From Bryobacterales bacterium KBS 96 (GTDB lineage: Bacteria; Acidobacteriota; Terriglobia; Bryobacterales; Bryobacteraceae): DNA of 64,000 bases. The notes below the pieces were generated by a model that ran no database searches, was not told the DNA's origin, and was given only the letters and a program-made list of their open reading frames with translations. A program made the position numbers and the translations under genes. Location of the stretch: positions 2,086,629 through 2,150,628 of the forward strand of contig KB906767.1 in NCBI GenBank assembly GCA_000381625.1, given 5' to 3'. Positions 1 to 64,000 of this stretch are shown here, one piece after another (the stretch's first letter is position 1; the number at the start of each line of letters is the position of its first letter).

Positions 1-1
1 G

Positions 2-1456
2 GTGGAGAAAGCGGGCAAGCCCAAGTGGGCGTATGAACCCGCAAAGCCGAACGAGGAAATGGCGAAAAAGATCGCCGATTTCATCCGGCCGGAACTGACG
101 GATGCGCTGGACACCAAGAAATATCAGAAGCTCGACAGCTATCACCGCGTCCACGAGGCCAAGAAGAAGAGCGTGGCACTGTTCGCCGAAGAGGAGCAGG
201 AAGAAGCAGGAAAGCTGTTCAGCGCGCTGAAAGAGCGGATCTTCCGCGACGAGATGTTGAAGGAACGCCGCCGTCCGGATGGGCGCAAGTTCGATGAACT
301 TCGTCACATCTGGTGCGAAGCCGGTGTACTGCCGCGAACCCATGGTTCCGCCATCTTCACCCGCGGCGAAACGCAAGCGCTGGTCACGGCGACCCTTGGC
401 ACGAAGGACGACGAGCAAAGGATCGAGATGTTCGACCCTTCGCAAACCTCCAAGCGTTTCATGCTTCACTACAACTTCCCCCCGTTTAGCGTTGGTGAAG
501 TTGGATTTATGCGCGGGCCCGGACGTCGCGAGATTGGGCACGGCGCACTTGCCGAACGTGCTCTCTCGGCCGTGATTCCGGACGAGAAGGATTTCCCCTA
601 CACTCTCCGCGTGGTTAGCGACATTCTTGAATCCAATGGGTCCAGCTCGATGGCGAGCGTCTGCGGCGGCACGCTGTCGCTGATGGATGCGGGCGTTCCA
701 ATCAAAGCTCCGGTGGCCGGCATCGCCATGGGCCTCGTCAAGGAGGGCGACGACTACGCCATTCTGACGGATATCGCGGGCGCCGAAGATCATTACGGCG
801 ACATGGACTTCAAGGTCGCGGGCTCCAAAAAGGGCATCACCGGCCTGCAGATGGACATTAAGGTTCCGAACGTAACGACGAAGATCATGCGTGAGGCGCT
901 GGCGCAGGCGAAGAAGGCCCGGCTGGAAATTCTCGAAGTCATGATCAAGACGATTTCGGAGCCGCGCGGCGAGTTGTCCAAGTATGCACCTCGCATCTAC
1001 ACGACCAAGATTCCGACTGATAAGATTCGTGAGCTGATCGGCCCTGGCGGCAAAATCATCAAGGGAATCGTCGAGCAGACCGGCGTAAAGATCGATGTGG
1101 ATGACGACGGCACGGTCAACATCTTCGCTTCCGATGGAGAGTCCGCCAAGCGCGCGTTGCAGATGGTGGCCGATATCGCCGCAGTCGCCGAAGTCGGGAA
1201 AACCTATTTAGGGAAAGTCGTGCGAATCGCCGATTTTGGCGCGTTCGTCGAGATTTTCCCGGGAACCGACGGCCTTCTCCACATTAGTGAGATTTCGGAG
1301 AGCCGCATCAAGAACGTGCGCGACGAGTTGAATGAGGGCGACCAGATCCTTGTGAAAGTGCTGGCCCTCGAAGGCAACAAAATCAAGCTAAGCCGCAAGG
1401 CGATTCTAAAAGAACAGCGCGAGAAGTTGAAGGCCGGCGCGGAAAAATCCGAGTAA
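2..1456 (+). CDS. pnp: Polyribonucleotide nucleotidyltransferase, C-terminal part (5' truncated by window)
   Basis: Phosphorolytic 3'-5' exoribonuclease of RNA turnover. The visible 484 residues are the C-terminal two thirds of a protein usually about 700 aa. They hold the linker helices, the second RNase PH domain (roughly residues 90-330), a KH domain around residues 335-395 with the signature GPGGKIIKGI, and an S1 domain near 398-470 with the typical DFGAFVEIFPG and GLLHISEIS segments. The beginning lies outside the window, so position 2 is not a start codon. The acidic/basic tail beyond S1 is very short. A strong intrinsic terminator follows 20 bp after the stop. Confidence 0.97.
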   Translation: MEKAGKPKWAYEPAKPNEEMAKKIADFIRPELTDALDTKKYQKLDSYHRVHEAKKKSVALFAEEEQEEAGKLFSALKERIFRDEMLKERRRPDGRKFDELRHIWCEAGVLPRTHGSAIFTRGETQALVTATLGTKDDEQRIEMFDPSQTSKRFMLHYNFPPFSVGEVGFMRGPGRREIGHGALAERALSAVIPDEKDFPYTLRVVSDILESNGSSSMASVCGGTLSLMDAGVPIKAPVAGIAMGLVKEGDDYAILTDIAGAEDHYGDMDFKVAGSKKGITGLQMDIKVPNVTTKIMREALAQAKKARLEILEVMIKTISEPRGELSKYAPRIYTTKIPTDKIRELIGPGGKIIKGIVEQTGVKIDVDDDGTVNIFASDGESAKRALQMVADIAAVAEVGKTYLGKVVRIADFGAFVEIFPGTDGLLHISEISESRIKNVRDELNEGDQILVKVLALEGNKIKLSRKAILKEQREKLKAGAEKSE

Positions 1457-1473
1457 GCCTTAAACAATCGGAA

Positions 1474-1512
1474 AAAGCCCCTCCAACCCACGCGGGCCGG
1501 AGGGGCTTTTTT
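1474..1512 (+). terminator. Rho-independent terminator after pnp
   Basis: The inverted repeat AAAGCCCCTCC / GGAGGGGCTTT forms an 11-bp stem with a 14-nt loop and runs into a T tract, directly downstream of the pnp stop codon. The arms are symmetric enough to also serve the convergent methyltransferase gene. Confidence 0.9.
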
Positions 1513-1560
1513 GGCGAGGGATGCCGAGCCATTGGCTTCTGAAGTACTTGAAACGCGGAC

Positions 1561-3315
1561 TCACCATCTTTTAAATAAACGACCGATTGCGCGCATCGGA
1601 GCAGTGACGCGCATGGAACGGCAACTAGACAACTGATGGACAGCGGCTTCCAGCCGTTGAATAGCGGCATCTTTCTCCGCAAGCGCGGCATCTTTCTCCG
1701 CAAGCGCGGCATGCATTCGCTCGATTGAAACTTCCCGTTCCGCCAGAACGCTTCGCAAGCTCTGCACCGCATTCTCCAACTCTAATCGCTCCGTCCGGCA
1801 CGCATCGTACGAGACTCGTACCTGCATCAACTCCGAACGAGTGCTTTCCAATGCTTTCCTGGCCTGTTTCGCCTCGGTTTTGAAAAGAAAGATTTGCGTC
1901 CGAGCCTTGCTGTGTTCCGCAAGAAGTTCCTCGTGCTCGGCAGCTAGAGATTCCCGTTCCTGTATTACCCGGGCAACCTCGCCAGCAATATTGGCGCCGT
2001 CATCCGTGGTTTGCTTGGCTGGTGCAGCGCCGCGCTCTGCCCCGGTCGTAACCGGTTCGGGTTTCAGCGCGGCAACACCCGTGTGCGGAGTGGATTCAAC
2101 TTCTTCGGCGTTCATGGAGCCATCCGCGCCGGCGCCGAGCAGAGCAACTACGGCCGAGAACTCGGGACGAACCCGCAACCAGACCTGTAGCCGAAGAGGT
2201 TGATCAAGTTTATCAAGCCTAAGATCGGGAAGGATCAGTTGAGGATCGGTTCCAAAACTGAAAAATCTACATGCGTTGCCATTCTCGCTTAAGCCAAGGG
2301 GGGCAATCGTGCCACCAAGCGAATACGAGCAGAAATCGCTTCCACTTGCCGCCCACAAGATATCATCATTCACCAGAGCCCGGATCGTAAGGCCGGCGAC
2401 TTCTATCACCGCCGGACAGTCGGTCAAATCGAGACGAAGAGATCCTTTTAGCCCCGATATCAGATCTATGTCTACCCGCTGCCACTCGCCCATTGTTACT
2501 TCAATCGAATGGCTGTCATCCTCGCGATAGCCATTATCGGATGGAAGAAAAACCTGAAGGCGAGCAGTATTCTGATACCCCCCGAGCCGATTGTTTGCCT
2601 TCCAGCGACACTCTAGTTCAGTGGCGCAGAGCGCATAAAATCGACGCAGATGCGTCTTCATTTCGTCGGAATCGCCGAACAGGATTCCCAGCAAGCCTTC
2701 GCCGCGCGTCGACAGACCAGGTTTCTGAAATACTCCCAGGCCCCAACTGTGTTCGAATTCGAAAGTTGCACCTTGGTTCTTCAGTTCATCCCAGAGTTTC
2801 CAAACGCCGAAACTGCCGTGGCGCGTTTTGATGTCGTGAAGCAGGACGATCCCGCCGGGCTTTACCTTTGGCAGCCAGCCGTAGAAATCATGAGCTACCG
2901 CCTCGTAAGTATGGAGACCGTCTATGTGCAGGATATCGATTGAATCCGGCGCGAATTGCGAGAGCGCACCATCGAAAGTCGTCCTAAGAAGATACGAAAA
3001 CTTATCGTAATTGGCTCGATTGTACGACTCGACTTCGGCGTAAACCTCTTCGCCATAGTAGCCGGCATGGGCCTCGCCCGTCCAGGTATCGACAGCATAG
3101 CAGACACACGGCACATTGTGTTCCGACACGGCCTGGCAGAAACCGAAATAAGACTCTCCGTAATGAGTGCCGAGTTCCACAAGTAATTGAGGGCGAACGC
3201 TTCGAATCAGATCATTTGCAAATGGCAGATGGCCGGACCAATTGCCAATGCCGCCGGGGCGATACCGCTTCGGATGGAACGTTCCACTCGGAACGTACAG
3301 AGAGGTGATTGGCAT
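1561..3315 (-). CDS. Class I SAM-dependent methyltransferase (Methyltransf_24 type) with C-terminal coiled coil
   Basis: 584 aa. Residues about 25-200 form a Rossmann methyltransferase of the Methyltransf_24 kind, often found with glycosyltransferases: the SAM loop is LVELGTHYGESYFGF, and the acidic motifs DILHIDGLHTYEAV and GGIVLLHDI follow. The middle (about 240-390) is a beta-rich domain that I do not recognise, possibly carbohydrate-binding. Residues about 440-560 are a long coiled coil with repeated AALAEKDA heptads, and the end is basic. The context (GT4 glycosyltransferase and sugar epimerase divergent from it) suggests a role in modifying a surface glycan. The exact substrate is unknown. 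Confidence 0.8.
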   Translation of the reverse strand: MPITSLYVPSGTFHPKRYRPGGIGNWSGHLPFANDLIRSVRPQLLVELGTHYGESYFGFCQAVSEHNVPCVCYAVDTWTGEAHAGYYGEEVYAEVESYNRANYDKFSYLLRTTFDGALSQFAPDSIDILHIDGLHTYEAVAHDFYGWLPKVKPGGIVLLHDIKTRHGSFGVWKLWDELKNQGATFEFEHSWGLGVFQKPGLSTRGEGLLGILFGDSDEMKTHLRRFYALCATELECRWKANNRLGGYQNTARLQVFLPSDNGYREDDSHSIEVTMGEWQRVDIDLISGLKGSLRLDLTDCPAVIEVAGLTIRALVNDDILWAASGSDFCSYSLGGTIAPLGLSENGNACRFFSFGTDPQLILPDLRLDKLDQPLRLQVWLRVRPEFSAVVALLGAGADGSMNAEEVESTPHTGVAALKPEPVTTGAERGAAPAKQTTDDGANIAGEVARVIQERESLAAEHEELLAEHSKARTQIFLFKTEAKQARKALESTRSELMQVRVSYDACRTERLELENAVQSLRSVLAEREVSIERMHAALAEKDAALAEKDAAIQRLEAAVHQLSSCRSMRVTAPMRAIGRLFKRW

Positions 3316-3469
3316 CGTGAAATGCGGACTCCGGCTAGGACCGGAATCTCTTTACGAGAATATCAGGCGCAGTGAAACAGACGTCTCCTTGGGTCATCTA
3401 CAAACTGTGACTTTTTTATAGATTATCAACCGGTACTAAAGTTTTAGTGGTGCGGTATCGTAATCACTG

Positions 3470-4759
3470 ATGTACTTTTGGGAGCAAAGTAGCGCCGAAC
3501 AGCGCTTGCTTACAAGGGGTGGTCGGGGCGTGATTTCAAACGTTCTTTTTGTTCTGTATCACGACTTCACGGCGAACAGCGCGACCCATGTGCACGCTAT
3601 TTCTGAAGAGCTGATCGCTCTCGGTTACGAGTGTCAGATTGCCGTCCCAAAGAACAAGGAGTCCGTCGCCGGCCTGGGTGCGTGTGCCGCGAAAACGATA
3701 GACTTCGCCGACGCCGAAGCCGGTGGAGTGATCTATTCAAACGGCGGCGGTCCCGATATTATTCATGCCTGGACACCCAGGGAAGTGGTGCGGCGCTTTT
3801 GCGAGGCAGTGAGGATACGCTACGCGAGCCAACTTTTTGTTCACTTGGAAGATAATGAATTTCACATACTGTCGCGTAACGTCGGCAAGCCACTTTCCGA
3901 GATACTTGCGCTCTCTTCCGCAGACTTGGATAGATTAATTCCTCCCTCTTTTTCGCATCCACATCGGGCAAACGAATTCCTTAGGAGCGCCACCGGCGTG
4001 ACGATAATCATCGATAGGCTAGCGGAATTTGTGCCGGCGGGCCCACCTATCATGGAACTATGGCCGTCCGCCAGCCGCGGCTTGTTCAAGCCACGAAGCC
4101 AAAGCGCGAGCGAACGGAAACGATACGGCATTCCCAACAATTCGACGGTGCTGGTGTACACGGGCAATACACATGGCGCCAATGCGCGCGAGATGCGAAG
4201 TCTGTATCTCGCCGTCGCCATCTTGAACCGCGAGGGTCATTCGACCACCTTGGTTCGAGCCGGGCGCGACTATTGTCCGTTTCTGGGGCCTGATGAAACG
4301 TGGGCCCGGCGGCACTCAATAGAACTGGGGATGACGCCCCATTGCGACATTCCTCCTTTGCTGGCCCTGGCCGATGTCCTGGTGCAGCCTGGCCAACCGG
4401 GCGAATTTAACGATTATCGTTTCCCCAGCAAATTGCCCGAGTTCTTCTCAGTAGGCAGGCCGGTGGTGCTTCCTCGGTCGAACATTGCGCGCTACATGAA
4501 ACATGGCGAACATGGCTACATCGTTTCCGACCTGAACGCGGTGGCCATAGCGGACGCCGTCAGGACCATCATGGAGGATCGAGACCTCTACAGCCGTCTT
4601 GCGGCCGGAGCCGTTAGCTTCTTCAACAGTCATCTGGACTGGGCGATCAGCGCAAAGAAGTTGAGCGATTTCTATCAATCCGCCGCCAACCAAACGGCCG
4701 AAACCGCTTCGCCTGCACCGGCGCAGGTGAATTCGAGCCGAGCCGCGAGTATGCAATGA
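3470..4759 (+). CDS. Glycosyltransferase family 4-like protein
   Basis: 429 aa with the two-Rossmann GT-B layout. The N-terminal acceptor half begins after a short leader with VLFVLYHDFTANSATHVHAISEELIALGYEC. The C-terminal nucleotide-sugar half carries LVYTGNTHGAN, then PPLLALADVLVQPGQPGEFNDYRFPSKLPEFFSVGRPVVLP, the region that binds the sugar nucleotide in GT4 enzymes. The canonical EX7E is partly divergent. It is probably cytoplasmic and transfers sugar onto a surface polysaccharide or lipid carrier. The ATG at 3470 is used here, but a GTG at 3530 closer to the domain start (VISNVLFVLYHDF) is also plausible. The epimerase gene follows on the same strand. Confidence 0.8.
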   Translation: MYFWEQSSAEQRLLTRGGRGVISNVLFVLYHDFTANSATHVHAISEELIALGYECQIAVPKNKESVAGLGACAAKTIDFADAEAGGVIYSNGGGPDIIHAWTPREVVRRFCEAVRIRYASQLFVHLEDNEFHILSRNVGKPLSEILALSSADLDRLIPPSFSHPHRANEFLRSATGVTIIIDRLAEFVPAGPPIMELWPSASRGLFKPRSQSASERKRYGIPNNSTVLVYTGNTHGANAREMRSLYLAVAILNREGHSTTLVRAGRDYCPFLGPDETWARRHSIELGMTPHCDIPPLLALADVLVQPGQPGEFNDYRFPSKLPEFFSVGRPVVLPRSNIARYMKHGEHGYIVSDLNAVAIADAVRTIMEDRDLYSRLAAGAVSFFNSHLDWAISAKKLSDFYQSAANQTAETASPAPAQVNSSRAASMQ

Positions 4760-4847
4760 ACAAGCTATTCCTATTTACCTGCTTAAAACGTCGCGTGCCT
4801 GTAAAGGGCATCTAAACTGACATGGCGGGCTATAGTGAGAGAAATCC

Positions 4848-5945
4848 ATGGCAATCGCCTTAGTTACCGGATCCGCTGGCTTGATCGGCGCCGAAGCGGC
4901 GCGATTTTTCACTAACCAGGGCCTCAGCGTCGTCGGAATTGATAACGACATGCGCCGATATTTTTTCGGCGACGAGGCTAGCACGCGCTGGAGCCAGGAG
5001 CAACTGAAAAGCGATCTTCCCGGCTACGTTCACTGTGACCTCGATGTTCGCGATGGAGACGCGCTGAAGAAGGTATTTGAGCGCTTCGGGAAAGATATTG
5101 CGCTTGTCCTCCACACGGCGGCTCAACCATCGCACGATTGGGCTGTCCGGGAACCGTTAACCGATTTCACCATTAATGCAAACGGGACGCTCCAGATGTT
5201 GGAGTTTACGCGGCAGTTTGCCCCCGATGCGGTGTTTCTCTTCACGAGCACGAACAAAGTGTACGGAGACGCTCCCAACCGCCTTCCACTCGTTGAAAAG
5301 GAAACGCGCTGGGAAGTTGAGCCATCGCATCCGTTCGCCGCGAACGGCATCGATGAGACGATGAGCATCGACGGCTGCCTCCACAGCTTGTTCGGCGCTT
5401 CGAAAGCCGCGGCCGATCTGATGGTGCAGGAATATGGGCGCTACTTTGGGATGAAGACGGCCTGTTTCCGCGGAGGATGTCTCACGGGTCCCGGCCACTC
5501 CGGCACGAAGCTACACGGCTTCCTTTCCTATCTGGCGAAGTGCGCGATTACGGGAACTCCTTATACGGTGTTCGGATACAAAGGGAAACAGGTCCGCGAC
5601 AATATCCACTCCTACGATCTGGTCAACGCATTCTGGCAGTTCTTTCTCTCGCCGCGATCCGGTGAGGTCTACAACATGGGCGGAGGACGGTATTCAAACT
5701 GTTCCATGCTTGAGGCAATCTCGATCTGCGAACGCTTAACGGGACGGCCGATGAACTGGTCCTACGCCGAAGGCAATCGCACCGGCGATCACATCTGGTG
5801 GATCAGCGACGTTTCGAAATTCCAGAATCATTTCCCGAACTGGCGCCAGAGTTATTCCGTCGAAGACATACTTGCGCAGATCGTTGACGGATTGGGTCAT
5901 CGCTTACCGCAGTCTACGGCCAAGATCGGCGCCGGAAGCGATTAA
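4848..5945 (+). CDS. NAD-dependent epimerase/dehydratase, CDP-tyvelose 2-epimerase-like
   Basis: 365-aa extended short-chain dehydrogenase/reductase. The NAD-binding glycine motif GSAGLIG lies at residues 7-13, and the family signatures [12 protein letters not shown] and [16 protein letters not shown] are present. The active-site segment reads [21 protein letters not shown], so the Tyr of the usual YxxxK is Phe while the Lys is kept. This substitution occurs in the acidobacterial/cyanobacterial relatives I know, but it makes the reaction uncertain. It most likely acts on an NDP-sugar, together with the preceding glycosyltransferase. Confidence 0.85.
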
Positions 5946-5969
5946 GAACGGTGAACAGACAGGGCGCGC

Positions 5970-8900
5970 TCACTGCGAAGGCTGCACTGTAGCCGTGAAG
6001 GTGGCCAACGTATTGGCGCTAGTCAAGGGCTTGCCGCCGGTGGTGTCCTGGAGATAAAAAACCATTCCGTTCGCGACCCACCGCCCGGTCGTTGCAAATC
6101 CCAACGAACTCCCGGCGGCAAATAGCGCGCCGTCCGGAGTGCCGATTCGTATTTCGATATTACTTGCCGAGGGCGCATTCCACTCGAGAGCGGTCGCGCT
6201 CAGATCGGTTCCGCCGAGCGCCGGCATCGGATTCGGATTGGCCGCGAAAAATGGCGAGGATTGCACGTGCGCAACAAACGTAGCAAGCGTGCCTGCGGCA
6301 GTCAACGGCTTGCCGCCGCTTGTATCCTGCAGATAAAAAGTCATGCCGTCGGTCACCCAAGCGCCGGTCGGAGCAAACCCCGACGATGGGCCGGCCGCGA
6401 AGAGCGCGCCATCCGGACTGCCCACGCGCACTTGCACCGTGGTTGCTGCGGGAGCATCCCACTGGATGAGCGCCGAGCCGGCCGAGGCGCCCACGAAAAC
6501 GACAATCGGATTGGGATTCGCGGCAAAGAAGGGCGAATCCTGCACGTGAGCGACCGCCGTTCCAAGCGTGTTGGCTCCGGTGAGCGGCTTTCCTTCGCTC
6601 GTGTCTTGCAGGAAGAAAGTCATGCCGTCCGTAACCCAAGGTCCTGTCATTGCGGACCCGTAGGGCCCGCCCCCGGCAAACAACGGTCCATCAGGGCTTC
6701 CGAGATGAATTTCGATCGTGGACGCACTGGGCGCCCGCCATTGGATAAGTGTCGAGCCAAGCGATTCTCCTGGGCCAACGACAATCGGATTCGGGTTGGC
6801 GGACAACACCTCCGACTGAAATTGGAGATGAGCGATAACCGTACCGAGAGTATTGTCGCCTGTCAGAGCCTTACCGTCGCTCCTATCCTGTAAATAGAAC
6901 ATCATGCCATCGGTGACCCAAGGGCCGGTGGGAGCCGACCCGCTCGGTCCGCCGGCCGCGAAAAGCGTTCCGTTAGGACTACCGATCCTCACCTCAACGA
7001 CAACCGCCCCCGGCGCATTCCAACTGAGGGTTGTTGCACCTAAGCTGCCCGCTTGCGCAATAGGAATAGGGTTGGGCATTGCAGACAATACCGGGTTAGT
7101 GATGGTGACAGTGACAGCCGTCGATTGGCTTGCCGCCCAGCCCGCGGAAGCTCCGTAGCTCGCGACGACGGAATGCGTTCCGGGCGCCAGGCCGCTGGCA
7201 GAGTAAGTGGCGCCTCCGTTCGCATCGAGCGTGACCGTTCCGATCGTTGCCGAACCTTCGGTAAACGTGACCGTCCCTTGCGGTACGCCTGAGGTGGCCG
7301 TGACAGCGGCGCTAAACGTGACCGCTGTTCCGGCCACCGCCGAACCAGACGAAGCCGAGAGACTGGTGTTCGTAGCGACGGCCTCTTGGCCGTTTAATAA
7401 GCCGAATACGCCGACGCCGCTCGTCGTAGCCACGAACACTTTCCCATCCGCAATGGTCGGCGCCGCGAACTTATTGCCTGTTCCAAACTGATCGCGGCCA
7501 CCAGGCGCTTGATTACTGTTGTAAAGCTCGCGGCCGAGGTCGGTGGCGTCGTATGCGTGAAGTACGGCCGGATCGGTTCTTTCCACGGCCCATACAATCG
7601 CATTGGAAGCGCCATTTGCGGAAATGCTGGGCGTGGCGCCAGGATATCCGAATACATTTAGCGTGTTCGAAATGGAGGTGCTCGATAGCCGGGCATTTGT
7701 GACGCTGAATGCGCGGATGGAATCGCCAACGGCGCCGAAATACAGAGTTCCATTGAACCAGGCTGGCGTGCCAAATTCGCCGCCACTCAGTTGACCGGAC
7801 AATTCCTGATAGAGGCTGCTGTTGTCGTTAGGAGTGAACTTTCCCATGTTATCCCGATCGAACATGTAGATGTTCTTATCCTTCCCCGCCCCAACGCCAA
7901 GGTGGCGGACAGCCCCGGTCGCATCCGTCACATCGGGCAGAAGCACCACGCCGCCCGACCCGAGATCCTCGTCCTGATTCGATTCGCTAAGCGTATTGAA
8001 CATCGTCCAGTAGTCGAGGACATGAAGCGGGCCGTCCGTGGACGCGAGCTTAACGAATGCATTGCCATAATCGCCGAGGCTGGGAAATCCCTGCGCGTTA
8101 AGGTTTGTGTCGAAAGTGCCGTTAGCAAGCTGGAAGAAGATATTGCCGCTCGAGTCGGCAGCCGGCCCTCCTCCGGAGGACCACACGGAATTATCGCTTC
8201 CATTCGGAGCAAAGTTAAAAACCTTCGCCTGCCGTAACGTCAGTTCGTCATAGCCGATGGTCCATCCGGTATACGGCTGATAATCGCAATGTGAAGACCA
8301 ATTCGTATAAACGACACCGTTCAACAACAGAAGCGCAGCACGTTCTTTGTGCTGGCCTGGATTGAAAACTAGCGTTCCGTTCGCGCCTTCATCGCCATTG
8401 CCGGGCAGAGTCGCCTGAATTTCGACCGGGCCGCCAAACTGCTCAGCGCCCGTGGCGATATCCAACGCGTGCAGCTTCTGATGATAGGCGCCAGTTGCGT
8501 CCTTGGTCATAGCGACTACATAAATCGCCCCATGCGGGCCGGCTTTCAAATCGACCACGGGAGTAGCGGTCACTCCGATTTCGGGGACCACGTCCTGGCA
8601 ATTATGGATGTCGGAGGTTGTCTCTCCCGAGCCCAGCATGGAAACCGACCACAGGGTTGCGCCGGTATCCGCATCGAAAGCGTAGACCGAATCGTGCTCG
8701 GTTGCGACGAACACGACATTGTGAACGCCAAGGTTCGGCATCGCGAGATTTGATACATATAGTGGTTGTGCATCCACCTTTCCGTCGACCGATAGCGTGA
8801 ATAAGCGGCCAAAGCTGGTAGAGTTGACGTTCTGCAGAGTCAGGCGGCTCTCGGTCAGGTTCTGGCCGGCACGCGAGTTGTCGTTATGGTAAGTGAGAAC

Positions 8901-8999
8901 GTTTGTCTGCGCGAAAGCGGCTGGAAGAAGAATCAGTCCATTCAGGCAAAGGACGCTCAGCGCACGCCGTACCCATCGGATCCGGGAACACCATTGCAT
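5970..8999 (-). CDS. Secreted PQQ-like beta-propeller protein with Ig-like domain and four C-terminal repeats
   Basis: 1009 aa. A signal peptide ends at AAFAQ (about residue 30). Next comes a PQQ-like beta-propeller (about 35-550) with blade motifs such as YAFDADTGATLW and LHALDIATG. An Ig-like domain of the Big_3_5 type follows (about 555-640, ATNTSLSASSGSAVAGTAVTF). The tail is four repeats of about 90 aa, each beginning with NPNPI/NPIPI, containing a W-x-APxAxxVEVRIGSPDG segment and ending with FYLQDTxGGKPLT. Probably extracellular or outer-surface; substrate unknown. It is a tandem paralogue of the next gene, which lacks the Ig-like domain. Confidence 0.85.
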   Translation of the reverse strand: MQWCSRIRWVRRALSVLCLNGLILLPAAFAQTNVLTYHNDNSRAGQNLTESRLTLQNVNSTSFGRLFTLSVDGKVDAQPLYVSNLAMPNLGVHNVVFVATEHDSVYAFDADTGATLWSVSMLGSGETTSDIHNCQDVVPEIGVTATPVVDLKAGPHGAIYVVAMTKDATGAYHQKLHALDIATGAEQFGGPVEIQATLPGNGDEGANGTLVFNPGQHKERAALLLLNGVVYTNWSSHCDYQPYTGWTIGYDELTLRQAKVFNFAPNGSDNSVWSSGGGPAADSSGNIFFQLANGTFDTNLNAQGFPSLGDYGNAFVKLASTDGPLHVLDYWTMFNTLSESNQDEDLGSGGVVLLPDVTDATGAVRHLGVGAGKDKNIYMFDRDNMGKFTPNDNSSLYQELSGQLSGGEFGTPAWFNGTLYFGAVGDSIRAFSVTNARLSSTSISNTLNVFGYPGATPSISANGASNAIVWAVERTDPAVLHAYDATDLGRELYNSNQAPGGRDQFGTGNKFAAPTIADGKVFVATTSGVGVFGLLNGQEAVATNTSLSASSGSAVAGTAVTFSAAVTATSGVPQGTVTFTEGSATIGTVTLDANGGATYSASGLAPGTHSVVASYGASAGWAASQSTAVTVTITNPVLSAMPNPIPIAQAGSLGATTLSWNAPGAVVVEVRIGSPNGTLFAAGGPSGSAPTGPWVTDGMMFYLQDRSDGKALTGDNTLGTVIAHLQFQSEVLSANPNPIVVGPGESLGSTLIQWRAPSASTIEIHLGSPDGPLFAGGGPYGSAMTGPWVTDGMTFFLQDTSEGKPLTGANTLGTAVAHVQDSPFFAANPNPIVVFVGASAGSALIQWDAPAATTVQVRVGSPDGALFAAGPSSGFAPTGAWVTDGMTFYLQDTSGGKPLTAAGTLATFVAHVQSSPFFAANPNPMPALGGTDLSATALEWNAPSASNIEIRIGTPDGALFAAGSSLGFATTGRWVANGMVFYLQDTTGGKPLTSANTLATFTATVQPSQ

Positions 9000-9150
9000 A
9001 CTGTCGACCTCTAGGTGAAAGCGATATTTCGTAACCGTTACGGCCTTCGGTCCAGCAGTTCGACTCGGTGTTATATTTCTGCGTTACGGAAAACTAAGCG
9101 ACGGAGCGTCGAATGGTTACAGTACCAAGACTCGCCGCGGCGGCATCACC

Positions 9151-11907
9151 TCACTGCGAAGGCCGCACGGAGGCCGTGAAGGTGGCCAGGGTATTGGCGC
9201 TGGTCAACGGCTTGCCGCCAGTAGCGTCCTGGAGATAGAACACCATTCCGTTCGTCACCCACTCCCCGGTTGTTGCAACTCCCAAAGAATTGCCCGCGGC
9301 AAATAGTGCGCCGTCCGGAGCGCCGATTCGTATCTCGACATTACTGGCCGCAGGCGCATTCCACTCGATAGCGGTCACGCTCAGACCGGTTCCATCGAGC
9401 GCCAGCATGGGATCCGGACTGGCCGCGAAAAACGGTGAGTTCTGTACGTGTGCCACGAATGTGGCGAGCGTGCCGGCGGCGGTCAACGGCTTACCTCCGG
9501 TCGTATCTTGCAGGTAGAAAGTCATCCCATCGGTGACCCACGCACTGGTCGGTGCGGAGCCTGACGAAGGGCCGACCGCGAACAGCGCGCCGTCCGGACT
9601 GCCCACTCGCACTTGGACGGTAGTTGCGGCCGGAGCATCCCATTCAACTAGCGCCGATCCGGCGGTCGCGCCGTTGGAAACAACAATCGGATTGGGACTC
9701 GCGGCAAAGAACGCCGAATCCTGCACGTGAGCGATTACCGTTCCAAGCGTATTGGCCACTGTAAGGGGCTTCCCACCGCTCGTGTCTTGCAGAAAGAAAA
9801 CCATGCCATCCGCAACCCATTGGCCCGTCATCGCCGACCCATTGGATCCGCCCGCTGCAAATAGCTTTCCGGCTGGGCCTCCGAGGTGAATCTCAACATT
9901 AGATGCACTGGGCGCCTGCCACTGAATGAGGGTCGAGCCGAACGACTGTCCCAGGCCAACGACAATCGGATTTGGATTTGCGGAAAGCACTGCCGACTCG
10001 ACTTCCAGATGAGCAACGACGGTGGCGACCGTGTTATTGCTCGTCAGAGCCTTACCGGCGCTCGTGTCCTGCAGATAGAACGTCATTCCGTCGGTGACCC
10101 ACGCACCGGTAGAAACGGATCCGGTCGTCCCGCCAGCAGCAAAGAGTGTGCCGTCGGGACTCCCAATCCTCACTTCCACGCTTGTCGCGCTGGGAGCATT
10201 CCAATTGAGAACCGTTGCGCCCAAGTTCCCCGCTCGCGAAACAGGAATGGGATTAGGTGTCGCGGTAAATGCCGGTTCCCCAGCGGTGTTTCCCTGCCCG
10301 TTTAATAACCCGAATACGCCTACGCTGTTCGTCGTGCCCACGAACACCTTTCCGTCGGCAATAGTCGGCGTGATGAACTTATTGCCTGTTCCAAACTGAT
10401 CGCGGCCACCAGGCGCTTGATTGCTGTTGTAAAGCTCCCGGCCGAGGTCGGCGGCATCGTATGCATGCAGGACAGCCGGATCGCTATTTTCCGCCGCCCA
10501 AACGATGGCGTTGGACGCCCCATTCGCTGAAATGCTGGGCGTAGCGCCGGGATACCCGAATACATTGAGCGTATTCGAAGTGGATGTGCTCGATAACCGC
10601 GCATTTGTGACGCTGAATGCGCGAATGGAATCGCCAACAGCGCCGAAATACAGAGTTCCATTGAACCAGGCCGGCATGCCAAATTCGCCGCCGCTCAATA
10701 CGTCGGAGATCTCCTGATACAGGCTGCTGTTGTCGTTGGGATTGAATTTCCCCATGTTGTCCCGATCGAAGACGTAGATGTTTGCGTCCTTCCCCGCCCC
10801 AACGCCAAGGTGGCGGACAGCCCCGGTCTGATCTGTCACATCGGGCAGAAGCAGCACGCCGCCCGACCCGAGATCCTCGTCCTGATTCGATTCGCTGAGC
10901 GTATTGAACATCGTCCAATAGTCGAGAACCTGAAGCGGTCCGTTCCCGGACGCCAGCTTAATGAATGCATTGCCGTAATCGCCGAGGCTGGGAAATCCCT
11001 GGGCATTGAGATTTGTCTCAAAGGAGCCGTTGGCAAGCTGAAAAAAGATATTGCCGTTCGAGTCGGCCGCCGGGCCGGCTCCCGAAGACCACACGGCGGC
11101 ATCGCTGCCATTCGGCGCAAAATTAAAGACCTTCGTCTGCTGCAACGTCAGCTCGTCATAGCCAATAGTCCATCCCGTATAGGGCTGAATGTCGCAGTGT
11201 GAAGACCAGCTTGTATAAACTATGCCGTTCAACAGTAGAAGCGCAGCGCGCTCCTTGTGCTGGCCTGGATCGAAAACAAGCGTTCCGTTCGCGCCCTCAT
11301 CGCCGTTGCCAGGGAGACTCGCCTGAATCTCGACCGGACCGCCAAACTGCTCCGTGCCCGTGGCGATATCCAGCGCGTGCAATCGCTGATGATACGAGCC
11401 AGCCGCATCCTTGCTCATGGCGACCACATAAATCGTCCCATGCGGGCCGGCTTTCAAATCGATCACAGGGGTAGCGGTCACTCCGATTTCCGGCACAACT
11501 TGATCGCAATTGCGATTGTCGGAGGTTGTCTCTCCCGAGCCCAGCATGGAAACCGACCACAGCTTTGTGCCGGCATCCGCGTCGAAGGCGTAAACCGAAT
11601 CGTGCTCGGTCGCCACGAACACGACGTTGCGAACACCGAGATTTGCCATAACGAGGCCAGACACATACAGCGGTTGCGCATCTACCTTTCCATCGACCGA
11701 TAGAGTGAACAAGCGGCCGAAACTGGTAGGGTTGACGTTCTGGAGAGTCAGGCGGCTCTCGGTCAGGTTCTGGCCGGTACGAGAGTTGTCGTTATGGTAA
11801 GTGAGAACGTTTGTTTGAGCGAAAGCCGCCGGAAGAAGGATCAGTCCATTCAGGCAAACGACTTTCAACGCTCGCCGCACCCCCCGGATCTGAGAATGCC
11901 ATCGCAT
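9151..11907 (-). CDS. Secreted PQQ-like beta-propeller protein, tandem paralogue
   Basis: About 918 aa from the ATG at 11907, chosen because MRWHSQIRGVRRALK aligns with the start of the paralogue MQWCSRIRWVRRALS; an in-frame ATG lies upstream at 11949. The signal peptide (LILLPAAFAQ), the propeller and four C-terminal NPNPI repeats are nearly the same as in the neighbour, but the Ig-like insert between propeller and repeats is missing. The close similarity and adjacency indicate a recent tandem duplication with domain gain or loss. Confidence 0.85.
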   Translation of the reverse strand: MRWHSQIRGVRRALKVVCLNGLILLPAAFAQTNVLTYHNDNSRTGQNLTESRLTLQNVNPTSFGRLFTLSVDGKVDAQPLYVSGLVMANLGVRNVVFVATEHDSVYAFDADAGTKLWSVSMLGSGETTSDNRNCDQVVPEIGVTATPVIDLKAGPHGTIYVVAMSKDAAGSYHQRLHALDIATGTEQFGGPVEIQASLPGNGDEGANGTLVFDPGQHKERAALLLLNGIVYTSWSSHCDIQPYTGWTIGYDELTLQQTKVFNFAPNGSDAAVWSSGAGPAADSNGNIFFQLANGSFETNLNAQGFPSLGDYGNAFIKLASGNGPLQVLDYWTMFNTLSESNQDEDLGSGGVLLLPDVTDQTGAVRHLGVGAGKDANIYVFDRDNMGKFNPNDNSSLYQEISDVLSGGEFGMPAWFNGTLYFGAVGDSIRAFSVTNARLSSTSTSNTLNVFGYPGATPSISANGASNAIVWAAENSDPAVLHAYDAADLGRELYNSNQAPGGRDQFGTGNKFITPTIADGKVFVGTTNSVGVFGLLNGQGNTAGEPAFTATPNPIPVSRAGNLGATVLNWNAPSATSVEVRIGSPDGTLFAAGGTTGSVSTGAWVTDGMTFYLQDTSAGKALTSNNTVATVVAHLEVESAVLSANPNPIVVGLGQSFGSTLIQWQAPSASNVEIHLGGPAGKLFAAGGSNGSAMTGQWVADGMVFFLQDTSGGKPLTVANTLGTVIAHVQDSAFFAASPNPIVVSNGATAGSALVEWDAPAATTVQVRVGSPDGALFAVGPSSGSAPTSAWVTDGMTFYLQDTTGGKPLTAAGTLATFVAHVQNSPFFAASPDPMLALDGTGLSVTAIEWNAPAASNVEIRIGAPDGALFAAGNSLGVATTGEWVTNGMVFYLQDATGGKPLTSANTLATFTASVRPSQ

Positions 11908-12176
11908 GTTGTTTGACCTCGGCGTGAAAAGCCGGTAGCTTCGATCCAATTACGGCCTTCGGCTCAACAGTTCGACTCGGCGTCATGTTTCCGTGTTACA
12001 GGAAACCAACGGTCAGAACGGGACAGAGTTACAGGACCGGTAAAGAGCATCCGATCAAGGCTCGGTAGGTAATAGTAGCCGCTTTGCGGCCGGGTTAGCG
12101 CATAGCCTTGATTACATGCCGCGTGCCCTGACGCGGGGTACGTTAATCAATCCCTTTGGCAAGGCGCCGACAGCAG

Positions 12177-14183
12177 CTATCGCTCAGACGGAATTGGAGT
12201 GGGCGAGCGGTTGACAATACCGGTTCGCGCTTCGGTGAGCGAAATGTTGTTTGACGTCAGTGTGGCGCCGAGCGCGCGGTCCAAGGCCGCTTTGGCTTTG
12301 GCGTAGTCGCCCATGGCGATTACCTCTGTTGAGCGGGCCTGGGCGAGATCGCGCTCGTATTGAATAACGAAGAAACTGGTAGACTGTCCAACCGAGAAGC
12401 GCTGCTGCTCCGCATCCAGGGCCTCTTGTTGCAGTTGGCGGGTTTCAACCGCGGCATCGTAGCTGGCGCGAGCGCGCCCCAGGGTCACCAGCGCGTTTTG
12501 CACTTCTACTCGAACCTGATTCTGCGCCTGCTTCAGCCTCACTTCGGATTGCCGCACCTGAAGGCGATCGCGAGCGACATCCGCTTGCGCGACACGGTTC
12601 CGGAGCGGAATATTTAGTTGGAAGCCAATTCCATAATCGGGGAAGTTACGTTGGAAGATTTGTGAGAGGACCGTGCCTGCCCCTCCGAGGAGGAATGGAT
12701 CTGGCGAACGCGGCGCGCCCGGCGGCGAGCCCACTGGCGGAAGCGGATTTACAGACCCGGCAAGCGCATTGTCGGTGGCTCCCGCCACAATATTGAGCTG
12801 AGGCAACAGCTCGTTTTTGGACCCCTTCAGACTCAGTCCTGCATTCGCAATTTCGATTTGAGCTTGCGCAAGGTCGGGTCGGTTTCTCAACGCTTCCGCT
12901 ACCAGCGCGCCGACAGACGGAAGATTGTCCGATTTCGGCACGGTAATGTGATCGAGCGGGATGATGTGTACGCTGTCGAGCGAAGGATCGCTCGCGCCGG
13001 TTCGCGTGAGCACGTTTTTCAAAATAATCTCCTGCTGATCGACCAGGCTTTGTGAATTGATCAGGTCCTGTTTGGCGCGTGCGACTTCGGCGGCGGCCTG
13101 TTTCAATTGCAAAGGCGCCAAGGTGCCAACCTCCACCTGCTGCTTGTTGTTGTCGTACAGTTTCTGCGCCGTCGCCAACTCCTGCTCCTTCACCCGGACG
13201 TCAGCGCGCAGACTCACAAGATCCCAATAGAGACGGATGACTGACGATACGGTCGTGATCAATTGCTGATTGAAGACGAGATCCGCAATCTTCTCTTCAT
13301 TCCCGGCAATCCGGATGAAGCGGCGGTTTACATCGATGCCGAAACCCCGAAGAAGCGGTTGCGTAATCGTGATGCCGAGGCTTCCCGTCGTATAAGGGTT
13401 GTAGTCGGAGCGCAGAGATCCCGTCTTGTAGCGATTCGCGACATAGTTCAAACTGAAATTCGTGCCCGTCGAAAAGCCCTGTTCATAACTACCGTCGCCG
13501 GAGACTTGGTTCTGCAGAAGATTATATGTGCCGGTCGTGAAAGCGGTGGTCTGCGGCGTGGAAGTATGATTTGCGTTGACAGCCAAATCCAGGAATGGAT
13601 CATAGGCGGGAACGGGAGAACCATCGGAATATGGAATAGCACTCTGCACCGACAAATTGGTTTCCTGTTGGTTGATAACGGCGAGATCGGCGGAAGCCGC
13701 GCTCACCTGACTCAAGGATGCCGATGCGCCGAGTGTGGTGAGCAGTGGACCGCCGGGCCCGCCGACACCCTGTGGCAGTTCGCGGATGTTGTAGTCCAAT
13801 CCACGAAGAAGGCCGCCGCCTTTGGCGCGCTTCAATTCGGTTCCTGCAATCATCGGATTGTAACGTTGCACTTGGATGTCCAGATTGTTTTCAAGAGCGA
13901 GCGCAATGGCGTCCTGCAAAGAAAGATACATGTTGCCCGCGCTGATCAAGGCGTACGTGCGAGCGGAATTGGCATAGCTCGCGCCCGAAACCTGCGCGGC
14001 GCGATAGGGCGACATGAGGCGCATGCCTGAAGAGGCCGGCATCCCCGGTTCACGCGAACTATCGCGGCTGGTCTGTTGGGCCGCTACCGGCAAGCTCAAA
14101 ACGGCGGCGCACAAAACGGCGGAAGCGCCTCCGCGGAGAACTACTTTCTTGGCGGCGAATGCCGGGAAGCGCAGAATTGACAT
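12177..14183 (-). CDS. TolC-family outer membrane efflux protein
   Basis: 668 aa, with a signal peptide ending near VAAQQ. It has two long alpha-helical TolC/OEP repeats (about 260-440 and 480-650), with characteristic stretches such as LYWDLVSLRADVRVKEQEL and QVRVEVQNALVTLGRARASYDAA. It forms the outer-membrane channel of the tripartite pump encoded just upstream (adaptor and RND permease). Only 4 bp separate it from the adaptor gene, so it is the last gene of the operon. About 70 N-terminal and 60 internal residues beyond the usual OEP length are typical of acidobacterial members. Confidence 0.93.
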   Translation of the reverse strand: MSILRFPAFAAKKVVLRGGASAVLCAAVLSLPVAAQQTSRDSSREPGMPASSGMRLMSPYRAAQVSGASYANSARTYALISAGNMYLSLQDAIALALENNLDIQVQRYNPMIAGTELKRAKGGGLLRGLDYNIRELPQGVGGPGGPLLTTLGASASLSQVSAASADLAVINQQETNLSVQSAIPYSDGSPVPAYDPFLDLAVNANHTSTPQTTAFTTGTYNLLQNQVSGDGSYEQGFSTGTNFSLNYVANRYKTGSLRSDYNPYTTGSLGITITQPLLRGFGIDVNRRFIRIAGNEEKIADLVFNQQLITTVSSVIRLYWDLVSLRADVRVKEQELATAQKLYDNNKQQVEVGTLAPLQLKQAAAEVARAKQDLINSQSLVDQQEIILKNVLTRTGASDPSLDSVHIIPLDHITVPKSDNLPSVGALVAEALRNRPDLAQAQIEIANAGLSLKGSKNELLPQLNIVAGATDNALAGSVNPLPPVGSPPGAPRSPDPFLLGGAGTVLSQIFQRNFPDYGIGFQLNIPLRNRVAQADVARDRLQVRQSEVRLKQAQNQVRVEVQNALVTLGRARASYDAAVETRQLQQEALDAEQQRFSVGQSTSFFVIQYERDLAQARSTEVIAMGDYAKAKAALDRALGATLTSNNISLTEARTGIVNRSPTPIPSER

Positions 14184-14187
14184 CTCG

Positions 14188-15474
14188 CTAGCTTTGGCCC
14201 TTCACGGGTCGCCCGGTTGAACCGGGATGGTACGGAGTAGGTTTTACTCGTACGCCCTCGATCACCTCATCGCTCGGATTGATCACCACTCGATCCCCGG
14301 CGTGCAGGCCTGAAGCTATCTCGACCTCCTGTCCGTAATCGCGCCCGAGATCGATGGTCTTGAAATGCACCCTGTTATCGCCGTCGAGGACAGCGGCGAA
14401 AATGCCATCGGAGCGAGTGACAACCGCTTCACCAGGTACGATGACCGGTGCATGGGACCGATTCACAACGAGTTTCACTTGAGCGTACATACCGGGGAGG
14501 AGAGTATTGTCTCGATTACGAATTTCGATTTCCGTCAACATAGTGCGCGTACCCGTATCGAGAGAGCCGGAGATCCTCGACACAAGCCCGTTGAACGTGC
14601 ATCCAGGCAATTCCCGCACGTTAATGTCGGCCCGATCTCCGACGTGCAGATCCATGTAGTTCGCCTGCGGGACGTTGATGAAGATCCGGAGCGTGTTCGT
14701 TTGAGCGATCCGGAATAGAAGAGTGCTTCCGGTATTGATCAAAGCGCCCGTGTCCACGGCGCGAACGGTGATCACGCCGTCGTAAGGGGCCCGCACCTTC
14801 TTGAATCCTTGCATCTCGCTGAGGCGGCGAAGATTTGCCTCGGAGGCGCCGACGTTTTGTTGCGCAGCATTAATGTTTGCCTCGGCTGCCTGGACGGTAG
14901 CCGCTTGCGCGAGATAGGTCGAGTTCGATTGATCTCCTTCCTGCTTCGATAAAACGCCGCGCGCCACAAGCGTACTGTTGCGCTTTGCAGTGATCTGTGC
15001 CAGATTTGCGTTTGCTTTCGCTTCCTGCAAATTCGCGTTTGCCTGCGCGAGCGCGGCGCGAACCTGCTGCAGCGTGGCCTGCGCCTGTTCCACCTGCTGA
15101 TCGAGTTCGGGCGTAGCCAGTTCAGCGAGCAGTTGTCCGGCCTTCACACGGTCTCCTATATCGGCGTAGCGTTTCACAAGATAGCCTTCGGCGCGGGCGA
15201 GAATGGGAGCTTCCGTAACTGGTTGTATGTTGCCCGGCAGTACGAGAGCGACAGTTTTGCTCGACTCGCGCGCGGTGGCGACGATCACAACCGGCAACCC
15301 GTGGGCTTCCCGCCGCGCCGCTTCCACGATGTCCTTTGTCCTTTGGCGCCGGGGTAGATAGCCTAGCAGGAAGATCGCCGCAAACAACAGGATTAACACG
15401 CAGGCGATCAACGCTATGGCTTTCGAAGATTTCCGCTTGGACTCGTCCTCTGAACTTGTGTGACTGGGTTCCAT
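14188..15474 (-). CDS. RND efflux periplasmic adaptor (HlyD/MFP family)
   Basis: 428 aa. One N-terminal transmembrane anchor (IALIACVLILLFAAIFLLGYL), then a lipoyl/barrel-sandwich half (ILARAEGYLVKRYADIGDRVKAGQLLAEL), an alpha-hairpin rich in Ala/Gln (about 120-215), the second lipoyl half (VRAPYDGVITVRAVDTGALI) and beta-barrel and membrane-proximal domains. It bridges the RND permease and the TolC channel. Gaps of 12 bp to the permease and 4 bp to tolC show a single transcript. Confidence 0.95.
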   Translation of the reverse strand: MEPSHTSSEDESKRKSSKAIALIACVLILLFAAIFLLGYLPRRQRTKDIVEAARREAHGLPVVIVATARESSKTVALVLPGNIQPVTEAPILARAEGYLVKRYADIGDRVKAGQLLAELATPELDQQVEQAQATLQQVRAALAQANANLQEAKANANLAQITAKRNSTLVARGVLSKQEGDQSNSTYLAQAATVQAAEANINAAQQNVGASEANLRRLSEMQGFKKVRAPYDGVITVRAVDTGALINTGSTLLFRIAQTNTLRIFINVPQANYMDLHVGDRADINVRELPGCTFNGLVSRISGSLDTGTRTMLTEIEIRNRDNTLLPGMYAQVKLVVNRSHAPVIVPGEAVVTRSDGIFAAVLDGDNRVHFKTIDLGRDYGQEVEIASGLHAGDRVVINPSDEVIEGVRVKPTPYHPGSTGRPVKGQS

Positions 15475-15486
15475 TCTTCTCGTGTC

Positions 15487-18400
15487 TTACACCGTTTCGC
15501 CTTCGTGGGCCTCATGATCGATTTCCCGCTCGATATGCACTGGGGCGTTCTTCCGAAGCAAGCTATACACAACCGGCACGAACAACAGTGTTGAAAATGT
15601 AGCCAATAGCAAGCCACCGATGACGGCGCGTCCCAAGGGAGCATTCTGTTCCCCGCCTTCCCCCAAACCAAGGGCCATGGGAGCCATACCGATGATCATC
15701 GCGGCGGCTGTCATGATGACCGGCCGAATACGAGTGTAGCCTGCCGAGAGCGCGGCCGAAATTGCGTCCTTGCCGTCGATACGCTCGTCATTCGCGAATG
15801 TCACCAGCAAGATGCTGTTTGATGTGGCCACTCCGATACACATAATCGAACCCATCAGCGATGGCACATTCAAAGTTGTTTGCGTGGCGAACAGCATCCA
15901 CAAAATGCCGGCCAGCGCGCCGGGCAGCGCCATCAATATAATGAGCGGATCGAGCCAGGACTGAAAATTCACGACCATCAGAAGATAGACAAGCAAGATC
16001 GCGAATAGCAGCCCCAAACCCAGCCTGACGAAGGAAGATTCCATCGTTTCAACCTGGCCGCGAACAACGATTTGCGTTGCGCGAGGCAGCTTGGATTCAA
16101 CCTCATGGACAATCTTGTAAACGTCCGACGCGACGCCGCCCAGATCGCGATTATCGACGTTCGCATACACGTCGAAAACCTTCTGAACGTTGTAATGGCT
16201 CACATCCGCGGCGCTCGATCCACGGCGAAAAGTCGCGAGATTTTGCAAAAGTTGCACCGAACCGGGTTTGCCATAGGCGGCTCCATCGAGCGCACTCGGC
16301 GGCGAGATCAGGTAATTGCTGTTGGACGCCGGCGCGGCGATCGGTGTACGGTTGAGGGCATCGAGATTGTTAATCCGGTATTGCGGAGTCTGCACCGCAA
16401 TCATATAATTGACGCCGTTGTCGAAATTCAGCCACTCGGTGGGAGCCACATCGCCGCTACCACTCAGCGAGATCAGGAGACTGTTGGCGATATCGCGCTG
16501 CGTCATCCCGAGTTGGCCCGCTTTGCTCCGGTCCACGTCTACCCACACTTCGGGATAGCCGACTTCCTGGTGCACATGCACATCGACGGCGCCCGGAACG
16601 CTCGCGATCCTATGCGACAGGTCCACCGCCACGTCATAGTTCTTCTTATCCTGTCCGACCACTTGCACATCGATCGGCATCGGAATCCCAAAATTCAGAA
16701 TTTCATTGGTGATATTCGCGGGCTGGAAATAGAACGTTTCGGCGGGGAACTTCTCATTCAATTCGCGCCGCAGGAGACGCTCGTAATCCTTAGTCCGTCC
16801 AATTCGAGTATCTTTTAGCGCAATGAGGATTTCCCCATCGGCCGGACCGATAATGCCAGAATCGTCCAGCGACGTATTAATGGAACTGTTAGGGAGTCCG
16901 ATGTTGTCGAGCATCGTATCCAGATCGGAAGGCGGAATGAGTTGCCGGATTTTCGCCTCGACGCTCGCGAATACCCGCTCCGTCTGTTCAATCCGCGTGC
17001 CAACCGGAGCTCGCACGTGGAGCCGCATCTGGCCCGAATCCACAGTTGGGAAAAAGTCCCGGCCCACAAAGAACGCAAGTGAAAACGAGACCGATACGAA
17101 AGCAGCGAAGACGACGATCACTAGAGCGCGACGATGCAACGACAATGCAAGCAGGACTCGGTATCTCTGCCGCATTGCCTCAAACGCCCCGTGAAATTTG
17201 CCGTGAGCCGCCCAGATCGGCCCTTTTCCTCCGTGTGCGTGCCCGTCCTCTCCTTGTTGATAGAGCTGCAATTCAGGCCGGAGCAGATAATGCACCATGG
17301 TCGGAACGAGAGTACGGGATAGCAGGTACGAGGCGAGCATTGCAAAAACGACGGCCATCGCCAAAGGAGTGAAGAGATGTTTAGCGACGCCGGTGAGCAT
17401 CAGCACGGGAACAAACACGATACAGATGGAAAGTGTTGAGACAAAAGCCGGCACCGCGATTTGGCTGGCGCCATCGAGGATCGCGCGAGTCAGCGGCTTT
17501 TTCATGCCGAGATTTCTATGTATGTTCTCAATTTCCACCGTGGCGTCGTCGACAAGAATGCCGACAGCCAACGCCAGACCGCCCAGTGTCATTACGTTTG
17601 TTGTCTGACCCAGGAGCCAGAGCATTGTCTCCGAGACAAGGATGGAAAGCGGGATCGAGATACACACGATCAGCGTGCTGCGCCAACTGCCCAGGAATAA
17701 CAGGATCATCAAACCGGTGAGTACGGCGGCAATGATGCCTTCGCGGGCAACTCCTTGTATGGCGGCACGGACGAACAGCGATTGATCGAACAGGAGTTTC
17801 AGTACGACATTCTTGGGAAGCGTTGGCTCGATTCGTTTCAGGGTGTCTTTGACGGCTTGGACGATAGTCAACGTCGACGCATGGCCGCTCTTCCGGATGG
17901 TCAGCAGCGTAGAGCGGATGCCGTCCTGCCGGACGATATTGGTCTGGATGGCATAGCCATCATGCACCTGCGCGACGTCGCGCATGTACACGACAGTTCC
18001 ATTGACGGTTTTGACAGGCAAATCGTTAAGGCCGGCGATGGTCCGGGGACTGCTGTTCACGCGAATGAGATAGTCCTTATCACCGAATTTCGCGGTGCCG
18101 GCCGGCACGATGAGGTTTTGCAGACCGAGAGCGGTTGTCACGTCGGTCGCGGAAAGCCCTTTGGCGTACAGCGCCTCGGGATCGAGATCCACCATGATCT
18201 GGCGTTGCTTGCCGCCATACGGCAACGCGAGTGAAGCGCCCTGCACGGTCGCCAATTGCACGCGGATGAAGTTCGAGCCGAGGTCGAAGAGTTGCTGCTC
18301 GCTCAGTGTCGGACTGCTGACGCCGACCTGAAGGACGGGCACGTTTGCTGCGTTGTATTGCAGCAAAAATGGTGGAAAGATGCCCGCGGGCATGCGGCGG

Positions 18401-18750
18401 AGCTGGGATTGATTCACGGCCGAAAGCTCGGCAATCGCCTTCGCGACATCGGCGCCAGGGTGGAAGTAAACGTGAATGATCCCTCTGCCGCCGTACGATT
18501 CCGATTCGATGTGATCGATATCGTCAACCGTCGTCGTCAGGGTGCGTTCGGACAGCGTGATAATGCGGTCCGCCATCTCTTCCGGAGAAATACCGTTGTA
18601 GTTCCAAGCAACGCTGACAACGGGAATGTCGATTTCCGGGAAGATATCCGTCGGCATCAGAAAGGCCGCGATGCCGCCGAGAACGGCAATAAACACAGCC
18701 ATGACGACGAACGTGTAGGGCCTGCGGAGTGCAAGCCGAACAATCCACAT
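15487..18750 (-). CDS. RND multidrug/solute efflux permease (AcrB/AcrD/AcrF family)
   Basis: 1087 aa, the full length of an RND pump with 12 membrane segments and two large periplasmic loops. Family marks are the N-terminal IVRLALRRPYTFVVMAVFI, the segment GLALAVGILVDDATVEIENI with the acidic pair of TM4, and GEGGEQNAPLGRAVIGGL near TM10-TM11. The gene order permease-adaptor-TolC is common in Acidobacteriota. No regulator lies next to it. Substrate cannot be deduced. Confidence 0.95.
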   Translation of the reverse strand: MWIVRLALRRPYTFVVMAVFIAVLGGIAAFLMPTDIFPEIDIPVVSVAWNYNGISPEEMADRIITLSERTLTTTVDDIDHIESESYGGRGIIHVYFHPGADVAKAIAELSAVNQSQLRRMPAGIFPPFLLQYNAANVPVLQVGVSSPTLSEQQLFDLGSNFIRVQLATVQGASLALPYGGKQRQIMVDLDPEALYAKGLSATDVTTALGLQNLIVPAGTAKFGDKDYLIRVNSSPRTIAGLNDLPVKTVNGTVVYMRDVAQVHDGYAIQTNIVRQDGIRSTLLTIRKSGHASTLTIVQAVKDTLKRIEPTLPKNVVLKLLFDQSLFVRAAIQGVAREGIIAAVLTGLMILLFLGSWRSTLIVCISIPLSILVSETMLWLLGQTTNVMTLGGLALAVGILVDDATVEIENIHRNLGMKKPLTRAILDGASQIAVPAFVSTLSICIVFVPVLMLTGVAKHLFTPLAMAVVFAMLASYLLSRTLVPTMVHYLLRPELQLYQQGEDGHAHGGKGPIWAAHGKFHGAFEAMRQRYRVLLALSLHRRALVIVVFAAFVSVSFSLAFFVGRDFFPTVDSGQMRLHVRAPVGTRIEQTERVFASVEAKIRQLIPPSDLDTMLDNIGLPNSSINTSLDDSGIIGPADGEILIALKDTRIGRTKDYERLLRRELNEKFPAETFYFQPANITNEILNFGIPMPIDVQVVGQDKKNYDVAVDLSHRIASVPGAVDVHVHQEVGYPEVWVDVDRSKAGQLGMTQRDIANSLLISLSGSGDVAPTEWLNFDNGVNYMIAVQTPQYRINNLDALNRTPIAAPASNSNYLISPPSALDGAAYGKPGSVQLLQNLATFRRGSSAADVSHYNVQKVFDVYANVDNRDLGGVASDVYKIVHEVESKLPRATQIVVRGQVETMESSFVRLGLGLLFAILLVYLLMVVNFQSWLDPLIILMALPGALAGILWMLFATQTTLNVPSLMGSIMCIGVATSNSILLVTFANDERIDGKDAISAALSAGYTRIRPVIMTAAAMIIGMAPMALGLGEGGEQNAPLGRAVIGGLLLATFSTLLFVPVVYSLLRKNAPVHIEREIDHEAHEGETV

Positions 18751-18956
18751 AGCTCAACACACTCCTGGCAGGGTCGGAGAATTCGTACGAAAAAACAATT
18801 CGATTAGGCGTCCGTTAAACCATCTATGTTACTCTTTCGTCGACCTTTATTGAACTGAAGCACCGCTGGTGGGGCTTTCCGGCTTCGGCGCGGGGCGAGA
18901 GGCGCTCCTGCTATTATGAAGAAAGTAGCCCGATTGCGAACACTCCTCAATAATGC

Positions 18957-19046
18957 GGTGAGGTGCGAGAGCGGTTGAATCGGGCGGTCTCGAAAACCGT
19001 TGAACCTTCACGGGTTCCGTGGGTTCGAATCCCACCCTCACCGCCA
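18957..19046 (+). tRNA. tRNA-Ser(CGA), chromosomal, integration target
   Basis: The acceptor GGTGAGG pairs with CCTCACC, then G73 and an encoded CCA. The anticodon stem is GCGGT/ACCGT with loop CTCGAAA (U33, anticodon CGA), followed by a long serine-type variable arm. The 3' end lies 86 bp from the stop of a tyrosine integrase gene, which makes this the probable attachment site of the island that starts here. Confidence 0.95.
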
Positions 19047-19103
19047 GAAAATAAAGGACTTAGCTGAATTCCAGCAAGTCCGCAGTTAAGGCTGTTTTGG
19101 GCT

Positions 19104-19125
19104 CCGTGCAAATGCCGTGCAAATG
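19104..19125 (+). repeat. Tandem 11-bp direct repeat between tRNA-Ser and integrase
   Basis: CCGTGCAAATG occurs twice back to back, right between the tRNA 3' end and the 3' end of the integrase gene. By position these could be arm-type binding sites of the integrase. Confidence 0.6.
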
Positions 19126-19131
19126 CGCGAG

Positions 19132-20328
19132 TCATCTTGGCTTCTTCGCTCCTTTCTTCTCCAGTTGTTTCTTGATCATTTCGTCGACCGTGTCGGCGGC
19201 TCTTTCATCATCGCCGCTCATCACGTGCGCGTAGATATTCAGCGTGACGGTTGGATTGGCGTGCCCGAGACGTTGCGAGACTGTTCTCAGCGGAATGCCC
19301 CTGCGCAGCAGCTCGGAAGCATGGGTATGTCGCAGGTCGTGGAACCGGGTGTCTCTTGTACTGATGCGCCGCGAGAAGGCGATGTACGCGTCGGTGAAAT
19401 CGTCCGGAGCCCAGGGAGTGCCGTCCGCTAATGGCATAACCAGATCGAACTTCGGATAATCAGGCCCAAACAATTTTCTGATCTTGTCCTGATTCGCCCT
19501 ATGCTCCAGCAGGGCGGCGATAAGGCAGTCAGGCAATGCAATCGTGCGATGAGATTTCTTGTTTTTCGTGGGCTTGAACTTCAGCCCGCCGGCGCGGGTT
19601 TGACCAAGGGCCTGATTAACGGTCAGCCGGGAATTCTCAAAATCGATGTCGCTCCAACGAAGCCCAAGGATTTCACCGCGCCGCATTCCGGTGCAGAGTC
19701 CCATCAGGATGGGAAGATACAGAACGGTATTCTCGGCAGATCCGAGCAATAAAGTTGAGCGATCTTCCTCCACCGCTTTGACCTCCTTGCGCACCGGACG
19801 AGGCGCTTGGACAGCGTTCGCGGGGTTTGTGGGGCGTAATTGCCACATGACGGCCTGTTTTAGCGCTTTACTCAGAAGGCGATGAATATGTAGAACCGTT
19901 TGCGTGCTCAGGCCCTTGCCCGTACGTCGGTTTCCGGCCGTGCTGGACCAGGTATAGAACTCGGCGAGTTGAACTGGTTGAAGTTTGCACATTTGAATCG
20001 GCCCGAGCCTTGGGTTGATGTTGACCTCGACTAGCTGTTTGTAACGCTCAAAGGTCTTGTCTCCAAGGCTCGGTTTAACCGTTGTCAGCCAGCGATCCAA
20101 ATACTCTGCGACAGTTTGCTTCGACTGCTCAACGTACGTGCCATCATCGATGGTCCGAAGAAGTTTGTTGAGTTGAGTCTGTGCTGCCTTCCGCGTTCGA
20201 AAGCCGCGTATCCAGCGGTACGAATCGCGTAATTTCCCGTTTCGTGCGACACGTTTGCCTTCGTAAACAATGGCAGCCCAGAGCTTGCCGCCCTTCTTCA
20301 GATCGTAATCACGAACATGGCCTCTCAT
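19132..20328 (-). CDS. int: Tyrosine-type site-specific integrase
   Basis: 398 aa phage-type integrase: an N-terminal AP2-like arm-binding region (about 1-60), a SAM-like core-binding domain (about 62-150) and a catalytic domain. Catalytic residues visible are Arg in GLCTGMRRGEILGLRW, the H-x-x-R of FHDLRHTHASELL (about 330-340), His in QRLGHANPTVT and the nucleophile Tyr in LNIYAHVM (about 366). It points toward the tRNA-Ser gene, as in islands integrated at tRNA 3' ends. A small excisionase-like gene lies upstream. Confidence 0.95.
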   Translation of the reverse strand: MRGHVRDYDLKKGGKLWAAIVYEGKRVARNGKLRDSYRWIRGFRTRKAAQTQLNKLLRTIDDGTYVEQSKQTVAEYLDRWLTTVKPSLGDKTFERYKQLVEVNINPRLGPIQMCKLQPVQLAEFYTWSSTAGNRRTGKGLSTQTVLHIHRLLSKALKQAVMWQLRPTNPANAVQAPRPVRKEVKAVEEDRSTLLLGSAENTVLYLPILMGLCTGMRRGEILGLRWSDIDFENSRLTVNQALGQTRAGGLKFKPTKNKKSHRTIALPDCLIAALLEHRANQDKIRKLFGPDYPKFDLVMPLADGTPWAPDDFTDAYIAFSRRISTRDTRFHDLRHTHASELLRRGIPLRTVSQRLGHANPTVTLNIYAHVMSGDDERAADTVDEMIKKQLEKKGAKKPR

Positions 20329-20353
20329 GGCTAACTAATGTAATGCGGAGCGG

Positions 20354-20557
20354 TCACGCAGCTGATTTCGGCACCGGCGCGAATCCTGTAAGAATTTGAT
20401 CCAACGCATGACGCGGGATCAGTATGCGCCTACCGATTCGGATGCACGGGATGTCACCGCGCGCGATTGCTTGGTAGGCCGAGATTTTGCCGATTCTGAG
20501 AATCTTCGCAACTTCACAAACGGTGAAAACAGTCGGAGCGTTCTTGTTGGCTGCCAT
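20354..20557 (-). CDS. Excisionase/AlpA-like helix-turn-helix protein
   Basis: 67 aa with a MerR-type winged helix as in the HTH_17/excisionase family: TVCEVAKILRIGKISAYQAIARGDIPCIRIGRRILIPRHALDQIL. It lies 25 bp upstream of the integrase gene on the same strand, so it probably acts as the recombination directionality factor. Confidence 0.85.
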   Translation of the reverse strand: MAANKNAPTVFTVCEVAKILRIGKISAYQAIARGDIPCIRIGRRILIPRHALDQILTGFAPVPKSAA

Positions 20558-20724
20558 TCGAGAGCCCTCCAGTGCAGCGCTGGCATACTGTCCGCCACGC
20601 CGTGTGTGTGGACATGCGACTCAAGCCCACGAGAGAACTATACTACACGAGTATCAACTCGTCAATACTGGAGAGTTAAGATAGGAGAATTTTTTCTGAC
20701 GTACCGTGTGTGGCGGCAAAGCCA

Positions 20725-21210
20725 TCACTTCACTTCCGGCGATTTTTTTCTTCCGCGCCCCGGATACTGACGCTCCTGGTTACGGAGACGCTTATGCGTC
20801 CAGGGCTCCAGAATCACACGGATAATTTTGTCTGTGATCTCATCAGTGTTTTGCCTCAACATCTGTACGAATGCAAAAGCAAGTTGACGCTGCTCCACCG
20901 GCAATGCTGCGATCTCCTTATCGAGTGCCTGTATTTCTGGCAATTCCTTGGCGTCGAAGAGCGGTCGGATTGCGTCGGTGCGAGAAATCAGGAATTCGGA
21001 GAACTCCCTAGACGTTGGTGATCCCCGCTCAATAGCGAGAGACCATAGTGACACCACCATTTCAAATTCGGGACTGCCCGTGCCTGCCTCCCATCGATGG
21101 ATTGAGGTGGGAGCAACTTTTAATGCGGCGGCGAACTCCACCTGGGTCATACCGCTGTCCTTCCGCAAGCGGCGAATGGCTTGAGAGATTCGGTTAGACG
21201 GCTCGGACAT
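20725..21210 (-). CDS. XRE-family transcriptional regulator
   Basis: 161 aa with an N-terminal HTH_3 domain (about residues 8-62: IRRLRKDSGMTQVEFAAALKVAPTSIHRWEAGTGSP) and a helical C-terminal half that I do not recognise, with a basic tail. Its place next to the integrase/excisionase pair suggests it controls the island. Confidence 0.85.
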   Translation of the reverse strand: MSEPSNRISQAIRRLRKDSGMTQVEFAAALKVAPTSIHRWEAGTGSPEFEMVVSLWSLAIERGSPTSREFSEFLISRTDAIRPLFDAKELPEIQALDKEIAALPVEQRQLAFAFVQMLRQNTDEITDKIIRVILEPWTHKRLRNQERQYPGRGRKKSPEVK

Positions 21211-21556
21211 TGATTCCCATGACTACGCTCATCTGAATAGCCGATAGCCCGACTGTATAGCTACGCAACACATAGCAAAGGTTATCATTTATGCCTCTCG
21301 CCATAATTGCGATAAGAATCCAGAAGCGATTGCAAGATGACGTCGGCACCGAGGTGCGCCCATCAACAAGGGTCAGTAATTTTTCGAGGGCAGTAGTCTC
21401 CCGGGAATTGCATTTTCAAACGCCTCTTGATCCACGAGGGGCATTTCGATTGATAACGCAGCCTAAGGACCTCGCAATACTTCGGTATTTGTCGGATTTG
21501 AGCCATTTAGCCGTCCCGAAGTGCCTCTCCCAATCCTTACAGTATGAGGGACAAAT
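21211..21556 (+). other. Intergenic region, no gene recognised
   Basis: 346 bp upstream of the XRE regulator gene. Open frames are short and have no recognisable family. It should hold the regulator promoter. I see no repeat or RNA structure that I can defend. Confidence 0.4.
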
Positions 21557-21841
21557 TTGGTACTGAAGCTCGAACTCTCTGATGCGATCCGCAAACGGAT
21601 CGAAACTGCCGCCACCCACAAGAACCTTATTTCCGTGGAAGCCTTCGTGCGACACGCAATGGAAACCGAACTCTTGCGTGTCGAGTGTAACTGTGCAATG
21701 GAAAGCGACGATGGCAACTTAGCCGCGGTAGCCAAACAAGTGGAGGGACTTGAGAAAGGCCAGCGGGCAATTGTTGCACTTGTGGATTCTTCAGCGGCTA
21801 TCCTGGCGGAATTATTGCGCGGTCCTCGTGCGCGTCGCTGA
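21557..21841 (+). CDS. Small hypothetical protein
   Basis: 94 aa from a TTG start preceded by GAGGGA at a suitable distance. The first 40 residues (KLELSDAIRKRIETAATHKNLISVEAFVRHAMETELLR) resemble a ribbon-helix-helix or antitoxin-like fold. The rest is a predicted helix, possibly a coiled coil. No function can be assigned. Confidence 0.5.
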   Translation: MVLKLELSDAIRKRIETAATHKNLISVEAFVRHAMETELLRVECNCAMESDDGNLAAVAKQVEGLEKGQRAIVALVDSSAAILAELLRGPRARR

Positions 21842-22154
21842 GGAAAATTGGATTGGGTCCCCACAGGCCAGCCCGGACACTGGCGGACGGAGGGGGACTT
21901 GTCATTAGGTATGTGGCTTACAATTTCTGGATGGCAACCACCGGCTCAGAACACGATCAGCTCAATACGCTGGCGATCAGCAAGAGGCGTTCATCTGGAA
22001 GCACACACCGCTCATCGGTTTGCACGGTGTGTGCTGTTGTACGTCGCATCAAGTAGCAGTTCGAAACTGAAACTTGGAGGGCGACCAAGGGGAGAGCAGC
22101 ACGGTATGGATCTCGCAACTGGCTACAATGAACAACGAAAAACAGAGTGAGGCG

Positions 22155-22661
22155 ATGGCGCGATCGACAATAGTATCGGACCAGGGCAGTCCTTGCCAAA
22201 AACTGATCAATGAGCTGGAGGCACAGAGGGCCGATATTGTCGATGTTCAGACGCGATCGAGGATGATGGCCGCGGTTGCTCAAAAGAATACTGCGCCGGA
22301 ACTAAAAATCAGAACAGTGCTGCGCGAGCTAGGAATCCATTACCGGATTTCCAACGATGATCTCCCGGGATCTCCAGACATCGCGAACCGCGGAGAGAAG
22401 TGGGCCATCTTCGTGAACGGATGTTTTTGGCATGGTCATAAAAACTGTCCGAAGACGAAGAGCACAGCGAAGTATCGGGTCCCGAAAACGCGGGCTGACT
22501 TCTGGTCAGACAAGCTGCGCGCAAACCGTGCGCGGGACGCTGCGCGTTGCTGGGAATTACGGCAAATGGGATATCGGGTGTTGATCCTCTGGGAGTGCGC
22601 TCTTTTTGACCCCGCGGACGTGGTCACCCGTTTGGCAACATTCTGCAAGGGGCGGAATTGA
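22155..22661 (+). CDS. vsr: Very short patch repair (Vsr) endonuclease
   Basis: About 168 aa from the ATG at 22155; an in-frame ATG at 22128 is an alternative and neither has a convincing ribosome binding site. Family motifs follow in order: QTRSRMMAAVAQKNTAPELKIR, the catalytic LPGSPDI (Asp), FVNGCFWHGHKNC (His and zinc ligands), PKTRADFW and YRVLILWECAL. Vsr nicks T:G mismatches left by deamination of 5-methylcytosine and so accompanies a cytosine methylase. Its stop codon overlaps the start of that methylase gene. Confidence 0.9.
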   Translation: MARSTIVSDQGSPCQKLINELEAQRADIVDVQTRSRMMAAVAQKNTAPELKIRTVLRELGIHYRISNDDLPGSPDIANRGEKWAIFVNGCFWHGHKNCPKTKSTAKYRVPKTRADFWSDKLRANRARDAARCWELRQMGYRVLILWECALFDPADVVTRLATFCKGRN

Positions 22662-23809
22662 GCAAGCGGGCTGGAACCGGGCTGAAGACCGTGGGCTTGT
22701 TCGCCGGAATCGGTGGGCTCGAACTTGGTCTGACGAGAGCCGGACACGAGATCGCGTTCCTGTGCGAGATCGACCCAGCCGCGCGAGCGGTCCTAAAAAC
22801 ACGTTTCAGCGGTATCGAGGTCAAGGAAGACATCCGCCTGATCCCGAAGCTGCCCCGAGAGACCGAGCTTGTCGCAGCTGGTTTTCCGTGTCAGGATCTT
22901 TCCCAAGTCGGGCCAACCCGAGGTATGCGAGGGGAGAAATCTTCAATCGTAAGCCAAGTTTTCAAACTGCTTGAAAAGACGCGGGCACAATGGGTCTTGC
23001 TTGAGAACGTGCCTTTCATGCTCCGTTTGCATCGTGGCGCGGCAATCCAGCACATAACATCCCGTCTTGAGGGTCTCGGTTATTCTTGGGCGTATCGAAC
23101 CGTGGATACCCGTTCCTTCGGACTTCCTCAAAGACGCGAACGTGTTTTTCTTCTAGCTGGATTGAACGAGGAGCCCTGGCGAAAACTGTACGAGCATCAT
23201 TTCGTGCAGGCACCCGCCTCTTTGAAAGAGGGGCCCCCTTGTGGCTTCTATTGGACGGAAGGAAACCGTGGATTGGGCTGGGCTCCGCATGCCCTGCCGA
23301 CCCTGAAGGGAGGGTCGGGGCTTGGTATCCCGTCACCTCCCGCCATATGGCTACGCGATGGCTCCATCGTGACTCCGGACATCAGAGACGCAGAACGTAT
23401 CCAGGGTTTCGCGGTGGACTGGACCAAGCCGGCTGAATCGCAAACAACCCGCGGCGCTCGCTGGCGACTGGTCGGAAACGCCGTGACCACGAATGTATCC
23501 GAATGGCTGGGGAATCTGCTCGCGAACGGCCACGGTGCCAACCCGGAGAATTTGGAATCCCTCCAAAAGTCAGATCCGTGGCCCGCCGCAGCGATGGGGT
23601 ACAAAGGAGAGCGGTTCGCCGTGCCGACATCGAAATGGCCCGTGAAACGAAAAGTGAAGTCGATCGAGGATTTCCTGCGCTATGAACCGCGTCCCCTCTC
23701 CTACAGGGCCACTTCAGGCTTTTGGGAGCGCCTGAAAGCAAGTCCTTTGAACTATCCAGCCGACTTCGCCGAGGCGCTGATGTCCCATATCCGTAAAACT
23801 AAAGATTAA
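22658..23809 (+). CDS. druM: DNA (cytosine-5) methyltransferase, DruM of a Druantia type II system
   Basis: 383 aa from a TTG start that overlaps the vsr stop (TTGA), so the two are translationally coupled. C5-methylase motifs: I GLFAGIGG (13-20), IV FPCQDLS with catalytic Cys78, VI LLENVPF (ENV, 116-118), VIII QRRER (158-162) and X GNAV near residue 274. It is convergent with the helicase/nuclease operon; its stop codon overlaps that of the nuclease gene. In Druantia type II the DruM methylase accompanies DruF, DruG and DruE. A stand-alone restriction-modification methylase is the alternative, but no cognate restriction enzyme lies next to it. Confidence 0.88.
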   Translation: MSKRAGTGLKTVGLFAGIGGLELGLTRAGHEIAFLCEIDPAARAVLKTRFSGIEVKEDIRLIPKLPRETELVAAGFPCQDLSQVGPTRGMRGEKSSIVSQVFKLLEKTRAQWVLLENVPFMLRLHRGAAIQHITSRLEGLGYSWAYRTVDTRSFGLPQRRERVFLLAGLNEEPWRKLYEHHFVQAPASLKEGPPCGFYWTEGNRGLGWAPHALPTLKGGSGLGIPSPPAIWLRDGSIVTPDIRDAERIQGFAVDWTKPAESQTTRGARWRLVGNAVTTNVSEWLGNLLANGHGANPENLESLQKSDPWPAAAMGYKGERFAVPTSKWPVKRKVKSIEDFLRYEPRPLSYRATSGFWERLKASPLNYPADFAEALMSHIRKTKD

Positions 23810-25005
23810 CGTCCGGAAGAGAACGCGCGCATAGTCCATGCCGTGCGCTCGGTCGGGAGCATCGCGATCTCGTGAAAATTGCGCGGGTGACGCCATCCTG
23901 TCGCTTGCATCTTCGCCTCGATCGAGGCGAGGTCGAATATCCACAGCGTCTGGTCCGTCGCCACGCCGCGCGCGCGAGAGAGCCTGTGGATCTTTACCAC
24001 CCTTCCGCCGCGATCGAAGATCTTGATGGAGGAATACTCGTCCCCCTGCCCTCGGACATCCATGACCGTTCCGGCGGTGTCGAGCGGCAACGCGAAAGGG
24101 GTATCGTCTCGTTTCCAAAGTTCACCCATCGCATCGAGATAGGCGGGGCAGATCGGCCGAATATCGCATTTTGCGCATTGAGGGCCGATTACCGCGAGGT
24201 CGGTGGCCGACATCCGTCCCCCGACCTCGAGAACGTCCGTGATGCCCCTCAGCCATTTCAACGTCTCGATCCTCGTTTCTTCATCGAAATGCTCGACAAA
24301 CTCTCCACCTCTGCTCACCACTCGCAGTACCAGCTTCTTCTTGGGTGCGAGTTCGACTATCGCGAGTGCGTACAAACGCAACTGACGGGAGGTCTCATCG
24401 TTCACTTTGCCTTCGAGACCGATAACCTTCCCAGACTTGAAATCTGATACGGTCACTTCTTTGCCGGCGATGCTCACGAAGTCGAGCCGCCCCCTAATGC
24501 GGAGGGAGGCAGACTCGAACGGCAGTTCCGCCGCCTTTTTCCCGCCCCGAAGGAAGCGCTCTAGCGAGAACGATCCAGGATGCGATTTCTCCAGGCCGGC
24601 AGGCGTTTGGCGGTTTTGGCTTTTGACGCCCTCTGCATCCGAAATCGCGTAAAAACGGCGCTTCTCCCATTCCCGCTTGCTGAACGCGATACTCAGGTCC
24701 GCAAATCGCTTCGTCTCCGGATCGAGGGAAAGTCGGGCCGTCGCCCGCTCCAGCAGGTAGTCGAAGGCATCCGGCACGTTCGCAGGAATACCGCGGTTGC
24801 CGAGCTGTCCCGCGATCGCGAGATCGATCAATTCATGTACCACGTGTCCAAGCTCTGCATACGGCCCCCTCGGTGGTCGCGGAAGGACCGTGCGCGGCGC
24901 TACGACATAGAGCAGACAGGGCACTCCCGAGGCAAGCCGCGTCACGCTCAAGTACTGCGGAATTTCTACCGAATCAAGCCGGGCGGGTAGTTTCAGCTGT
25001 TCCAT
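23806..25005 (-). CDS. Cas4/AddB-like PD-(D/E)XK nuclease with Fe-S cluster cysteines
   Basis: 399 aa RecB/Cas4-family nuclease. Visible motifs are His57 in GHVVHELIDLA, Asp175 in RGRLDFV, the DxK motif at 188-190 (VSDFKSGK) and QxxxY at 208-212 (QLRLY). One N-terminal cysteine (Cys30) and a C-terminal trio (CAKCDIRPIC, 277-286) match the 4Fe-4S arrangement of Cas4 and AddB. It should cleave DNA ends or single strands. The start overlaps the end of druE by 13 bp, so it is the last gene of the Druantia operon. A nuclease is not among the four published type II genes, so this is an addition. Confidence 0.85.
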   Translation of the reverse strand: MEQLKLPARLDSVEIPQYLSVTRLASGVPCLLYVVAPRTVLPRPPRGPYAELGHVVHELIDLAIAGQLGNRGIPANVPDAFDYLLERATARLSLDPETKRFADLSIAFSKREWEKRRFYAISDAEGVKSQNRQTPAGLEKSHPGSFSLERFLRGGKKAAELPFESASLRIRGRLDFVSIAGKEVTVSDFKSGKVIGLEGKVNDETSRQLRLYALAIVELAPKKKLVLRVVSRGGEFVEHFDEETRIETLKWLRGITDVLEVGGRMSATDLAVIGPQCAKCDIRPICPAYLDAMGELWKRDDTPFALPLDTAGTVMDVRGQGDEYSSIKIFDRGGRVVKIHRLSRARGVATDQTLWIFDLASIEAKMQATGWRHPRNFHEIAMLPTERTAWTMRAFSSGR

Positions 25006-28000
25006 TCACGCCGGAGCCTCTCTCGCGCCTGGACTTGCCGTCGAGAAAGCTCGAACGTGTCGGCGAACTCCGGCGGCGAACCGATTTGCTGAACGGCTTC
25101 GGCCAAAATCCCGGTCGGATTATCGACATCCCAGAGGGGATGGACGACCAATGCCCAACGGTTTTGCTTCCGGTCCAAGCGAAAAGCCGTAAGCTTGCCG
25201 AATTCTCTGACCTCACCATTCGATTGGTAGTTATTCACCAGAGCGGTCGCGTATGCGTTCGCGAGTGTTCGCCAGTCCGAAAGTGATGGGCTCGTGTCAA
25301 AGTTTCCGTCAAGTCCACAGCGGAAGTCGGGATCGTCGATTGCTTCGAGAAACGAAAGGCCGAGCCGCCAATCGAGGAGTCCATGGTACGACTGGTTTCC
25401 GTAACGCTGCAGGCACAGATAGCAAGACTCCCGACACTGTTCAGCGTGATCGAGGTTGTCTTTTATGCCGCGATAATCCTTGAGCGGAAACGCCGTCGCG
25501 TCGCGTACCGCCGAGCGAATCATCGTCGCGACATACGGTACGCCGTTTGCATCCCTGGCTTCAAGCCGCTCGCAGAAGCCTGAACCGTTGACGAGATGAT
25601 CCGTTATTTGGAGCACTGGAACCGGCGCTCCATCTGTCATGTAGACGCGAGGGTCGATTATGTCGAATTCTTCGGGGTCGATGTCGAGGTCGAGGGCCGC
25701 CCGATGGACCATGATGAAGGTCGCAGAGAGGGCTGCAGCTCGAACGGACGTGATCACGCGATCGCCGCTCACCCTCTCCAGTCTGAGACCGGGCTGCACT
25801 CGCGTTGCGGCCACAAACAAGGAATCAGTAGTCTTTGCGGCCGCCAGCCAAACGTTGTCCCGTGAAATTACAGATGCGTCGGGTTGATATTGGTTCGCCG
25901 GCACGAGATCTCGGGCAATGGATTGCGCCGCTAGTCGTGTATGACGGGTCTTCGGAACCGGATGGCTGTAACCGTCGACGCTGAACCCTGTGAATGTCAC
26001 TACACCGGTGTTTCCGGTTTGAGCCTCTCCTCGATTGAGTCGGTAGGTCCGCGCTTGACCCAAGAAATAGGTGCTGATGTTCGAGCCTCCGGGGCTCAGA
26101 CGCAGCTCGCGGAACTCAGCGGTGATGGAGCGGTGCTTCGTTCCGAACCGGTCGTTTTCGTTTATCAGACGTGGTTTCAAATCGGTTCTGAATCCCGCGG
26201 GCGTCACGCATTCGCTAACCGCGTCAACCGGCAACAAATAGTCACAGGATTTGCAGTCTTCATCCGAGGGTTTCGTGTCAAATCGGTGCCAACTGCCGCA
26301 CCGCGCGCATTGAACAAGCCAAAAGGGATCGCCCAGCGCCGGCGTGAACGGTGTGAGCGTCTGCGGGTTGTTGCTCGAGCCGGGTCGGAACGGATTCGGA
26401 GGTTGCCCCGTGAAGCCGATCGAGCGGTGCTGTTGCTTGTCCTTGACGATGACCGAGCCCGGAGCAAACTCGAAGATTGCTAGATCCAGATCGCGATCGA
26501 TGGTGCTCCACTCGCGTTGGTAGTCATCATCGTCATCCAATATGTCGACATACAGGTTCCGAACGCGCGTAGGCATGCCGAACATCGGAAGGTAGCCCGC
26601 CTCTGCGAGTGTGTGGGCCAAGCCGTCCCGGACATCATTTGCGAGGAGAACACGTGCCTCTCGGATTTCACTGATAACATCATCCGGCTCCAATTTCGCC
26701 AGAACACTGCCGAGGCTTATTTCGGAATCGGCGACCAACACGGCCGCGAACCGGTCACGATCGGCCCTTGTGCGGTCAAGTTCCTTACGCAGGCTGTTTT
26801 CCCACCCCGAGGCAGGGTCGAAATAGTCGCGCGACGGAATGAACTCACCATGGATGTCTGGCGAGGCGTCGTCACCCGGATAGTTGATGCCGTTGCGGCG
26901 ACATTCAGCCCTCACATTTTCGAATGCTTTTGCCAGCCATGCCTTTCGCAGCAGTCTGCGCGCAATGATGACCTGACGTTTGGTGAGGAACGGTGGCGGC
27001 GGCGGATCACCGGTAATGCGCTCGGGATGGCGGAAGTAATAGAGATCATGGCTCTTACTCCGACATACTGTCATGACCGAGGAGAATGCTTGTCCTCGAC
27101 GGCCAGCACGCCCGACACGCTGTTGGTAGTTGAAGCGCTGAGGCGGCATGTTGGCTTGGAAAACCGCGCGGAGCGGTCCGATGTCGATACCGACTTCCAT
27201 CGTGGTCGTCACGGCGAGCAAGTCAATGAATTTGGCTTCGGCTTCAAGTGGCGCCGGCGCCGGAAACAGGATGCCGCGGAACCTCCGTTGACGCTCTGCA
27301 GGATCGTCCGTCTGTCCGGTGAGTTCCTCGCAACGGACGCGGAAAAGCGGCTCACCACGTTCAACCCGTTTGCCGAGGAAATTGGTCTGCCGGAGTTCTT
27401 CGATCAGGCCCGTAGCCGATTGACCGAGAGCCGTAAAACACCGCGTACACACCCCGGCCCCCCTGTGCAAATGGACACGGCCGCATTGTGTGCATCGCCA
27501 ATATAGGTCGGTGCTCCCAGGCACACGTACGCTCAACCTGCCGGTGTGTATTATGCCGCCGGCATGACGCTGGGCTTCGAGAATGACGAGAATCCGACTC
27601 AGTTCAGTCCTTGCCTGGGTCGTATCGCCGAAAACCGCTGTGGCAAATCGGAGAACGCGGTCGTTGGCTCCGATATCCTGCACGTCGGTCCATTCCTTTG
27701 CCGGGTTGTCATATTTGCTCTCGTTGAGACGGTAGGAGTCACCCAGAACGCGAACATACGCGGCAAGTACGTTCTGGTCATCCGCATCGCGCACGCTTGA
27801 CAGCGGAACGGTCACATAGCCCAATCCGGTCTCTTCGAGAGCGAAATACGTCTTGTTGAAGATCGCCTGCGCGATCGTCTCGAGTGAATCCCGTACGATA
27901 GCTCGTCGCACGTCATCGTGATCGTTCCGATGCGCTGGTACATCTTTCCAGTCCACAGCCTCGCCGTCCGGCGTGAAAAACTCGAACCATCCGCGATGCC

Positions 28001-30968
28001 AATCGTCGCCGACCTTATACGTTTTCGCGCCGGTCGGATCCACAGGGTGGACACCCAACTTCACGAAGCGCGCGAGGTACGGCCGTAGCTTCGCTCGATC
28101 CGGCAGGAGACCTTGGAAGCTGGGGTCATCGAGTGTTTCCGTGATTTCAGTCAGCGGAATGGCCGGGTCTTCGGCGCTGGCAAGAAGCCTGCGGACCAGT
28201 TTCATCTCGTTAAGAACCTCGTCTGCGGCAGGATCGTTGTCGTCAAGCGTTGCAAATTTGCCTTTCAGGCGTTGAAGTTCAGCCTTGAGATCGGGCGAAC
28301 CGGACCTTCCCGCAGCCACCTCCCGAATCGCTTCGACCAAAATCTGTCTTGCAAGATCTTCGTGATGTCGGCGCTCAATGTCCAGCGCAGCTTTGGCGGC
28401 ATCCTGTCGACTGTCGGAGAACGACACGAGCTTTGCCTCGGACGAATCGTGCCGAAGAACTTCGAAAACCTCGGTCGCCAGCAACTGCGTGGTCTTTGCA
28501 AAGCCGGCCCTGAAGTTCCGAAGCGGGGAGAGGCGATAGCCTTTTTTCCTGCGTTCATAGCTCGTGCCACAGGCCGGACATGAATAGGGAACGCATGAAC
28601 CGGGGTCCGAGGCCGACCTCTGGTGGTGATCGAGCCTGTTCGGATTCCGTTCGTAAAAGTAGCCGTGAATTTCCCCCGATTGCGCCCAGGGATCAAATTG
28701 GGTCTTTGCTATGCGGATAACACCGGTGGCCGGATCGAGCGAGGCCCGCCGCCAGCCGGTAAGTGCCGCGCCTAATGGTGAGCCAGCCGGCGGAACGCTC
28801 ACGCTCGGCCAAAAGACGCCGAACATTTCTGCAGACAGCTCTTCAAAAAGTTGGGAACTGGCAGTATCCGGCAAACCGTCCAAGTCCGGATCGATAGGGA
28901 GAAGCTCAAGGACGCTGGCATCGCGTCGCTTGCCCTTCATGCCGCCGAAGAACATTTCGCCACAACATTCGCAGTACACCAACTCCAACAGTCGCCGCTC
29001 AACTCCATCCACCTTCGTAAAGCGAAGACCCCGCTCTACTGTCAGCGAGCCGATCAATCGGTTCTCGGTATTTGCTCCATTGGCGTTAACCGGCAGCAAC
29101 GCGGGCGCAAACAGTCCTTCTATGCTTCGGAAGAAAAGGTGAACCCGGAACGATACGGTGTCGAGCGGTTTCGAATCCGGGTACCAACTGCTGAACGAGT
29201 CACCGAGTCCGCGAATCACGAAGAGGCCGCGCAGTGCCCGAACGGCTCCAGCGGAATCATCTTCGAACAGGTTGCGGCAGATCGCACTGAGGGCCGTGGG
29301 ACGAGCCTTGATGCCGCCTTCTTCGCGACAGACCTTTTCGAGATGAAGTCCGGCGCGCTCGATACAAATCTTGACCACACTTTCCAGTGCGTCATTCGTG
29401 CTTTCCGGAGCCAATTCGGCGCAGACGGCCCTCCACGACGGCTCGACGGTTTGCGGAGGTCGAGGAGCGGCCAAGACCTCATCGCCTCCTCCGAAAGCCG
29501 CGAGGAAGTCCGCGAACGGCTGCTGCTCAAGGTTTTTTCGGCCGATCGTTTCGGTCATCGGAATACCGGCCAGGACACAGCTGCGCCATTGCTCTTTCGT
29601 CCGTGAGCCGCTTTCATCGGGTCTCGACCAGCTACCATTCGAGCCGAAAAAATCCCAAAGATACTGCAAGCTGGCGCTACCCGCCGCGCCATCGACTGGG
29701 AGCGATGCGCTCGAGGCCAGAATTCGGAGTTTGTATCGATGTCGGCTGTCATCTAGCCCCAGGCGCTGAATCAACAAGCGCAAGAGAAAGCTCAGCTCCG
29801 TTCCGGCGGATCCCCGTTGGAGGTGGAGTTCGTCCAGGATCAGGAAAAAATACGCGTCGTCGTCAGAAACGAGCCAGTCACGCGTTTGCCCGAAGATTGG
29901 TTCATCGACTTCACGAGCCAGCATGGCGTTCAACATGCTCGTGTTGGTGATCAGGATGTCGGGCGGATATGCCTGCATGTCCCAACGGCTGGTCATTTCG
30001 TTCCCATCCACCGACGGGAAGAGGTACCGTGCATCCCGGTCACGGTGACCGCATGCCGCTTCGTGCGTCTCCTGCATTTCGCAGACGGCTTTGAAAAGCT
30101 TCCTGAGCTTGCCCTCGCGACGCTTGTACTCGTCAGGCTCCGGCGTCGGGTCCTTGTGATAGCCCGTGACCGGAGTCGAAGACGTGTACTTGCCGAGGAA
30201 AATCCTGTTCCCGTTGAAATACATGTCCATGCATGACCGGGCTTCGTCCGAATCCAAGGCACGACGGAGCCTGGCGAGCTGGTCTTCGACCAGCGCGTTC
30301 ATCGGGTACAGGATCAGAGCACGGACTGCCGGCGTACGTTTTTCGCCGTGACGCTGAGCGACGAAGGGCGTGCCGTCAGGATTCTTTTTCAGTGGACGAT
30401 TCGGGAGTGCAGTGTAGGAGGCATACGGATCACCGGTGACGTCTTGCCACCAGCGGCGCGACAGGAAACCGGGTTCCGGAACCCGCCAACCGACCGCTTC
30501 GCGTGCAAGCTGAGCGAATACCGGAAGGAGGAAGGCTTCAGTTTTGCCAGAGCCCGTGCCGGACGCCACGATCGTCGGATTTCCCGGAACGACCCCACGC
30601 CTCAGCATCTCGGCTTGATGCACGTAAGGTCTGTGTTTCGCTCTCGGAAAGCCTCCGCTACCGTCCGGCTTTTCCGTCTCGAACAAGCCCGACAGGGCGA
30701 GACGGACGAAGGCTTCGCGCTCTTGCACACCTAAGCCGGGCACACGCTCATCTGTCGGACTTCCGTGCACCAGCTCGTGGAGCTTGAAATCGGCATTCCG
30801 GTATCGGGTGATCGGCTCGACAATCGGCTCCGTACATAACGAGCCAGCGGTTTCGAGAAGTTGACGACGTTCTGTCGAGATCGCGCGATCGCGGATATAG
30901 AAAGCGGTTTCCAGGTAACTTATGTAGAAGTCCCTGATTCGGTTAAATGCACCAGTCGGATCAATCAT
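24993..30968 (-). CDS. druE: DruE-type giant DEAD/DEAH-box helicase with DUF1998
   Basis: 1991 aa superfamily 2 helicase. Walker A is ASGTGSGKTEAF (about 135-146) and the DEAH-like box is LILDELHLQRG (about 379). Motif VI is QQRVGRAGRRGQAF near 1285. Cysteine pairs that probably bind zinc occur near 667 (CECCGEMF), 796, 1160 (CTQCGRVH...CTRC) and 1560 (CARCGSWH...CKSC). The C-terminal DUF1998/MrfA-like region has RESCYLCLQRYGNQ near 1854. The size and domain set are those of DruE, the common core of Druantia defence. It lies 13 bp downstream of the preceding gene. Other DUF1998 helicases (DrmB of DISARM, MrfA, DpdJ) are shorter or have other partners. Confidence 0.88.
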   Translation of the reverse strand: MIDPTGAFNRIRDFYISYLETAFYIRDRAISTERRQLLETAGSLCTEPIVEPITRYRNADFKLHELVHGSPTDERVPGLGVQEREAFVRLALSGLFETEKPDGSGGFPRAKHRPYVHQAEMLRRGVVPGNPTIVASGTGSGKTEAFLLPVFAQLAREAVGWRVPEPGFLSRRWWQDVTGDPYASYTALPNRPLKKNPDGTPFVAQRHGEKRTPAVRALILYPMNALVEDQLARLRRALDSDEARSCMDMYFNGNRIFLGKYTSSTPVTGYHKDPTPEPDEYKRREGKLRKLFKAVCEMQETHEAACGHRDRDARYLFPSVDGNEMTSRWDMQAYPPDILITNTSMLNAMLAREVDEPIFGQTRDWLVSDDDAYFFLILDELHLQRGSAGTELSFLLRLLIQRLGLDDSRHRYKLRILASSASLPVDGAAGSASLQYLWDFFGSNGSWSRPDESGSRTKEQWRSCVLAGIPMTETIGRKNLEQQPFADFLAAFGGGDEVLAAPRPPQTVEPSWRAVCAELAPESTNDALESVVKICIERAGLHLEKVCREEGGIKARPTALSAICRNLFEDDSAGAVRALRGLFVIRGLGDSFSSWYPDSKPLDTVSFRVHLFFRSIEGLFAPALLPVNANGANTENRLIGSLTVERGLRFTKVDGVERRLLELVYCECCGEMFFGGMKGKRRDASVLELLPIDPDLDGLPDTASSQLFEELSAEMFGVFWPSVSVPPAGSPLGAALTGWRRASLDPATGVIRIAKTQFDPWAQSGEIHGYFYERNPNRLDHHQRSASDPGSCVPYSCPACGTSYERRKKGYRLSPLRNFRAGFAKTTQLLATEVFEVLRHDSSEAKLVSFSDSRQDAAKAALDIERRHHEDLARQILVEAIREVAAGRSGSPDLKAELQRLKGKFATLDDNDPAADEVLNEMKLVRRLLASAEDPAIPLTEITETLDDPSFQGLLPDRAKLRPYLARFVKLGVHPVDPTGAKTYKVGDDWHRGWFEFFTPDGEAVDWKDVPAHRNDHDDVRRAIVRDSLETIAQAIFNKTYFALEETGLGYVTVPLSSVRDADDQNVLAAYVRVLGDSYRLNESKYDNPAKEWTDVQDIGANDRVLRFATAVFGDTTQARTELSRILVILEAQRHAGGIIHTGRLSVRVPGSTDLYWRCTQCGRVHLHRGAGVCTRCFTALGQSATGLIEELRQTNFLGKRVERGEPLFRVRCEELTGQTDDPAERQRRFRGILFPAPAPLEAEAKFIDLLAVTTTMEVGIDIGPLRAVFQANMPPQRFNYQQRVGRAGRRGQAFSSVMTVCRSKSHDLYYFRHPERITGDPPPPPFLTKRQVIIARRLLRKAWLAKAFENVRAECRRNGINYPGDDASPDIHGEFIPSRDYFDPASGWENSLRKELDRTRADRDRFAAVLVADSEISLGSVLAKLEPDDVISEIREARVLLANDVRDGLAHTLAEAGYLPMFGMPTRVRNLYVDILDDDDDYQREWSTIDRDLDLAIFEFAPGSVIVKDKQQHRSIGFTGQPPNPFRPGSSNNPQTLTPFTPALGDPFWLVQCARCGSWHRFDTKPSDEDCKSCDYLLPVDAVSECVTPAGFRTDLKPRLINENDRFGTKHRSITAEFRELRLSPGGSNISTYFLGQARTYRLNRGEAQTGNTGVVTFTGFSVDGYSHPVPKTRHTRLAAQSIARDLVPANQYQPDASVISRDNVWLAAAKTTDSLFVAATRVQPGLRLERVSGDRVITSVRAAALSATFIMVHRAALDLDIDPEEFDIIDPRVYMTDGAPVPVLQITDHLVNGSGFCERLEARDANGVPYVATMIRSAVRDATAFPLKDYRGIKDNLDHAEQCRESCYLCLQRYGNQSYHGLLDWRLGLSFLEAIDDPDFRCGLDGNFDTSPSLSDWRTLANAYATALVNNYQSNGEVREFGKLTAFRLDRKQNRWALVVHPLWDVDNPTGILAEAVQQIGSPPEFADTFELSRRQVQARERLRREWNS

Positions 30969-30981
30969 CAGAGCTCCCGCG

Positions 30982-33111
30982 TCATGCGTCCCGGTTTACC
31001 CTCATACCCCACCTCTCGAAAAGCTCCGTTACCCTGTCAACAACAGGGACGTCCGTCGAGATGGCGACCGGGGCTTCGTCCAAAACGACATCTGGCTGAA
31101 CGCCCCGAGAGAGAAGATAGGGCACGACACCGATTTCGGCCAAAATCGTGGCCCTCTGGACTTCTTCGAGCGCCGCGGCGGTGACATCGATCGCCGCCGC
31201 AAGTCGTCGCAGCATTTCTCGGTAGAGCGGACTGCCATCGGCGTGACGCAGGAAATGTCTGGCGAGCACGCCCGTATCGGATGGCGCCGCTTCCTCTTCG
31301 ATGGTCCTCCCCCACTCTGTCCAATCCCGATGGGTCAATCGGAGCAGTGGAAGCGCGTCCCCCTTGTTCTGCTCGACCGGCTTCGGACAAGCGTTCTTGC
31401 TGGCATCAATGAAAGTCGAACATGACCATAACTCGGTAGAGAGCGGCAGTGCCAATGGAGAGTCGATCAGAACTCCGGCAAGCAGGAGGTTCGAGGGCCA
31501 CATGCCAGCTGCCGTGGGATAGGGTCCGGAAGACGCAGTCGGCTTCCCGTGAGCAGCAACGTAGCTGCGTAAGACCGGCATCAACACGCTATCGATCTGA
31601 GACAAATTCGCATTGTCGAAAACGAGCAAGACGAGGTCATCGGATCGGTCCGCTCCGGCGATGACCTCTCCGACGGTGCCTACCGTGTAGGGCGACGTTG
31701 TCGGCAGACTCGAAAGTTCTGTCGGAGAAGTATGGGTCGGTCCTATCGTGACGAAGTGGACAGCCCCTCCGAACAATGTTTTTGCCGACGCGAGCAGTGC
31801 GTCCCTGGCCAACCCGCCGAAAAGCATCGGCACGTAACCCGATGCCCACGAAGAAAGCAGTGCTGCCGGCAAGATACAGCCGAGCCCGCTGTGCTCGAAA
31901 CCCCGTCGAAACGTGGCCGTCAACTGTGACACCTGAAGCGGTTCGGCCTGCGGCGTCGATATCTGGGTCAAGGGTCGGTCGACCGGAGGCACAGCGCTGC
32001 CCGTCGGGAATAGCGCCGCGCGGATCAACGCCACGTCCGACAGGAACGAAGTGGCACTCTTGCCAATCTCCTCGAACTTATTCTGAATCCGACTGTCGAA
32101 GCCCGCCAGCAACTCGGTTTGCTCGTTCTTCGAGGTCGCTATCTCGGCCTGCAGCCGCTGGTATTCCGTCCGCAGATCGTTGTTCTTCTCTTCCAATCCG
32201 GTCCGTTTCGTTTCCAGTTCCGTCAAATCCGCCCGCCGCTCTTCGATGGCGCGCTTTACCGCCTGTTCTGTCGCAGCCGAGATCAGTGCTTTTACGGGCG
32301 CCAGAGACAGAAGATCAGGAACCGCATCTTCACCCAGTGCGACTCCGTCGCTGGCGCGTTCCGCCATTTTGTGGAGCCGTTTCAGCCGCTGGGTGTTGAG
32401 CGCATTCAGGGAACTCTTCTCAAGGGCAACGGTGTATGCCCCGATCATCTTGACCGTCAGCTTGGCGGTCTCGATTTCGGCCAATGGCATCTCCTTAATT
32501 TCGCGCAGGACGCGCCGCACGAAAACCGAATTCGACGAGAAATCGACCTCGCCCACTCTGCGGATGCCGTTCTCGGGAGGCAAGAAGAGATGGCCTTCCC
32601 AGTCGGCTAACGAGCTATCGGCGCTCACCCGGCTCAACGGAACGACGCCGTCTTTCTCTTCGAGAAAAATTCGCTTATCACGGATCGTGAGATCCAACGG
32701 GCCGACAATGGAGCCGGAACTGTCACGAAAAACGAGGCGTTTGCTTGCACAACGGTCGAACGGGATTCCCTCGTCGAGAAGGAGTGACCTGACATCTTCC
32801 GAATCTTGCGCAGTCGGAAGATCGATCAATTCGACAGGTGGGACCGGAGTGCCCTTGACGCCGTAGTAATCGTGGTGTTCGGCCGCAGCATCATAAGTCC
32901 ATGACGGCTCGATTTGGAACGTCCATGCCCTGTAAAGCTCCGCATCGGCGACGGGTTGCCACCAGCTCACCACACCAGAATTCGGGAAATCCTCTTCGGG
33001 CGCTATCCAATGTGACTTGTCCGTGGAAGCCTGGAACTTCGGTCTGAGGCGTGCTCCGGGTCGCTTTCCGGCACCGAAACGCTCGACGAATCCGAGAAGC
33101 AGCTGAGCCAT
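30982..33111 (-). CDS. Druantia type II component (DruG position), coiled-coil protein with ATPase-like C-terminal half
   Basis: 709 aa, no catalytic family recognised. Residues about 280-355 are a strong coiled coil (RRADLTELETKRTGLEEK, EYQRLQAEIATSKNEQ). The C-terminal half has an alpha/beta pattern like an AAA ATPase: LVLLVFDNANLSQIDS resembles Walker B, and NLLLAGVLIDSP resembles the strand before a sensor. The expected Walker A region reads GYVPMLFGGLARDAL without Lys/Thr, so it may not hydrolyse ATP. The gene sits between the 991-aa gene (24 bp gap) and druE (13 bp gap), the druG position. The DruG name rests on position and neighbours only. Confidence 0.65.
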   Translation of the reverse strand: MAQLLLGFVERFGAGKRPGARLRPKFQASTDKSHWIAPEEDFPNSGVVSWWQPVADAELYRAWTFQIEPSWTYDAAAEHHDYYGVKGTPVPPVELIDLPTAQDSEDVRSLLLDEGIPFDRCASKRLVFRDSSGSIVGPLDLTIRDKRIFLEEKDGVVPLSRVSADSSLADWEGHLFLPPENGIRRVGEVDFSSNSVFVRRVLREIKEMPLAEIETAKLTVKMIGAYTVALEKSSLNALNTQRLKRLHKMAERASDGVALGEDAVPDLLSLAPVKALISAATEQAVKRAIEERRADLTELETKRTGLEEKNNDLRTEYQRLQAEIATSKNEQTELLAGFDSRIQNKFEEIGKSATSFLSDVALIRAALFPTGSAVPPVDRPLTQISTPQAEPLQVSQLTATFRRGFEHSGLGCILPAALLSSWASGYVPMLFGGLARDALLASAKTLFGGAVHFVTIGPTHTSPTELSSLPTTSPYTVGTVGEVIAGADRSDDLVLLVFDNANLSQIDSVLMPVLRSYVAAHGKPTASSGPYPTAAGMWPSNLLLAGVLIDSPLALPLSTELWSCSTFIDASKNACPKPVEQNKGDALPLLRLTHRDWTEWGRTIEEEAAPSDTGVLARHFLRHADGSPLYREMLRRLAAAIDVTAAALEEVQRATILAEIGVVPYLLSRGVQPDVVLDEAPVAISTDVPVVDRVTELFERWGMRVNRDA

Positions 33112-33135
33112 CAGACCTTCCCTCTCCGGCGCGAA

Positions 33136-36111
33136 TCAACGAATGCATAAAGCCTCGGCAGCGCCGACAAAGGCACGGACCCAGGGGGCCAGCAATCCGG
33201 AACACGCACAGATCTCGTCGAGGGTCTGCTTCAGCTTGGCGGGTACGGGAATCTGAGGGCCGACACCAGTGCGGCAAATCGTGCTGAGCGCGGTCGCTGT
33301 CAATGGGGAAATCGATCGAGCAACATCGAACTTGTGCGGCCACATCTTTGCCAGCACCGAATCGCGAGACCGATCATCGTGAAAGGTGTACCGGTAAGCG
33401 CGGTCGCCATCACGCAGTGTTACCGGACCGGAATTCATGGGTGCCGTCCACGCAACGGCTCGCGCGGCTGGCAACGGAAGATAGAGGCTGTCGCCCTGAC
33501 TGTGCATCGTTCGGTCTGAATCTACGGTGAAGACGGGTAGGTCAGCCAGCGTCAGCGCAGCCAAAACCGCCCAAGTTCTCGACCGTGTCCACCACAGCAG
33601 TGCGCCGTCCTTATAGAGCTTGTAGCGGTCGGGACCGTCGTCCCGGCGACACCAATCCAAAGAAATTCCCGAAACCGACTCCGACGAGGGACGATCATTG
33701 AAGCTCCGTCTGCTCCAGTCCCACTTCTTGAAAAAGGGCCAGGAATCGCCTGCGTTCGAAGAAAACGCGGTCGCCGTCGCCTTGACATCGGCCAGCAACT
33801 CTTCCGGTGCGCGTACCTGAACAATCTCGGACAAGTCCAGCTCAGTCGCGAGTTCGGTCAGCGGAGCAAGACGATCAGATCGGCAACGTGGCAACGACGG
33901 GACGAGCGGCGAAACGGAACGGCGCGGGATGTTGGTCAGCCGCAGTACGGACGCCAATGCGTCGAAACGCTCCAGCAGGTAGGGCGGTACCAGTCCGGTC
34001 AGGACACCTTCGTAAAGACCTTGGCGGCGGTGAACCACCAGTTGCGGTAATCGCCCGAAATAGACTCGCGCTCGCCAACGTGCGTCCGCGAGTACATCGA
34101 ACATGCCACCCTCGAGCCATCCTCGAAGGACGGGCCAAATCTTTGCGGCCTCAAGCCCGAGTTCGCCCGTCATGATCTCGACGAGTTCTCCTTCGGACAG
34201 ACCACGCTGCGCGGAGAAGCGCGACGAAAGGAGGTTTATCAGCGGAACGAGAGAATCCGAGGCGGAAACAGCGGAAACAGAGGACTGCACCTCGGATTCG
34301 GCATCGGCGACACGACCACGCCAGCGCGGTCCTGCACCTGCCGTTATCTGCTGAACACAATCGACAGCAGAGGCGAAGGAAAGCAGGTCGGTGCTGGTCG
34401 ACTCGACGAGCCAGCGCTCGAGCTCAGCCGGTCGTTTATAGTCGTGACTCAGCGCCGTTTCGATGAAACTGACGGTTATTTCGGCAATCGAAACCGAGGA
34501 CGCAAAGGCGACGATGCGGTGACTGCCCAATAACCGGCCCGCCGGAAGTTCCGAGTCGAATTGCCAGGTGCCCCGCTCTTCGCTCTCGGCCACAAGCGGT
34601 TGCCATTCGCCGGCAGCGAGCTCGATGCCGACCTCCTCGGCGTCCGAAACCTCCACAGTGGGCAGAATTCCCGACATGGCGATGAAGCTCGACCCGTGCC
34701 TGATTCCACCGCGGAGTTTGATCTCCGGCGGAGGAATCGTGAGACGTAGTGCGCGGACAGCTTGGAGAGACGGAAACCTTGAGATATCGGCGCCGCGGAG
34801 CCCTTCGGCCGTGAGGCCCCGCCATTCCGTCCAGCCCGGAAATGCTGATTTCCGCGCCTCCGGAAGCATGTCGGTCGAATTGAGGGCGAGCGTGAATGGT
34901 GGTTTCAGACGATCCGATACGAGGGCGCGAAGCCGCCCGGTAGACGGAAACGTTGTCGTCAAGACGAAGACATAATCGTCCGATTCTTCGAACAAGATAA
35001 AGCCGTCGGTTATGGCTGAACGGACGGTTACGAGGGCCTTCTCCGTTTCACTGTCGGCCCTCTTCGCAGAGAAGAGGATGTCCGTGAGCGTGCCGCCCAT
35101 CGGGTCAGTGAGGAGAAAGCGATATGGCGACTGCCTCGGCGTCGGCACTGCAAGCGAACGCGTGTAACCGGTGCGCAGCTCCGTATCGCTCGTGAGGTTA
35201 AGCAAAAAGCTACCGTCATCGTCCTCAAGTTCGAGGCGAACTCTCGCGCCGGCCCTTTCCACTCCGGCCTTTTGCAAACCCGCAAGGGCTACGGTCCGAA
35301 CGGCCGTCCAAAACGCTGTCTGCGCAAGGAGCGCGAAGCGCTTGCTCTTGAACGCCGCTACGAAATCCTCGAAGACGCCTTGGAAAGCACTGCTGAAGCC
35401 CGCGATATTCGCGTTGACCAAACTCAGGACCGCGTTGATTTCGGGTTCTCTCCCGTCGAGACCGTTTCGTCGCAATAATTTCGCGAGCGTCGTTTGATCC
35501 CGTCGCGAAGGGACGGCGAGCCTGATCGAATAACCGATGATCGAGTGGTGTCCGCTATCCGGAATCTGTGGCAGTCGTAATGGTCGGCATCCGGCACCCG
35601 CAACGTTCTGACGCACGGACCATGCTGCAAAGTCCTCCCACAGGGACCGGAATCGCCTGAGTAGCGGTTGCGTTTCTGTACCCAGGATCTGCGATAGCCG
35701 GACTCTCAAATCCGCAGTCCATTGCAGTTCTTCAGAGAGGTCATTCGCAACCATGCACGTCAGCAACAGGTGCGCAAGGAAAGGCGGAACGATGTCGAAA
35801 CCGGAATTCCAACGCGCACGCCGATTCCATGCATCTGCCTCAAGCGTTCGTCCGCCGATGCCCTGCTTGATCGCCTCGATGAAAGCGGCTTTGGCAGCGG
35901 TACGAGTGCGGTTGCGCCCGACAGCCTCCCACAAATTCTCACCCGTGACGTTAAGTGTTACAACGGGAGCCGCTGGTTCGCCATGTGCGGAGGCGAAAAA
36001 GTGTAGGAATAGGATGTTGTTCCAGTCGGAGACACTCCACCGTCGGATATCGTCGTGTTGCGGGCGTCGAATTTCGACTGGCATCGGCTGTGCGTGGAAG
36101 GTAGCGCGCAA
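33136..36111 (-). CDS. Druantia type II component (DruF position), large protein of unknown fold
   Basis: 991 aa, first gene of the four-gene operon. I recognise no catalytic motif. The N-terminal third is mostly helical (DIRRWSVSDWNNILFLHFFASAHG). The middle contains many beta-strands. The C-terminal third has a Trp-rich region (SWPFFKKWDWSRRSF, DGALLWWTRSRTWAVLAAL) and an interesting SLYLPLPAARAVAWTAPMNSGPV segment. By position and size it corresponds to DruF of Druantia type II. A search against known DruF families would settle it. Confidence 0.65.
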   Translation of the reverse strand: MRATFHAQPMPVEIRRPQHDDIRRWSVSDWNNILFLHFFASAHGEPAAPVVTLNVTGENLWEAVGRNRTRTAAKAAFIEAIKQGIGGRTLEADAWNRRARWNSGFDIVPPFLAHLLLTCMVANDLSEELQWTADLRVRLSQILGTETQPLLRRFRSLWEDFAAWSVRQNVAGAGCRPLRLPQIPDSGHHSIIGYSIRLAVPSRRDQTTLAKLLRRNGLDGREPEINAVLSLVNANIAGFSSAFQGVFEDFVAAFKSKRFALLAQTAFWTAVRTVALAGLQKAGVERAGARVRLELEDDDGSFLLNLTSDTELRTGYTRSLAVPTPRQSPYRFLLTDPMGGTLTDILFSAKRADSETEKALVTVRSAITDGFILFEESDDYVFVLTTTFPSTGRLRALVSDRLKPPFTLALNSTDMLPEARKSAFPGWTEWRGLTAEGLRGADISRFPSLQAVRALRLTIPPPEIKLRGGIRHGSSFIAMSGILPTVEVSDAEEVGIELAAGEWQPLVAESEERGTWQFDSELPAGRLLGSHRIVAFASSVSIAEITVSFIETALSHDYKRPAELERWLVESTSTDLLSFASAVDCVQQITAGAGPRWRGRVADAESEVQSSVSAVSASDSLVPLINLLSSRFSAQRGLSEGELVEIMTGELGLEAAKIWPVLRGWLEGGMFDVLADARWRARVYFGRLPQLVVHRRQGLYEGVLTGLVPPYLLERFDALASVLRLTNIPRRSVSPLVPSLPRCRSDRLAPLTELATELDLSEIVQVRAPEELLADVKATATAFSSNAGDSWPFFKKWDWSRRSFNDRPSSESVSGISLDWCRRDDGPDRYKLYKDGALLWWTRSRTWAVLAALTLADLPVFTVDSDRTMHSQGDSLYLPLPAARAVAWTAPMNSGPVTLRDGDRAYRYTFHDDRSRDSVLAKMWPHKFDVARSISPLTATALSTICRTGVGPQIPVPAKLKQTLDEICACSGLLAPWVRAFVGAAEALCIR

Positions 36112-36466
36112 AGCCCGGTAGATCTGCGCTCACACCTCAGAAAACTTCGGAATCAACAGGTTATCAAGACAGCGTACGATACCACACTTAGCTTAAAGCG
36201 ACGCATGACCGTTATGCGTCTTGCAGTACCAAGAGTAGCCGAGGGCTTACCGCCCGCAAAGAACCAGCCGCATTCGGCGGTTGTCCGTCGAGTGACGAGC
36301 AGATCCACCAGGCTACTGGGGAAGACGGAGAAACCTGAAACGGAACGGACGGTTGGAGAAGAACTTCATGCACCAAGACAGGTGTGTTCGGGACAAATCC
36401 CGAAAAACGCGCTTGCGGTCGCTAATTCGTGAACTAGATGGTTCCGTTGCTCACAGAGCAAGCCGC
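36112..36466 (+). other. Intergenic region upstream of the Druantia operon
   Basis: It should hold the promoter of the - strand defence operon. A perfect inverted repeat at 36200-36220 is listed separately. An 11-bp palindromic hairpin (arms GAGCAAGCCGC / GCGGCTTGCTC, about 36458-36483) overlaps the stop codon of the ArdC gene and may limit read-through. No open frame here looks real. Confidence 0.5.
36200..36220. promoter_or_regulatory. Perfect 7-bp inverted repeat upstream of the Druantia operon
   Basis: GACGCAT and ATGCGTC flank 7 bp, about 90 bp upstream of the first gene of the defence operon. It is a candidate operator or leader hairpin; no regulator is known for it. Confidence 0.35.
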
Positions 36467-37351
36467 TCATGCGGCTTGCTCTCGAGTTTGCCGGCTGAGC
36501 AGCCAGTCGACCGCTTCTTGCGCCTTGCTTGCGGCGGTAAAGATCGCGCGGTGGTCGTTCTTCATGACGGCCAACCAATTATGAATGTAAGGGGCGTTGT
36601 CGGTCTTCGGCTGCGTCTCTAGTTGTAGCTCAGCCGATAGGAATGCACTTCCAAGCTCGGCCACGAGCTCTTCGGCGGCATAGAGTTCGGAGCCAAATCG
36701 ATTTCCTAATTGCCGATTACACCGGGAGACGTGGCCACAAAAATGAATGGTCTCATGGGCCAGCGTCGAATAAAAGTAATCTGCCTTTTTGAACAACGAG
36801 AATGGCGGCATATGGATTTCGTCCGCGTTTGAGTCGTAGTACGCGCGCGTGCCGGTCTCGATGATCCGCGCCCCTGTGCGATGGAAGAAATCCTCTGCTT
36901 GTTGAATGCGCTGCGCTTCCGGTAATGCCGGCACGTTCGGAGGGCTGAACCCGTCGACCTGGTCGGCATTGAAAACGTGATACGCGCGTGCGAAGCAACG
37001 TTTACGCGAATTCTCTGTGGTTTCGTCTTCGATATTTTCTGCCTCGCTGTCGTTATCATCGCCGTAGAATTTCCAAAAGACAACGGCGGTGGATTTCTCT
37101 CCTTGCCGCACTTGGGCGCCCAGTTCTCGCCATTGCGGGTAAGTGGCCCAAAGCTGAGTTTTGTAACCGCGCTGGCTTGCCGCTGCCCACAAGACGAGGA
37201 CATTGACTCCACGGTAACGGCGTTTGTTGCCTGCATTGGACGGAAGAGATCCGAACGTATGCCACGGCATTTCAAATTTGCCGCAACCGGCTTCGATAGC
37301 TTCGATGATGCTGGCGGTGATCTTCTCGTAGATGTCTGTTTGGTTTTTCAT
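36467..37351 (-). CDS. ArdC-family antirestriction protein (zincin-like metallopeptidase)
   Basis: 294 aa from the ATG at 37351, which follows GAAAGGCAAG; the open frame begins earlier at 37438. The N-terminal ArdC_N/DUF1738 domain (about 1-120, with MPWHTFGSLPSNAGNKRRYRG and QWRELGAQVRQGEKSTAVVFWK) binds single-stranded DNA in characterised members. The C-terminal half is a zincin peptidase with the HETIHFCGH motif and a downstream Glu in AEELVAELGSAFL. ArdC proteins protect incoming mobile DNA from restriction. Here it borders a Druantia system. Confidence 0.9.
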   Translation of the reverse strand: MKNQTDIYEKITASIIEAIEAGCGKFEMPWHTFGSLPSNAGNKRRYRGVNVLVLWAAASQRGYKTQLWATYPQWRELGAQVRQGEKSTAVVFWKFYGDDNDSEAENIEDETTENSRKRCFARAYHVFNADQVDGFSPPNVPALPEAQRIQQAEDFFHRTGARIIETGTRAYYDSNADEIHMPPFSLFKKADYFYSTLAHETIHFCGHVSRCNRQLGNRFGSELYAAEELVAELGSAFLSAELQLETQPKTDNAPYIHNWLAVMKNDHRAIFTAASKAQEAVDWLLSRQTREQAA

Positions 37352-37855
37352 AAGTGCTTGCCTTTCGGAATTGGAATTGGCGTGTTGAAATAACACGCCC
37401 CGAGCACCCGGCGGAGAGGGTAGGATGGGCAACGTCAAGGAGAGAGGCCGGCTGGGGGATCACCCACACGAACCGAAGCGGAGTGCGCCGCAGGCGTCTT
37501 GCAGCGCTAGCGAAAGATGGGGAGAGGCGGCCGGTTCAGCAAAGCGGTCCTTGACGGCGACAGGGACGACGTCCCTCCATGTCTTTTGTCAAGCGCTGAG
37601 CGCAGGGGATTCTTCCCCTGCATCCAAAGCCAAGGTTTTTGGGCGTAAAATTCCTATCAGGTTGGGAACCGGGCAACAATTAGCGACAGTCGCTCAAACT
37701 TCCATACGCGGGTTGGCTACCGCACGAACGTGTGTCGTCGCAGGCTTGCCTCGGACTTAGGGCGGGCGTCGGAAAGTACTCCGGCCCAAGGGACGTGCGA
37801 GGATCACCATGACCGGTTGCCCGGTTCCCCACCCGATAAGGGAAAGGTTCTCTTT
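37352..37855 (-). other. Non-coding region downstream of the IS110-family transposase gene
   Basis: About 500 bp without a convincing gene. It includes a short palindrome GCAGGGG/CCCCTGC near 37600 and a long imperfect inverted repeat at 37652-37840 (listed separately). Part of it is likely the non-coding end of the IS110-family element. Confidence 0.45.
37652..37840 (-). ncRNA. Candidate structured RNA: 24-bp inverted repeat in the IS110-family flank
   Basis: The arm at 37652-37675 (CTATCAGGTTGGGAACCGGG...) is nearly the inverse complement of 37816-37840 (...GCCCGGTTCCCCACCCGATAAG): 22 of 24 positions pair, and about 140 bp lie between. The structure sits in the non-coding flank next to the transposase stop codon. 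IS110/IS1111-family elements encode a bridge RNA in a non-coding flank, so this is a candidate. A subterminal inverted repeat of the element is the alternative. Confidence 0.4.
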
Positions 37856-38965
37856 CTACGTGTCCATAGTTGGCCTCATCTCCTGACCGACAGCCCATAC
37901 GAAGCCGGCAAGCTCGCGTGCGAGCGCGGCTACCACAACCGTGGGCTTCTTACCTTTCGCGATCATGATGCGATAGCGTGTGCAGAGTCGGGTCTGTGCT
38001 TTCCATGCGATGGCGCGCACGCTTTTAGGAAGACGGATGAGGATCTCCGCCTTTTCCTTGGCAACACGCGCGGGATACCGGTAGCTCCATGCTGCTTCGA
38101 TGAGCATGCGTCGGGCTTCTCTGTTGCCGGTCTTCGTGATTCCTCCGCGATGAATATTCCCGCCGCTGGAATGCTCGGAAGGAACCAGGCCCAGGTATCC
38201 CATCAGGAGCCGCGGCGACTCAAAACGGCTGAGATCGCCGGTCGTGGCAACGAAGGTTGCGGCGGAAAGCAGATCGATACCGCGCAGGCCCCGTAACGCT
38301 TCCACCAGCGGACCCAGCGACCAGCTTGCCATCATCGCAGTAATTTGTCCGATCAGAGCGTCCCTTCTTTCCTGAGCAGTCCACACTGCTTCAACGTAAT
38401 CCTGAAAAACGATCTGATGGGCGGGCAGCGCGAACGTCTGGCCTGCAAGCCACGAACGGTGACGTTGTGTCCAGTACTTGCCAGTTGCGTACATGCGTCC
38501 ATGACGAAACAGAAAAGCGAGCAACTGCTGCCTGGCACGCATGAGATGCATCGAAGCATCCACTCGTGCGCGTACCAGATCGCGCAAGGCTTCATGCGTC
38601 TCGTCCGGCACCCAGACCGATGTCAGATCTCCCGACCGGTGCAGGATTGCCAGCTTCTGTGAGTCGCGCCGGTCTGTCTTAATCCGCTCACCGGGTTTGC
38701 GCGGAATCATCGAGGTCGCCACAACTGTGCACTTGTGACCAAGCCTTGTGAGCTGACGATAGATGCCGTAACCACAACCTCCGGCTTCATAGCAGAAGTC
38801 GAGCTCGCCATGCCGCGAGAGCCGCTTGGCCATCTTTGCAATCTCGTCAGGTAAATTCGGAATCACTCCCAGAAATCGGACCGGCCCGTTCCTTCCGTCT
38901 TCTGCAATGCTGATGGAAATGGTGTCCTTGTGAACGTCCAAACCGATAAATGATCTGCTCTGCAT
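37856..38965 (-). CDS. IS110-family transposase
   Basis: 369 aa. The N-terminal DEDD RuvC-like domain begins FIGLDVHKDTISISIAEDG and continues with DFCYEAGGCGYGIYRQL and KTDRRDSQKLA. The C-terminal Transposase_20 domain has GIDLLSAATFVATTGDLSRFESPRLLMGYLGLVPSE and GGITKTGNREARRMLIEAAW. The full length suggests an active copy. Confidence 0.93.
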   Translation of the reverse strand: MQSRSFIGLDVHKDTISISIAEDGRNGPVRFLGVIPNLPDEIAKMAKRLSRHGELDFCYEAGGCGYGIYRQLTRLGHKCTVVATSMIPRKPGERIKTDRRDSQKLAILHRSGDLTSVWVPDETHEALRDLVRARVDASMHLMRARQQLLAFLFRHGRMYATGKYWTQRHRSWLAGQTFALPAHQIVFQDYVEAVWTAQERRDALIGQITAMMASWSLGPLVEALRGLRGIDLLSAATFVATTGDLSRFESPRLLMGYLGLVPSEHSSGGNIHRGGITKTGNREARRMLIEAAWSYRYPARVAKEKAEILIRLPKSVRAIAWKAQTRLCTRYRIMIAKGKKPTVVVAALARELAGFVWAVGQEMRPTMDT

Positions 38966-39085
38966 ACGTCTTTCCTCCTCTTAACAGGAGAACCGATAGC
39001 TGAGCTATCGGCCTAATAAAAGACATACAGACTTAGAGGATCGTCAGCTAAATTCTTGGAGTTCCGGCGCGGAGTGCGAGCGTAC

Positions 39086-39709
39086 TTAAAGCAGATTCCG
39101 ATGCGAGCGAGCACTCATCCAAGGTTCGTAGCGCTGAAGGCGCAACAGACTACCTTTGCCGCGGAGCTGTTTGAGAAATATCGACTCTGCTGCCTTATCT
39201 CGCGCTGATTTTGGCTGTTGCGAATCGTCGTTCCGCAAAATAAGACGAATGCCGACGGTGGCGCTCTGAACCCTTGGCGGATCCGCGAGGAAATCACCAA
39301 ATGCCACCGCATCGGTGATTTTGTAGAGCGCATTTGGATCGCTGTTCGTGTTCCTGATGCGTTCACTGAGATCAGATAAAGCTTTGTCTACGCTTTCGCG
39401 AGCAAAGCGCGGCGGTTTCGAGCCGGAGACCGATTCCCCCTGTAGCGTAGTCCTCCATTTTCCCGGCCCTCCGGCAGAGGCGACATAGCCTTCGAATTGC
39501 ATAACGGTGAGCGCCTGCCTTGCTTCGTTCAGGCCGATGTTCAGTGTTTTCGCCAAATCGCGTTCTGTCCATGGCACCGCTGCCCGCGTCTGTTTCAAAA
39601 AGCTGAGAAGCTCAGCGGCAACCAAATTTCGAGCCGAGGCGGCGGAATGACGAGCCGGTTTCTGCTGGCGATTAGTGCTTGAGGTCATTGATTTCATTGC
39701 CACGCTCAA
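39086..39709 (-). CDS. Hypothetical protein with winged-helix N-terminal half
   Basis: 207 aa. Residues about 25-90 look like a winged helix (LLSFLKQTRAAVPWTERDLAKTLNIGLNEARQALTVMQFEGYV). The rest is an unrecognised alpha/beta region ending LLRLQRYEPWMSARSHRNLL. It lies next to a methyltransferase gene on the same strand. No function can be assigned. Confidence 0.55.
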   Translation of the reverse strand: MSVAMKSMTSSTNRQQKPARHSAASARNLVAAELLSFLKQTRAAVPWTERDLAKTLNIGLNEARQALTVMQFEGYVASAGGPGKWRTTLQGESVSGSKPPRFARESVDKALSDLSERIRNTNSDPNALYKITDAVAFGDFLADPPRVQSATVGIRLILRNDDSQQPKSARDKAAESIFLKQLRGKGSLLRLQRYEPWMSARSHRNLL

Positions 39710-39733
39710 CTGCTCAGAAGCGCGATCCAGCTG

Positions 39734-40297
39734 CTAGACTACAGCGCTGACGAGATGATTGCCGCTCACGGAATGCGCGAGGTCCACCATTTGCTGAAAG
39801 CCAAGGCCGCGGAGCATCGCCGCCACGGCCTGTGGCTGAATCAGATATTTCAGGGCACCAGCTATGCATATTCGACTGGCCAGTGCATCCAGAGCGGTGT
39901 GAGCCACTGTCTGAAGAGACGTGCGCTCCATTACATAGTCAAACACCACTCCACTTCCTGCGGGCAACGAGGCAATAAAAGCAAGACCGGCGATGATGGC
40001 ATCAACCGTGCGATACCCTGGGTCGCCGAGCCAGATGAACAGGCTTGTTTTCCGTTTGTCGAAATCCGATTTCTCCAGCCTCGTCGCGAGGGTTTCGGAT
40101 GCGAACTGCGTTGGGACAAACGTGGCCGGCGAACCTGAAGTTTGTTCTTCATCCACCGTAAACACCTGGATGTTCTGATCCGGCGAACTCTTGAATGCTT
40201 CTTTAAACAACGGTCCCGAGCCTACTACTACGCACTGCCGTACGCCCCTGGCAAAAGCTGCCATCAGCTCGGTTTTGAGGAAGTGGACAGCACTCAT
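39734..40297 (-). CDS. SAM-dependent methyltransferase of the leucine carboxyl methyltransferase (LCM) type, short
   Basis: 187 aa from an ATG that overlaps the preceding stop as ATGA. It fits the C-terminal part of LCM-family (TIGR00027-like) enzymes: CVVVGSGPLFKEAF in place of the SAM-binding GxG loop, FIWLGDPGYRTVDAIIAGLAFIASLPAGSGVVFDYVM, and a C-terminal GLGFQQMVDL. It lacks about 80-100 N-terminal residues of the usual length, so it may be truncated or degenerate. It is co-transcribed with the small membrane protein and the sigma factor. Confidence 0.6.
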   Translation of the reverse strand: MSAVHFLKTELMAAFARGVRQCVVVGSGPLFKEAFKSSPDQNIQVFTVDEEQTSGSPATFVPTQFASETLATRLEKSDFDKRKTSLFIWLGDPGYRTVDAIIAGLAFIASLPAGSGVVFDYVMERTSLQTVAHTALDALASRICIAGALKYLIQPQAVAAMLRGLGFQQMVDLAHSVSGNHLVSAVV

Positions 40298-40647
40298 GCC
40301 CGCGCCTCCGCTTCGCTGTTTGGTTTTTCGACGTTTTGGCCTCGACCGCAACCGCGACGCATTCCTTGCTTGAATTTCTCGCGCTCCTCCGGCGTCATTT
40401 GTTCCCAACGTTCCATCATGCGACGGCGCCAACGCGGGCCGCCTCCGGCGTATGGGCGGAACCCCCCGAACAAAATCTTGCATAGGACAAGAAGTCCCAG
40501 CGCCTGCCAGAAGCTAATCGTTCGAACGGCAAAGATCCCCGGCATCAAAACATTCCAGAGGCCCATCACTAAAAAACTAAAAACCGTCACAGCTACGGTC
40601 GCAAACAACGCAATCTTTAAGACCCTCAATAAACGGTACCTTCTCAT
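40294..40647 (-). CDS. Small membrane protein downstream of ECF sigma factor
   Basis: 117 aa from the ATG at 40647, just after the sigma factor stop and preceded by GAGGAG. It has two predicted membrane segments (VLKIALFATVAVTVFSFLVMGLW and FWQALGLLVLCKILFGG), then a basic, Met/Glu/Arg-rich tail (RRRMMERWEQMTPEEREKFKQGMRRGCGRG). Its position suggests a membrane partner or anti-sigma-like factor, but no anti-sigma motif is visible. Confidence 0.7.
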   Translation of the reverse strand: MRRYRLLRVLKIALFATVAVTVFSFLVMGLWNVLMPGIFAVRTISFWQALGLLVLCKILFGGFRPYAGGGPRWRRRMMERWEQMTPEEREKFKQGMRRGCGRGQNVEKPNSEAEARA

Positions 40648-40657
40648 CTGCCACTCC

Positions 40658-41245
40658 TCAATCTCTTCCAAACTCGTTATAGATGGCTTGCAATCGCCGC
40701 CGCAATTGAAGCACGGCATATCGTTTTCGGGACAGCAACGTGTTGACACTGACGCCGGTTGCTTCACTCAATTCCTTGAAGCTTCGACCCTCGATCTCAT
40801 GTGCGACAAAAACGTCGCGCTGCTCTTCGGGCAGATCTTCGAGGGCCGCATCCAATTGTTCCAGCAACACGCTGCGTGCATAAGCGGCTTCTGGCCCTGC
40901 TTCCGGTGAAGGAAGCAAATCTTCCCATCGGTGCCCCTCGCCCTCTTCAGGTATCAGCGTGGCGTCGTTTCCCAAAACGACCGGGCGTTTGCTTCGGAAC
41001 AGGTCGACGATTCTGTTGCGTGCCACGCGAAACAGCCAAGCGCTCACTTGCTCCACCGGCTTCATTAAACGGTAAGCGGCAATCAGTTCATAGAAAACTT
41101 CCTGAAGAATGTCTTCGGCCTCACCCGTATTCGGGACGCGGGCGACGATGAATTGGCGCAGCCGTGCCTGTTCCCGCGCAATAATTTCGGAGAGCCGCCG
41201 ATTCTGATCGGCAGCGTCTCCGCGGACGCTAAGCACTTCTTCCAT
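40658..41245 (-). CDS. ECF-type RNA polymerase sigma-70 factor
   Basis: 195 aa with region 2 (EAEDILQEVFYELIAAYRLMKPVEQVSAWLFRVARNRIVDLFRSK) and region 4 (LEDLPEEQRDVFVAHEIEGRSFKELSEATGVSVNTLLSRKRYAVLQLRRRL). The linker is acidic. It heads an operon with a small membrane protein and an LCM-like methyltransferase. A long inverted repeat lies upstream. Confidence 0.92.
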   Translation of the reverse strand: MEEVLSVRGDAADQNRRLSEIIAREQARLRQFIVARVPNTGEAEDILQEVFYELIAAYRLMKPVEQVSAWLFRVARNRIVDLFRSKRPVVLGNDATLIPEEGEGHRWEDLLPSPEAGPEAAYARSVLLEQLDAALEDLPEEQRDVFVAHEIEGRSFKELSEATGVSVNTLLSRKRYAVLQLRRRLQAIYNEFGRD

Positions 41246-41350
41246 CCACCCATGTAGACGGATTGGCCGCCGAAATATTGTAAGAACCGAGAAAATCCGA
41301 AGAATCGCCGGCTGAGAGCGACGCTCTTAAGCCGCCAGAACGGGGCGCTA

Positions 41351-41402
41351 ACGGGTCATATATTACACATGAATAGCCGTTTTTGTATACGATATGACCC
41401 GT
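41351..41402. promoter_or_regulatory. 11-bp perfect inverted repeat in the sigma/propeller divergent region
   Basis: ACGGGTCATAT and ATATGACCCGT are perfect inverse complements 30 bp apart, between the ECF sigma gene (-) and the secreted propeller gene (+). This is the expected place for a regulator site controlling one or both genes. Confidence 0.4.
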
Positions 41403-41577
41403 TATGCCGATAATGAGTGCTGCTTCGCCAGCCCTGTCCCGCCTAATCGGTGACGGCGGCGGGTCGGGGCGCATCAAAGGATACCGATTCAGGTTCCATG
41501 GTGTCCGGGTTGCCAAGAAGCTTCTCCTAGGAATAGAAAATTTTTCAGCCCTCCAAAACGGTGCTACGATTCTCGGC

Positions 41578-42624
41578 ATGAAACGGCCAAACTCGCTATT
41601 GCTAGTCGTCACGGTGGGCATCGCCGCAATAGCTGTTGGATTGCAGGCTGCCGGCGATCAAAACGCAACTTACACGGTTCGCACCGTGGCCCTGCCCGAC
41701 CACGGCAAGGGAAATATCACAATGGATTACATCGCGTACGATCCCAGGACGGGATATGTCTGGGTCCCCGCCATAAATATTGGCTCGGTCGATGTGGTGG
41801 ACACCAGCAACGGCAGCGTCCGTGAGATCTCGGGTTTTGCGACCAATGAAGTAGAAGTCCGAGGTCGTAAACGCGCTCAGGGACCGAGCGGCGTATCGAT
41901 TGGCGACGGCTTGGTGTATATCGGTGACCGGGCCGACTCCAGTGTATGCGCTGTTGATGAAAAGACGCTCGCGCGCAAGGGCTGTGGTCACATCGATTCC
42001 ACTCCTGACGGCGTGGTCTATGTGGCGCCCACAAAAGAAGTCTGGGTCACCGCGCCACGCGACAACTCCGTCCGTATTCTGGACAGCCAGACCTTGAGGC
42101 AGAAAGAAAAACTGACATTCGAAGGCCGGCCGGAAGGCTATGCGGTCGACGCACAGCGCGGCCGCTTCTACGTGAACTACGAGGACAAAGACCTCACGAC
42201 CGCGATTGATCTTCAAACGCATAAGACTCTCGCGAAGTGGCAATCCTCGTGTGGGGAGGACGGTCCGCACGGCCTCTCGGTCGATCAACAAACCGGATAC
42301 CTGTTCGTGGCCTGCAGCACGCAAGCGGAGGTCTTGGATGCGGGTCATAACGGCGGGAAGCTATCATCTATCAACACCGGCGACGGCGTGGACGATCTCA
42401 ATTATTCGTCAGCCACTCACACGTTGTATGTAGGCGCTGCCAAAGATGCGCGGCTCACAGTGGCCCGAGTCGACGCGACTGGCAAGCTCAGCTTGGTTGC
42501 TGAGGTGCCGACCCACGAGGGCGCTCGCAACGGAGTCGTCACCAAAAATGGCACGGTGTATCTCGCGCACTCGCAGCTCGGCCAATTAGCGGGCCTCGTC
42601 GTGGTATCACCGAGCAGGAAGTAA
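41578..42624 (+). CDS. Secreted YVTN/NHL-type beta-propeller protein
   Basis: 348 aa from the ATG at 41578, which places a signal peptide (LLLVVTVGIAAIAVGLQAAG) at the N-terminus; the longer open frame from 41404 adds no domain. Repeats such as YDPRTGYVWVPAINIGSVDVVD, KEVWVTAPRDNSVRILD, TGYLFVACSTQAEVLD and TLYVGAAKDARLTVARV form a propeller. Probably periplasmic or surface; ligand unknown. Confidence 0.8.
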   Translation: MKRPNSLLLVVTVGIAAIAVGLQAAGDQNATYTVRTVALPDHGKGNITMDYIAYDPRTGYVWVPAINIGSVDVVDTSNGSVREISGFATNEVEVRGRKRAQGPSGVSIGDGLVYIGDRADSSVCAVDEKTLARKGCGHIDSTPDGVVYVAPTKEVWVTAPRDNSVRILDSQTLRQKEKLTFEGRPEGYAVDAQRGRFYVNYEDKDLTTAIDLQTHKTLAKWQSSCGEDGPHGLSVDQQTGYLFVACSTQAEVLDAGHNGGKLSSINTGDGVDDLNYSSATHTLYVGAAKDARLTVARVDATGKLSLVAEVPTHEGARNGVVTKNGTVYLAHSQLGQLAGLVVVSPSRK

Positions 42625-42747
42625 ACCGCACTACGCAAACGCCGGCTCTAAGGAATCGCTCCAAGTCGTTCCGCCCTGCGCGGCGCGCAACATGGTGGCG
42701 GCAGAATGCCGACTGTGAGAGTTGGTGAGGCGGAAGGAAACGAGCCC

Positions 42748-43623
42748 TCAACCTACCGATTCCGGCGGAGCTGACGCAGAACGCGCTTGCGCGCTGACCA
42801 TCCAGCAGGCAGCGGTAAATCGGACTTCCGCCCCGTGCACGTAAGGATCAAAGGCGGCGCGGACCCTTTGGATGACGTGAGTGCGTGTCCGGTCGTCTGT
42901 CTCTTGAAGGATACGGCCGACCGGGCCGAGTCGTGTCAGGTAAGGGACCAACTCCTTTTCGGGCAGAGTGCACGTGATATCGATGGGTCGGATATCGATG
43001 TCAGCCCAGCCGCTCTCCTTAAGAATGTTGTGAACCCGGCCGCCATTCGCGAAGGCGAACTGCCCCGGCGCTTCCGTATGGCGCGCGGGCAGGTTCGGCA
43101 GGAGCGGTGCCGCGGCCCGTTCGGCCGTTGTCATGAACGGATTTTCCGCCGCACTCCGCCAAGCGACGAACCGGAGCTCGGCGTTCTCCGCCGCGGCATG
43201 CCGCAGGTTCGCAAAGGCGCGGATAGAGTCGTCGAAGAACATTACGCCAAAGCGCGAAATGATGATGTCGAAGCTTGCGGGCTCGAACGTATGCGCCTGC
43301 GCGTTGGCGCAGATAAAGTTTGCCGGCGTGCCTTCCCGTTTGGCGCGGGACCGGGCGGCGGCGATCATTGCGTCCGAAATGTCGATCCCGATGCAGCGGC
43401 CCTTCGCTCCGAGCCCTCGCGCGACCGCCAGCGTTGTGCCGCCCGCGCCGCAGCCGACGTCGAGGACGCGGCCTCCTGGTCCGCGAGAAACTGCGTCGAC
43501 CAGCAGGTCTTCGAATGGTTTAAATACCTGGTCGAGCGACTCCTGCAATTCGACCCAGGCGCGTCCTGCGACGCCGTTCCACAGTATCGCCTGCTCGTTA
43601 TCGGCCTGAGATGTGACATCCAT
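42748..43623 (-). CDS. Class I SAM-dependent methyltransferase
   Basis: 291 aa from the ATG at 43623. SAM-binding loop VLDVGCGAGGTTLAVARGLGA, then GIDISDAMIAAAR and a FDIIISRFGVMFFDD motif. It belongs to the UbiE/Methyltransf_11-25 group; substrate unknown. It is divergent from a MerR-family gene, and its promoter has the 19-bp spacer of a MerR-activated promoter, so the regulator likely controls it in response to a small molecule or metal. Confidence 0.88.
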   Translation of the reverse strand: MDVTSQADNEQAILWNGVAGRAWVELQESLDQVFKPFEDLLVDAVSRGPGGRVLDVGCGAGGTTLAVARGLGAKGRCIGIDISDAMIAAARSRAKREGTPANFICANAQAHTFEPASFDIIISRFGVMFFDDSIRAFANLRHAAAENAELRFVAWRSAAENPFMTTAERAAAPLLPNLPARHTEAPGQFAFANGGRVHNILKESGWADIDIRPIDITCTLPEKELVPYLTRLGPVGRILQETDDRTRTHVIQRVRAAFDPYVHGAEVRFTAACWMVSAQARSASAPPESVG

Positions 43624-43662
43624 AATCGTCTCTTTCACTTGCCTCCTGGAATCAGAAACTGT

Positions 43663-43693
43663 ATTATGCAACTTCAAGTCGACTTGAGGTCAA
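43663..43693 (-). promoter_or_regulatory. MerR/SoxR-type promoter-operator for the methyltransferase gene
   Basis: Read on the - strand: TTGACC, 19-bp spacer, CATAAT. The spacer contains the palindrome CTTCAAGTCGACTTGAGG (+ strand 43672-43689), very like the SoxR box. A 19-bp spacer with a central operator is the hallmark of MerR-activated promoters. Confidence 0.75.
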
Positions 43694-43703
43694 GGGAAAA
43701 TAT

Positions 43704-44120
43704 TTGGATATAACTGACGTGGTGCGGCGATCCGGCGTTTCTGCTTCGACGCTGCGGTTCTATGAGGAAAAACGGCTGATCGCCTCGACCGGCAGACGGG
43801 GCCTGCACCGCCTGTTCGATCCCGGCGTGCTGGACCGGCTGGCGTTGATCGCGCTGGGGCAAGCTGCGGGCTTCTCGCTCGATGAGATCGCGCTCATGTT
43901 CGGGCCTGGCGGGCGGCCGCGCATTGACCGACATATGCTCGCGGCCAAGGCGGATGAGCTAGACACAAAGATCCGCGAACTCAGCGCCATGCGCGACGGC
44001 CTGCGCCACGCCGCTGCTTGCCCCGCACGGAGCCACATGGAATGTCCCACTTTTCGTCGTCTCTTACGAGCCGCCGCATCTGGAACTGCAGGGGCGCGAA
44101 GGAAAAAGATTGCAACTTGA
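43704..44120 (+). CDS. MerR-family transcriptional regulator
   Basis: 138 aa from a TTG start. The N-terminal MerR winged helix is VVRRSGVSASTLRFYEEKRLI, followed by a dimerisation helix and a C-terminal CPARSHMECPTFRRLL with two Cys, as in thiol- or metal-sensing members. It is divergent from the methyltransferase gene, with the operator between them. Confidence 0.9.
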   Translation: MDITDVVRRSGVSASTLRFYEEKRLIASTGRRGLHRLFDPGVLDRLALIALGQAAGFSLDEIALMFGPGGRPRIDRHMLAAKADELDTKIRELSAMRDGLRHAAACPARSHMECPTFRRLLRAAASGTAGARRKKIAT

Positions 44121-44482
44121 TTCAGGGCGGGTTGGCGACATCCGAAAGTTGCCCTGTCGCAAGCGGACTTCGCGGTCAGTATCTAGCGTTCACTTTCCGG
44201 ATTGCCGACGATCCACTCCAACACCTGAGAGCCCACAATGGCCAAGTTCCGTTCCAGTCGTCATTTCGGTGATGCCGGGCAGAGCAGTTCGCGGCACGAA
44301 CCTCTTGCAATATGTCGCTGGCTGAAATTTAGGAGGCACCATGAGCGGGGTATGCGGTTTTTCTGGGGCTCATTTCCGCGGCGAGAATAGCAGGCGTTTG
44401 ACCTAGCGAGCTTTTGGTTACGAACGGCAGCGCAGCTGTCGACCCGCGAACATCGCCGACGACATCAAACAGCATTCGGACA
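44121..44482 (+). other. Intergenic region, nothing recognised
   Basis: About 360 bp between the MerR gene and the 3' end of the nuclease-like gene. No convincing open frame, tRNA, hairpin or repeat is visible. Confidence 0.4.
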
Positions 44483-45826
44483 TCACGCTCCTTCACTCAG
44501 TGCAATCACTTCAGAAGGCGTTATCTTGTGTCGCACCGAGAAAGAACCCCACTGTCGGCTCGAATACTCCGAAATGACGTATCGATTGTGTTTTTCGTCT
44601 TCACGGAGTTCAAGAAAAAAGCCACCCATCAAGCCGGGGCTGGCAAAATACCTATCCTTTTCTGGGATCGAGCCAGTCAACAGCCGAAGATCTGGAAGTG
44701 GATAGGGCATCTCGGTTCCGAGACAAATGACCGTACTTCTCATGAACCCGAGCAACATGGCCCGGAGCGCACGCAAGTCTCGGTCTTCTTGCGACAGGGA
44801 TGCCTTCTCTCCTTTAGCCCGCAGCGCTTCCGGGAGCAGGTCAGAAGACTTTTCGTATAGGCCAGCGAGAAAGTCTATCGCTGCAAAAAAGTGTTCAAAC
44901 TCTGGCGGCTCCGCATCGAAAGAGAAATCCACGATTTTGGGCACATCAATCTGAAACGCATACTTGCTTCTGCCCACCGGGACCACATCGATCCTGGGGA
45001 CTGAACCGTGGGGGTACCGAGCCACCCATTGCTTCACCACCTCGTACAGAGGAGCCGGATCGGATACAGGCAGAATCAGGTCAATACGGCCCGTTCTCGC
45101 TTGATGCCTTATCTGAACACCTTTCGGCCAAACAGTGCCTCGAAAAAAGAACCAAGTGTCATCCCACCAGGCGTCTCTCGCCTTGTCATAGACCCACCGC
45201 TCAGGCTCAAGAACCTTCGCGCACTCAGCCGAATACATAGCGCGAAAGCGTGTCATACCGGGATTGACGCTCTGGATTCCAATCGCCTCGAATTTTCGGA
45301 TGGTTTGCTCCAGTACGCGGGTGCGGAAGCGACTCCGCTCATCGGTCTTCATGGCGAAATAGCCGTGGAGTGCTTCTAGGCTTACAATCGCGTCGAAGTC
45401 GCCCTTCTCAGCGGAATACTTCGCGTGCGCTACAAGGCAGGTCCAGTACTGAGCCCACTCTTGTCCCTTGCCTTCATCGCCTCTCTCACGATATCGCTTT
45501 GCCTGGTCGGGCTGGAACCCTGCTCTGATTTTGTCTTCAATCAAAATTGCAGTCGGCAATGCGCCGCTATTAGCGCCGTACTTAACGAGGAGATCCGTTT
45601 CCCCTTTTGCAGTGGTCGCAGAACGTACTGCGATACAGTCGCTCTCTTCTGTACACCCCACAATCCGGCTTTGATCACCTGCGGTAAGGCGAGCTTGCTC
45701 CAGAAAGAACCTCAGGAAGTCAGGATTGACAGAGAACTCTTCTTCAAGGACATAGTCGATGTGACGCTCTTCAACAGGCGACAGGAATTCGTCCTGGTTC
45801 GATTTTTCCTCTTTTGACACCGGCAT
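44483..45826 (-). CDS. PD-(D/E)XK nuclease superfamily protein (PDDEXK_4 type)
   Basis: 447 aa. The N-terminal third has the nuclease core: GETDLLVKY (Asp), AILIEDKIRAGFQPDQAKRYRERG (E-x-K followed by Q..R-Y), then the family-typical cysteine/His-poor helices. The C-terminal part (about 230-440) is unrecognised. Proteins of this kind are common singletons in defence islands; the target is not known. Confidence 0.75.
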   Translation of the reverse strand: MPVSKEEKSNQDEFLSPVEERHIDYVLEEEFSVNPDFLRFFLEQARLTAGDQSRIVGCTEESDCIAVRSATTAKGETDLLVKYGANSGALPTAILIEDKIRAGFQPDQAKRYRERGDEGKGQEWAQYWTCLVAHAKYSAEKGDFDAIVSLEALHGYFAMKTDERSRFRTRVLEQTIRKFEAIGIQSVNPGMTRFRAMYSAECAKVLEPERWVYDKARDAWWDDTWFFFRGTVWPKGVQIRHQARTGRIDLILPVSDPAPLYEVVKQWVARYPHGSVPRIDVVPVGRSKYAFQIDVPKIVDFSFDAEPPEFEHFFAAIDFLAGLYEKSSDLLPEALRAKGEKASLSQEDRDLRALRAMLLGFMRSTVICLGTEMPYPLPDLRLLTGSIPEKDRYFASPGLMGGFFLELREDEKHNRYVISEYSSRQWGSFSVRHKITPSEVIALSEGA

Positions 45827-45847
45827 AATAGGCGATTATAAAGCCAT

Positions 45848-46444
45848 GTGCAGAAGCGGTATGGCAATAAGGGCGCTGAGTCCTCGCCGCCGACAGACTG
45901 CCCCGGCAGTTCATTTGGAGAAGATTGTCGGCAGTCACGGTGCAGTAGCGGTGATCCGGCCCTTGACCTTCATCATAAGATGGATCGGGCGGGCCGAAAC
46001 CCGTCGATAATGCGATGTGGAGGTCTTATGAGACTGGTCGCTTCATCCGATCCTTCTGAAGTATTTCGCTTCGAGGCAAGACAACTACTCCTGCAGCGAG
46101 CGGTCTTGACGCGTACGGTGTGCCGTGAACTCATCGAGAAACCTGAGGCGAAGCGCTGTCGGCCATCTCGTGCAGATGCGGCTCTCGACCTCTTGATGGC
46201 GTGGATCAATTCTCAACCGCAGTGTCCAATTTCTCCTTGCCCGTCTTCTGGGATCGACTCGATGGTTGTTCCGGACGGTTGTGCCGAGCTGTTGGAGGAA
46301 ATCCGAGATGGAGCTACCGTCTGCGACGCACTCACCTGGCTCGACTCGGCCGATACGGACTCCGACTGCGAATCCGACATGTCACGGATCGAAAGGGCTC
46401 TTGAGAGCTACTGGAATAAGCACAATTCACCTAAAATCGGGTGA
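45848..46444 (+). CDS. Hypothetical protein
   Basis: Open frame of 198 aa. The likely translated part begins later (Met at 46027, MRLVASSDPSEVFRFEARQLL), since the first 60 residues are low-complexity and lie in the promoter region of the divergent nuclease gene. The C-terminal half is acidic (DALTWLDSADTDSDCESDMSRIERAL). No family recognised; weak support. Confidence 0.35.
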   Translation: MQKRYGNKGAESSPPTDCPGSSFGEDCRQSRCSSGDPALDLHHKMDRAGRNPSIMRCGGLMRLVASSDPSEVFRFEARQLLLQRAVLTRTVCRELIEKPEAKRCRPSRADAALDLLMAWINSQPQCPISPCPSSGIDSMVVPDGCAELLEEIRDGATVCDALTWLDSADTDSDCESDMSRIERALESYWNKHNSPKIG

Positions 46445-46837
46445 TGCTTGGCCACGCGGGCGGTATGGGATTCGGCTCGGAACATCGTCTCATAGAGTGG
46501 CGTCGTCCCGGTCGCGCGCTGCCAATTCCCAGCGCACACGAGCCTTGGATCACTGCCAGAGGTAGCCCCGCGGTAAATGCTGGATCGCCTGTTAGCAGCG
46601 GAAGCCTGCGTCGAGAACGCCTTTAGCGTCCCCGCAAGGAGTTGTCCGACGTCGAGCGACAGATCGGCAGACTCGAGTACTATCCTGGCGCGAAGCATTA
46701 CCTATTGAAGAGCATCACGCAGAACCTGAGCGTGAATCCCGGCTGAGGGCAGATAGCAGCCTCAAAGGAAATCATATTGGTGAGTGGTCACCGACTCGTT
46801 GACTGCGGCGTCGCGTTCCATGCGACGACACGTCGCC
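46445..46837 (+). other. Intergenic region with a short orphan open stretch
   Basis: Nearly 400 bp without a recognisable gene. A 39-codon in-frame stretch at 46627-46746 (RQIGRLEYYPGAKHYLLKSITQ) looks protein-like but has no start, so it may be a gene remnant. Confidence 0.35.
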
Positions 46838-47812
46838 TCACGCCGTCGGCTGAAGCGCGAGCTTGCCGAGATAGTGTTCGTTGAGGCTGCGCTGAGCGTC
46901 GGCGGCCCGCTCCAGCGTAAAGGTCCGCGCGATGTGCACTTCAAAAGGGCCGGCATCGATCAAATGATTGAGCTTGTCAAAGACTTGACGATTGGGTTGT
47001 CCGTTGTAGCTTTGTGCTTTTACATTCTTGGGGGCTTTCGGCACAGGCTCGACGCCGTTCGGAAACGCTACGCGGCCGCCCTCACGTAATGCGGCTAGCG
47101 CTTGGTCCACGTCGGGACCGCCCGCAGTCACGAGAGCCGCATCCATCCCTTGAGGAGCGAACGCGCGAGCCGCTGCGAGGATATCGTCCTTATGCCCGTT
47201 GACGGCTGCATCGGCGCCCAGCTTTTTCGTCAGCTGCACGCCGTCTTCGCCGGAGGCTACCGCCAGGACTTTTGCGCCCATTCGTTTAGCCAACTGAATC
47301 GCCATATGGCCGATCCCTCCGCTCGCGCCAAAGATCATGACCGTCTCGCCCGATTTTAGATGAAGCGTATCATCCAACCCTTGGAGCGCTGTGACGGCGT
47401 CGACGGCCATCACGCCCGCCTGCTGAATCGAAAGCTTCTTAGGTACGGCGGCGGCGTGCTCCGCTTTGAGGGTCGCAAACTGCGCATAAAAGCCGCCCTT
47501 GGGATTCATCAAATTAATCCCGTAGACGCGGTCTCCTTTTTTCAGTCCGTGTACCTCCTTCCCTACCGATTCCACAGTGCCCGCGCCGTCGGAACCCAAT
47601 ACATAAGGAAACTGCGGTTTGACGCCGAACTCTCTGGCGAATCCGCCTTCACGCTCAAACGGATCCCACGCGCCCACGCCCGCTGTTTCGACGTGAACCA
47701 AAATCTCGTCAGGGGCCACCTGGGGAATGGGCAAGTCCCGCACCTTCATCTTTTCGATCCCCCCGAACTCATCGATCGCGACAGCCTTCATCGTTTTTGA
47801 TTGTTGATTCAC
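46838..47812 (-). CDS. Zinc-independent medium-chain dehydrogenase/quinone oxidoreductase
   Basis: 324 aa from a GTG at 47812, placed 9 nt after AGGAGA; an ATG at 47791 is an alternative. The substrate-binding GroES-like domain begins MKAVAIDEFGGIEKMKVRDLPIPQVAPDEILV. The NAD(P) loop is MIFGASGGIGHMAIQLAKRMGAKVLAV. No zinc-ligand cysteines are present. A standard NADPH:quinone reductase-like enzyme. Confidence 0.9.
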   Translation of the reverse strand: MNQQSKTMKAVAIDEFGGIEKMKVRDLPIPQVAPDEILVHVETAGVGAWDPFEREGGFAREFGVKPQFPYVLGSDGAGTVESVGKEVHGLKKGDRVYGINLMNPKGGFYAQFATLKAEHAAAVPKKLSIQQAGVMAVDAVTALQGLDDTLHLKSGETVMIFGASGGIGHMAIQLAKRMGAKVLAVASGEDGVQLTKKLGADAAVNGHKDDILAAARAFAPQGMDAALVTAGGPDVDQALAALREGGRVAFPNGVEPVPKAPKNVKAQSYNGQPNRQVFDKLNHLIDAGPFEVHIARTFTLERAADAQRSLNEHYLGKLALQPTA

Positions 47813-48278
47813 GAAAATGTTCTCCTTTCTACGCGAACTATTAGAACGCTCTACGTTCCATTTGAAACCGCGCCGGGCCAACACGTTACGTCTCATTTTG
47901 TAGATCTCTGGTGTTAGAGTCGAACCGTCATCGTTCGGACGCCAAGAACTACTGATCCCTTTGTCCCCACCCTCCCGCCTCCGTCGCAGGACACGGATGG
48001 TCGCATTGCGGCCGCCCGTGACCTTCACACGCGCGCCGGAGGACTGAACGGCTGGGTGTTTCGCAACGAACTATCGTCGAAAAGGAAGTCGTCTCCAAGG
48101 AGTTGCCTACAACGTAATTCGGAAGGTCGGATCGAGGACAACTGGCGAGACTGTATTCGGTTCATTCTCCGGATGGCCAATCGCAGCTCGCGCGCTCAGG
48201 TTAGCGCTTACCGTGAGCATCATAATGAAAGCACTGCTCGAAGAGTGTCTAGGATGGGAAATAATTAGCCATAGTAAC
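47813..48278 (+). other. Intergenic region left of the tRNA array
   Basis: About 465 bp between the oxidoreductase gene start and the promoter of the tRNA array. Open frames here do not look real. No repeat that would mark an element boundary was found. Confidence 0.4.
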
Positions 48279-48308
48279 TTGACAGGTTTGCCGTACGTCC
48301 TTTACGAT
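48279..48308 (+). promoter_or_regulatory. Sigma-70-type promoter of the tRNA array
   Basis: TTGACA, 18-bp spacer, TACGAT, about 100 bp before the first tRNA. The leader just downstream holds a 7-bp inverted repeat ATTGAGA / TCTCAAT (48307-48340). Confidence 0.65.
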
Positions 48309-48408
48309 TGAGAACGTCCAATGAAAAAGCTACTCTCAATCCTCTGTAGCTTCGACTGCTTATCGTCCCGATATTGCAGTTATCTCTCCCTGTAAATTTT
48401 CACGTTTT

Positions 48409-48483
48409 GCGCTGAAAGCCAATTGGTTAGGCGGCGGCCTGCAGAGCCGCTCATGGTCGGTTCGATTCCGTCTCAGCGCTCCA
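48409..48483 (+). tRNA. tRNA-Cys(GCA)
   Basis: Acceptor GCGCTGA/TCAGCGC, U73, encoded CCA. Anticodon stem GCGGC/GCCGC, loop CTGCAGA. First gene of the array. Confidence 0.93.
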
Positions 48484-48485
48484 AT

Positions 48486-48563
48486 GGCCGGGTAGCCCAA
48501 TTGGCAGGAGGCGTCTGTTTTAGAAACAGAACAGTGCGGGTTCGAATCCCTCCTCGGCCACCA
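48486..48563 (+). tRNA. tRNA-Leu(UAG) with short variable arm
   Basis: Acceptor GGCCGGG/CTCGGCC, A73, CCA. Anticodon stem TCTGT/ACAGA, loop TTTAGAA. The variable region is only 5 nt, whereas bacterial tRNA-Leu normally has a long arm. A73, a leucine identity base, is kept. The T stem has one mismatch. Confidence 0.85.
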
Positions 48564-48579
48564 AGTTCTTTGACAAATT

Positions 48580-48668
48580 GGAAGGTGCCGCTGAATGGTC
48601 GGCGAGCGGTCCCGAAAACCGTGGACTGGTAATGAACCAGTGGGGTTCGATCCCTCCGCCTTCCGCCA
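48580..48668 (+). tRNA. tRNA-Ser(CGA) with C33
   Basis: Acceptor GGAAGGT/GCCTTCC, G73, CCA, long serine-type variable arm. Anticodon stem GCGGT/ACCGT, loop CCCGAAA: the nearly invariant U33 is C. The chromosomal Ser(CGA) at 18957 has the same anticodon stem with U33. Confidence 0.88.
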
Positions 48669-48679
48669 AATTCTCAAGT

Positions 48680-48769
48680 GGTGGATCCGGCATTGGTGTG
48701 CCAGGCGGTTTGCTAAATCGTGCGCGTTTCAACAGACGCGTGTCGGTTCAACTCTGACATCCACCGCCA
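48680..48769 (+). tRNA. tRNA-Ser(GCU)
   Basis: Acceptor GGTGGAT/ATCCACC, G73, CCA. Anticodon stem GCGGT/ATCGT with G-U pairs, loop TTGCTAA, long variable arm. Confidence 0.9.
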
Positions 48770-48772
48770 AAT

Positions 48773-48865
48773 GCGTCGGTGGCAGAGCGGCGAATGCGAC
48801 AGCCTGTAGAGCTGTTCTCCCTTGCGGAGCCAACACCGGTGGTTCAAGTCCATCCCGGCGCACCA
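48773..48865 (+). tRNA. tRNA-Tyr(GUA)
   Basis: Acceptor GCGTCGG/CCGGCGC, A73, CCA. Anticodon stem ACAGC/GCTGT, loop CTGTAGA, long tyrosine-type variable arm. Confidence 0.92.
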
Positions 48866-48873
48866 AGTTTTAT

Positions 48874-48951
48874 GGCCGGCTGATGGCAACTGGCAGACCT
48901 GCAAAGCTCAAGCCTTTGCGCATCGGAGTTCGAATCTCCGGCCGGCCACCA
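48874..48951 (+). tRNA. tRNA-Leu(CAA) with short variable arm
   Basis: Perfect acceptor GGCCGGC/GCCGGCC, A73, CCA. Anticodon stem CAAAG/CTTTG extended by one G-C pair, loop CTCAAGC. The variable region is 5 nt instead of a class II leucine arm. Confidence 0.85.
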
Positions 48952-48992
48952 AACAATGTTATGCGAGCAACGACAGCGACGGACTAGAATGT

Positions 48993-49069
48993 GCGCCCGT
49001 AGTCCGAAAGGCAGGAGACACCTGATTTAAACCAGGACAGTGAGAGTTCGAATCTCTCCGGGCGCACCA
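48993..49069 (+). tRNA. tRNA, probably Leu(UAA), with irregular anticodon arm
   Basis: Acceptor GCGCCCG/CGGGCGC, A73, CCA, T stem GAGAG/CTCTC. The anticodon arm spans 16 nt rather than 17: CCTG/CAGG encloses ATTTAAAC, giving either an 8-nt loop or a 6-nt loop under an A-C mismatch. UAA is the likely anticodon by comparison with the two other short-arm Leu tRNAs. It may be non-functional. Confidence 0.65.
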
Positions 49070-49173
49070 GCACAAGGCTATTTATCCGATTCCGGCACGC
49101 GCGAAAACATCGAACAAGCATTGTCGCGCTAATCACTAAAGAACATTCAACTCACTGTTAGGAAAATTGGTAC

Positions 49174-49352
49174 TTGCAATCTGTACGACGGAGAGTTACT
49201 ATTTTCTCAGTCATGTTGTTTCTGACCTCAATCCGATACGCGACACCCGCCAATCAACCGGGACAGGGTACGCATGTCTGGATTCGGGGTAGGTGAGACC
49301 TGACGATAGTTAGGAATTGCACGGCCCTGGATCCAAAAGATCCGGGGCTTTT
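49174..49352 (+). ncRNA. Candidate small RNA 1 with own promoter and terminator
   Basis: The promoter is TTGCAA, 17-bp spacer, TACTAT (49174-49202). A strong hairpin, GCCCTGGATC / GATCCGGGGC with a CAAAA loop (49324-49348), runs into a T-rich tract. The transcript would be about 145 nt and holds no open frame. It resembles candidate small RNA 2 at 54390-54577 in promoter, in the motifs ATACGCG and GAATT, and in the CCGGGGCTTTT terminator. It lies just before the Asn-Gln-Gln-Gly-Phe-Pro tRNA block. Confidence 0.5.
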
Positions 49353-49373
49353 GCTTTTTACAGGAGGATTTTT

Positions 49374-49450
49374 TCCGAGGTAGCCAAGCTGGGAAGGCAC
49401 CTGACTGTTAATCAGGCCATGCGCAGGTTCGAGTCCTGCCCTCGGAGCCA
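49374..49450 (+). tRNA. tRNA-Asn(GUU)
   Basis: Acceptor TCCGAGG/CCTCGGA, G73, CCA. Anticodon stem CCTGA/TCAGG, loop CTGTTAA. Confidence 0.94.
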
Positions 49451-49458
49451 AAGTGTAT

Positions 49459-49534
49459 TGGCGAGTGGTGTAACTGGTAACACGTTCGGCTCTGAACCGA
49501 AAGACTCTGGGATCGTATCCTAGCTCGCCAGCCA
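49459..49534 (+). tRNA. tRNA-Gln(CUG)
   Basis: Acceptor TGGCGAG/CTCGCCA, G73, CCA. Anticodon stem TTCGG/CCGAA, loop CTCTGAA. Confidence 0.93.
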
Positions 49535-49547
49535 AGTTTGTGTGTGT

Positions 49548-49623
49548 TCGGATGTGGGCGAATCGGCAAGCCGTCTCGCTTTGAACGAGAAGATTCCGGG
49601 TTCGAGTCCTAGCGTCCGAGCCA
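49548..49623 (+). tRNA. tRNA-Gln(UUG)
   Basis: Acceptor TCGGATG/CGTCCGA, G73, CCA. Anticodon stem TCTCG/CGAGA, loop CTTTGAA. Confidence 0.93.
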
Positions 49624-49630
49624 AATTTTT

Positions 49631-49706
49631 GCGGATGTAGTTCAGCGGCGAGAATGCGACCGTGCCAAGGTCGAGGCCATGGGTTCGAGTCCCATCATCC
49701 GCTCCA
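49631..49706 (+). tRNA. tRNA-Gly(GCC)
   Basis: Acceptor GCGGATG/CATCCGC, U73, CCA. Anticodon stem CGACC/GGTCG, loop GTGCCAA. Confidence 0.94.
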
Positions 49707-49717
49707 AGAATGTAAGT

Positions 49718-49793
49718 GGCTCTCTCGCGTAGCTGGTGCGCGCGGCGATTTGAAGCATCGCAGGATTCAGTTCGATTCTGAGGGGAGCCACCA
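49718..49793 (+). tRNA. tRNA-Phe(GAA)
   Basis: Acceptor GGCTCTC/GGGAGCC, A73, CCA. Anticodon stem GCGAT/ATCGC, loop TTGAAGC. Confidence 0.92.
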
Positions 49794-49807
49794 AGTGTTG
49801 TAAGTTT

Positions 49808-49884
49808 CGGGGCGTACGCCAGCGGCTAAGCCACTAGTTTTTGGGAACTAGCGATCGCGTGTTCGAGTCACGCGGCCCCGACCA
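49808..49884 (+). tRNA. tRNA-Pro(UGG) with expanded anticodon loop
   Basis: Acceptor CGGGGCG/GGCCCCG with a G-G mismatch at the seventh pair, A73, CCA. Anticodon stem CTAGT/ACTAG encloses eight bases (TTTTGGGA) instead of seven, or six bases if an extra T-A pair forms. A second, normal Pro(UGG) is at 52112. Eight-base loops are known from +1 frameshift suppressor tRNAs. Confidence 0.8.
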
Positions 49885-49910
49885 ATCGTTTTAGAAGAAG
49901 GGCATTCGTT

Positions 49911-51113
49911 ATGCAGATAATCGACAATATTCCAGTCTTTGGTTCGGCTGTTGACGAAGGCGCTCTTCGTCAGATAAAGACCTGCTATTACATCTTCGGC
50001 AAGGCCGCCCTGATGGGTGATCATCACAAGGGCTATGGCGTACCGATCGGCGGAGTCATCGCACACGAATATCTAATCAGTCCATCCGGTGTGGGCTACG
50101 ACATAGGCTGCGGAAACCACGCAGTATGTACGGATGCCGACGCGTCTGACGTACGCAAGAACATTGCTCGAATAATGGATGATGTCTGGAGCACGGTCAG
50201 CTTTGGCCTAGCGCGTAAGAACAAAGAGATGGTCGATCACGTACTGTTCGAAGACGATGCTGCTTGGCAGATTACGCAGGGTGCAAACTCTGCAACTTGG
50301 CGACTGACCTCATTACGGGATCTAGCTCGGCAGCAGCTTGGAACTGTTGGTTCTGGCAATCATTACGTCGACATCTTTATTGATGAGCGCGACAAGGTCT
50401 GGATTGGTGTTCACTTCGGATCGCGCGGATTCGGTCACAAGATCGCAACGCGCTTTCTAACGCGAGCAGGGGCAAAGGACGATATGGACTCAGCTCCAGT
50501 CGCTCTAGATTCGAGGACCAACGAGGGCCAGGATTACATCGCGGCCATGAAGCTCGCTGGGCGCTACGCGTACGCGGGAAGGGAATGGGTCTGCGCTCGA
50601 GTGCTCAAGATGCTGGGTGCGAGGGCAATGGATTCAGTCCACAACCATCACAATTTCGCTTGACGCGAGAAGCACGGTGGAACTGACCTCTGGGTAGTAC
50701 GCAAAGGCGCAACTCCAGCGTTTCCTGGTCAGCGCGGATTTGTCGGCGGAACGATGACTGAGAACGCGGTCATTCTCGAAGGAGTTGAGTCTCCAGATTC
50801 TGCAATGACGCTGTGCTCGACGGTGCATGGCGCCGGCCGCGTGATGGGGCGACGTGAAGCGACTGGAGTGTTTGATAAGCAATCCGGTACGTACAAGCGC
50901 GCTCCGAAGGTAACGGAAGAGATGATGATGGGTTCGGTTAAAGAGGCTGGAATCGAGTTGCGTGGAGCTGGGGTTGATGAAAGCCCATTCTGCTACAAGC
51001 GTCTTCCAGAGGTTCTTGCCGAACACCAGGATAGTGTTCGTATCCTGCACACGCTAAAGCCAATTGGTGTAGCGATGGCAGGCAAAGACTGTTACGACCC
51101 ATACAAAGATTGA
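49911..51113 (+). CDS. rtcB: RtcB-family RNA ligase with in-frame UGA codon
   Basis: 400 codons, close to the usual RtcB length of about 400. RtcB joins RNA 2',3'-cyclic phosphate and 5'-OH ends using Mn2+ and GTP. Family motifs: KAALMGDHHKGYGVPIGGVIA, SPSGVGYDIGCGNHAV (metal ligand Cys), GTVGSGNHYVDIF and HFGSRGFGHKIA, then HNHHNFA, stop, and in the same frame DLWVVRKGATPAFPGQRGFVGGTMTENAV. The TGA at 50661-50663 (codon 251) replaces a position that is normally Trp (HNHHNFAW). No other stop or frameshift occurs, so it is a recent nonsense change, a sequencing error or a read-through site. The ATG at 49911 follows AGAAGGGC. Embedded in the tRNA array. Confidence 0.85.
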
Positions 51114-51145
51114 GGAATCGATTACTAAACAGACCGTATATTTAC

Positions 51146-51220
51146 GCTGTGATAGCTCAGCTGGCAGAGCGGCGCATTCGTAACGCGCAGACCGGAGTTC
51201 GATTCTCCGTCGCAGCTCCA
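51146..51220 (+). tRNA. tRNA-Thr(CGU)
   Basis: Acceptor GCTGTGA/TCGCAGC, U73, CCA. Anticodon stem GCGCA/CGCGC with an A-C mismatch at 31-39, loop TTCGTAA. It lies between rtcB and the HNH gene. Confidence 0.9.
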
Positions 51221-51253
51221 GAGAATTAGTCGATGAATAGAAAGGAGGTTCGT

Positions 51254-51757
51254 GTGATCTTAACGCCGGTCTTAGTTTTGAACGCAAGCTATGAGCCGAT
51301 CGCGGTCTGCCTGGCGCGGCGCGCGCTAACCATGATCGCGAAAGGCGTGGCCCGGATCGAAGAGGCGCACGATATCTTCGTTCATCGAGAGCTCAGACTA
51401 CCTTCGGTGATCCGGCTGCGCGACTATCGCCGCGTTCCGGTGCGCCGGCATACCGTCTCGAGGCGAAACATCTTTATCCGCGACCGGCACAGGTGCCAGT
51501 ACTGCAAGCAGTGCTTCCCTGGCCTGCGGCTGACGTTGGATCACGTGACTCCGAAGTCGCGCGGCGGTTTATCCATTTGGGAAAACCTGGTCACCAGCTG
51601 CCGCGAGTGCAATGCGAAGAAGGCAAACCGCACTCCGGCAGAGGCCGGCATGCCGCTCGCGGTTGTACCGCGAGCGATGAGCCTGCACAGCGCGCGGCAT
51701 GTACTCCGGCGCATTGGTGAAGAGGATCCGAAATGGCGACCGTATCTGTACTTTTGA
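51254..51757 (+). CDS. HNH endonuclease inside the tRNA array
   Basis: 167 aa from the GTG at 51254, placed right after AAAGGAGG; the open frame extends back to 51233. N-terminal PVLVLNASYEPIAVCLARRALTMI is typical of a widespread bacterial HNH family. The nuclease core is IFIRDRHRCQYCKQCFPGLRLTLDHVTPKSRGGLSIWENLVTSCRECNAKKANRTP with the CxxC pairs and the DH catalytic motif. The stop codon ends one base before tRNA-Thr(GGU). It could be a homing-type or array-mobilising nuclease, or a passenger. Confidence 0.92.
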   Translation: MILTPVLVLNASYEPIAVCLARRALTMIAKGVARIEEAHDIFVHRELRLPSVIRLRDYRRVPVRRHTVSRRNIFIRDRHRCQYCKQCFPGLRLTLDHVTPKSRGGLSIWENLVTSCRECNAKKANRTPAEAGMPLAVVPRAMSLHSARHVLRRIGEEDPKWRPYLYF

Positions 51758-51831
51758 GCCTTTGTCGTTCAGTGGCAGGACGACTCCTTGGTAAGGAGTA
51801 AACCCGAGTTCGATTCTCGGCATTGGCTCCA
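51758..51831 (+). tRNA. tRNA-Thr(GGU) with weak acceptor stem
   Basis: Anticodon stem ACTCC/GGAGT, loop TTGGTAA, T stem CGAG/CTCG, U73, CCA. The acceptor GCCTTTG/CATTGGC has two adjacent T-T mismatches. It starts directly at the base after the HNH stop codon. Confidence 0.82.
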
Positions 51832-51848
51832 GAGTTAATGCAATGTGA

Positions 51849-51924
51849 GCCGGGGTAGTTCAGCTGGCAGAATGCCTCTTTTGTAAAGAGGAGATCGCGA
51901 GTTCAATCCTCGCTCCCGGCTCCA
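51849..51924 (+). tRNA. tRNA-Thr(UGU)
   Basis: Acceptor GCCGGGG/TCCCGGC, U73, CCA. Anticodon stem CCTCT/AGAGG, loop TTTGTAA. Confidence 0.93.
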
Positions 51925-51937
51925 GTGTTTTTGTCTG

Positions 51938-52013
51938 GTGGCGTTAGCTCAACTGGCGAGAGCGCCTGGCTGTGAACCAGGAGGTTGCGGGTCAAATCCC
52001 GCACGTCACCCCA
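51938..52013 (+). tRNA. tRNA-His(GUG)
   Basis: Acceptor GTGGCGT/ACGTCAC, C73 as expected for histidine, CCA. Anticodon stem CCTGG/CCAGG, loop CTGTGAA. Confidence 0.93.
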
Positions 52014-52024
52014 AAGTTTAATGT

Positions 52025-52103
52025 GGGTCGCGGGGCTGCTCGGGGTGGCCATCTCCCTTGCAAGGAGAAGCGCAGCAGAGTTCAAATCTCTGGCGATCCA
52101 CCA
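52025..52103 (+). tRNA. tRNA-Ala(UGC)
   Basis: Acceptor GGGTCGC/GCGATCC with a G-T pair at position 3-70, where alanine tRNAs carry their identity G-U. A73, CCA. Anticodon stem TCTCC/GGAGA, loop CTTGCAA. Confidence 0.9.
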
Positions 52104-52111
52104 AAGTTTAT

Positions 52112-52188
52112 CTGGGTGTGGGGGAGTGGCATAACCCGTCTGCCTTGGGAGCAGAAGATCGCAGGTTCAAGTCCTGCCACCCAGACCA
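52112..52188 (+). tRNA. tRNA-Pro(UGG), regular
   Basis: Perfect acceptor CTGGGTG/CACCCAG, A73, CCA. Anticodon stem TCTGC/GCAGA, loop CTTGGGA of normal length. Confidence 0.93.
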
Positions 52189-52231
52189 AAGTTTTTTGGC
52201 GAAAAGGAGAGAAAACATCCGATAGAAGAGT

Positions 52232-52304
52232 GGGACAGGCCGGCCGATTTCGGTTATCAACTGTTAATTGATGCCAACCCGAGATCAACACCTTTGCTTG
52301 TCCT
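52232..52304 (+). ncRNA. Y-RNA-like RNA A (no tRNA-like domain)
   Basis: The basal stem GGGACAGGC/GCTTGTCCT pairs over 9 bp. Next comes the conserved 5' box GGCCGATTTCGGTTATC (52242-52258). The 3' side reads GATCAACACCTTT just before the basal stem; GTTATC can pair with GATCAAC leaving one bulged C, as in the Ro-binding helix of Y RNAs. The loop region is short. First of four tandem copies upstream of the Ro60 gene. Confidence 0.6.
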
Positions 52305-52313
52305 GAAGATTTT

Positions 52314-52456
52314 GCCGCAGGCCGGACGATTTGGATTATCCTCCTGGGAAGGCGAGGTCGCTGGTTCGAATCCAGCCCGCTCCAGAAATTGAAGTATGGG
52401 GCGGTAGCTCAGTGGCTAGAGCGCGTAAAAACTCCAGGTCACATTTTGCTTGCGGC
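52314..52456 (+). ncRNA. Y-RNA-like RNA B with permuted tRNA-like domain (YrlA type)
   Basis: Basal stem GCCGCAGGC/GCTTGCGGC (9 bp), 5' box GGACGATTTGGATTATC (52324-52340), 3' box GGTCACATTTT. The interior is a tRNA in circularly permuted order: a closing helix CCTGG/CCAGG in the anticodon-stem position, a T arm GCTGG-TTCGAAT-CCAGC (52360-52376), an acceptor helix CCGCTCC/GGGGCGG (52377-52383 with 52398-52404) closed by a 14-nt loop, and a D arm GCTC-AGTGGCTA-GAGC (52407-52422). Bacterial YrlA RNAs are known to carry such a tRNA mimic. Confidence 0.75.
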
Positions 52457-52464
52457 TTCAAATT

Positions 52465-52559
52465 TCTGTGTGCAGGACGATTTGGTTTATCTCTGACAGG
52501 TACGGGTAACCGTATGGCGGTTCGACTCCGCTAATACCAGATCATTATTTGCTCACAGA
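52465..52559 (+). ncRNA. Y-RNA-like RNA C with reduced tRNA-like domain
   Basis: Basal stem TCTGTGTGC/GCTCACAGA with one T-T mismatch, 5' box GGACGATTTGGTTTATC (52475-52491), 3' box AGATCATTATTT. The interior has a helix GGTA/TACC that encloses a small GUAA-tetraloop hairpin (CGG/CCG) in place of the D arm and a T-arm-like hairpin GCGG-TTCGACT-CCGC (about 52516-52532). Confidence 0.65.
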
Positions 52560-52569
52560 GGCGGACATT

Positions 52570-52657
52570 CTGCGTGCCGGACGATTTGGGTTATCGTCAC
52601 CACTACTCGATGATGGGCGTGACTGCCCATTGGCCCAGGTCACTGATTTGCTCGCAG
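52570..52657 (+). ncRNA. Y-RNA-like RNA D
   Basis: Basal stem CTGCGTGC/GCTCGCAG with the same T-T mismatch as copy C, 5' box GGACGATTTGGGTTATC (52579-52595), 3' box GGTCACTGATTT. The interior has an ATGGGC/GCCCAT hairpin instead of a T arm. It ends 8 bp before the ribosome binding site of the Ro60 gene. Confidence 0.6.
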
Positions 52658-52681
52658 GACTTATACAAGGAGCGCACTAAC

Positions 52682-54355
52682 ATGTCGAACTATCTAACAA
52701 AGATCGGAGTCCGGACGCGCAAGGCGCCACAAACGGAAGCGATTCCGGGCCGTGAGCGCGAGATGACGCGCAACAATGCCGGCGGTGTGGCATTCACCGC
52801 GGACGCCTGGATCCGGCTGGAGCGCTGGCTATTGCTTGGCAGCGAAGGTGGTTCGTACTACGTCTCCGAGGCTGACTTGACCAAGCAGAATGTGGCCAAC
52901 GTGCGTGCCGCCATCGCCGAAGACGGCGAGCGCGCCGTAAAAATGATCGTTGACGTCTCGGTTGCCGGCCGTGCGCCAAAGAACGATCCAGCGCTATACG
53001 CGCTGGCTCTGGCGGCTTCGAGCGCCGATGCAAAGACGCGCGAGCGTGCGCTGGCCGCGTTGCCACAAGTGGCGCGTACGGGTACGCACCTGTTCCAGTT
53101 CGTCGCATTCATTGACGGAATGCGGGGCTGGGGTCCAGCTCTGCGCAAGGCGATCGCGCAGTGGTACACAGCGAAGACGCCCGTAGACCGCCTGGGCTAT
53201 CAGCTGGTGAAGTACCAGCAGCGCGGCGGCTGGAGCCACCGCGATCTGTTCCGCTTGGCCCACGTGCCAATGAACGATGCGGTTGCACGCTGGATTACGG
53301 GCGCGGAATACGGCGAACACAACGTCAAGCGCTATGCCGGCAAGAACCTGCTGCGCGAAGATCATTATCCAGCTCTGAATTCGGAATTGCCAGTCATTAT
53401 GCAGGCCTTCGAGCAAGCGAAGCAGGCCGATGAGACGACGGTGATTCGTCTGGTTCGGGAGCACGGTTTGACCCGGGAGATGATCCCAACCGAGCACCAA
53501 AAGTCGGCCGCGGTCTGGGAGGCATTGCTGGAAAAAATGCCAATCGGCGCGATGCTGCGCACGTTGGGCCGCATGGGTGCCTGTGATTTGTTGGCGCCGT
53601 TCTCGGATGCCGCAAAGCTTGTGACCAACAGGCTGGGCGACCGGGAGCTGCTTCGCAAGGCGCGTGTGCATCCCATAGACGTATTGAAGGCTCTGCTTGT
53701 ATACCAGGCAGGGCACGGCGACAAGGGATCCCTAAGCTGGACGGCTGTCCCGCAGGTAGTGGACGCGCTGAATGGCGCGTACTACCAGGCGTTTCAGTTT
53801 GTGCCAGCTACGGGCAAGCGCTTCTTTCTGGGTATCGACGTGTCGGGCTCGATGACCATGGGAAGGGTGGCCGGCTTTGCCGGTCTCACCCCAAACATGG
53901 GCGCCGCGGCTATGGCGATGTTGATTGCCCGGACGGAGCCAAACCACTTCATTGGCGGTTTCGCCACGCAGTTCGTGGATTTGAAAATCTCGGCTAGCGA
54001 TCGTCTGGATGCGGCCATGAAGAAGTGCCAGCGTAACTTCGGCGGCACGGATACGACGGTGGCGATCGACTACGCACAGAAGCATAAGTATGCAGTCGAT
54101 GCGTTCGTCGTGATCACGGACGGCGAAACGTGGGCGGGAGACCAGCACACGTCGCAGGCACTTGAGAGCTACCGGCGCAAGATGGGTCTGGATACGAAGC
54201 TGATCGTTATCAACATGGTGGCGAATCGCACGCGTATCACGGATCCAACCGATGCCGGTTCGCTCGACATCGTTGGCTTTGATACGTCGGTACCAACGGT
54301 GATGCATGCTTTCCTCGGAGGGAGCCCTGAGTTTCCTGAAGAGGAAGCAGCTTAA
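52682..54355 (+). CDS. rsr: Ro60-like protein (Rsr), TROVE and vWA domains
   Basis: 557 aa from the ATG at 52682, preceded by AAGGAG; the open frame reaches back into the upstream RNA gene. Residues about 20-370 are the ring of HEAT-like TROVE repeats that binds the 3' ends of misfolded RNAs and Y RNAs. The C-terminal von Willebrand A domain starts at FFLGIDVSGSM (MIDAS DxSxS, about 385) and contains FVVITDGETW. Bacterial Rsr works with Y RNA as an adaptor to exoribonucleases and is often encoded near rtcB. Here it follows four Y-RNA-like genes and shares the locus with rtcB and 33 tRNAs. Confidence 0.95.
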   Translation: MSNYLTKIGVRTRKAPQTEAIPGREREMTRNNAGGVAFTADAWIRLERWLLLGSEGGSYYVSEADLTKQNVANVRAAIAEDGERAVKMIVDVSVAGRAPKNDPALYALALAASSADAKTRERALAALPQVARTGTHLFQFVAFIDGMRGWGPALRKAIAQWYTAKTPVDRLGYQLVKYQQRGGWSHRDLFRLAHVPMNDAVARWITGAEYGEHNVKRYAGKNLLREDHYPALNSELPVIMQAFEQAKQADETTVIRLVREHGLTREMIPTEHQKSAAVWEALLEKMPIGAMLRTLGRMGACDLLAPFSDAAKLVTNRLGDRELLRKARVHPIDVLKALLVYQAGHGDKGSLSWTAVPQVVDALNGAYYQAFQFVPATGKRFFLGIDVSGSMTMGRVAGFAGLTPNMGAAAMAMLIARTEPNHFIGGFATQFVDLKISASDRLDAAMKKCQRNFGGTDTTVAIDYAQKHKYAVDAFVVITDGETWAGDQHTSQALESYRRKMGLDTKLIVINMVANRTRITDPTDAGSLDIVGFDTSVPTVMHAFLGGSPEFPEEEAA

Positions 54356-54359
54356 GAAT

Positions 54360-54387
54360 AACTGGAGGACCGAATAGTCCTCCAGTT
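54360..54387 (+). terminator. Hairpin after the Ro60 gene
   Basis: AACTGGAGGAC / GTCCTCCAGTT is a perfect 11-bp stem with a 6-nt loop, 5 bp after the stop codon. The T tract is poor (ACTTGCTATTT), so termination may be partial or the hairpin may protect the mRNA end. Confidence 0.65.
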
Positions 54388-54389
54388 AC

Positions 54390-54577
54390 TTGCTATTTCA
54401 CGCGAGAGTATGTATTCTGTTCTTGTTCGCATGAGACTTTCCGTCATACGCGCGGTCGATAGCATCCGAGGAAAAGGGATGTGGGAACGCGTGTGTCCGG
54501 AGGGTTTCATCTAATCGACTAACTTACAGTCGTAGAATTTAGAAGCCCCGGATACCTAAAAGGTTCCGGGGCTTTTT
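54390..54577 (+). ncRNA. Candidate small RNA 2 with own promoter and terminator
   Basis: The promoter is TTGCTA, 17-bp spacer, TATTCT (54390-54418). The terminator is a 10-bp stem AAGCCCCGGA / TCCGGGGCTT (54543-54574) running into five T. The expected transcript is about 150 nt and has no open frame. Motifs ATACGCG, AACGCGTG, TCCGGA and GAATTT lie in the same order as similar motifs in candidate small RNA 1. It precedes the second large tRNA block. Confidence 0.5.
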
Positions 54578-54584
54578 CCATTTG

Positions 54585-54614
54585 TTGGTTTGTTCTTTTA
54601 CAACTGAATACTAT
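54585..54614 (+). promoter_or_regulatory. Promoter of the second tRNA block
   Basis: TTGGTT, 18-bp spacer, TACTAT, ending 9 bp before tRNA-Trp and just after the terminator of small RNA 2. Confidence 0.5.
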
Positions 54615-54622
54615 TTCTTTAC

Positions 54623-54697
54623 GCCGGGATCGTTCAGCGGCTAGGACGGCTGCCTCCAGAACAGCTTACGAGGGTTCGAGTCCTTCTCCCGGTGCCA
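54623..54697 (+). tRNA. tRNA-Trp(CCA), irregular anticodon stem
   Basis: Acceptor GCCGGGA/TCCCGGT with a terminal G-T pair, G73, CCA. Anticodon stem GCTGC/ACAGC with a C-A mismatch at 31-39, loop CTCCAGA. The D arm (ATCGTTCAGCGGCTAGGAC) looks like that of a tRNA-Glu. It is the only Trp tRNA in the array. Confidence 0.78.
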
Positions 54698-54700
54698 AAC

Positions 54701-54775
54701 GCGGTGGGGGCAGGTTGGATATGCACTCGGCTGTCTACCGAGACGAAGCGGGTTCGATTCCCGTCTGCCGCGCCA
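54701..54775 (+). tRNA. tRNA-Asp(GUC)
   Basis: Acceptor GCGGTGG/CTGCCGC, G73, CCA. Anticodon stem CTCGG/CCGAG, loop CTGTCTA. Confidence 0.92.
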
Positions 54776-54787
54776 AAAGAGTTCTAT

Positions 54788-54866
54788 TGCGGAGTGGACT
54801 GGAGTCTGGCCCCAGCTTGGTCTCATAAGCCAAACCACGTGAGTTCGAATCTCACCTCCGCAACCA
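54788..54866 (+). tRNA. tRNA-Met(CAU)
   Basis: Acceptor TGCGGAG/CTCCGCA, A73, CCA. Anticodon stem TTGGT/GCCAA, loop CTCATAA. A paired position 1-72 argues against an initiator. A lysidine-modified Ile tRNA cannot be excluded. Confidence 0.88.
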
Positions 54867-54891
54867 GTTCTTATTCGATGAGTTCATAAGT

Positions 54892-54984
54892 GGCCGCGAG
54901 ATGTATGGTGCATGGGCGGATTTATAACCCGCATAATCCCCGGATCAGGGTACTGACTGGGTTCGAATCCCAGCACGGCCACCA
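54892..54984 (+). tRNA. tRNA with UAU anticodon and long variable arm
   Basis: Acceptor GGCCGCG/CACGGCC with one mismatch, A73, CCA, T stem CTGGG/CCCAG. Anticodon stem GCGGA/CCCGC with an A-C mismatch at 31-39, loop TTTATAA, hence UAU (isoleucine AUA codon). The variable region of about 24 nt is class II-like, which is not seen in isoleucine tRNAs, so its charging identity is uncertain. Confidence 0.7.
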
Positions 54985-54988
54985 ACGC

Positions 54989-55063
54989 GGATCGTAAGCT
55001 TTGTCGGCGAAGCACTCGACTCTTAATCGAGAGAGCAGAGTTCAATTCTCTGACGATCCACCA
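54989..55063 (+). tRNA. tRNA-Lys(CUU)
   Basis: Perfect acceptor GGATCGT/ACGATCC, A73, CCA. Anticodon stem CTCGA/TCGAG, loop CTCTTAA. Confidence 0.93.
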
Positions 55064-55071
55064 ATGTCTAT

Positions 55072-55148
55072 GGGCTGCAAGCTTTGACGGTTTGAAGCAC
55101 CGGGCTTTTAACTCGGGGAGCCGGATTCGAGTTCCGGGCGGCCCACCA
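55072..55148 (+). tRNA. tRNA-Lys(UUU)
   Basis: Acceptor GGGCTGC/GCGGCCC, A73, CCA. Anticodon stem CCGGG/CTCGG, loop CTTTTAA. Confidence 0.92.
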
Positions 55149-55155
55149 GGAGTTT

Positions 55156-55233
55156 GCTGCCGTACCAGCGCTGTCTTCTAAACAGCAGGCTGTAAGTGGA
55201 TCGATGAGGGTTCGAGTCCTTCCGGCAGCGCCA
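55156..55233 (+). tRNA. tRNA-Arg(UCU) lacking a normal D arm
   Basis: Acceptor GCTGCCG/CGGCAGC, G73, CCA, T stem GAGGG/CCTTC. Anticodon stem GCTGT/ACAGC, loop CTTCTAA. Only seven bases (TACCAGC) separate the acceptor and anticodon stems, so no D arm can form, while 19 bases follow the anticodon stem. CAGC and GCTG could extend the anticodon helix. Possibly a pseudo-tRNA. Confidence 0.65.
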
Positions 55234-55242
55234 GAGCGTCAT

Positions 55243-55319
55243 GGCGATGTGGGCAAGTGGGTTAAGCCACCGCTCCTTCAAAGCGGTCATCGCGGGTTCG
55301 AATCCCGCCATCGCCACCA
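55243..55319 (+). tRNA. tRNA-Glu(UUC) with C33
   Basis: Perfect acceptor GGCGATG/CATCGCC, A73, CCA. Anticodon stem CCGCT/AGCGG, loop CCTTCAA, so the anticodon is UUC preceded by C33 instead of U33. Confidence 0.82.
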
Positions 55320-55326
55320 AGTTAGC

Positions 55327-55403
55327 GGTTCCGTAGTTCAGTGGATGAGAACGCCTCGGTCCTAACGAGGATGTCGCCAGTTCGAGTCTGGCCGGAACCT
55401 CCA
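55327..55403 (+). tRNA. tRNA-Arg(CCU)
   Basis: Perfect acceptor GGTTCCG/CGGAACC, U73, CCA. Anticodon stem CCTCG/CGAGG, loop GTCCTAA. Confidence 0.92.
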
Positions 55404-55405
55404 AT

Positions 55406-55483
55406 GTGCCCGTAGCTCAGCGGATTTAGAGTATCGCGCTACGAACGCGGGGGCCGCAGGTTCGAATCCTGCCGGGCACACCA
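55406..55483 (+). tRNA. tRNA-Arg(ACG)
   Basis: Perfect acceptor GTGCCCG/CGGGCAC, A73, CCA. Anticodon stem TCGCG/CGCGG, loop CTACGAA; A34 is expected to be deaminated to inosine. Confidence 0.93.
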
Positions 55484-55490
55484 AGATTTT

Positions 55491-55568
55491 GGGCGGCTAG
55501 CTCACTGGGTTTAGAGCGCGACTCTCCGAAAGTCGAGGTAGATGGTTCGATTCCATTGCCGCCCTCCA
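55491..55568 (+). tRNA. tRNA-Arg(CCG)
   Basis: Perfect acceptor GGGCGGC/GCCGCCC, U73, CCA. Anticodon stem CGACT/AGTCG, loop CTCCGAA. Confidence 0.92.
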
Positions 55569-55578
55569 AAAAAGTTTT

Positions 55579-55657
55579 GCCCGAGTAACTCAGTCTGGCG
55601 TAGAGTGCCTCTCCTACAAAGAGGAAACCGGTGATTCAAATCCATCCTCGGGTACCA
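55579..55657 (+). tRNA. tRNA-Val(UAC) with C33
   Basis: Acceptor GCCCGAG/CTCGGGT with a terminal G-T pair, A73, CCA. Anticodon stem CCTCT/AGAGG, loop CCTACAA, again with C33. The T stem has one A-C mismatch. Confidence 0.82.
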
Positions 55658-55662
55658 ACTTT

Positions 55663-55736
55663 ACTTCCGTCGTCCAACGGCAGGACCCGCGCCCGATTAG
55701 CGCGTGATCAAGGTTCAAATCCTTGCGGGAGTACCA
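55663..55736 (+). tRNA. tRNA-Ile(GAU) with C33
   Basis: Acceptor ACTTCCG/CGGGAGT, A73, CCA. Anticodon stem CGCGC/GCGCG, loop CCGATTA, with C33. Confidence 0.83.
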
Positions 55737-55742
55737 GAGTTT

Positions 55743-55818
55743 GCGGGGATAGTGTTTAACGGCAGCACATCTCTCTTCCAAAGAGAAGGTACCGATTCGA
55801 CTTCGGTTCTCCGCTCCA
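55743..55818 (+). tRNA. tRNA-Gly(UCC), last of the array
   Basis: Acceptor GCGGGGA/TCTCCGC, U73, CCA. Anticodon stem TCTCT/AGAGA, loop CTTCCAA. Confidence 0.92.
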
Positions 55819-55819
55819 G

Positions 55820-56056
55820 AATGCTAACGATGCGCAAAGATACTCTCGCGCCCTAGATACGATCGAGCAGCCTGGTACGTTCCACTCAGCCTGGCGGCGA
55901 ACTCTGGAAGCGGCCTTGTCCAGAGATCCGAATGAGATCGCTCCTTACAAGATTCTGCCCGGGGCCGTCGATTCCATTCACAAAGTCGTACTCGAACGGC
56001 TGGAACCTTTTAGCTCGCTGCGGAAAACCACTCGCGCAAACGCCTTATCCGCGTGA
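55820..56056 (+). pseudogene. C-terminal fragment of a class II aldolase-like protein
   Basis: An open frame without a start, beginning 2 bp after the last tRNA, encodes about 78 residues with HSAWRRTLEAALSRD, EIAPYKILPGAVDSIHKVV and LERLEPF. The pattern recalls the C-terminal helices of class II fructose-bisphosphate aldolases (start of a final helix, DP.E..P...L.PA...I..VV...). The identification is tentative, but the frame reads like a genuine protein tail. It suggests that the right end of the array cuts into a gene. Confidence 0.4.
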
Positions 56057-56103
56057 TGATTCCGTTTGGGTTAATGAATCATCCGAGCCGGATGTATTAA
56101 CTG

Positions 56104-56733
56104 TCAGCGGCCTTCAGCCTTCAGTGCCGCGAGCATCGCCGGACTGGAAGCGATCTTTTCGGATTCCATCCACTCGGGTTCAACTGTTGCTCCAGTGGCG
56201 ACAAGGAGCCTCACTACTTCGAGCTGTCGACCGTGATTTCCGGCCGGCGGATTGCACCAGCCGTGGACTGCCCATCCCAATGAAGAAGATTTGTATTTTT
56301 TGTCTTTCAGGTTCGGATCCACGTTCTCGATCAGTCTCTCTGCCAGCCGATCCTCACCGAGCAGTGCTGCCCAATGGAGTGCGGTCTCCCCGAACAATCC
56401 ACGTAGCCAGGGTTTTGCTCCCGCATCCAACAGCCTGAGGCCAACTTCTTCCGCTCCCAGGCTCGCCGCTCCGATAAGGGGCGTGTCGCCCTCGCCGTTC
56501 CGTTGGAAATCGACATCCGCTCCGGCCTGAATCAGCGCTTCCAACAATGGAAGCTCTCTGCCTTTTTGCAACTTACCCTCGAATAGCATGTCCGAGATGT
56601 AATGGAGCGGATGAGTAGCGATGCGGCAGTCTTTTCCCCAGCGGATGAGTTCATCGGCGCGTGCTGGGACCTCGGCCAGCAATCGGCGCAAGACTGTGGC
56701 ATCGCCGGTTTCTATTGCAGTTTTCACGTCCAT
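56104..56733 (-). CDS. Ankyrin-repeat protein
   Basis: 209 aa made almost entirely of ankyrin repeats: PLLEALIQAGADVDFQRNGEGDTPLIGAASLGAEEVGLRLLDAGAKPW, GETALHWAALLGEDRLAERLI and LEVVRLLVATGATVEPEWM. No signal peptide. Probably a cytoplasmic protein-protein interaction module. Confidence 0.85.
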   Translation of the reverse strand: MDVKTAIETGDATVLRRLLAEVPARADELIRWGKDCRIATHPLHYISDMLFEGKLQKGRELPLLEALIQAGADVDFQRNGEGDTPLIGAASLGAEEVGLRLLDAGAKPWLRGLFGETALHWAALLGEDRLAERLIENVDPNLKDKKYKSSSLGWAVHGWCNPPAGNHGRQLEVVRLLVATGATVEPEWMESEKIASSPAMLAALKAEGR

Positions 56734-56796
56734 TTTGATTGGGAAAAATCGCCCACGCTTGCGTGCGGACTAATCTGAAACAGTAAGGAATGAACC

Positions 56797-57202
56797 ATGC
56801 TTGAACGCAGTGACGTCGCGGCCAGACTCCCCGCACAGGACTTGGCACGTGCCAAATCATTCTATCGAGATAAGCTGGGCCTAACACCCAGCGAGGAGAG
56901 GCCCGGTGGTCTTCGCTACCAGTGTGGAAACGGCTGGTTCTCGCTGTTTGAATCCGGCCGGCGTCCCGTCGGGCAATCACACTCAGTTGGCATGGGAGGT
57001 TGACGACGTCGACGCGACCGCCACGCAACTGCGGGCACGCGGTGTCGTATTCGAGGAGTACGATCTGCCGGGCCTCAAGACTGTTAACGGCATTGCGGAG
57101 GTAGCGGGGCATTATCCGAGTCGCGGCGGTGTCGGAGAAAAGGCCGCATGGTTCAGAGATAGCGAAGGAAACCTACTCGGTATTGGCCAGGCGATGCGAT
57201 AG
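56797..57202 (+). pseudogene. VOC-family (glyoxalase/bleomycin-resistance fold) gene with frameshift
   Basis: The first frame encodes VAARLPAQDLARAKSFYRDKLGLTP ending in CGNGWFSLFESG. The second frame resumes with AGVPSGNHTQLAWEVDDVDATATQLRARGVVFEEYDLPG and continues to a normal end. The switch occurs near 56958, at GGCCGGCG. Together they make one VOC domain of about 134 aa. Either a recent frameshift mutation or a sequencing error. Confidence 0.8.
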
Positions 57203-57271
57203 GCGGCCCGAGATCCCATAAATACCGGACGCAGTAACTCTCGCCGGAGAATTCTCCTTGCGAATAAAGGC

Positions 57272-57985
57272 ATGAACAACGACAACAAGGCCTGTCTGAT
57301 CATTCCCGACATTCACCACAAGGTCGGAATGGTCGAGCGTATTCGTGCGAACCACCCGGGGATGCCCGCAATTTTTCTCGGCGACTACTTCGATGACTTT
57401 TACGACACGCCCGCACAAATGGAAGTGACCTGTCGTTGGCTCAAGCATGCGATAGGACGCGGGCAGGATACGTTTCTGCTAGGGAATCATTGTTTCGCTT
57501 ATCTCTCTTACGAGTTGGGCGTTCGCTGGGGCTACTGTTCCGGCTGGGATGTAGGAAAGCAGCAGACCTTTCACCGACATTTTCCGGGTGACACGCTTCT
57601 GAAATCCAGCGCTTGGACCGCCCATCGTCAAGGTTGGCTCATCAGCCACGCCGGCCTTACTCGTAAACTGTATCGATCCTTTTCGAAGCGCAACACGTCT
57701 GAAGAGATTTTGGAGTGGGTCAACAATGCCGAAAACGCTTTGATGGGGGGAGTAGCGCACCCGGCGTTTGTCGCAGGCACGGAGCGCGGTGGACCCGCCA
57801 AATCCGGCGGAATTCTGTGGTGTGACTGGCAATCTTTCGAACCGATCACGGGCATTCGCCAGATCGTCGGGCACACTCCCGGCCACGAAGTCCGCTACAA
57901 AAAGGGCGACGTTTGCCTGGATACGCATCTTCATCATTACGGCTTACTCGAGGACGGCGAACTCACGATAGTGGAACAGCACTGA
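57272..57985 (+). CDS. Calcineurin-like metallophosphoesterase
   Basis: 237 aa with the metal-binding series of the family: IIPDIHHK (D-x-H), FLGDYFDDF (GD), LLGNHC (GNH), LISHAGL and IVGHTPGHEV (GHTP). It resembles diadenosine-tetraphosphatase/serine-threonine phosphatase-type enzymes; substrate not predictable. Confidence 0.88.
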   Translation: MNNDNKACLIIPDIHHKVGMVERIRANHPGMPAIFLGDYFDDFYDTPAQMEVTCRWLKHAIGRGQDTFLLGNHCFAYLSYELGVRWGYCSGWDVGKQQTFHRHFPGDTLLKSSAWTAHRQGWLISHAGLTRKLYRSFSKRNTSEEILEWVNNAENALMGGVAHPAFVAGTERGGPAKSGGILWCDWQSFEPITGIRQIVGHTPGHEVRYKKGDVCLDTHLHHYGLLEDGELTIVEQH

Positions 57986-58251
57986 GCGGATCGAACGTAA
58001 TACTGCGTTAGCGAGTTCCAAACATGTCACGTGGATGGGCCAGCCCACGACTCATGACGCCTTGGCGGGGCGATGTAAATGGCCCAGCGGCTCGTTTTCC
58101 ACAGATTTATTTTTGTGTTCTCGAGGCACGATAAAACCTCCAAATGCTCTCAAGATGCACAAATTGCTTTCCATGGACACCGTAGACGAAAATGTGCCAA
58201 TTCGCCCACGTGCAATTGTCCAGAAATTTTGGCTGACTAAGAGTAGAACCG

Positions 58252-58605
58252 TTGAACGGAACGGCAAAGACTCTTGACGGAAGACTGCTTGACGTGGCAC
58301 GAAACGCAACCGAATTGAGATTAGCTGAACGGGTACTTGACGAAGAAGCCCAGACACGGATTCAAAACGCGACAGAACGTGTCTTGCGAATCGGGCCTGG
58401 CGCCGAAGCTCTCCGACGCATTCACGTCCAGCGGCTCAGGAGTCATATGGACGCGTTCTACGAACACGGGTCGCTGGCGGACATCTTATTGCTCTCCACC
58501 GCTTTCGACGAGGCCGAGCGTGCTTATCGCGCGGAGCAGACGAGGGATCGAGCCTGCTTGGTTGAATGTCTCTTAACGGTTTCGGGCTTTGCACCGACAA
58601 GATGA
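58252..58605 (+). CDS. Hypothetical helical protein
   Basis: 117 aa from a TTG start, mostly alpha-helical (ATELRLAERVLDEEAQTRIQNATERVLRIG, LADILLLSTAFDEAERAYR). No family recognised. It is followed after 4 bp by another small open frame on the same strand, so the two may be cotranscribed. Confidence 0.45.
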   Translation: MNGTAKTLDGRLLDVARNATELRLAERVLDEEAQTRIQNATERVLRIGPGAEALRRIHVQRLRSHMDAFYEHGSLADILLLSTAFDEAERAYRAEQTRDRACLVECLLTVSGFAPTR

Positions 58606-58609
58606 TCTG

Positions 58610-58876
58610 ATGTCCAGTGCCGATACTCTGAACTCGCGCGCGTATCTCCGACAGATGCACCTGATCATTCCCACCGGAACAAAGGTCGTGAGCCGACATG
58701 ACCGCCGCGTCGGATTTGTCGTGCATGCGCCGGCCTCACTCGATGGCCTGTACCGTTGTCGGCGGACAGAATCGACGATTGTTAGGGCGAACGGCCGACG
58801 GTTTGGCGGATCGACTGGCGGACGTGTCATCCCAGCGTTGTTCTGGCAATTGCGTTCGCAATCTGTCCGTCGATGA
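58610..58876 (+). CDS. Small hypothetical protein
   Basis: 88 aa from the ATG at 58610. The first 55 residues (LIIPTGTKVVSRHDRRVGFVVHAPASLDGLYRC) read like a small beta-barrel. The 3' end overlaps the end of the convergent hipA gene by 50 bp, so the true protein may be shorter or the call false. Confidence 0.35.
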   Translation: MSSADTLNSRAYLRQMHLIIPTGTKVVSRHDRRVGFVVHAPASLDGLYRCRRTESTIVRANGRRFGGSTGGRVIPALFWQLRSQSVRR

Positions 58877-60077
58877 CTTTGAGAATGTCATGAGGAAGCA
58901 GATCCTTTTGTGGCAGTTCCTTCCAAGCCCGCTCCGTCCTCTCGACGGTCTCCCTGACGATATCCATCACGGGCTTCATCGGAAGCCGGGCGGTGTCCGC
59001 GAAGCGCCGCACCTGGTCGGCTGTTACGCCGTCAAGGCTTTTCGTCTTGCCGAATGACAGCGCGAGCGAATCGCCCGGGATGTAGGGCACCGTGGAAACG
59101 AAGTCATATGCCGGCGACAGGATCGGCGTCCGGCCGTCGGGATAAAGGAGAGACCAGTTCTTGAGGTGCATGTCCGCGTTGCCGATGAGCACGGAAAACA
59201 TGAGACGGCGCACGAACTCATAGGTCCCCTCCTCTCCTGTTTCAGCCCAGAGCACTGCGGCGATATTGGCGTAGCTGCGCCCGCCGTACTTGTCGTCGGG
59301 AAATAATCCGAAAACTTGCGCGAAGTCTTCCATGTGGATGCGATGCCCGCCGGCCGCGCGGTCGAAGCGCTCGACGGCGAGCGCCTTGCCTTTAAGGCGG
59401 GCAGCGTCGGGCGGCAGGGCTTCGATTTCGGCCACGGATACAAGGCGTATAGAAGGAACCTGAATGCCGATCGCGCGGGCCAATTCCAGCATCGCGTATT
59501 CGTTTTCTGGAACGGCGGCGTGCTGCGTTGAAGGCAATTTGGTAATCCACGATCCCCCCACTCCATGTGCCGGAATTGTAAGGCCTCCCGATGCTTCCAT
59601 CACGGCGGAGAATTTGAGCTGGACGCCCGCGAGCGAAAACCGCAGTATATTCTTTTGCTGCTGATCTTCCTCTTCATGCCCATGACGATCGTGATCATGC
59701 TGATGCTCACGCTCGCCGGCATCAATGGGCTTGACCGTGACTGCACCGGCCAGGTCGGCGCCGAGCACAGCCATCAAATAGAATTCCCGTTCCTTTTTGA
59801 CACCGGCCTTCTCGGCGAGGTAGTCTCGCAGGTGTCCCTCGGGGAGCAGATTAGAAAAGAACGGCGGCAGACGGCGGCTGACCTGCCTTACGCTTGTGAT
59901 GAGGCCGCCCGTGCGGCTTTTATAGGAAAGACTTAAGGTCGGACGGTTCGGATCATCGATGTAGTCCTGCTCGAAAGCAAAGATGTGGCTATCACCCACC
60001 AACCGGTTGATGATTCCGATTCTACGGTCGTGCAGGTAAACGCCCAGAGCATTGACTTTCTGAAACTCAGAGCTCAT
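58827..60077 (-). CDS. hipA: HipA-type toxin kinase
   Basis: 416 aa from the ATG at 60077, just after the antitoxin stop; an ATG at 60092 would overlap it. N-terminal HipA_N/Couple_hipA domain (ALGVYLHDRRIGIINRL, RRLPPFFSNLLPEGHLRDYLAEKAGV). C-terminal kinase with GNADMHLKNWSLLYPDG (catalytic Asp) and LSPAYDFVST. An internal His/Asp-rich insert (EREHQHDHDRHGHEEEDQQQ) is unusual. Ser/Thr kinase toxin of a type II system with the adjacent XRE antitoxin. Confidence 0.93.
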   Translation of the reverse strand: MSSEFQKVNALGVYLHDRRIGIINRLVGDSHIFAFEQDYIDDPNRPTLSLSYKSRTGGLITSVRQVSRRLPPFFSNLLPEGHLRDYLAEKAGVKKEREFYLMAVLGADLAGAVTVKPIDAGEREHQHDHDRHGHEEEDQQQKNILRFSLAGVQLKFSAVMEASGGLTIPAHGVGGSWITKLPSTQHAAVPENEYAMLELARAIGIQVPSIRLVSVAEIEALPPDAARLKGKALAVERFDRAAGGHRIHMEDFAQVFGLFPDDKYGGRSYANIAAVLWAETGEEGTYEFVRRLMFSVLIGNADMHLKNWSLLYPDGRTPILSPAYDFVSTVPYIPGDSLALSFGKTKSLDGVTADQVRRFADTARLPMKPVMDIVRETVERTERAWKELPQKDLLPHDILKVIDGQIANAIARTTLG

Positions 60078-60081
60078 CGGT

Positions 60082-60420
60082 CTATTCCGCATCTTCCGTC
60101 GTGTATAAAGGACGCTCGTCCTCAGCAGTGTCCTGGCTCCCGGGGTGGGCGGAATCGCGGACGAGCGACTGGACGGCTGGAACAAGCGGTCGAGGAACGA
60201 GCAGCAGGTCGAAACCTAGGATGCGCACGAGGTTAAGCAACGTGTTGAACCTTGGGGCCACTTTGCCGGTTTCAATGGCGGAAATATGGACCTGCGGGAG
60301 CCCCACCCTGCTCGCGAGTTCTCGTTGGCTCCATCGGTTGGCATGACGAGCGTTGATTAGCGCCCGCCGCAGATCTTCAGGCAAGCCTTCGAAACGCGCT
60401 CTACCGATATGCGATGGCAT
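60082..60420 (-). CDS. hipB: HipB-type XRE antitoxin
   Basis: 112 aa with an HTH domain (LINARHANRWSQRELASRVGLPQVHISAIETGKVAPRFNTLLNLVRILG). It sits directly upstream of hipA, as in all hipBA pairs, and should repress the operon and neutralise the kinase. Confidence 0.92.
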   Translation of the reverse strand: MPSHIGRARFEGLPEDLRRALINARHANRWSQRELASRVGLPQVHISAIETGKVAPRFNTLLNLVRILGFDLLLVPRPLVPAVQSLVRDSAHPGSQDTAEDERPLYTTEDAE

Positions 60421-60684
60421 GTCAACTCCGGAGACTTGATATAAGTTTATACGTCACATGGGTATCGTTTCAATATGCTTTACTATATCAAACTTGCCTA
60501 TTGATATATTTACACATGTCGATTGGCGCAACCGGTAGAAAGCGCGTGCCATTTCTTACCGTTCTTTGTGGCAACCGGTCCAAAACCAGGTTGGCAGAAC
60601 GCGGCTAGGCTGCCTTGACGCCCGGCGATCTTCGCTGGGCGCTCCGAACCGAAGATCGTTGCTCGTTACACCAAGTCACGGAAC

Positions 60685-61132
60685 TCAAGCAACCAATGCA
60701 TAAGTGAAGGTAAGAAATGCCACGACCAGCAACAGAATGCGGACACGATTAAGGGAGTCCCACTTTTTATGGTCTTGCCGCCACCCAGGTGTCGGGGTCG
60801 CCGTTTTCAACGAAGCGATGCGATTGTTAATGGGCACAAGTGCACTGATCGAGAAAATGACGACGACCGCCCAAATTAGCGTTGCAGTGAGTAGAGAGGC
60901 CAACGCGGCCTCATTCCGATGCAGGAATGACTCCAGCGCCAAGAGTGCCAGACACAATCCATACCAAACAGGCATCACCCGACCCAGAGAACCGGCGAGA
61001 ATAGACAATCCTTGCGCTTGTGGAGTGCACTCTAACTGCCAGATGGCAGGATTGGAAAAAGGCCGATACTGCCAGTTCATTACCCACCATCAAACCGGCG
61101 AAAGTGATCGTGATTGTGTCTAAAACGTGCAT
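60685..61132 (-). pseudogene. DUF1772-type membrane protein gene with frameshift
   Basis: The start MHVLDTITITFAGLMVGNELAVSAF is in one frame. The rest, from SNPAIWQLECTPQAQGLSILAGSLGRVMPVWYGLCLALLALESFL to the C-terminus VRILLLVVAFLTFTYALVA, is in another. The switch lies at a run of five T (- strand, near 61060), where one base too many is present. The combined product of about 149 aa has four membrane segments and a normal end. It is divergent from an HxlR regulator, its usual partner. Confidence 0.8.
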
Positions 61133-61227
61133 CTTTTGCTCCTTGCTAATTGACTCCTGCGAAGCGAGCAGTGACGCAAATGGCTGGACTGACTAATTTG
61201 TCAGCGCAAGCGCGATAATGGAAGCGC

Positions 61228-61584
61228 ATGCCGGCGTCTAAGAAAGAGATTTCACCGTGCCCAATCGATTCGATGCTGTCCCTTATCGATGGCCGATGGA
61301 AGGGAACAATATTATGGCGACTGCTCGATGGGCCCATGCGTACTAGCGAGCTGAGACGAAGCATACCAGAGATAACAGAGCGGATGCTGATCCGCCATCT
61401 GCAGGAAATGGTGGCGGACGGAATACTTCTGAGACATGAAAAAAGGAGCATTCCGCCACACGTCTGTTATTCGATTTCGCCCTACGGCATGACACTCGCT
61501 CCAACCCTCCAAGCGATGTGTGAATGGGGCCGGAAACACCAGATCCGGCTCAAGAAGAACACGAAAGCTTTCGCGGAAATCTAG
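61228..61584 (+). CDS. HxlR-family transcriptional regulator
   Basis: 118-aa winged helix: CPIDSMLSLIDGRWKGTILWRLLDGPMRTSELRRSIPEITERMLIRHLQEMVADGIL, with the N-terminal Cys typical of the family. Divergent from the DUF1772 gene that it probably controls. Confidence 0.93.
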   Translation: MPASKKEISPCPIDSMLSLIDGRWKGTILWRLLDGPMRTSELRRSIPEITERMLIRHLQEMVADGILLRHEKRSIPPHVCYSISPYGMTLAPTLQAMCEWGRKHQIRLKKNTKAFAEI

Positions 61585-61719
61585 ACCTACTAAGCGCCAG
61601 AACTTAGTCTCCGAACAGATCCTGGACGGCCTACTCTCGATCAATAGCTTCCTACATGGGCGCTGCTGTTACGGCTGCGCCTGAGGATAGTAAAACGCGT
61701 GTACTCCCTTGATCTCAAG

Positions 61720-61983
61720 TCACTGCTTGGCGTCGAGGATCTGGCGTGCACGCGCTTTGGCCATGCGGAGGATGTGCTCCAACTCAGTGAAGTGCTCCAG
61801 TTCAGATTCCTGCTCCGGGGTCAACCGATCCTCTTTGGCCAGATCCAGCAATTCCAGAGCGCGATGCTGAGCTGCGGGAGATGGCTGGAAATCGACAACC
61901 GCTTGCGGTGTCGTGCCAGAGGCAAAGAAGTCGATGATTTCTAAATAGACCGGATTCGTGGCCACGGGTTCACTTATTATCAT
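61720..61983 (-). CDS. Small conserved hypothetical protein
   Basis: 87 aa, PVYLEIIDFFASGTTPQAVVDFQPSPAAQHRALELLDLAKEDRLTPEQESELEHFTELEHILRMAKARARQ. This pattern is familiar from small proteins encoded beside toxin-like genes, where it resembles an antitoxin, but no intact partner lies next to it here. Confidence 0.65.
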   Translation of the reverse strand: MIISEPVATNPVYLEIIDFFASGTTPQAVVDFQPSPAAQHRALELLDLAKEDRLTPEQESELEHFTELEHILRMAKARARQILDAKQ

Positions 61984-62462
61984 CCTCCAAACTGGAGAAT
62001 CATTCGCGACCTACGATTCGCGGCTTGCGGTTCGCTCGTGCCACAATCCCATCAGAATATGACCTCCCATATGAGCGCTGGACGAGTGACCCGCTCTGGC
62101 CAACAGTACACGCCGCGATATCTGACTTGGAGGAGCAGACCGCACGCGACTACATCGTCGGGTACATCGTCATGAAAATTCGTTCCGCCCTTGACCAGAC
62201 CAGGTCCGAATAGCTGGAGAGATATGCAACATGGGCCATCACCGGACGCCTACAAGTAGACTGAACCCCGCCATTGAGACAAACGCCAGAGGGGACACTT
62301 TCCTTTCGTTGGATTCTATTGCATTTTGCGCCATTTGTTGCAGAATGATTCTGGTCGGCGAAGCGGAAGCGAGCAATGCAGGAGTGCAACTCGCCAGGAA
62401 TAGCCGACCGGAAACTCATTCCGATGAGCCGCGGGACCCTTCGCGAGGAGGGTCCCGCAATC

Positions 62463-62777
62463 TCAGTGTGCGATCGATTCATCGGGATAGATTTCCTCAT
62501 GCCTTGGAAAACTCATTACGGCAGCTTGTGAGTCCCCGGTTCGTTCGGACGTGTCGGTTTCGGCGTCCTCGAATTCTCCCGGCGACCGGTACTGCAGAGC
62601 GGAATGAAGTCTCACCTGGTTGTAGTAGCCGCTGATGAATTCATCTAGATGCAGTTGCAGATCCTCCATGCCGCTGTACTCGTTGCACTTGATCTCCTCG
62701 GCTTTCAGGGTTTTCATGAAGCTTTCGCAGACGGCATTGTCATACGGATTCGCCGCACGACGCCCGAAGTTCGTCAA
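62463..62777 (-). pseudogene. IS3-family transposase OrfB remnant
   Basis: 104 aa of the C-terminal integrase core: ANPYDNAVCESFMKTLKAEEI (the catalytic Glu region) and LHLDEFISGYYNQVRLHSALQYRSPGEFE. The N-terminal HTH and the first catalytic Asp residues are missing, cut off at about 62777 where a second IS remnant begins. Confidence 0.88.
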
Positions 62778-62781
62778 ACAG

Positions 62782-62990
62782 ACTTTTCAGGAATGGGCAC
62801 AGCATTCGATGACGCGTTGTGCCTGGGCGCGCAGACACTATGATGCACAGCGGGCCCGCGGCAAAGGTCACCAGACGGCGGTCCGCAGTCTCGCCTTTAA
62901 GTGGATACGCGTTCTCTTCCGGTGCTGGAAAGACCGGACGCCCTACGATGAGAATCGGTACACGAAGAGTCTTGGACGTCGATCCGCCAC
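62782..62990 (+). pseudogene. IS110-family transposase remnant (C-terminal end)
   Basis: The frame encodes CAWARRHYDAQRARGKGHQTAVRSLAFKWIRVLFRCWKDRTPYDENRY, the C-terminal end of IS110/IS116-type transposases. It belongs to a different subgroup from the complete element at 37856. No 5' part remains. Confidence 0.75.
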
Positions 62991-62999
62991 GCCGAATAC

Positions 63000-63362
63000 C
63001 GATGTGCGAATAATGTGGAAAAATGTCGGCGGCTTCTCGAAACCAGCTGCCTTTTCCGATTGACTTCGAAACTCAGATGTCTCCGAAAACTGTTCGCCTT
63101 CGGCCCGGAATGCCGTTCGCGTTCCCTTCGGAATCAGCGTTCACCTTCGCCGGAATCCTCAACCCCGCGAGGAGATCGCGATCGAGACAACTTCAGGCGC
63201 TCACAACCCTCGTCCGCACCGATAAGGCCGTGCACAACGATTTGACGATCAACAGACTGAGAAATACCTATAGATCAGTACGACCAACTACTTGGAGCCG
63301 ATTTTCGGACGCTCTTAATTAGAAGCCACCAGTCGTTCCTGTCAGTTCTATCCAACAAAAGC
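63000..63362 (+). other. Intergenic region, nothing recognised
   Basis: About 360 bp between the IS remnants and the 3' end of the TonB receptor gene. Open frames here show no family resemblance. Confidence 0.4.
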
Positions 63363-64000
63363 TTAAAACGTAAGCCTTGCGTTCAACTGGACGACCCGAG
63401 CTCCTTGCGTGCTCAACAGCTCTCCAAACAATGGGTCATTCACGCTCGTTCGCAAGCCAGTAAGATTGGTGTGATTCAGCGAATTAAACATGTCAGCGCG
63501 GATTTGCAGCTTCAGCCTTTCTAGAACTGAAAAGTTCTTTGCAAGGCTGAAATCAAGATTCCACATGCCCGGCGCCCGCCACTCACCGGGTCCTGCGTTA
63601 CCGGGATGGATTGGGGCCCCAGATGCCTGAGAGACGGGGATAAACTGAAAGGCAGCGGGATTGAGATATTGGAGCGTGTCGCGGTAACCGGACAATATTG
63701 CATTTCCTCCGATGTATTGGCCACGCTGATTGGGCGTAGACGAACTTTGCGTAATCGTAACGGGCAGACCGGTATTCGCTCGAAAGATTCCGGAGATCTG
63801 CCAATCTCCTAGAATTTGCCTAACGAATGGCTCCCCAAAGTTCCTCAAATCCGGCGACTGGTACACCCAGTCCGCACTGAAGTAATGACTAATGTCAAAC
63901 GGAGCGGGTCCCCTGTCTGCTTTCAAATCAAAGAATTCTTGGCTGCGCGAACCATTTTCACCTTGGTAGTAGGAACCAATATCACCGCCACCGTTGGCGA
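63363..64000 (-). CDS. Oar-like TonB-dependent outer membrane receptor, C-terminal part (truncated by window)
   Basis: The frame is open to the window edge, giving at least 211 residues of the C-terminal beta-barrel. Signatures of the acidobacterial carboxypeptidase-regulatory-domain/TonB receptors are DISHYFSADWVYQSPDLRN, RQILGDWQISGIFRANTGLPVTIT, NPAAFQ, RAPGMWNLDFSLAKNFSVLE and LKLQIRADMFNSLNHTNL, ending in the terminal aromatic LTF needed for barrel insertion. Confidence 0.9.
   Translation of the reverse strand, partial: ANGGGDIGSYYQGENGSRSQEFFDLKADRGPAPFDISHYFSADWVYQSPDLRNFGEPFVRQILGDWQISGIFRANTGLPVTITQSSSTPNQRGQYIGGNAILSGYRDTLQYLNPAAFQFIPVSQASGAPIHPGNAGPGEWRAPGMWNLDFSLAKNFSVLERLKLQIRADMFNSLNHTNLTGLRTSVNDPLFGELLSTQGARVVQLNARLTF

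Follow-up and report, generated by a model that had tools for sequence, protein, structure and literature searches.

The purpose of phage tRNA arrays and their retention by bacteria are debated, with nuclease-resistant tRNAs as an anti-defence measure being a leading recent idea. Phage tRNAs have been proposed to evade anticodon nucleases, a changed anticodon loop being the proposed signature of resistance (PMC10264068). The tRNA array units found in mycobacteria and in their phages and plasmids are large, redundant with the chromosomal tRNAs, associated with an embedded or nearby HNH gene and horizontally transferred, and an anti-defence role has been suggested for them (PMC5966550, PMC12803027, PMC9569102); GOLLD RNA accompanies such arrays, and yrlA occurs in some mycobacteria, with no array link stated in the account concerned (PMC9569102). 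The Anabaena trn operon and L-arrays form a second tRNA set beside the housekeeping set, the 26-tRNA array of Anabaena being induced by ribosome-targeting antibiotics; its repressor also governs rtcB, and mutation of that repressor raises an HNH gene (PMC10272220). The Salmonella rsr-yrlBA-rtcBA RNA repair operon combines Ro60, a YrlA-type Y RNA and RtcB, and is described without a tRNA array (PMC7790460), while the RtcB and TROVE proteins of jumbo phages have been interpreted as RNA repair factors (PMC7824862).

A locus resembling each of these systems in part lies in the window analysed here, a stretch of 64,000 nucleotides from Bryobacterales bacterium KBS 96. It shares with the mycobacterial units its size, chromosomal redundancy, HNH gene and suggested mobility and anti-defence role, and differs from them in its RtcB and Ro60, the terms RtcB and TROVE being absent from the main text of PMC5966550 and PMC12803027; GOLLD RNA had no Rfam match in the window. 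Like the L-arrays it is a second tRNA set, whereas in Anabaena rtcB is a separate chromosomal gene and the account of that system names neither Y RNAs nor Ro60 (PMC10272220). The three components of the Salmonella operon recur here, but RtcA and RtcR, both expected of an rtcBA RNA repair operon, had no match in the host genome. We consider it moderately probable that the locus descends from a jumbo-phage tRNA array and now resides in the chromosome of an acidobacterium, probably carried by an integrated element, and that it represents a captured anti-defence module of backup tRNAs and RNA quality control.

The array comprises 33 tRNA genes, all on the + strand, within 7.41 kb (48409-55818; 4.5 per kb), which exceeds the thresholds of at least 20 tRNAs and at least 2 per kb given for tRNA array units and L-arrays (PMC5966550, PMC6409571). 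The genes cover 32 distinct anticodons (UGG twice) and 20 amino acids, and CCA is encoded in all 33 (32 by script, and Ser(CGA) read directly at 48666-48668). ARAGORN reported 31 tRNAs in 48409-55818, and the remaining two, Ser(CGA) at 48580-48668, recovered by the tRNA-Sec model of Rfam with a score under its gathering threshold, and Arg(UCU) at 55156-55233, were added from Rfam and the sequence. The ARAGORN label Ala(agc) at 54788 was rejected, our own reading of the anticodon being Met(CAU). A left block (48409..49069) encodes Cys, Leu(UAG), Ser(CGA), Ser(GCU), Tyr, Leu(CAA) and Leu(UAA), and is followed by Asn, Gln(CUG), Gln(UUG), Gly(GCC), Phe and Pro(UGG) (49374..49884), by Thr(CGU) (51146..51220, ARAGORN), by Thr(GGU), Thr(UGU), His, Ala(UGC) and Pro(UGG) (51758..52188), and by a right block (54623..55818) of Trp, Asp, Met, Ile(UAU), Lys(CUU), Lys(UUU), Arg(UCU), Glu, Arg(CCU), Arg(ACG), Arg(CCG), Val, Ile(GAU) and Gly(UCC). 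A promoter-like site (TTGACA-18-TACGAT, 10/12 matches; 48279..48308, +) lies 5' of the first tRNA and a terminator-like hairpin (49323..49349, +) directly 5' of tRNA-Asn, both classes of site occurring at chance level across the region (promoter-like, 3 found against 3.5 expected; terminator-like, 8 against 7.3). A GC-rich hairpin followed by a T run 5' of tRNA-Trp (54545..54580, +) was read in the sequence and is absent from the terminator scan. The initial annotation had given the same tRNA, anticodon and amino acid counts, strand and encoded CCA, and ARAGORN, Rfam and the sequence confirm them. It had also described the array as interspersed with an RNA ligase, an HNH nuclease, Ro60 and small RNAs; the domains and motifs were found, with the refinements that the RtcB frame is interrupted and that the HNH is of the usual array-associated kind and not an obvious effector.

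Outside the array, the host chromosome holds 47 tRNAs with 45 anticodons, to which the array tRNAs are merely 50-75% identical, and the array is supernumerary to a full host tRNA set. The comparison with the host's own tRNAs, proposed in the initial annotation, thus places host tRNAs elsewhere, so the array genes are not the only copies in the genome. That the array is an ordinary core tRNA cluster of the species is virtually untenable: the 47 other tRNAs refute it, RtcB and Ro60 had no match in the sole same-genus genome sampled (88% complete), and RtcB of the window subfamily occurs in just 12 of 199 other genomes of the host family. Array tRNAs might instead serve codons that are rare in the host, as Ile(UAU), the sole array anticodon missing from the host, would suggest; every other array anticodon is already present there (the irregular Leu and Pro being read as UAA and UGG), which makes codon compensation improbable. 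C33 replaces U33 in 4 of the 33 array tRNAs, namely Glu, Val, Ile(GAU) and Ser(CGA); non-U33 was found in 0/46 host tRNAs checked, in 137/1432 viral-array tRNAs and in 1/31 tRNAs of Tunturi_5, a cultured acidobacterial jumbo phage. The anticodon loop is identical to the host's in 11 of the 30 array tRNAs with a same-anticodon host counterpart, and nuclease evasion cannot be general because these tRNAs keep the host loop and non-U33 is confined to a single tRNA in Tunturi_5.

Phage or viral contigs contain homologues of the tRNA order, of the HNH slot and of the Y-RNA/Ro60 block. In tRNA order, 37 of the 72 arrays compared score above every one of 500 shuffles, with an LCS reaching 23 of 33 against at most 13 in the shuffles. 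The HNH endonuclease gene (51233..51757, +; PF14279/PF01844), with an intact frame and its motifs present, sits between tRNA-Thr(CGU) and tRNA-Thr(GGU), a slot common to many viral arrays. Its conserved tRNA order and HNH between Thr(CGU) and Thr(GGU)/Thr(UGU) place the array in the Thr-HNH-Thr type, which HNH marks and in which RtcB and Ro60 are minority cargo. In the HNH tree the window copy lies on a long branch whose placement lacks support, and acidobacterial HNH genes outside arrays (52-58% in the best 29) are as similar to it as the phage copies are. Tunturi_5 (PP885688) is described as encoding a tRNA splicing ligase and 43 tRNAs that cover 20 amino acids (PMC11924767); it has RtcB (61%) and HNH (51%) in a similarly ordered array (LCS 16, shuffle maximum 11), with the HNH also between Thr(CGU) and Thr(GGU). 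Unlike the window, it has its tRNAs scattered among other phage genes and encodes a tRNA nucleotidyltransferase, and Ro60 was not matched in its 24.5 kb stretch.

Among HNH-baited viral arrays, RtcB was present in 5/58, Ro60 in 4/58 and both together in 0/58, so that RtcB and Ro60 are best regarded as optional cargo; the arrays examined yielded no further case of both genes in one array. For the Ro60 bait, a search of viral contigs with a single sequence found nothing and one with an alignment was successful. Arrays were not clearly commoner near Ro60 genes (11/80 loci) than near a control phage gene (2/32 loci with an RNR bait, used as control where UvsX yielded just 2 loci). The initial annotation had envisaged a self-contained, mobile translation-rescue and RNA-repair cassette, and had taken a lack of rtcB/Ro enrichment in similar arrays as evidence against it. 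Its supernumerary, phage-type and patchy character stands, while RtcB and Ro60 are rarer in similar arrays than claimed; they do occur there, at the frequencies above and with the Ro60 control comparison unclear, so the counter-evidence is not outright.

The RtcB-family RNA ligase gene (49911..51113, +) matches PF01139 above its cut-off in two pieces divided by an in-frame TGA at 50661-50663 (codon 251), and its reading frame is therefore not uninterrupted. Active-site motifs are found on both sides of the TGA, and the eight aligned relatives read through the site with one invariant non-Cys residue. This invariance led us to set aside selenocysteine, although the host has a tRNA-Sec; the TGA may be a sequencing error. 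No other RtcB match was obtained in the host genome. The nearest kin of the window RtcB are located in tRNA arrays of a second order type, and the locus is therefore a mosaic. A canonical RtcB, at 31-32% identity, is present in the arrays of L335 and L083, so RtcB probably joined arrays more than once. The window subfamily was rejected as an array marker, with 3/80 genome-contig loci and 6/80 viral loci in arrays of at least 10 tRNAs, and 1/17 RtcB loci of the class scan had at least five tRNAs.

Four Y-like RNAs, each with a paired outer stem round a conserved core, adjoin the Ro60 gene on its 5' side. They lie on the + strand at 52231..52305, 52314..52456, 52463..52561 and 52568..52659. Motif and arm pairing identify the first, third and fourth, with fold z of -3.9 and -2.7 for the third and fourth and, for a shortened piece of the first, a fold no better than shuffles. 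The second is YrlA-like and contains, by eye and fold (z -1.3), a permuted tRNA-like module; it gave the best match to Rfam YrlA (RF02553; 32.7 bits, E 3.8e-4, below the gathering score of 69). The core, GGMCGATTTNGNTTATC, has four copies in the tandem RNAs and none in 100 shuffles, the pattern being derived from the same copies, and we take it, from known Y RNAs, to be a putative Ro60-binding site. Across 17 Y-like RNAs the outer-stem arms pair with their own partners (0/5000 permutations reach the observed sum), a test in which positioning of the cores by eye is a bias to be weighed. A stem-plus-motif descriptor recovered 2/4 of the window RNAs and 4/8 in the viral array L355, and gave no hit upstream of the Ro60 genes of Trina, Phosso, Dandelion, L274, L275 or L276; a relaxed regular expression for the Y motif lacked specificity and was abandoned.

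The Ro60/Rsr-like gene (52682..54355, +) is intact and encodes TROVE and vWA domains (PF05731, 136.5 bits; vWA_Ro60 PF25045, 170 bits; both above cut-offs) with the MIDAS motif DVSGS. Its score of 488.3 bits against the NCBIfam equivalog NF041674 (RNA-bind_Rsr) is below the cut-off of 900, and by sequence it is a divergent Rsr member. In the Ro60 tree the window copy and that of L441 are sisters (support 99) among viral copies, and four host-family copies fall outside, behind a branch with support 100. The L441 gene lies within a tRNA array, behind five Y-like RNAs, on a viral contig that bears a terminase; in L355, Ro60 occupies the corresponding gap, preceded by Y-like RNAs. Both IMG/VR arrays thus resemble the window in combining tRNAs, HNH, several Y-like RNAs and Ro60 (46% identity in L355, 65% in L441), and differ in that RtcB had no match within the stretch examined. 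A PHROGs check of five IMG/VR contigs (two ORFs each) found a strong phage hallmark gene in L441 only.

Turning to its genomic setting, the array resides in a chromosomal contig of 6,690,628 bp and is thus not carried by a phage genome. A host tRNA-Ser(CGA) (18957..19046, +; ARAGORN) is the apparent target of an element: its 3' end starts an att-like direct repeat (19018..19115, +), the partner of which (C1:2210903-2211000, 90% over 98 bp) lies outside the window, and a tyrosine integrase (PF00589; 19132..20328, -) adjoins it. The array thus lies between direct repeats of the tRNA-Ser 3' end, one of which has an integrase next to it, the arrangement expected of an integrative element and in keeping with the mobility claimed initially. 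The 105-kb stretch between the repeats also contains metabolic genes and a Druantia II-like locus, and no conjugation genes were found among its large ORFs scanned. No relative with both flanks conserved was found among the matches listed for 31 genomes, the host's own included.

The locus could instead be a decaying phage remnant, swept in with a mobile element and functionless in its present host. The in-frame TGA in RtcB points this way, as do the two tRNAs that ARAGORN finds irregular, Leu(UAA) at 48993 and Pro at 49808 with an 8-nt anticodon loop, and the absence of phage structural genes from the neighbours scanned, including 10 neighbouring ORFs. We regard it as rather unlikely, given that the anticodon loop is a regular 7 nt in the remaining 31 tRNAs (ARAGORN or by eye) and that every tRNA has its CCA, that HNH and Ro60 retain intact reading frames and their motifs, that the four Y-like RNAs keep paired stems and that tRNA scores in L355 and L441 are of similar size. 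A bacterial stress reserve, normally silent, induced by impaired translation and benefiting the host with no anti-defence role, is a serious though still unlikely candidate, for which the antibiotic induction of the Anabaena array, the repressor it shares with rtcB and the raised HNH gene provide a precedent (PMC10272220); the Ro60/Y-RNA block and the tRNA order here indicate a phage source.

For the favoured reading, a captured phage module, we infer function from the sequence. In phages, the module would sustain translation when host defences cut tRNAs. The array would supply a divergent second tRNA set with anticodon loops partly unlike the host's, RtcB would reseal broken RNA ends, and Ro60, together with several Y RNAs that include one tRNA mimic, would bind or sort damaged tRNAs and might also tether a nuclease. 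The HNH probably works as a homing-type nuclease, spreading and rearranging the array. In the present bacterium, the module would serve at best as a silent reserve for tRNA damage and may already be decaying. More speculatively, and on balance doubtfully, phage arrays may carry a dedicated RNA-surveillance part, in which diverse Y RNAs, some with whole tRNA-like modules, cooperate with Ro60, serving as decoys or adaptors for defence nucleases that cut tRNAs, and hand broken tRNAs to RtcB. If so, a single anti-defence system would unite backup and decoy tRNAs with damage sorting and resealing, captured here within a stretch also containing a Druantia II-like locus. The least expected part is the tandem, varied Y-like RNAs adjoining a phage-type Ro60 in three separate arrays. 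With a full backup tRNA set, an RNA ligase, Ro60 and Y RNAs in one locus, the anti-defence idea becomes testable in one piece, and the locus suggests a reason why bacteria have Ro60 and Y RNAs, the role of which has been established in few species.

The tRNA array at 48409-55818 of the window holds 33 tRNA genes, all on the + strand, with 32 anticodons for 20 amino acids, at a density of 4.5 tRNAs per kb, and CCA is encoded in every one of them. ARAGORN returned 31 of these genes, and Ser(CGA) (48580-48668, +) and Arg(UCU) (55156-55233, +) were added to its list from Rfam and the sequence. The tRNA at 54788, called Ala(agc) by ARAGORN, was read by us as Met(CAU) from its sequence, and the anticodon loops of Leu(UAA) and one Pro tRNA are irregular according to ARAGORN. 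Genes for RtcB (PF01139), an HNH protein (PF14279, PF01844) and Ro60 (PF05731, PF25045) lie among the tRNAs. The initial annotation, which had described an array of tRNAs with RtcB, HNH, Ro60 and Y-RNA-like genes, is correct. The HNH and Ro60 genes have whole frames and kept motifs; the RtcB gene carries a TGA at codon 251, where eight aligned relatives have one invariant residue, and active-site motifs are found on both sides of this codon. In the host genome, these are the sole RtcB match and the sole TROVE match, and RtcA and RtcR gave no match. A hairpin with a T run directly precedes tRNA-Asn (49323-49349) and another precedes tRNA-Trp (54545-54580); both could be attenuators or small-RNA ends. 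A similar hairpin was seen by eye before tRNA-Trp in L355, a viral contig from IMG/VR, and a further strong hairpin lies 3' of the Ro60 stop in the window (54359-54388).

The array is not a core array of the host, whose genome consists of one contig of 6,690,628 bp and a further 1.5 kb. Comparison with the host's own tRNAs, as the initial annotation had suggested, found that the array genes are not the sole copies, there being 47 other tRNAs with 45 anticodons outside the array. The 31 array tRNAs compared are 50-75% identical to the closest isotype-matched host tRNA, the two with irregular loops having been left out after the script gave them no assignment, and Ile(UAU) is one clear anticodon that the array supplies anew. 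With at least 56% identity in the best-matching piece as the mark of the window's RtcB subfamily, 12 of 199 other genomes of the family have such a gene, some of them only as fragments, and it was not found in the one same-genus genome sampled (88% complete).

A phage origin of the array is well supported. The best-ranked matches in phage records for both HNH (51%) and RtcB (61%) belong to Tunturi_5 (PP885688), a cultured jumbo phage of the acidobacterium Tunturiibacter; both genes lie within its tRNA array, and HNH is located between Thr(CGU) and Thr(GGU), as in the window. The published description of this phage reports a tRNA splicing ligase as well as 43 tRNAs covering 20 amino acids (PMC11924767). 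With HNH as bait, the best 80 viral loci contained at least 10 tRNAs in 58 cases and at least 5 in 74. Matched against 72 arrays, the order of the 33 anticodons scored above every one of 500 shuffles in 37 arrays and did not in 35; the best match has 23 tRNAs in the same order, where shuffles reach at most 13. These counts are not independent, because the set includes contigs present twice as overlapping copies (L171/L388, L172/L367, L173/L360, L182/L351, L070/L087) and near-identical contigs. The viral status of most viral contigs is IMG/VR's own call. A PHROGs check of two ORFs from each of five of them identified a terminase in L441, a weak internal-virion match in L173, transposases only in L355, and nothing diagnostic in the ORFs of L167 and L356. 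HNH by itself is no proof of origin, because HNH proteins of other Acidobacteriota are equally similar (52-58% to the window copy in the 29 best loci, level with phage HNH) and the HNH tree did not place the window copy. Those 29 loci have no tRNA within 1.5 kb in 28 cases and a single tRNA in one.

The closest Ro60 (65%) is found in the viral contig L441, where 29 tRNAs and an HNH gene are also present. In the Ro60 tree, the L441 and window copies pair as sisters (support 99) within an otherwise all-viral set, and four host-family Ro60 genes, representing 4 of the 8 loci fetched, fall outside it across a branch with support 100. Trp(CCA) flanks both the window gene and that of L355 (46%) on one side, and the tRNA on the other side is Pro(UGG) in the window and Arg(ACG) in L355; Rhodococcus phage Trina also carries Ro60 among its tRNAs. 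L396 (10579-11958), L410 (6315-8063) and L411 (13100-14689) encode distant Ro60-like proteins, 23-30% identical in the part that matched, beside or inside viral tRNA arrays.

A second tRNA order exists among the arrays, with L167 as its reference: L068, L070, L171, L393, L399, L400 and L441 share 18-29 tRNAs in order with it, each above 500 shuffles. L031 and L356 lie slightly above the shuffle maximum, the window (13 in order) and L359 do not exceed it, and L355, L091, L335 and L114 are not above 500 shuffles. The RtcB tree groups the window (support 100) with L067, L068, L167, L314 and L069, among which L068 and L167 are second-order arrays, L067 (6 tRNAs) and L314 (8 tRNAs) are too short for order typing, and the 7.7 kb of L069 contain no tRNA; the array of L441, with the nearest Ro60, is of the second order too. 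Two array lineages therefore meet here, and the locus is a mosaic of their pieces.

Upstream of Ro60, a 17-base core occurs four times in the window and in none of 100 shuffles, the pattern having been written from the same four copies. By eye, five Y-like RNAs were recognized upstream of Ro60 in L441 and eight in L355, the latter with an additional small ORF amid them. Matches to the Rfam YrlA model, whose gathering score is 69, stayed below it in the window (one, 32.7 bits) and in L355 (two, 41 and 24.1 bits); in L441, a 36.5-bit match overlaps tRNA genes and none of the five Y-like RNAs. With cores positioned by eye, the outer-stem arms of the 17 Y-like RNAs pair over a mean of 6.2 bp with their own partner versus 3.9 with others, the observed sum being reached by 0 of 5000 permutations, and one stem register is common to 15 of the 17. 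An automatic descriptor recovered only 6 of the 12 Y-like RNAs of the window and L355 and had no match in the upstream regions of six other Ro60 genes. Folded singly, Y3 (z -3.9) and Y4 (z -2.7) are stabler than shuffles, unlike Y2 and Y1, the last of which was folded as a shortened piece. One Y-like RNA of L355 (11758-11895) carries a tRNA-like insert (Rfam tRNA, 33.7 bits, 11799-11865), which is not the permuted YrlA form.

HNH is a steady partner of tRNA arrays, as in mycobacterial arrays (PMC5966550, PMC12803027). Within the 58 HNH-found viral arrays, RtcB matched in five (one partial, 32%) and Ro60 in four (three distant, 23-30%), and the two never occurred together. Viral loci baited with Ro60 held at least 10 tRNAs in 11 of 80 cases, with no RtcB match in any, and those baited with RtcB in 6 of 80, with no Ro60 match in any. 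The link between Ro60 and tRNA arrays is suggestive, not proven, because a control bait, phage ribonucleotide reductase, gave at least 10 tRNAs in 2 of 32 loci. RtcB and Ro60-like genes occur together without an array in 4 of 80 genome-contig loci (L139, L147, L150, L158) and in L086 and L343; among the stretches examined, the window alone combines both with an array of at least 5 tRNAs. In Cohnella endophytica (L150, 2805-11215), four tRNAs, a Ro60-like gene (27%) and RtcB (50%) lie within about 8.5 kb. Canonical RtcB (about 31-32% identity, not of the window's subfamily) was seen in arrays L335 (28 tRNAs, 20 kb) and L083 (8 tRNAs, contig start). L114 comes from a genome assembly of the Phycisphaeraceae, a family distant from Acidobacteriota, and its array of 35 tRNAs includes RtcB and HNH. 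Titles and abstract openings of the papers listed from the open PMC literature gave no description of a tRNA array that contains Ro60 and several Y RNAs; for large mycobacterial tRNA clusters, HNH and GOLLD are named, and yrlA is named for some mycobacteria (PMC9569102).

The array lies inside 105 kb between direct repeats, a candidate integrative element. A tyrosine integrase (19132-20328) adjoins host tRNA-Ser(CGA) at 18957, whose 3' end and next bases (98 bp at 90%) recur on the host's main contig (C1:2210903-2211000), next to another integrase-like ORF, a short one; among the matches listed from 31 genomes, the host's included, no relative had kept both flanks and no empty site was found, and the stretch may consist of two elements in tandem. 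Near the integrase lie an ArdC-like protein and, at 22074-36111, a Druantia type II-like locus with Vsr, cytosine methylase, PD-(D/E)XK (DruK-like), a DruE2-like helicase (2047 bits) and a DruF2-like protein, in which 30982-33111 has no PADLOC or Pfam match; this locus shares its stretch with the tRNA array. The remainder encodes type I restriction subunits, TonB receptors, malate synthase, lactate permease and others, and the large ORFs scanned, part of all ORFs, included no conjugation genes. A HipA/HipB-like pair lies downstream of the array (58827-60420). Window segments 44000-44210 and 46805-47493 recur at C1:2214010-2214220 (95%) and C1:2215160-2215848 (92%), in the same order, just past the second repeat.

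One published proposal is that phage tRNAs stand in for those of the host that anticodon nucleases have cut, and that changes in the phage anticodon loops confer insensitivity; position 33 is not named there (PMC10264068). RtcB and TROVE proteins are proposed to serve RNA repair in jumbo phages (PMC7824862), and the tRNA-like part of YrlA has been suggested as a possible competitor for anticodon nuclease (PMC7790460). The window fits the published anti-nuclease proposal, because C33 is present in 4 of 33 array tRNAs and non-U33 in 0 of 46 host tRNAs; among viral-array tRNAs, non-U33 occurs in 137 of 1432. The main functional rival is a bacterial array induced by translation stress, as is the trn operon of Anabaena, whose repressor also controls rtcB and in whose repressor mutant an HNH gene is raised (PMC10272220). 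Against the anti-nuclease reading, the anticodon loop equals the host's in 11 of 30 comparable array tRNAs, and only 1 of 31 Tunturi_5 tRNAs is non-U33. With C33 for this reading and the shared loops and Tunturi_5 against it, an anti-defence role of the array is therefore likely, at a lesser strength than its well-supported phage origin.
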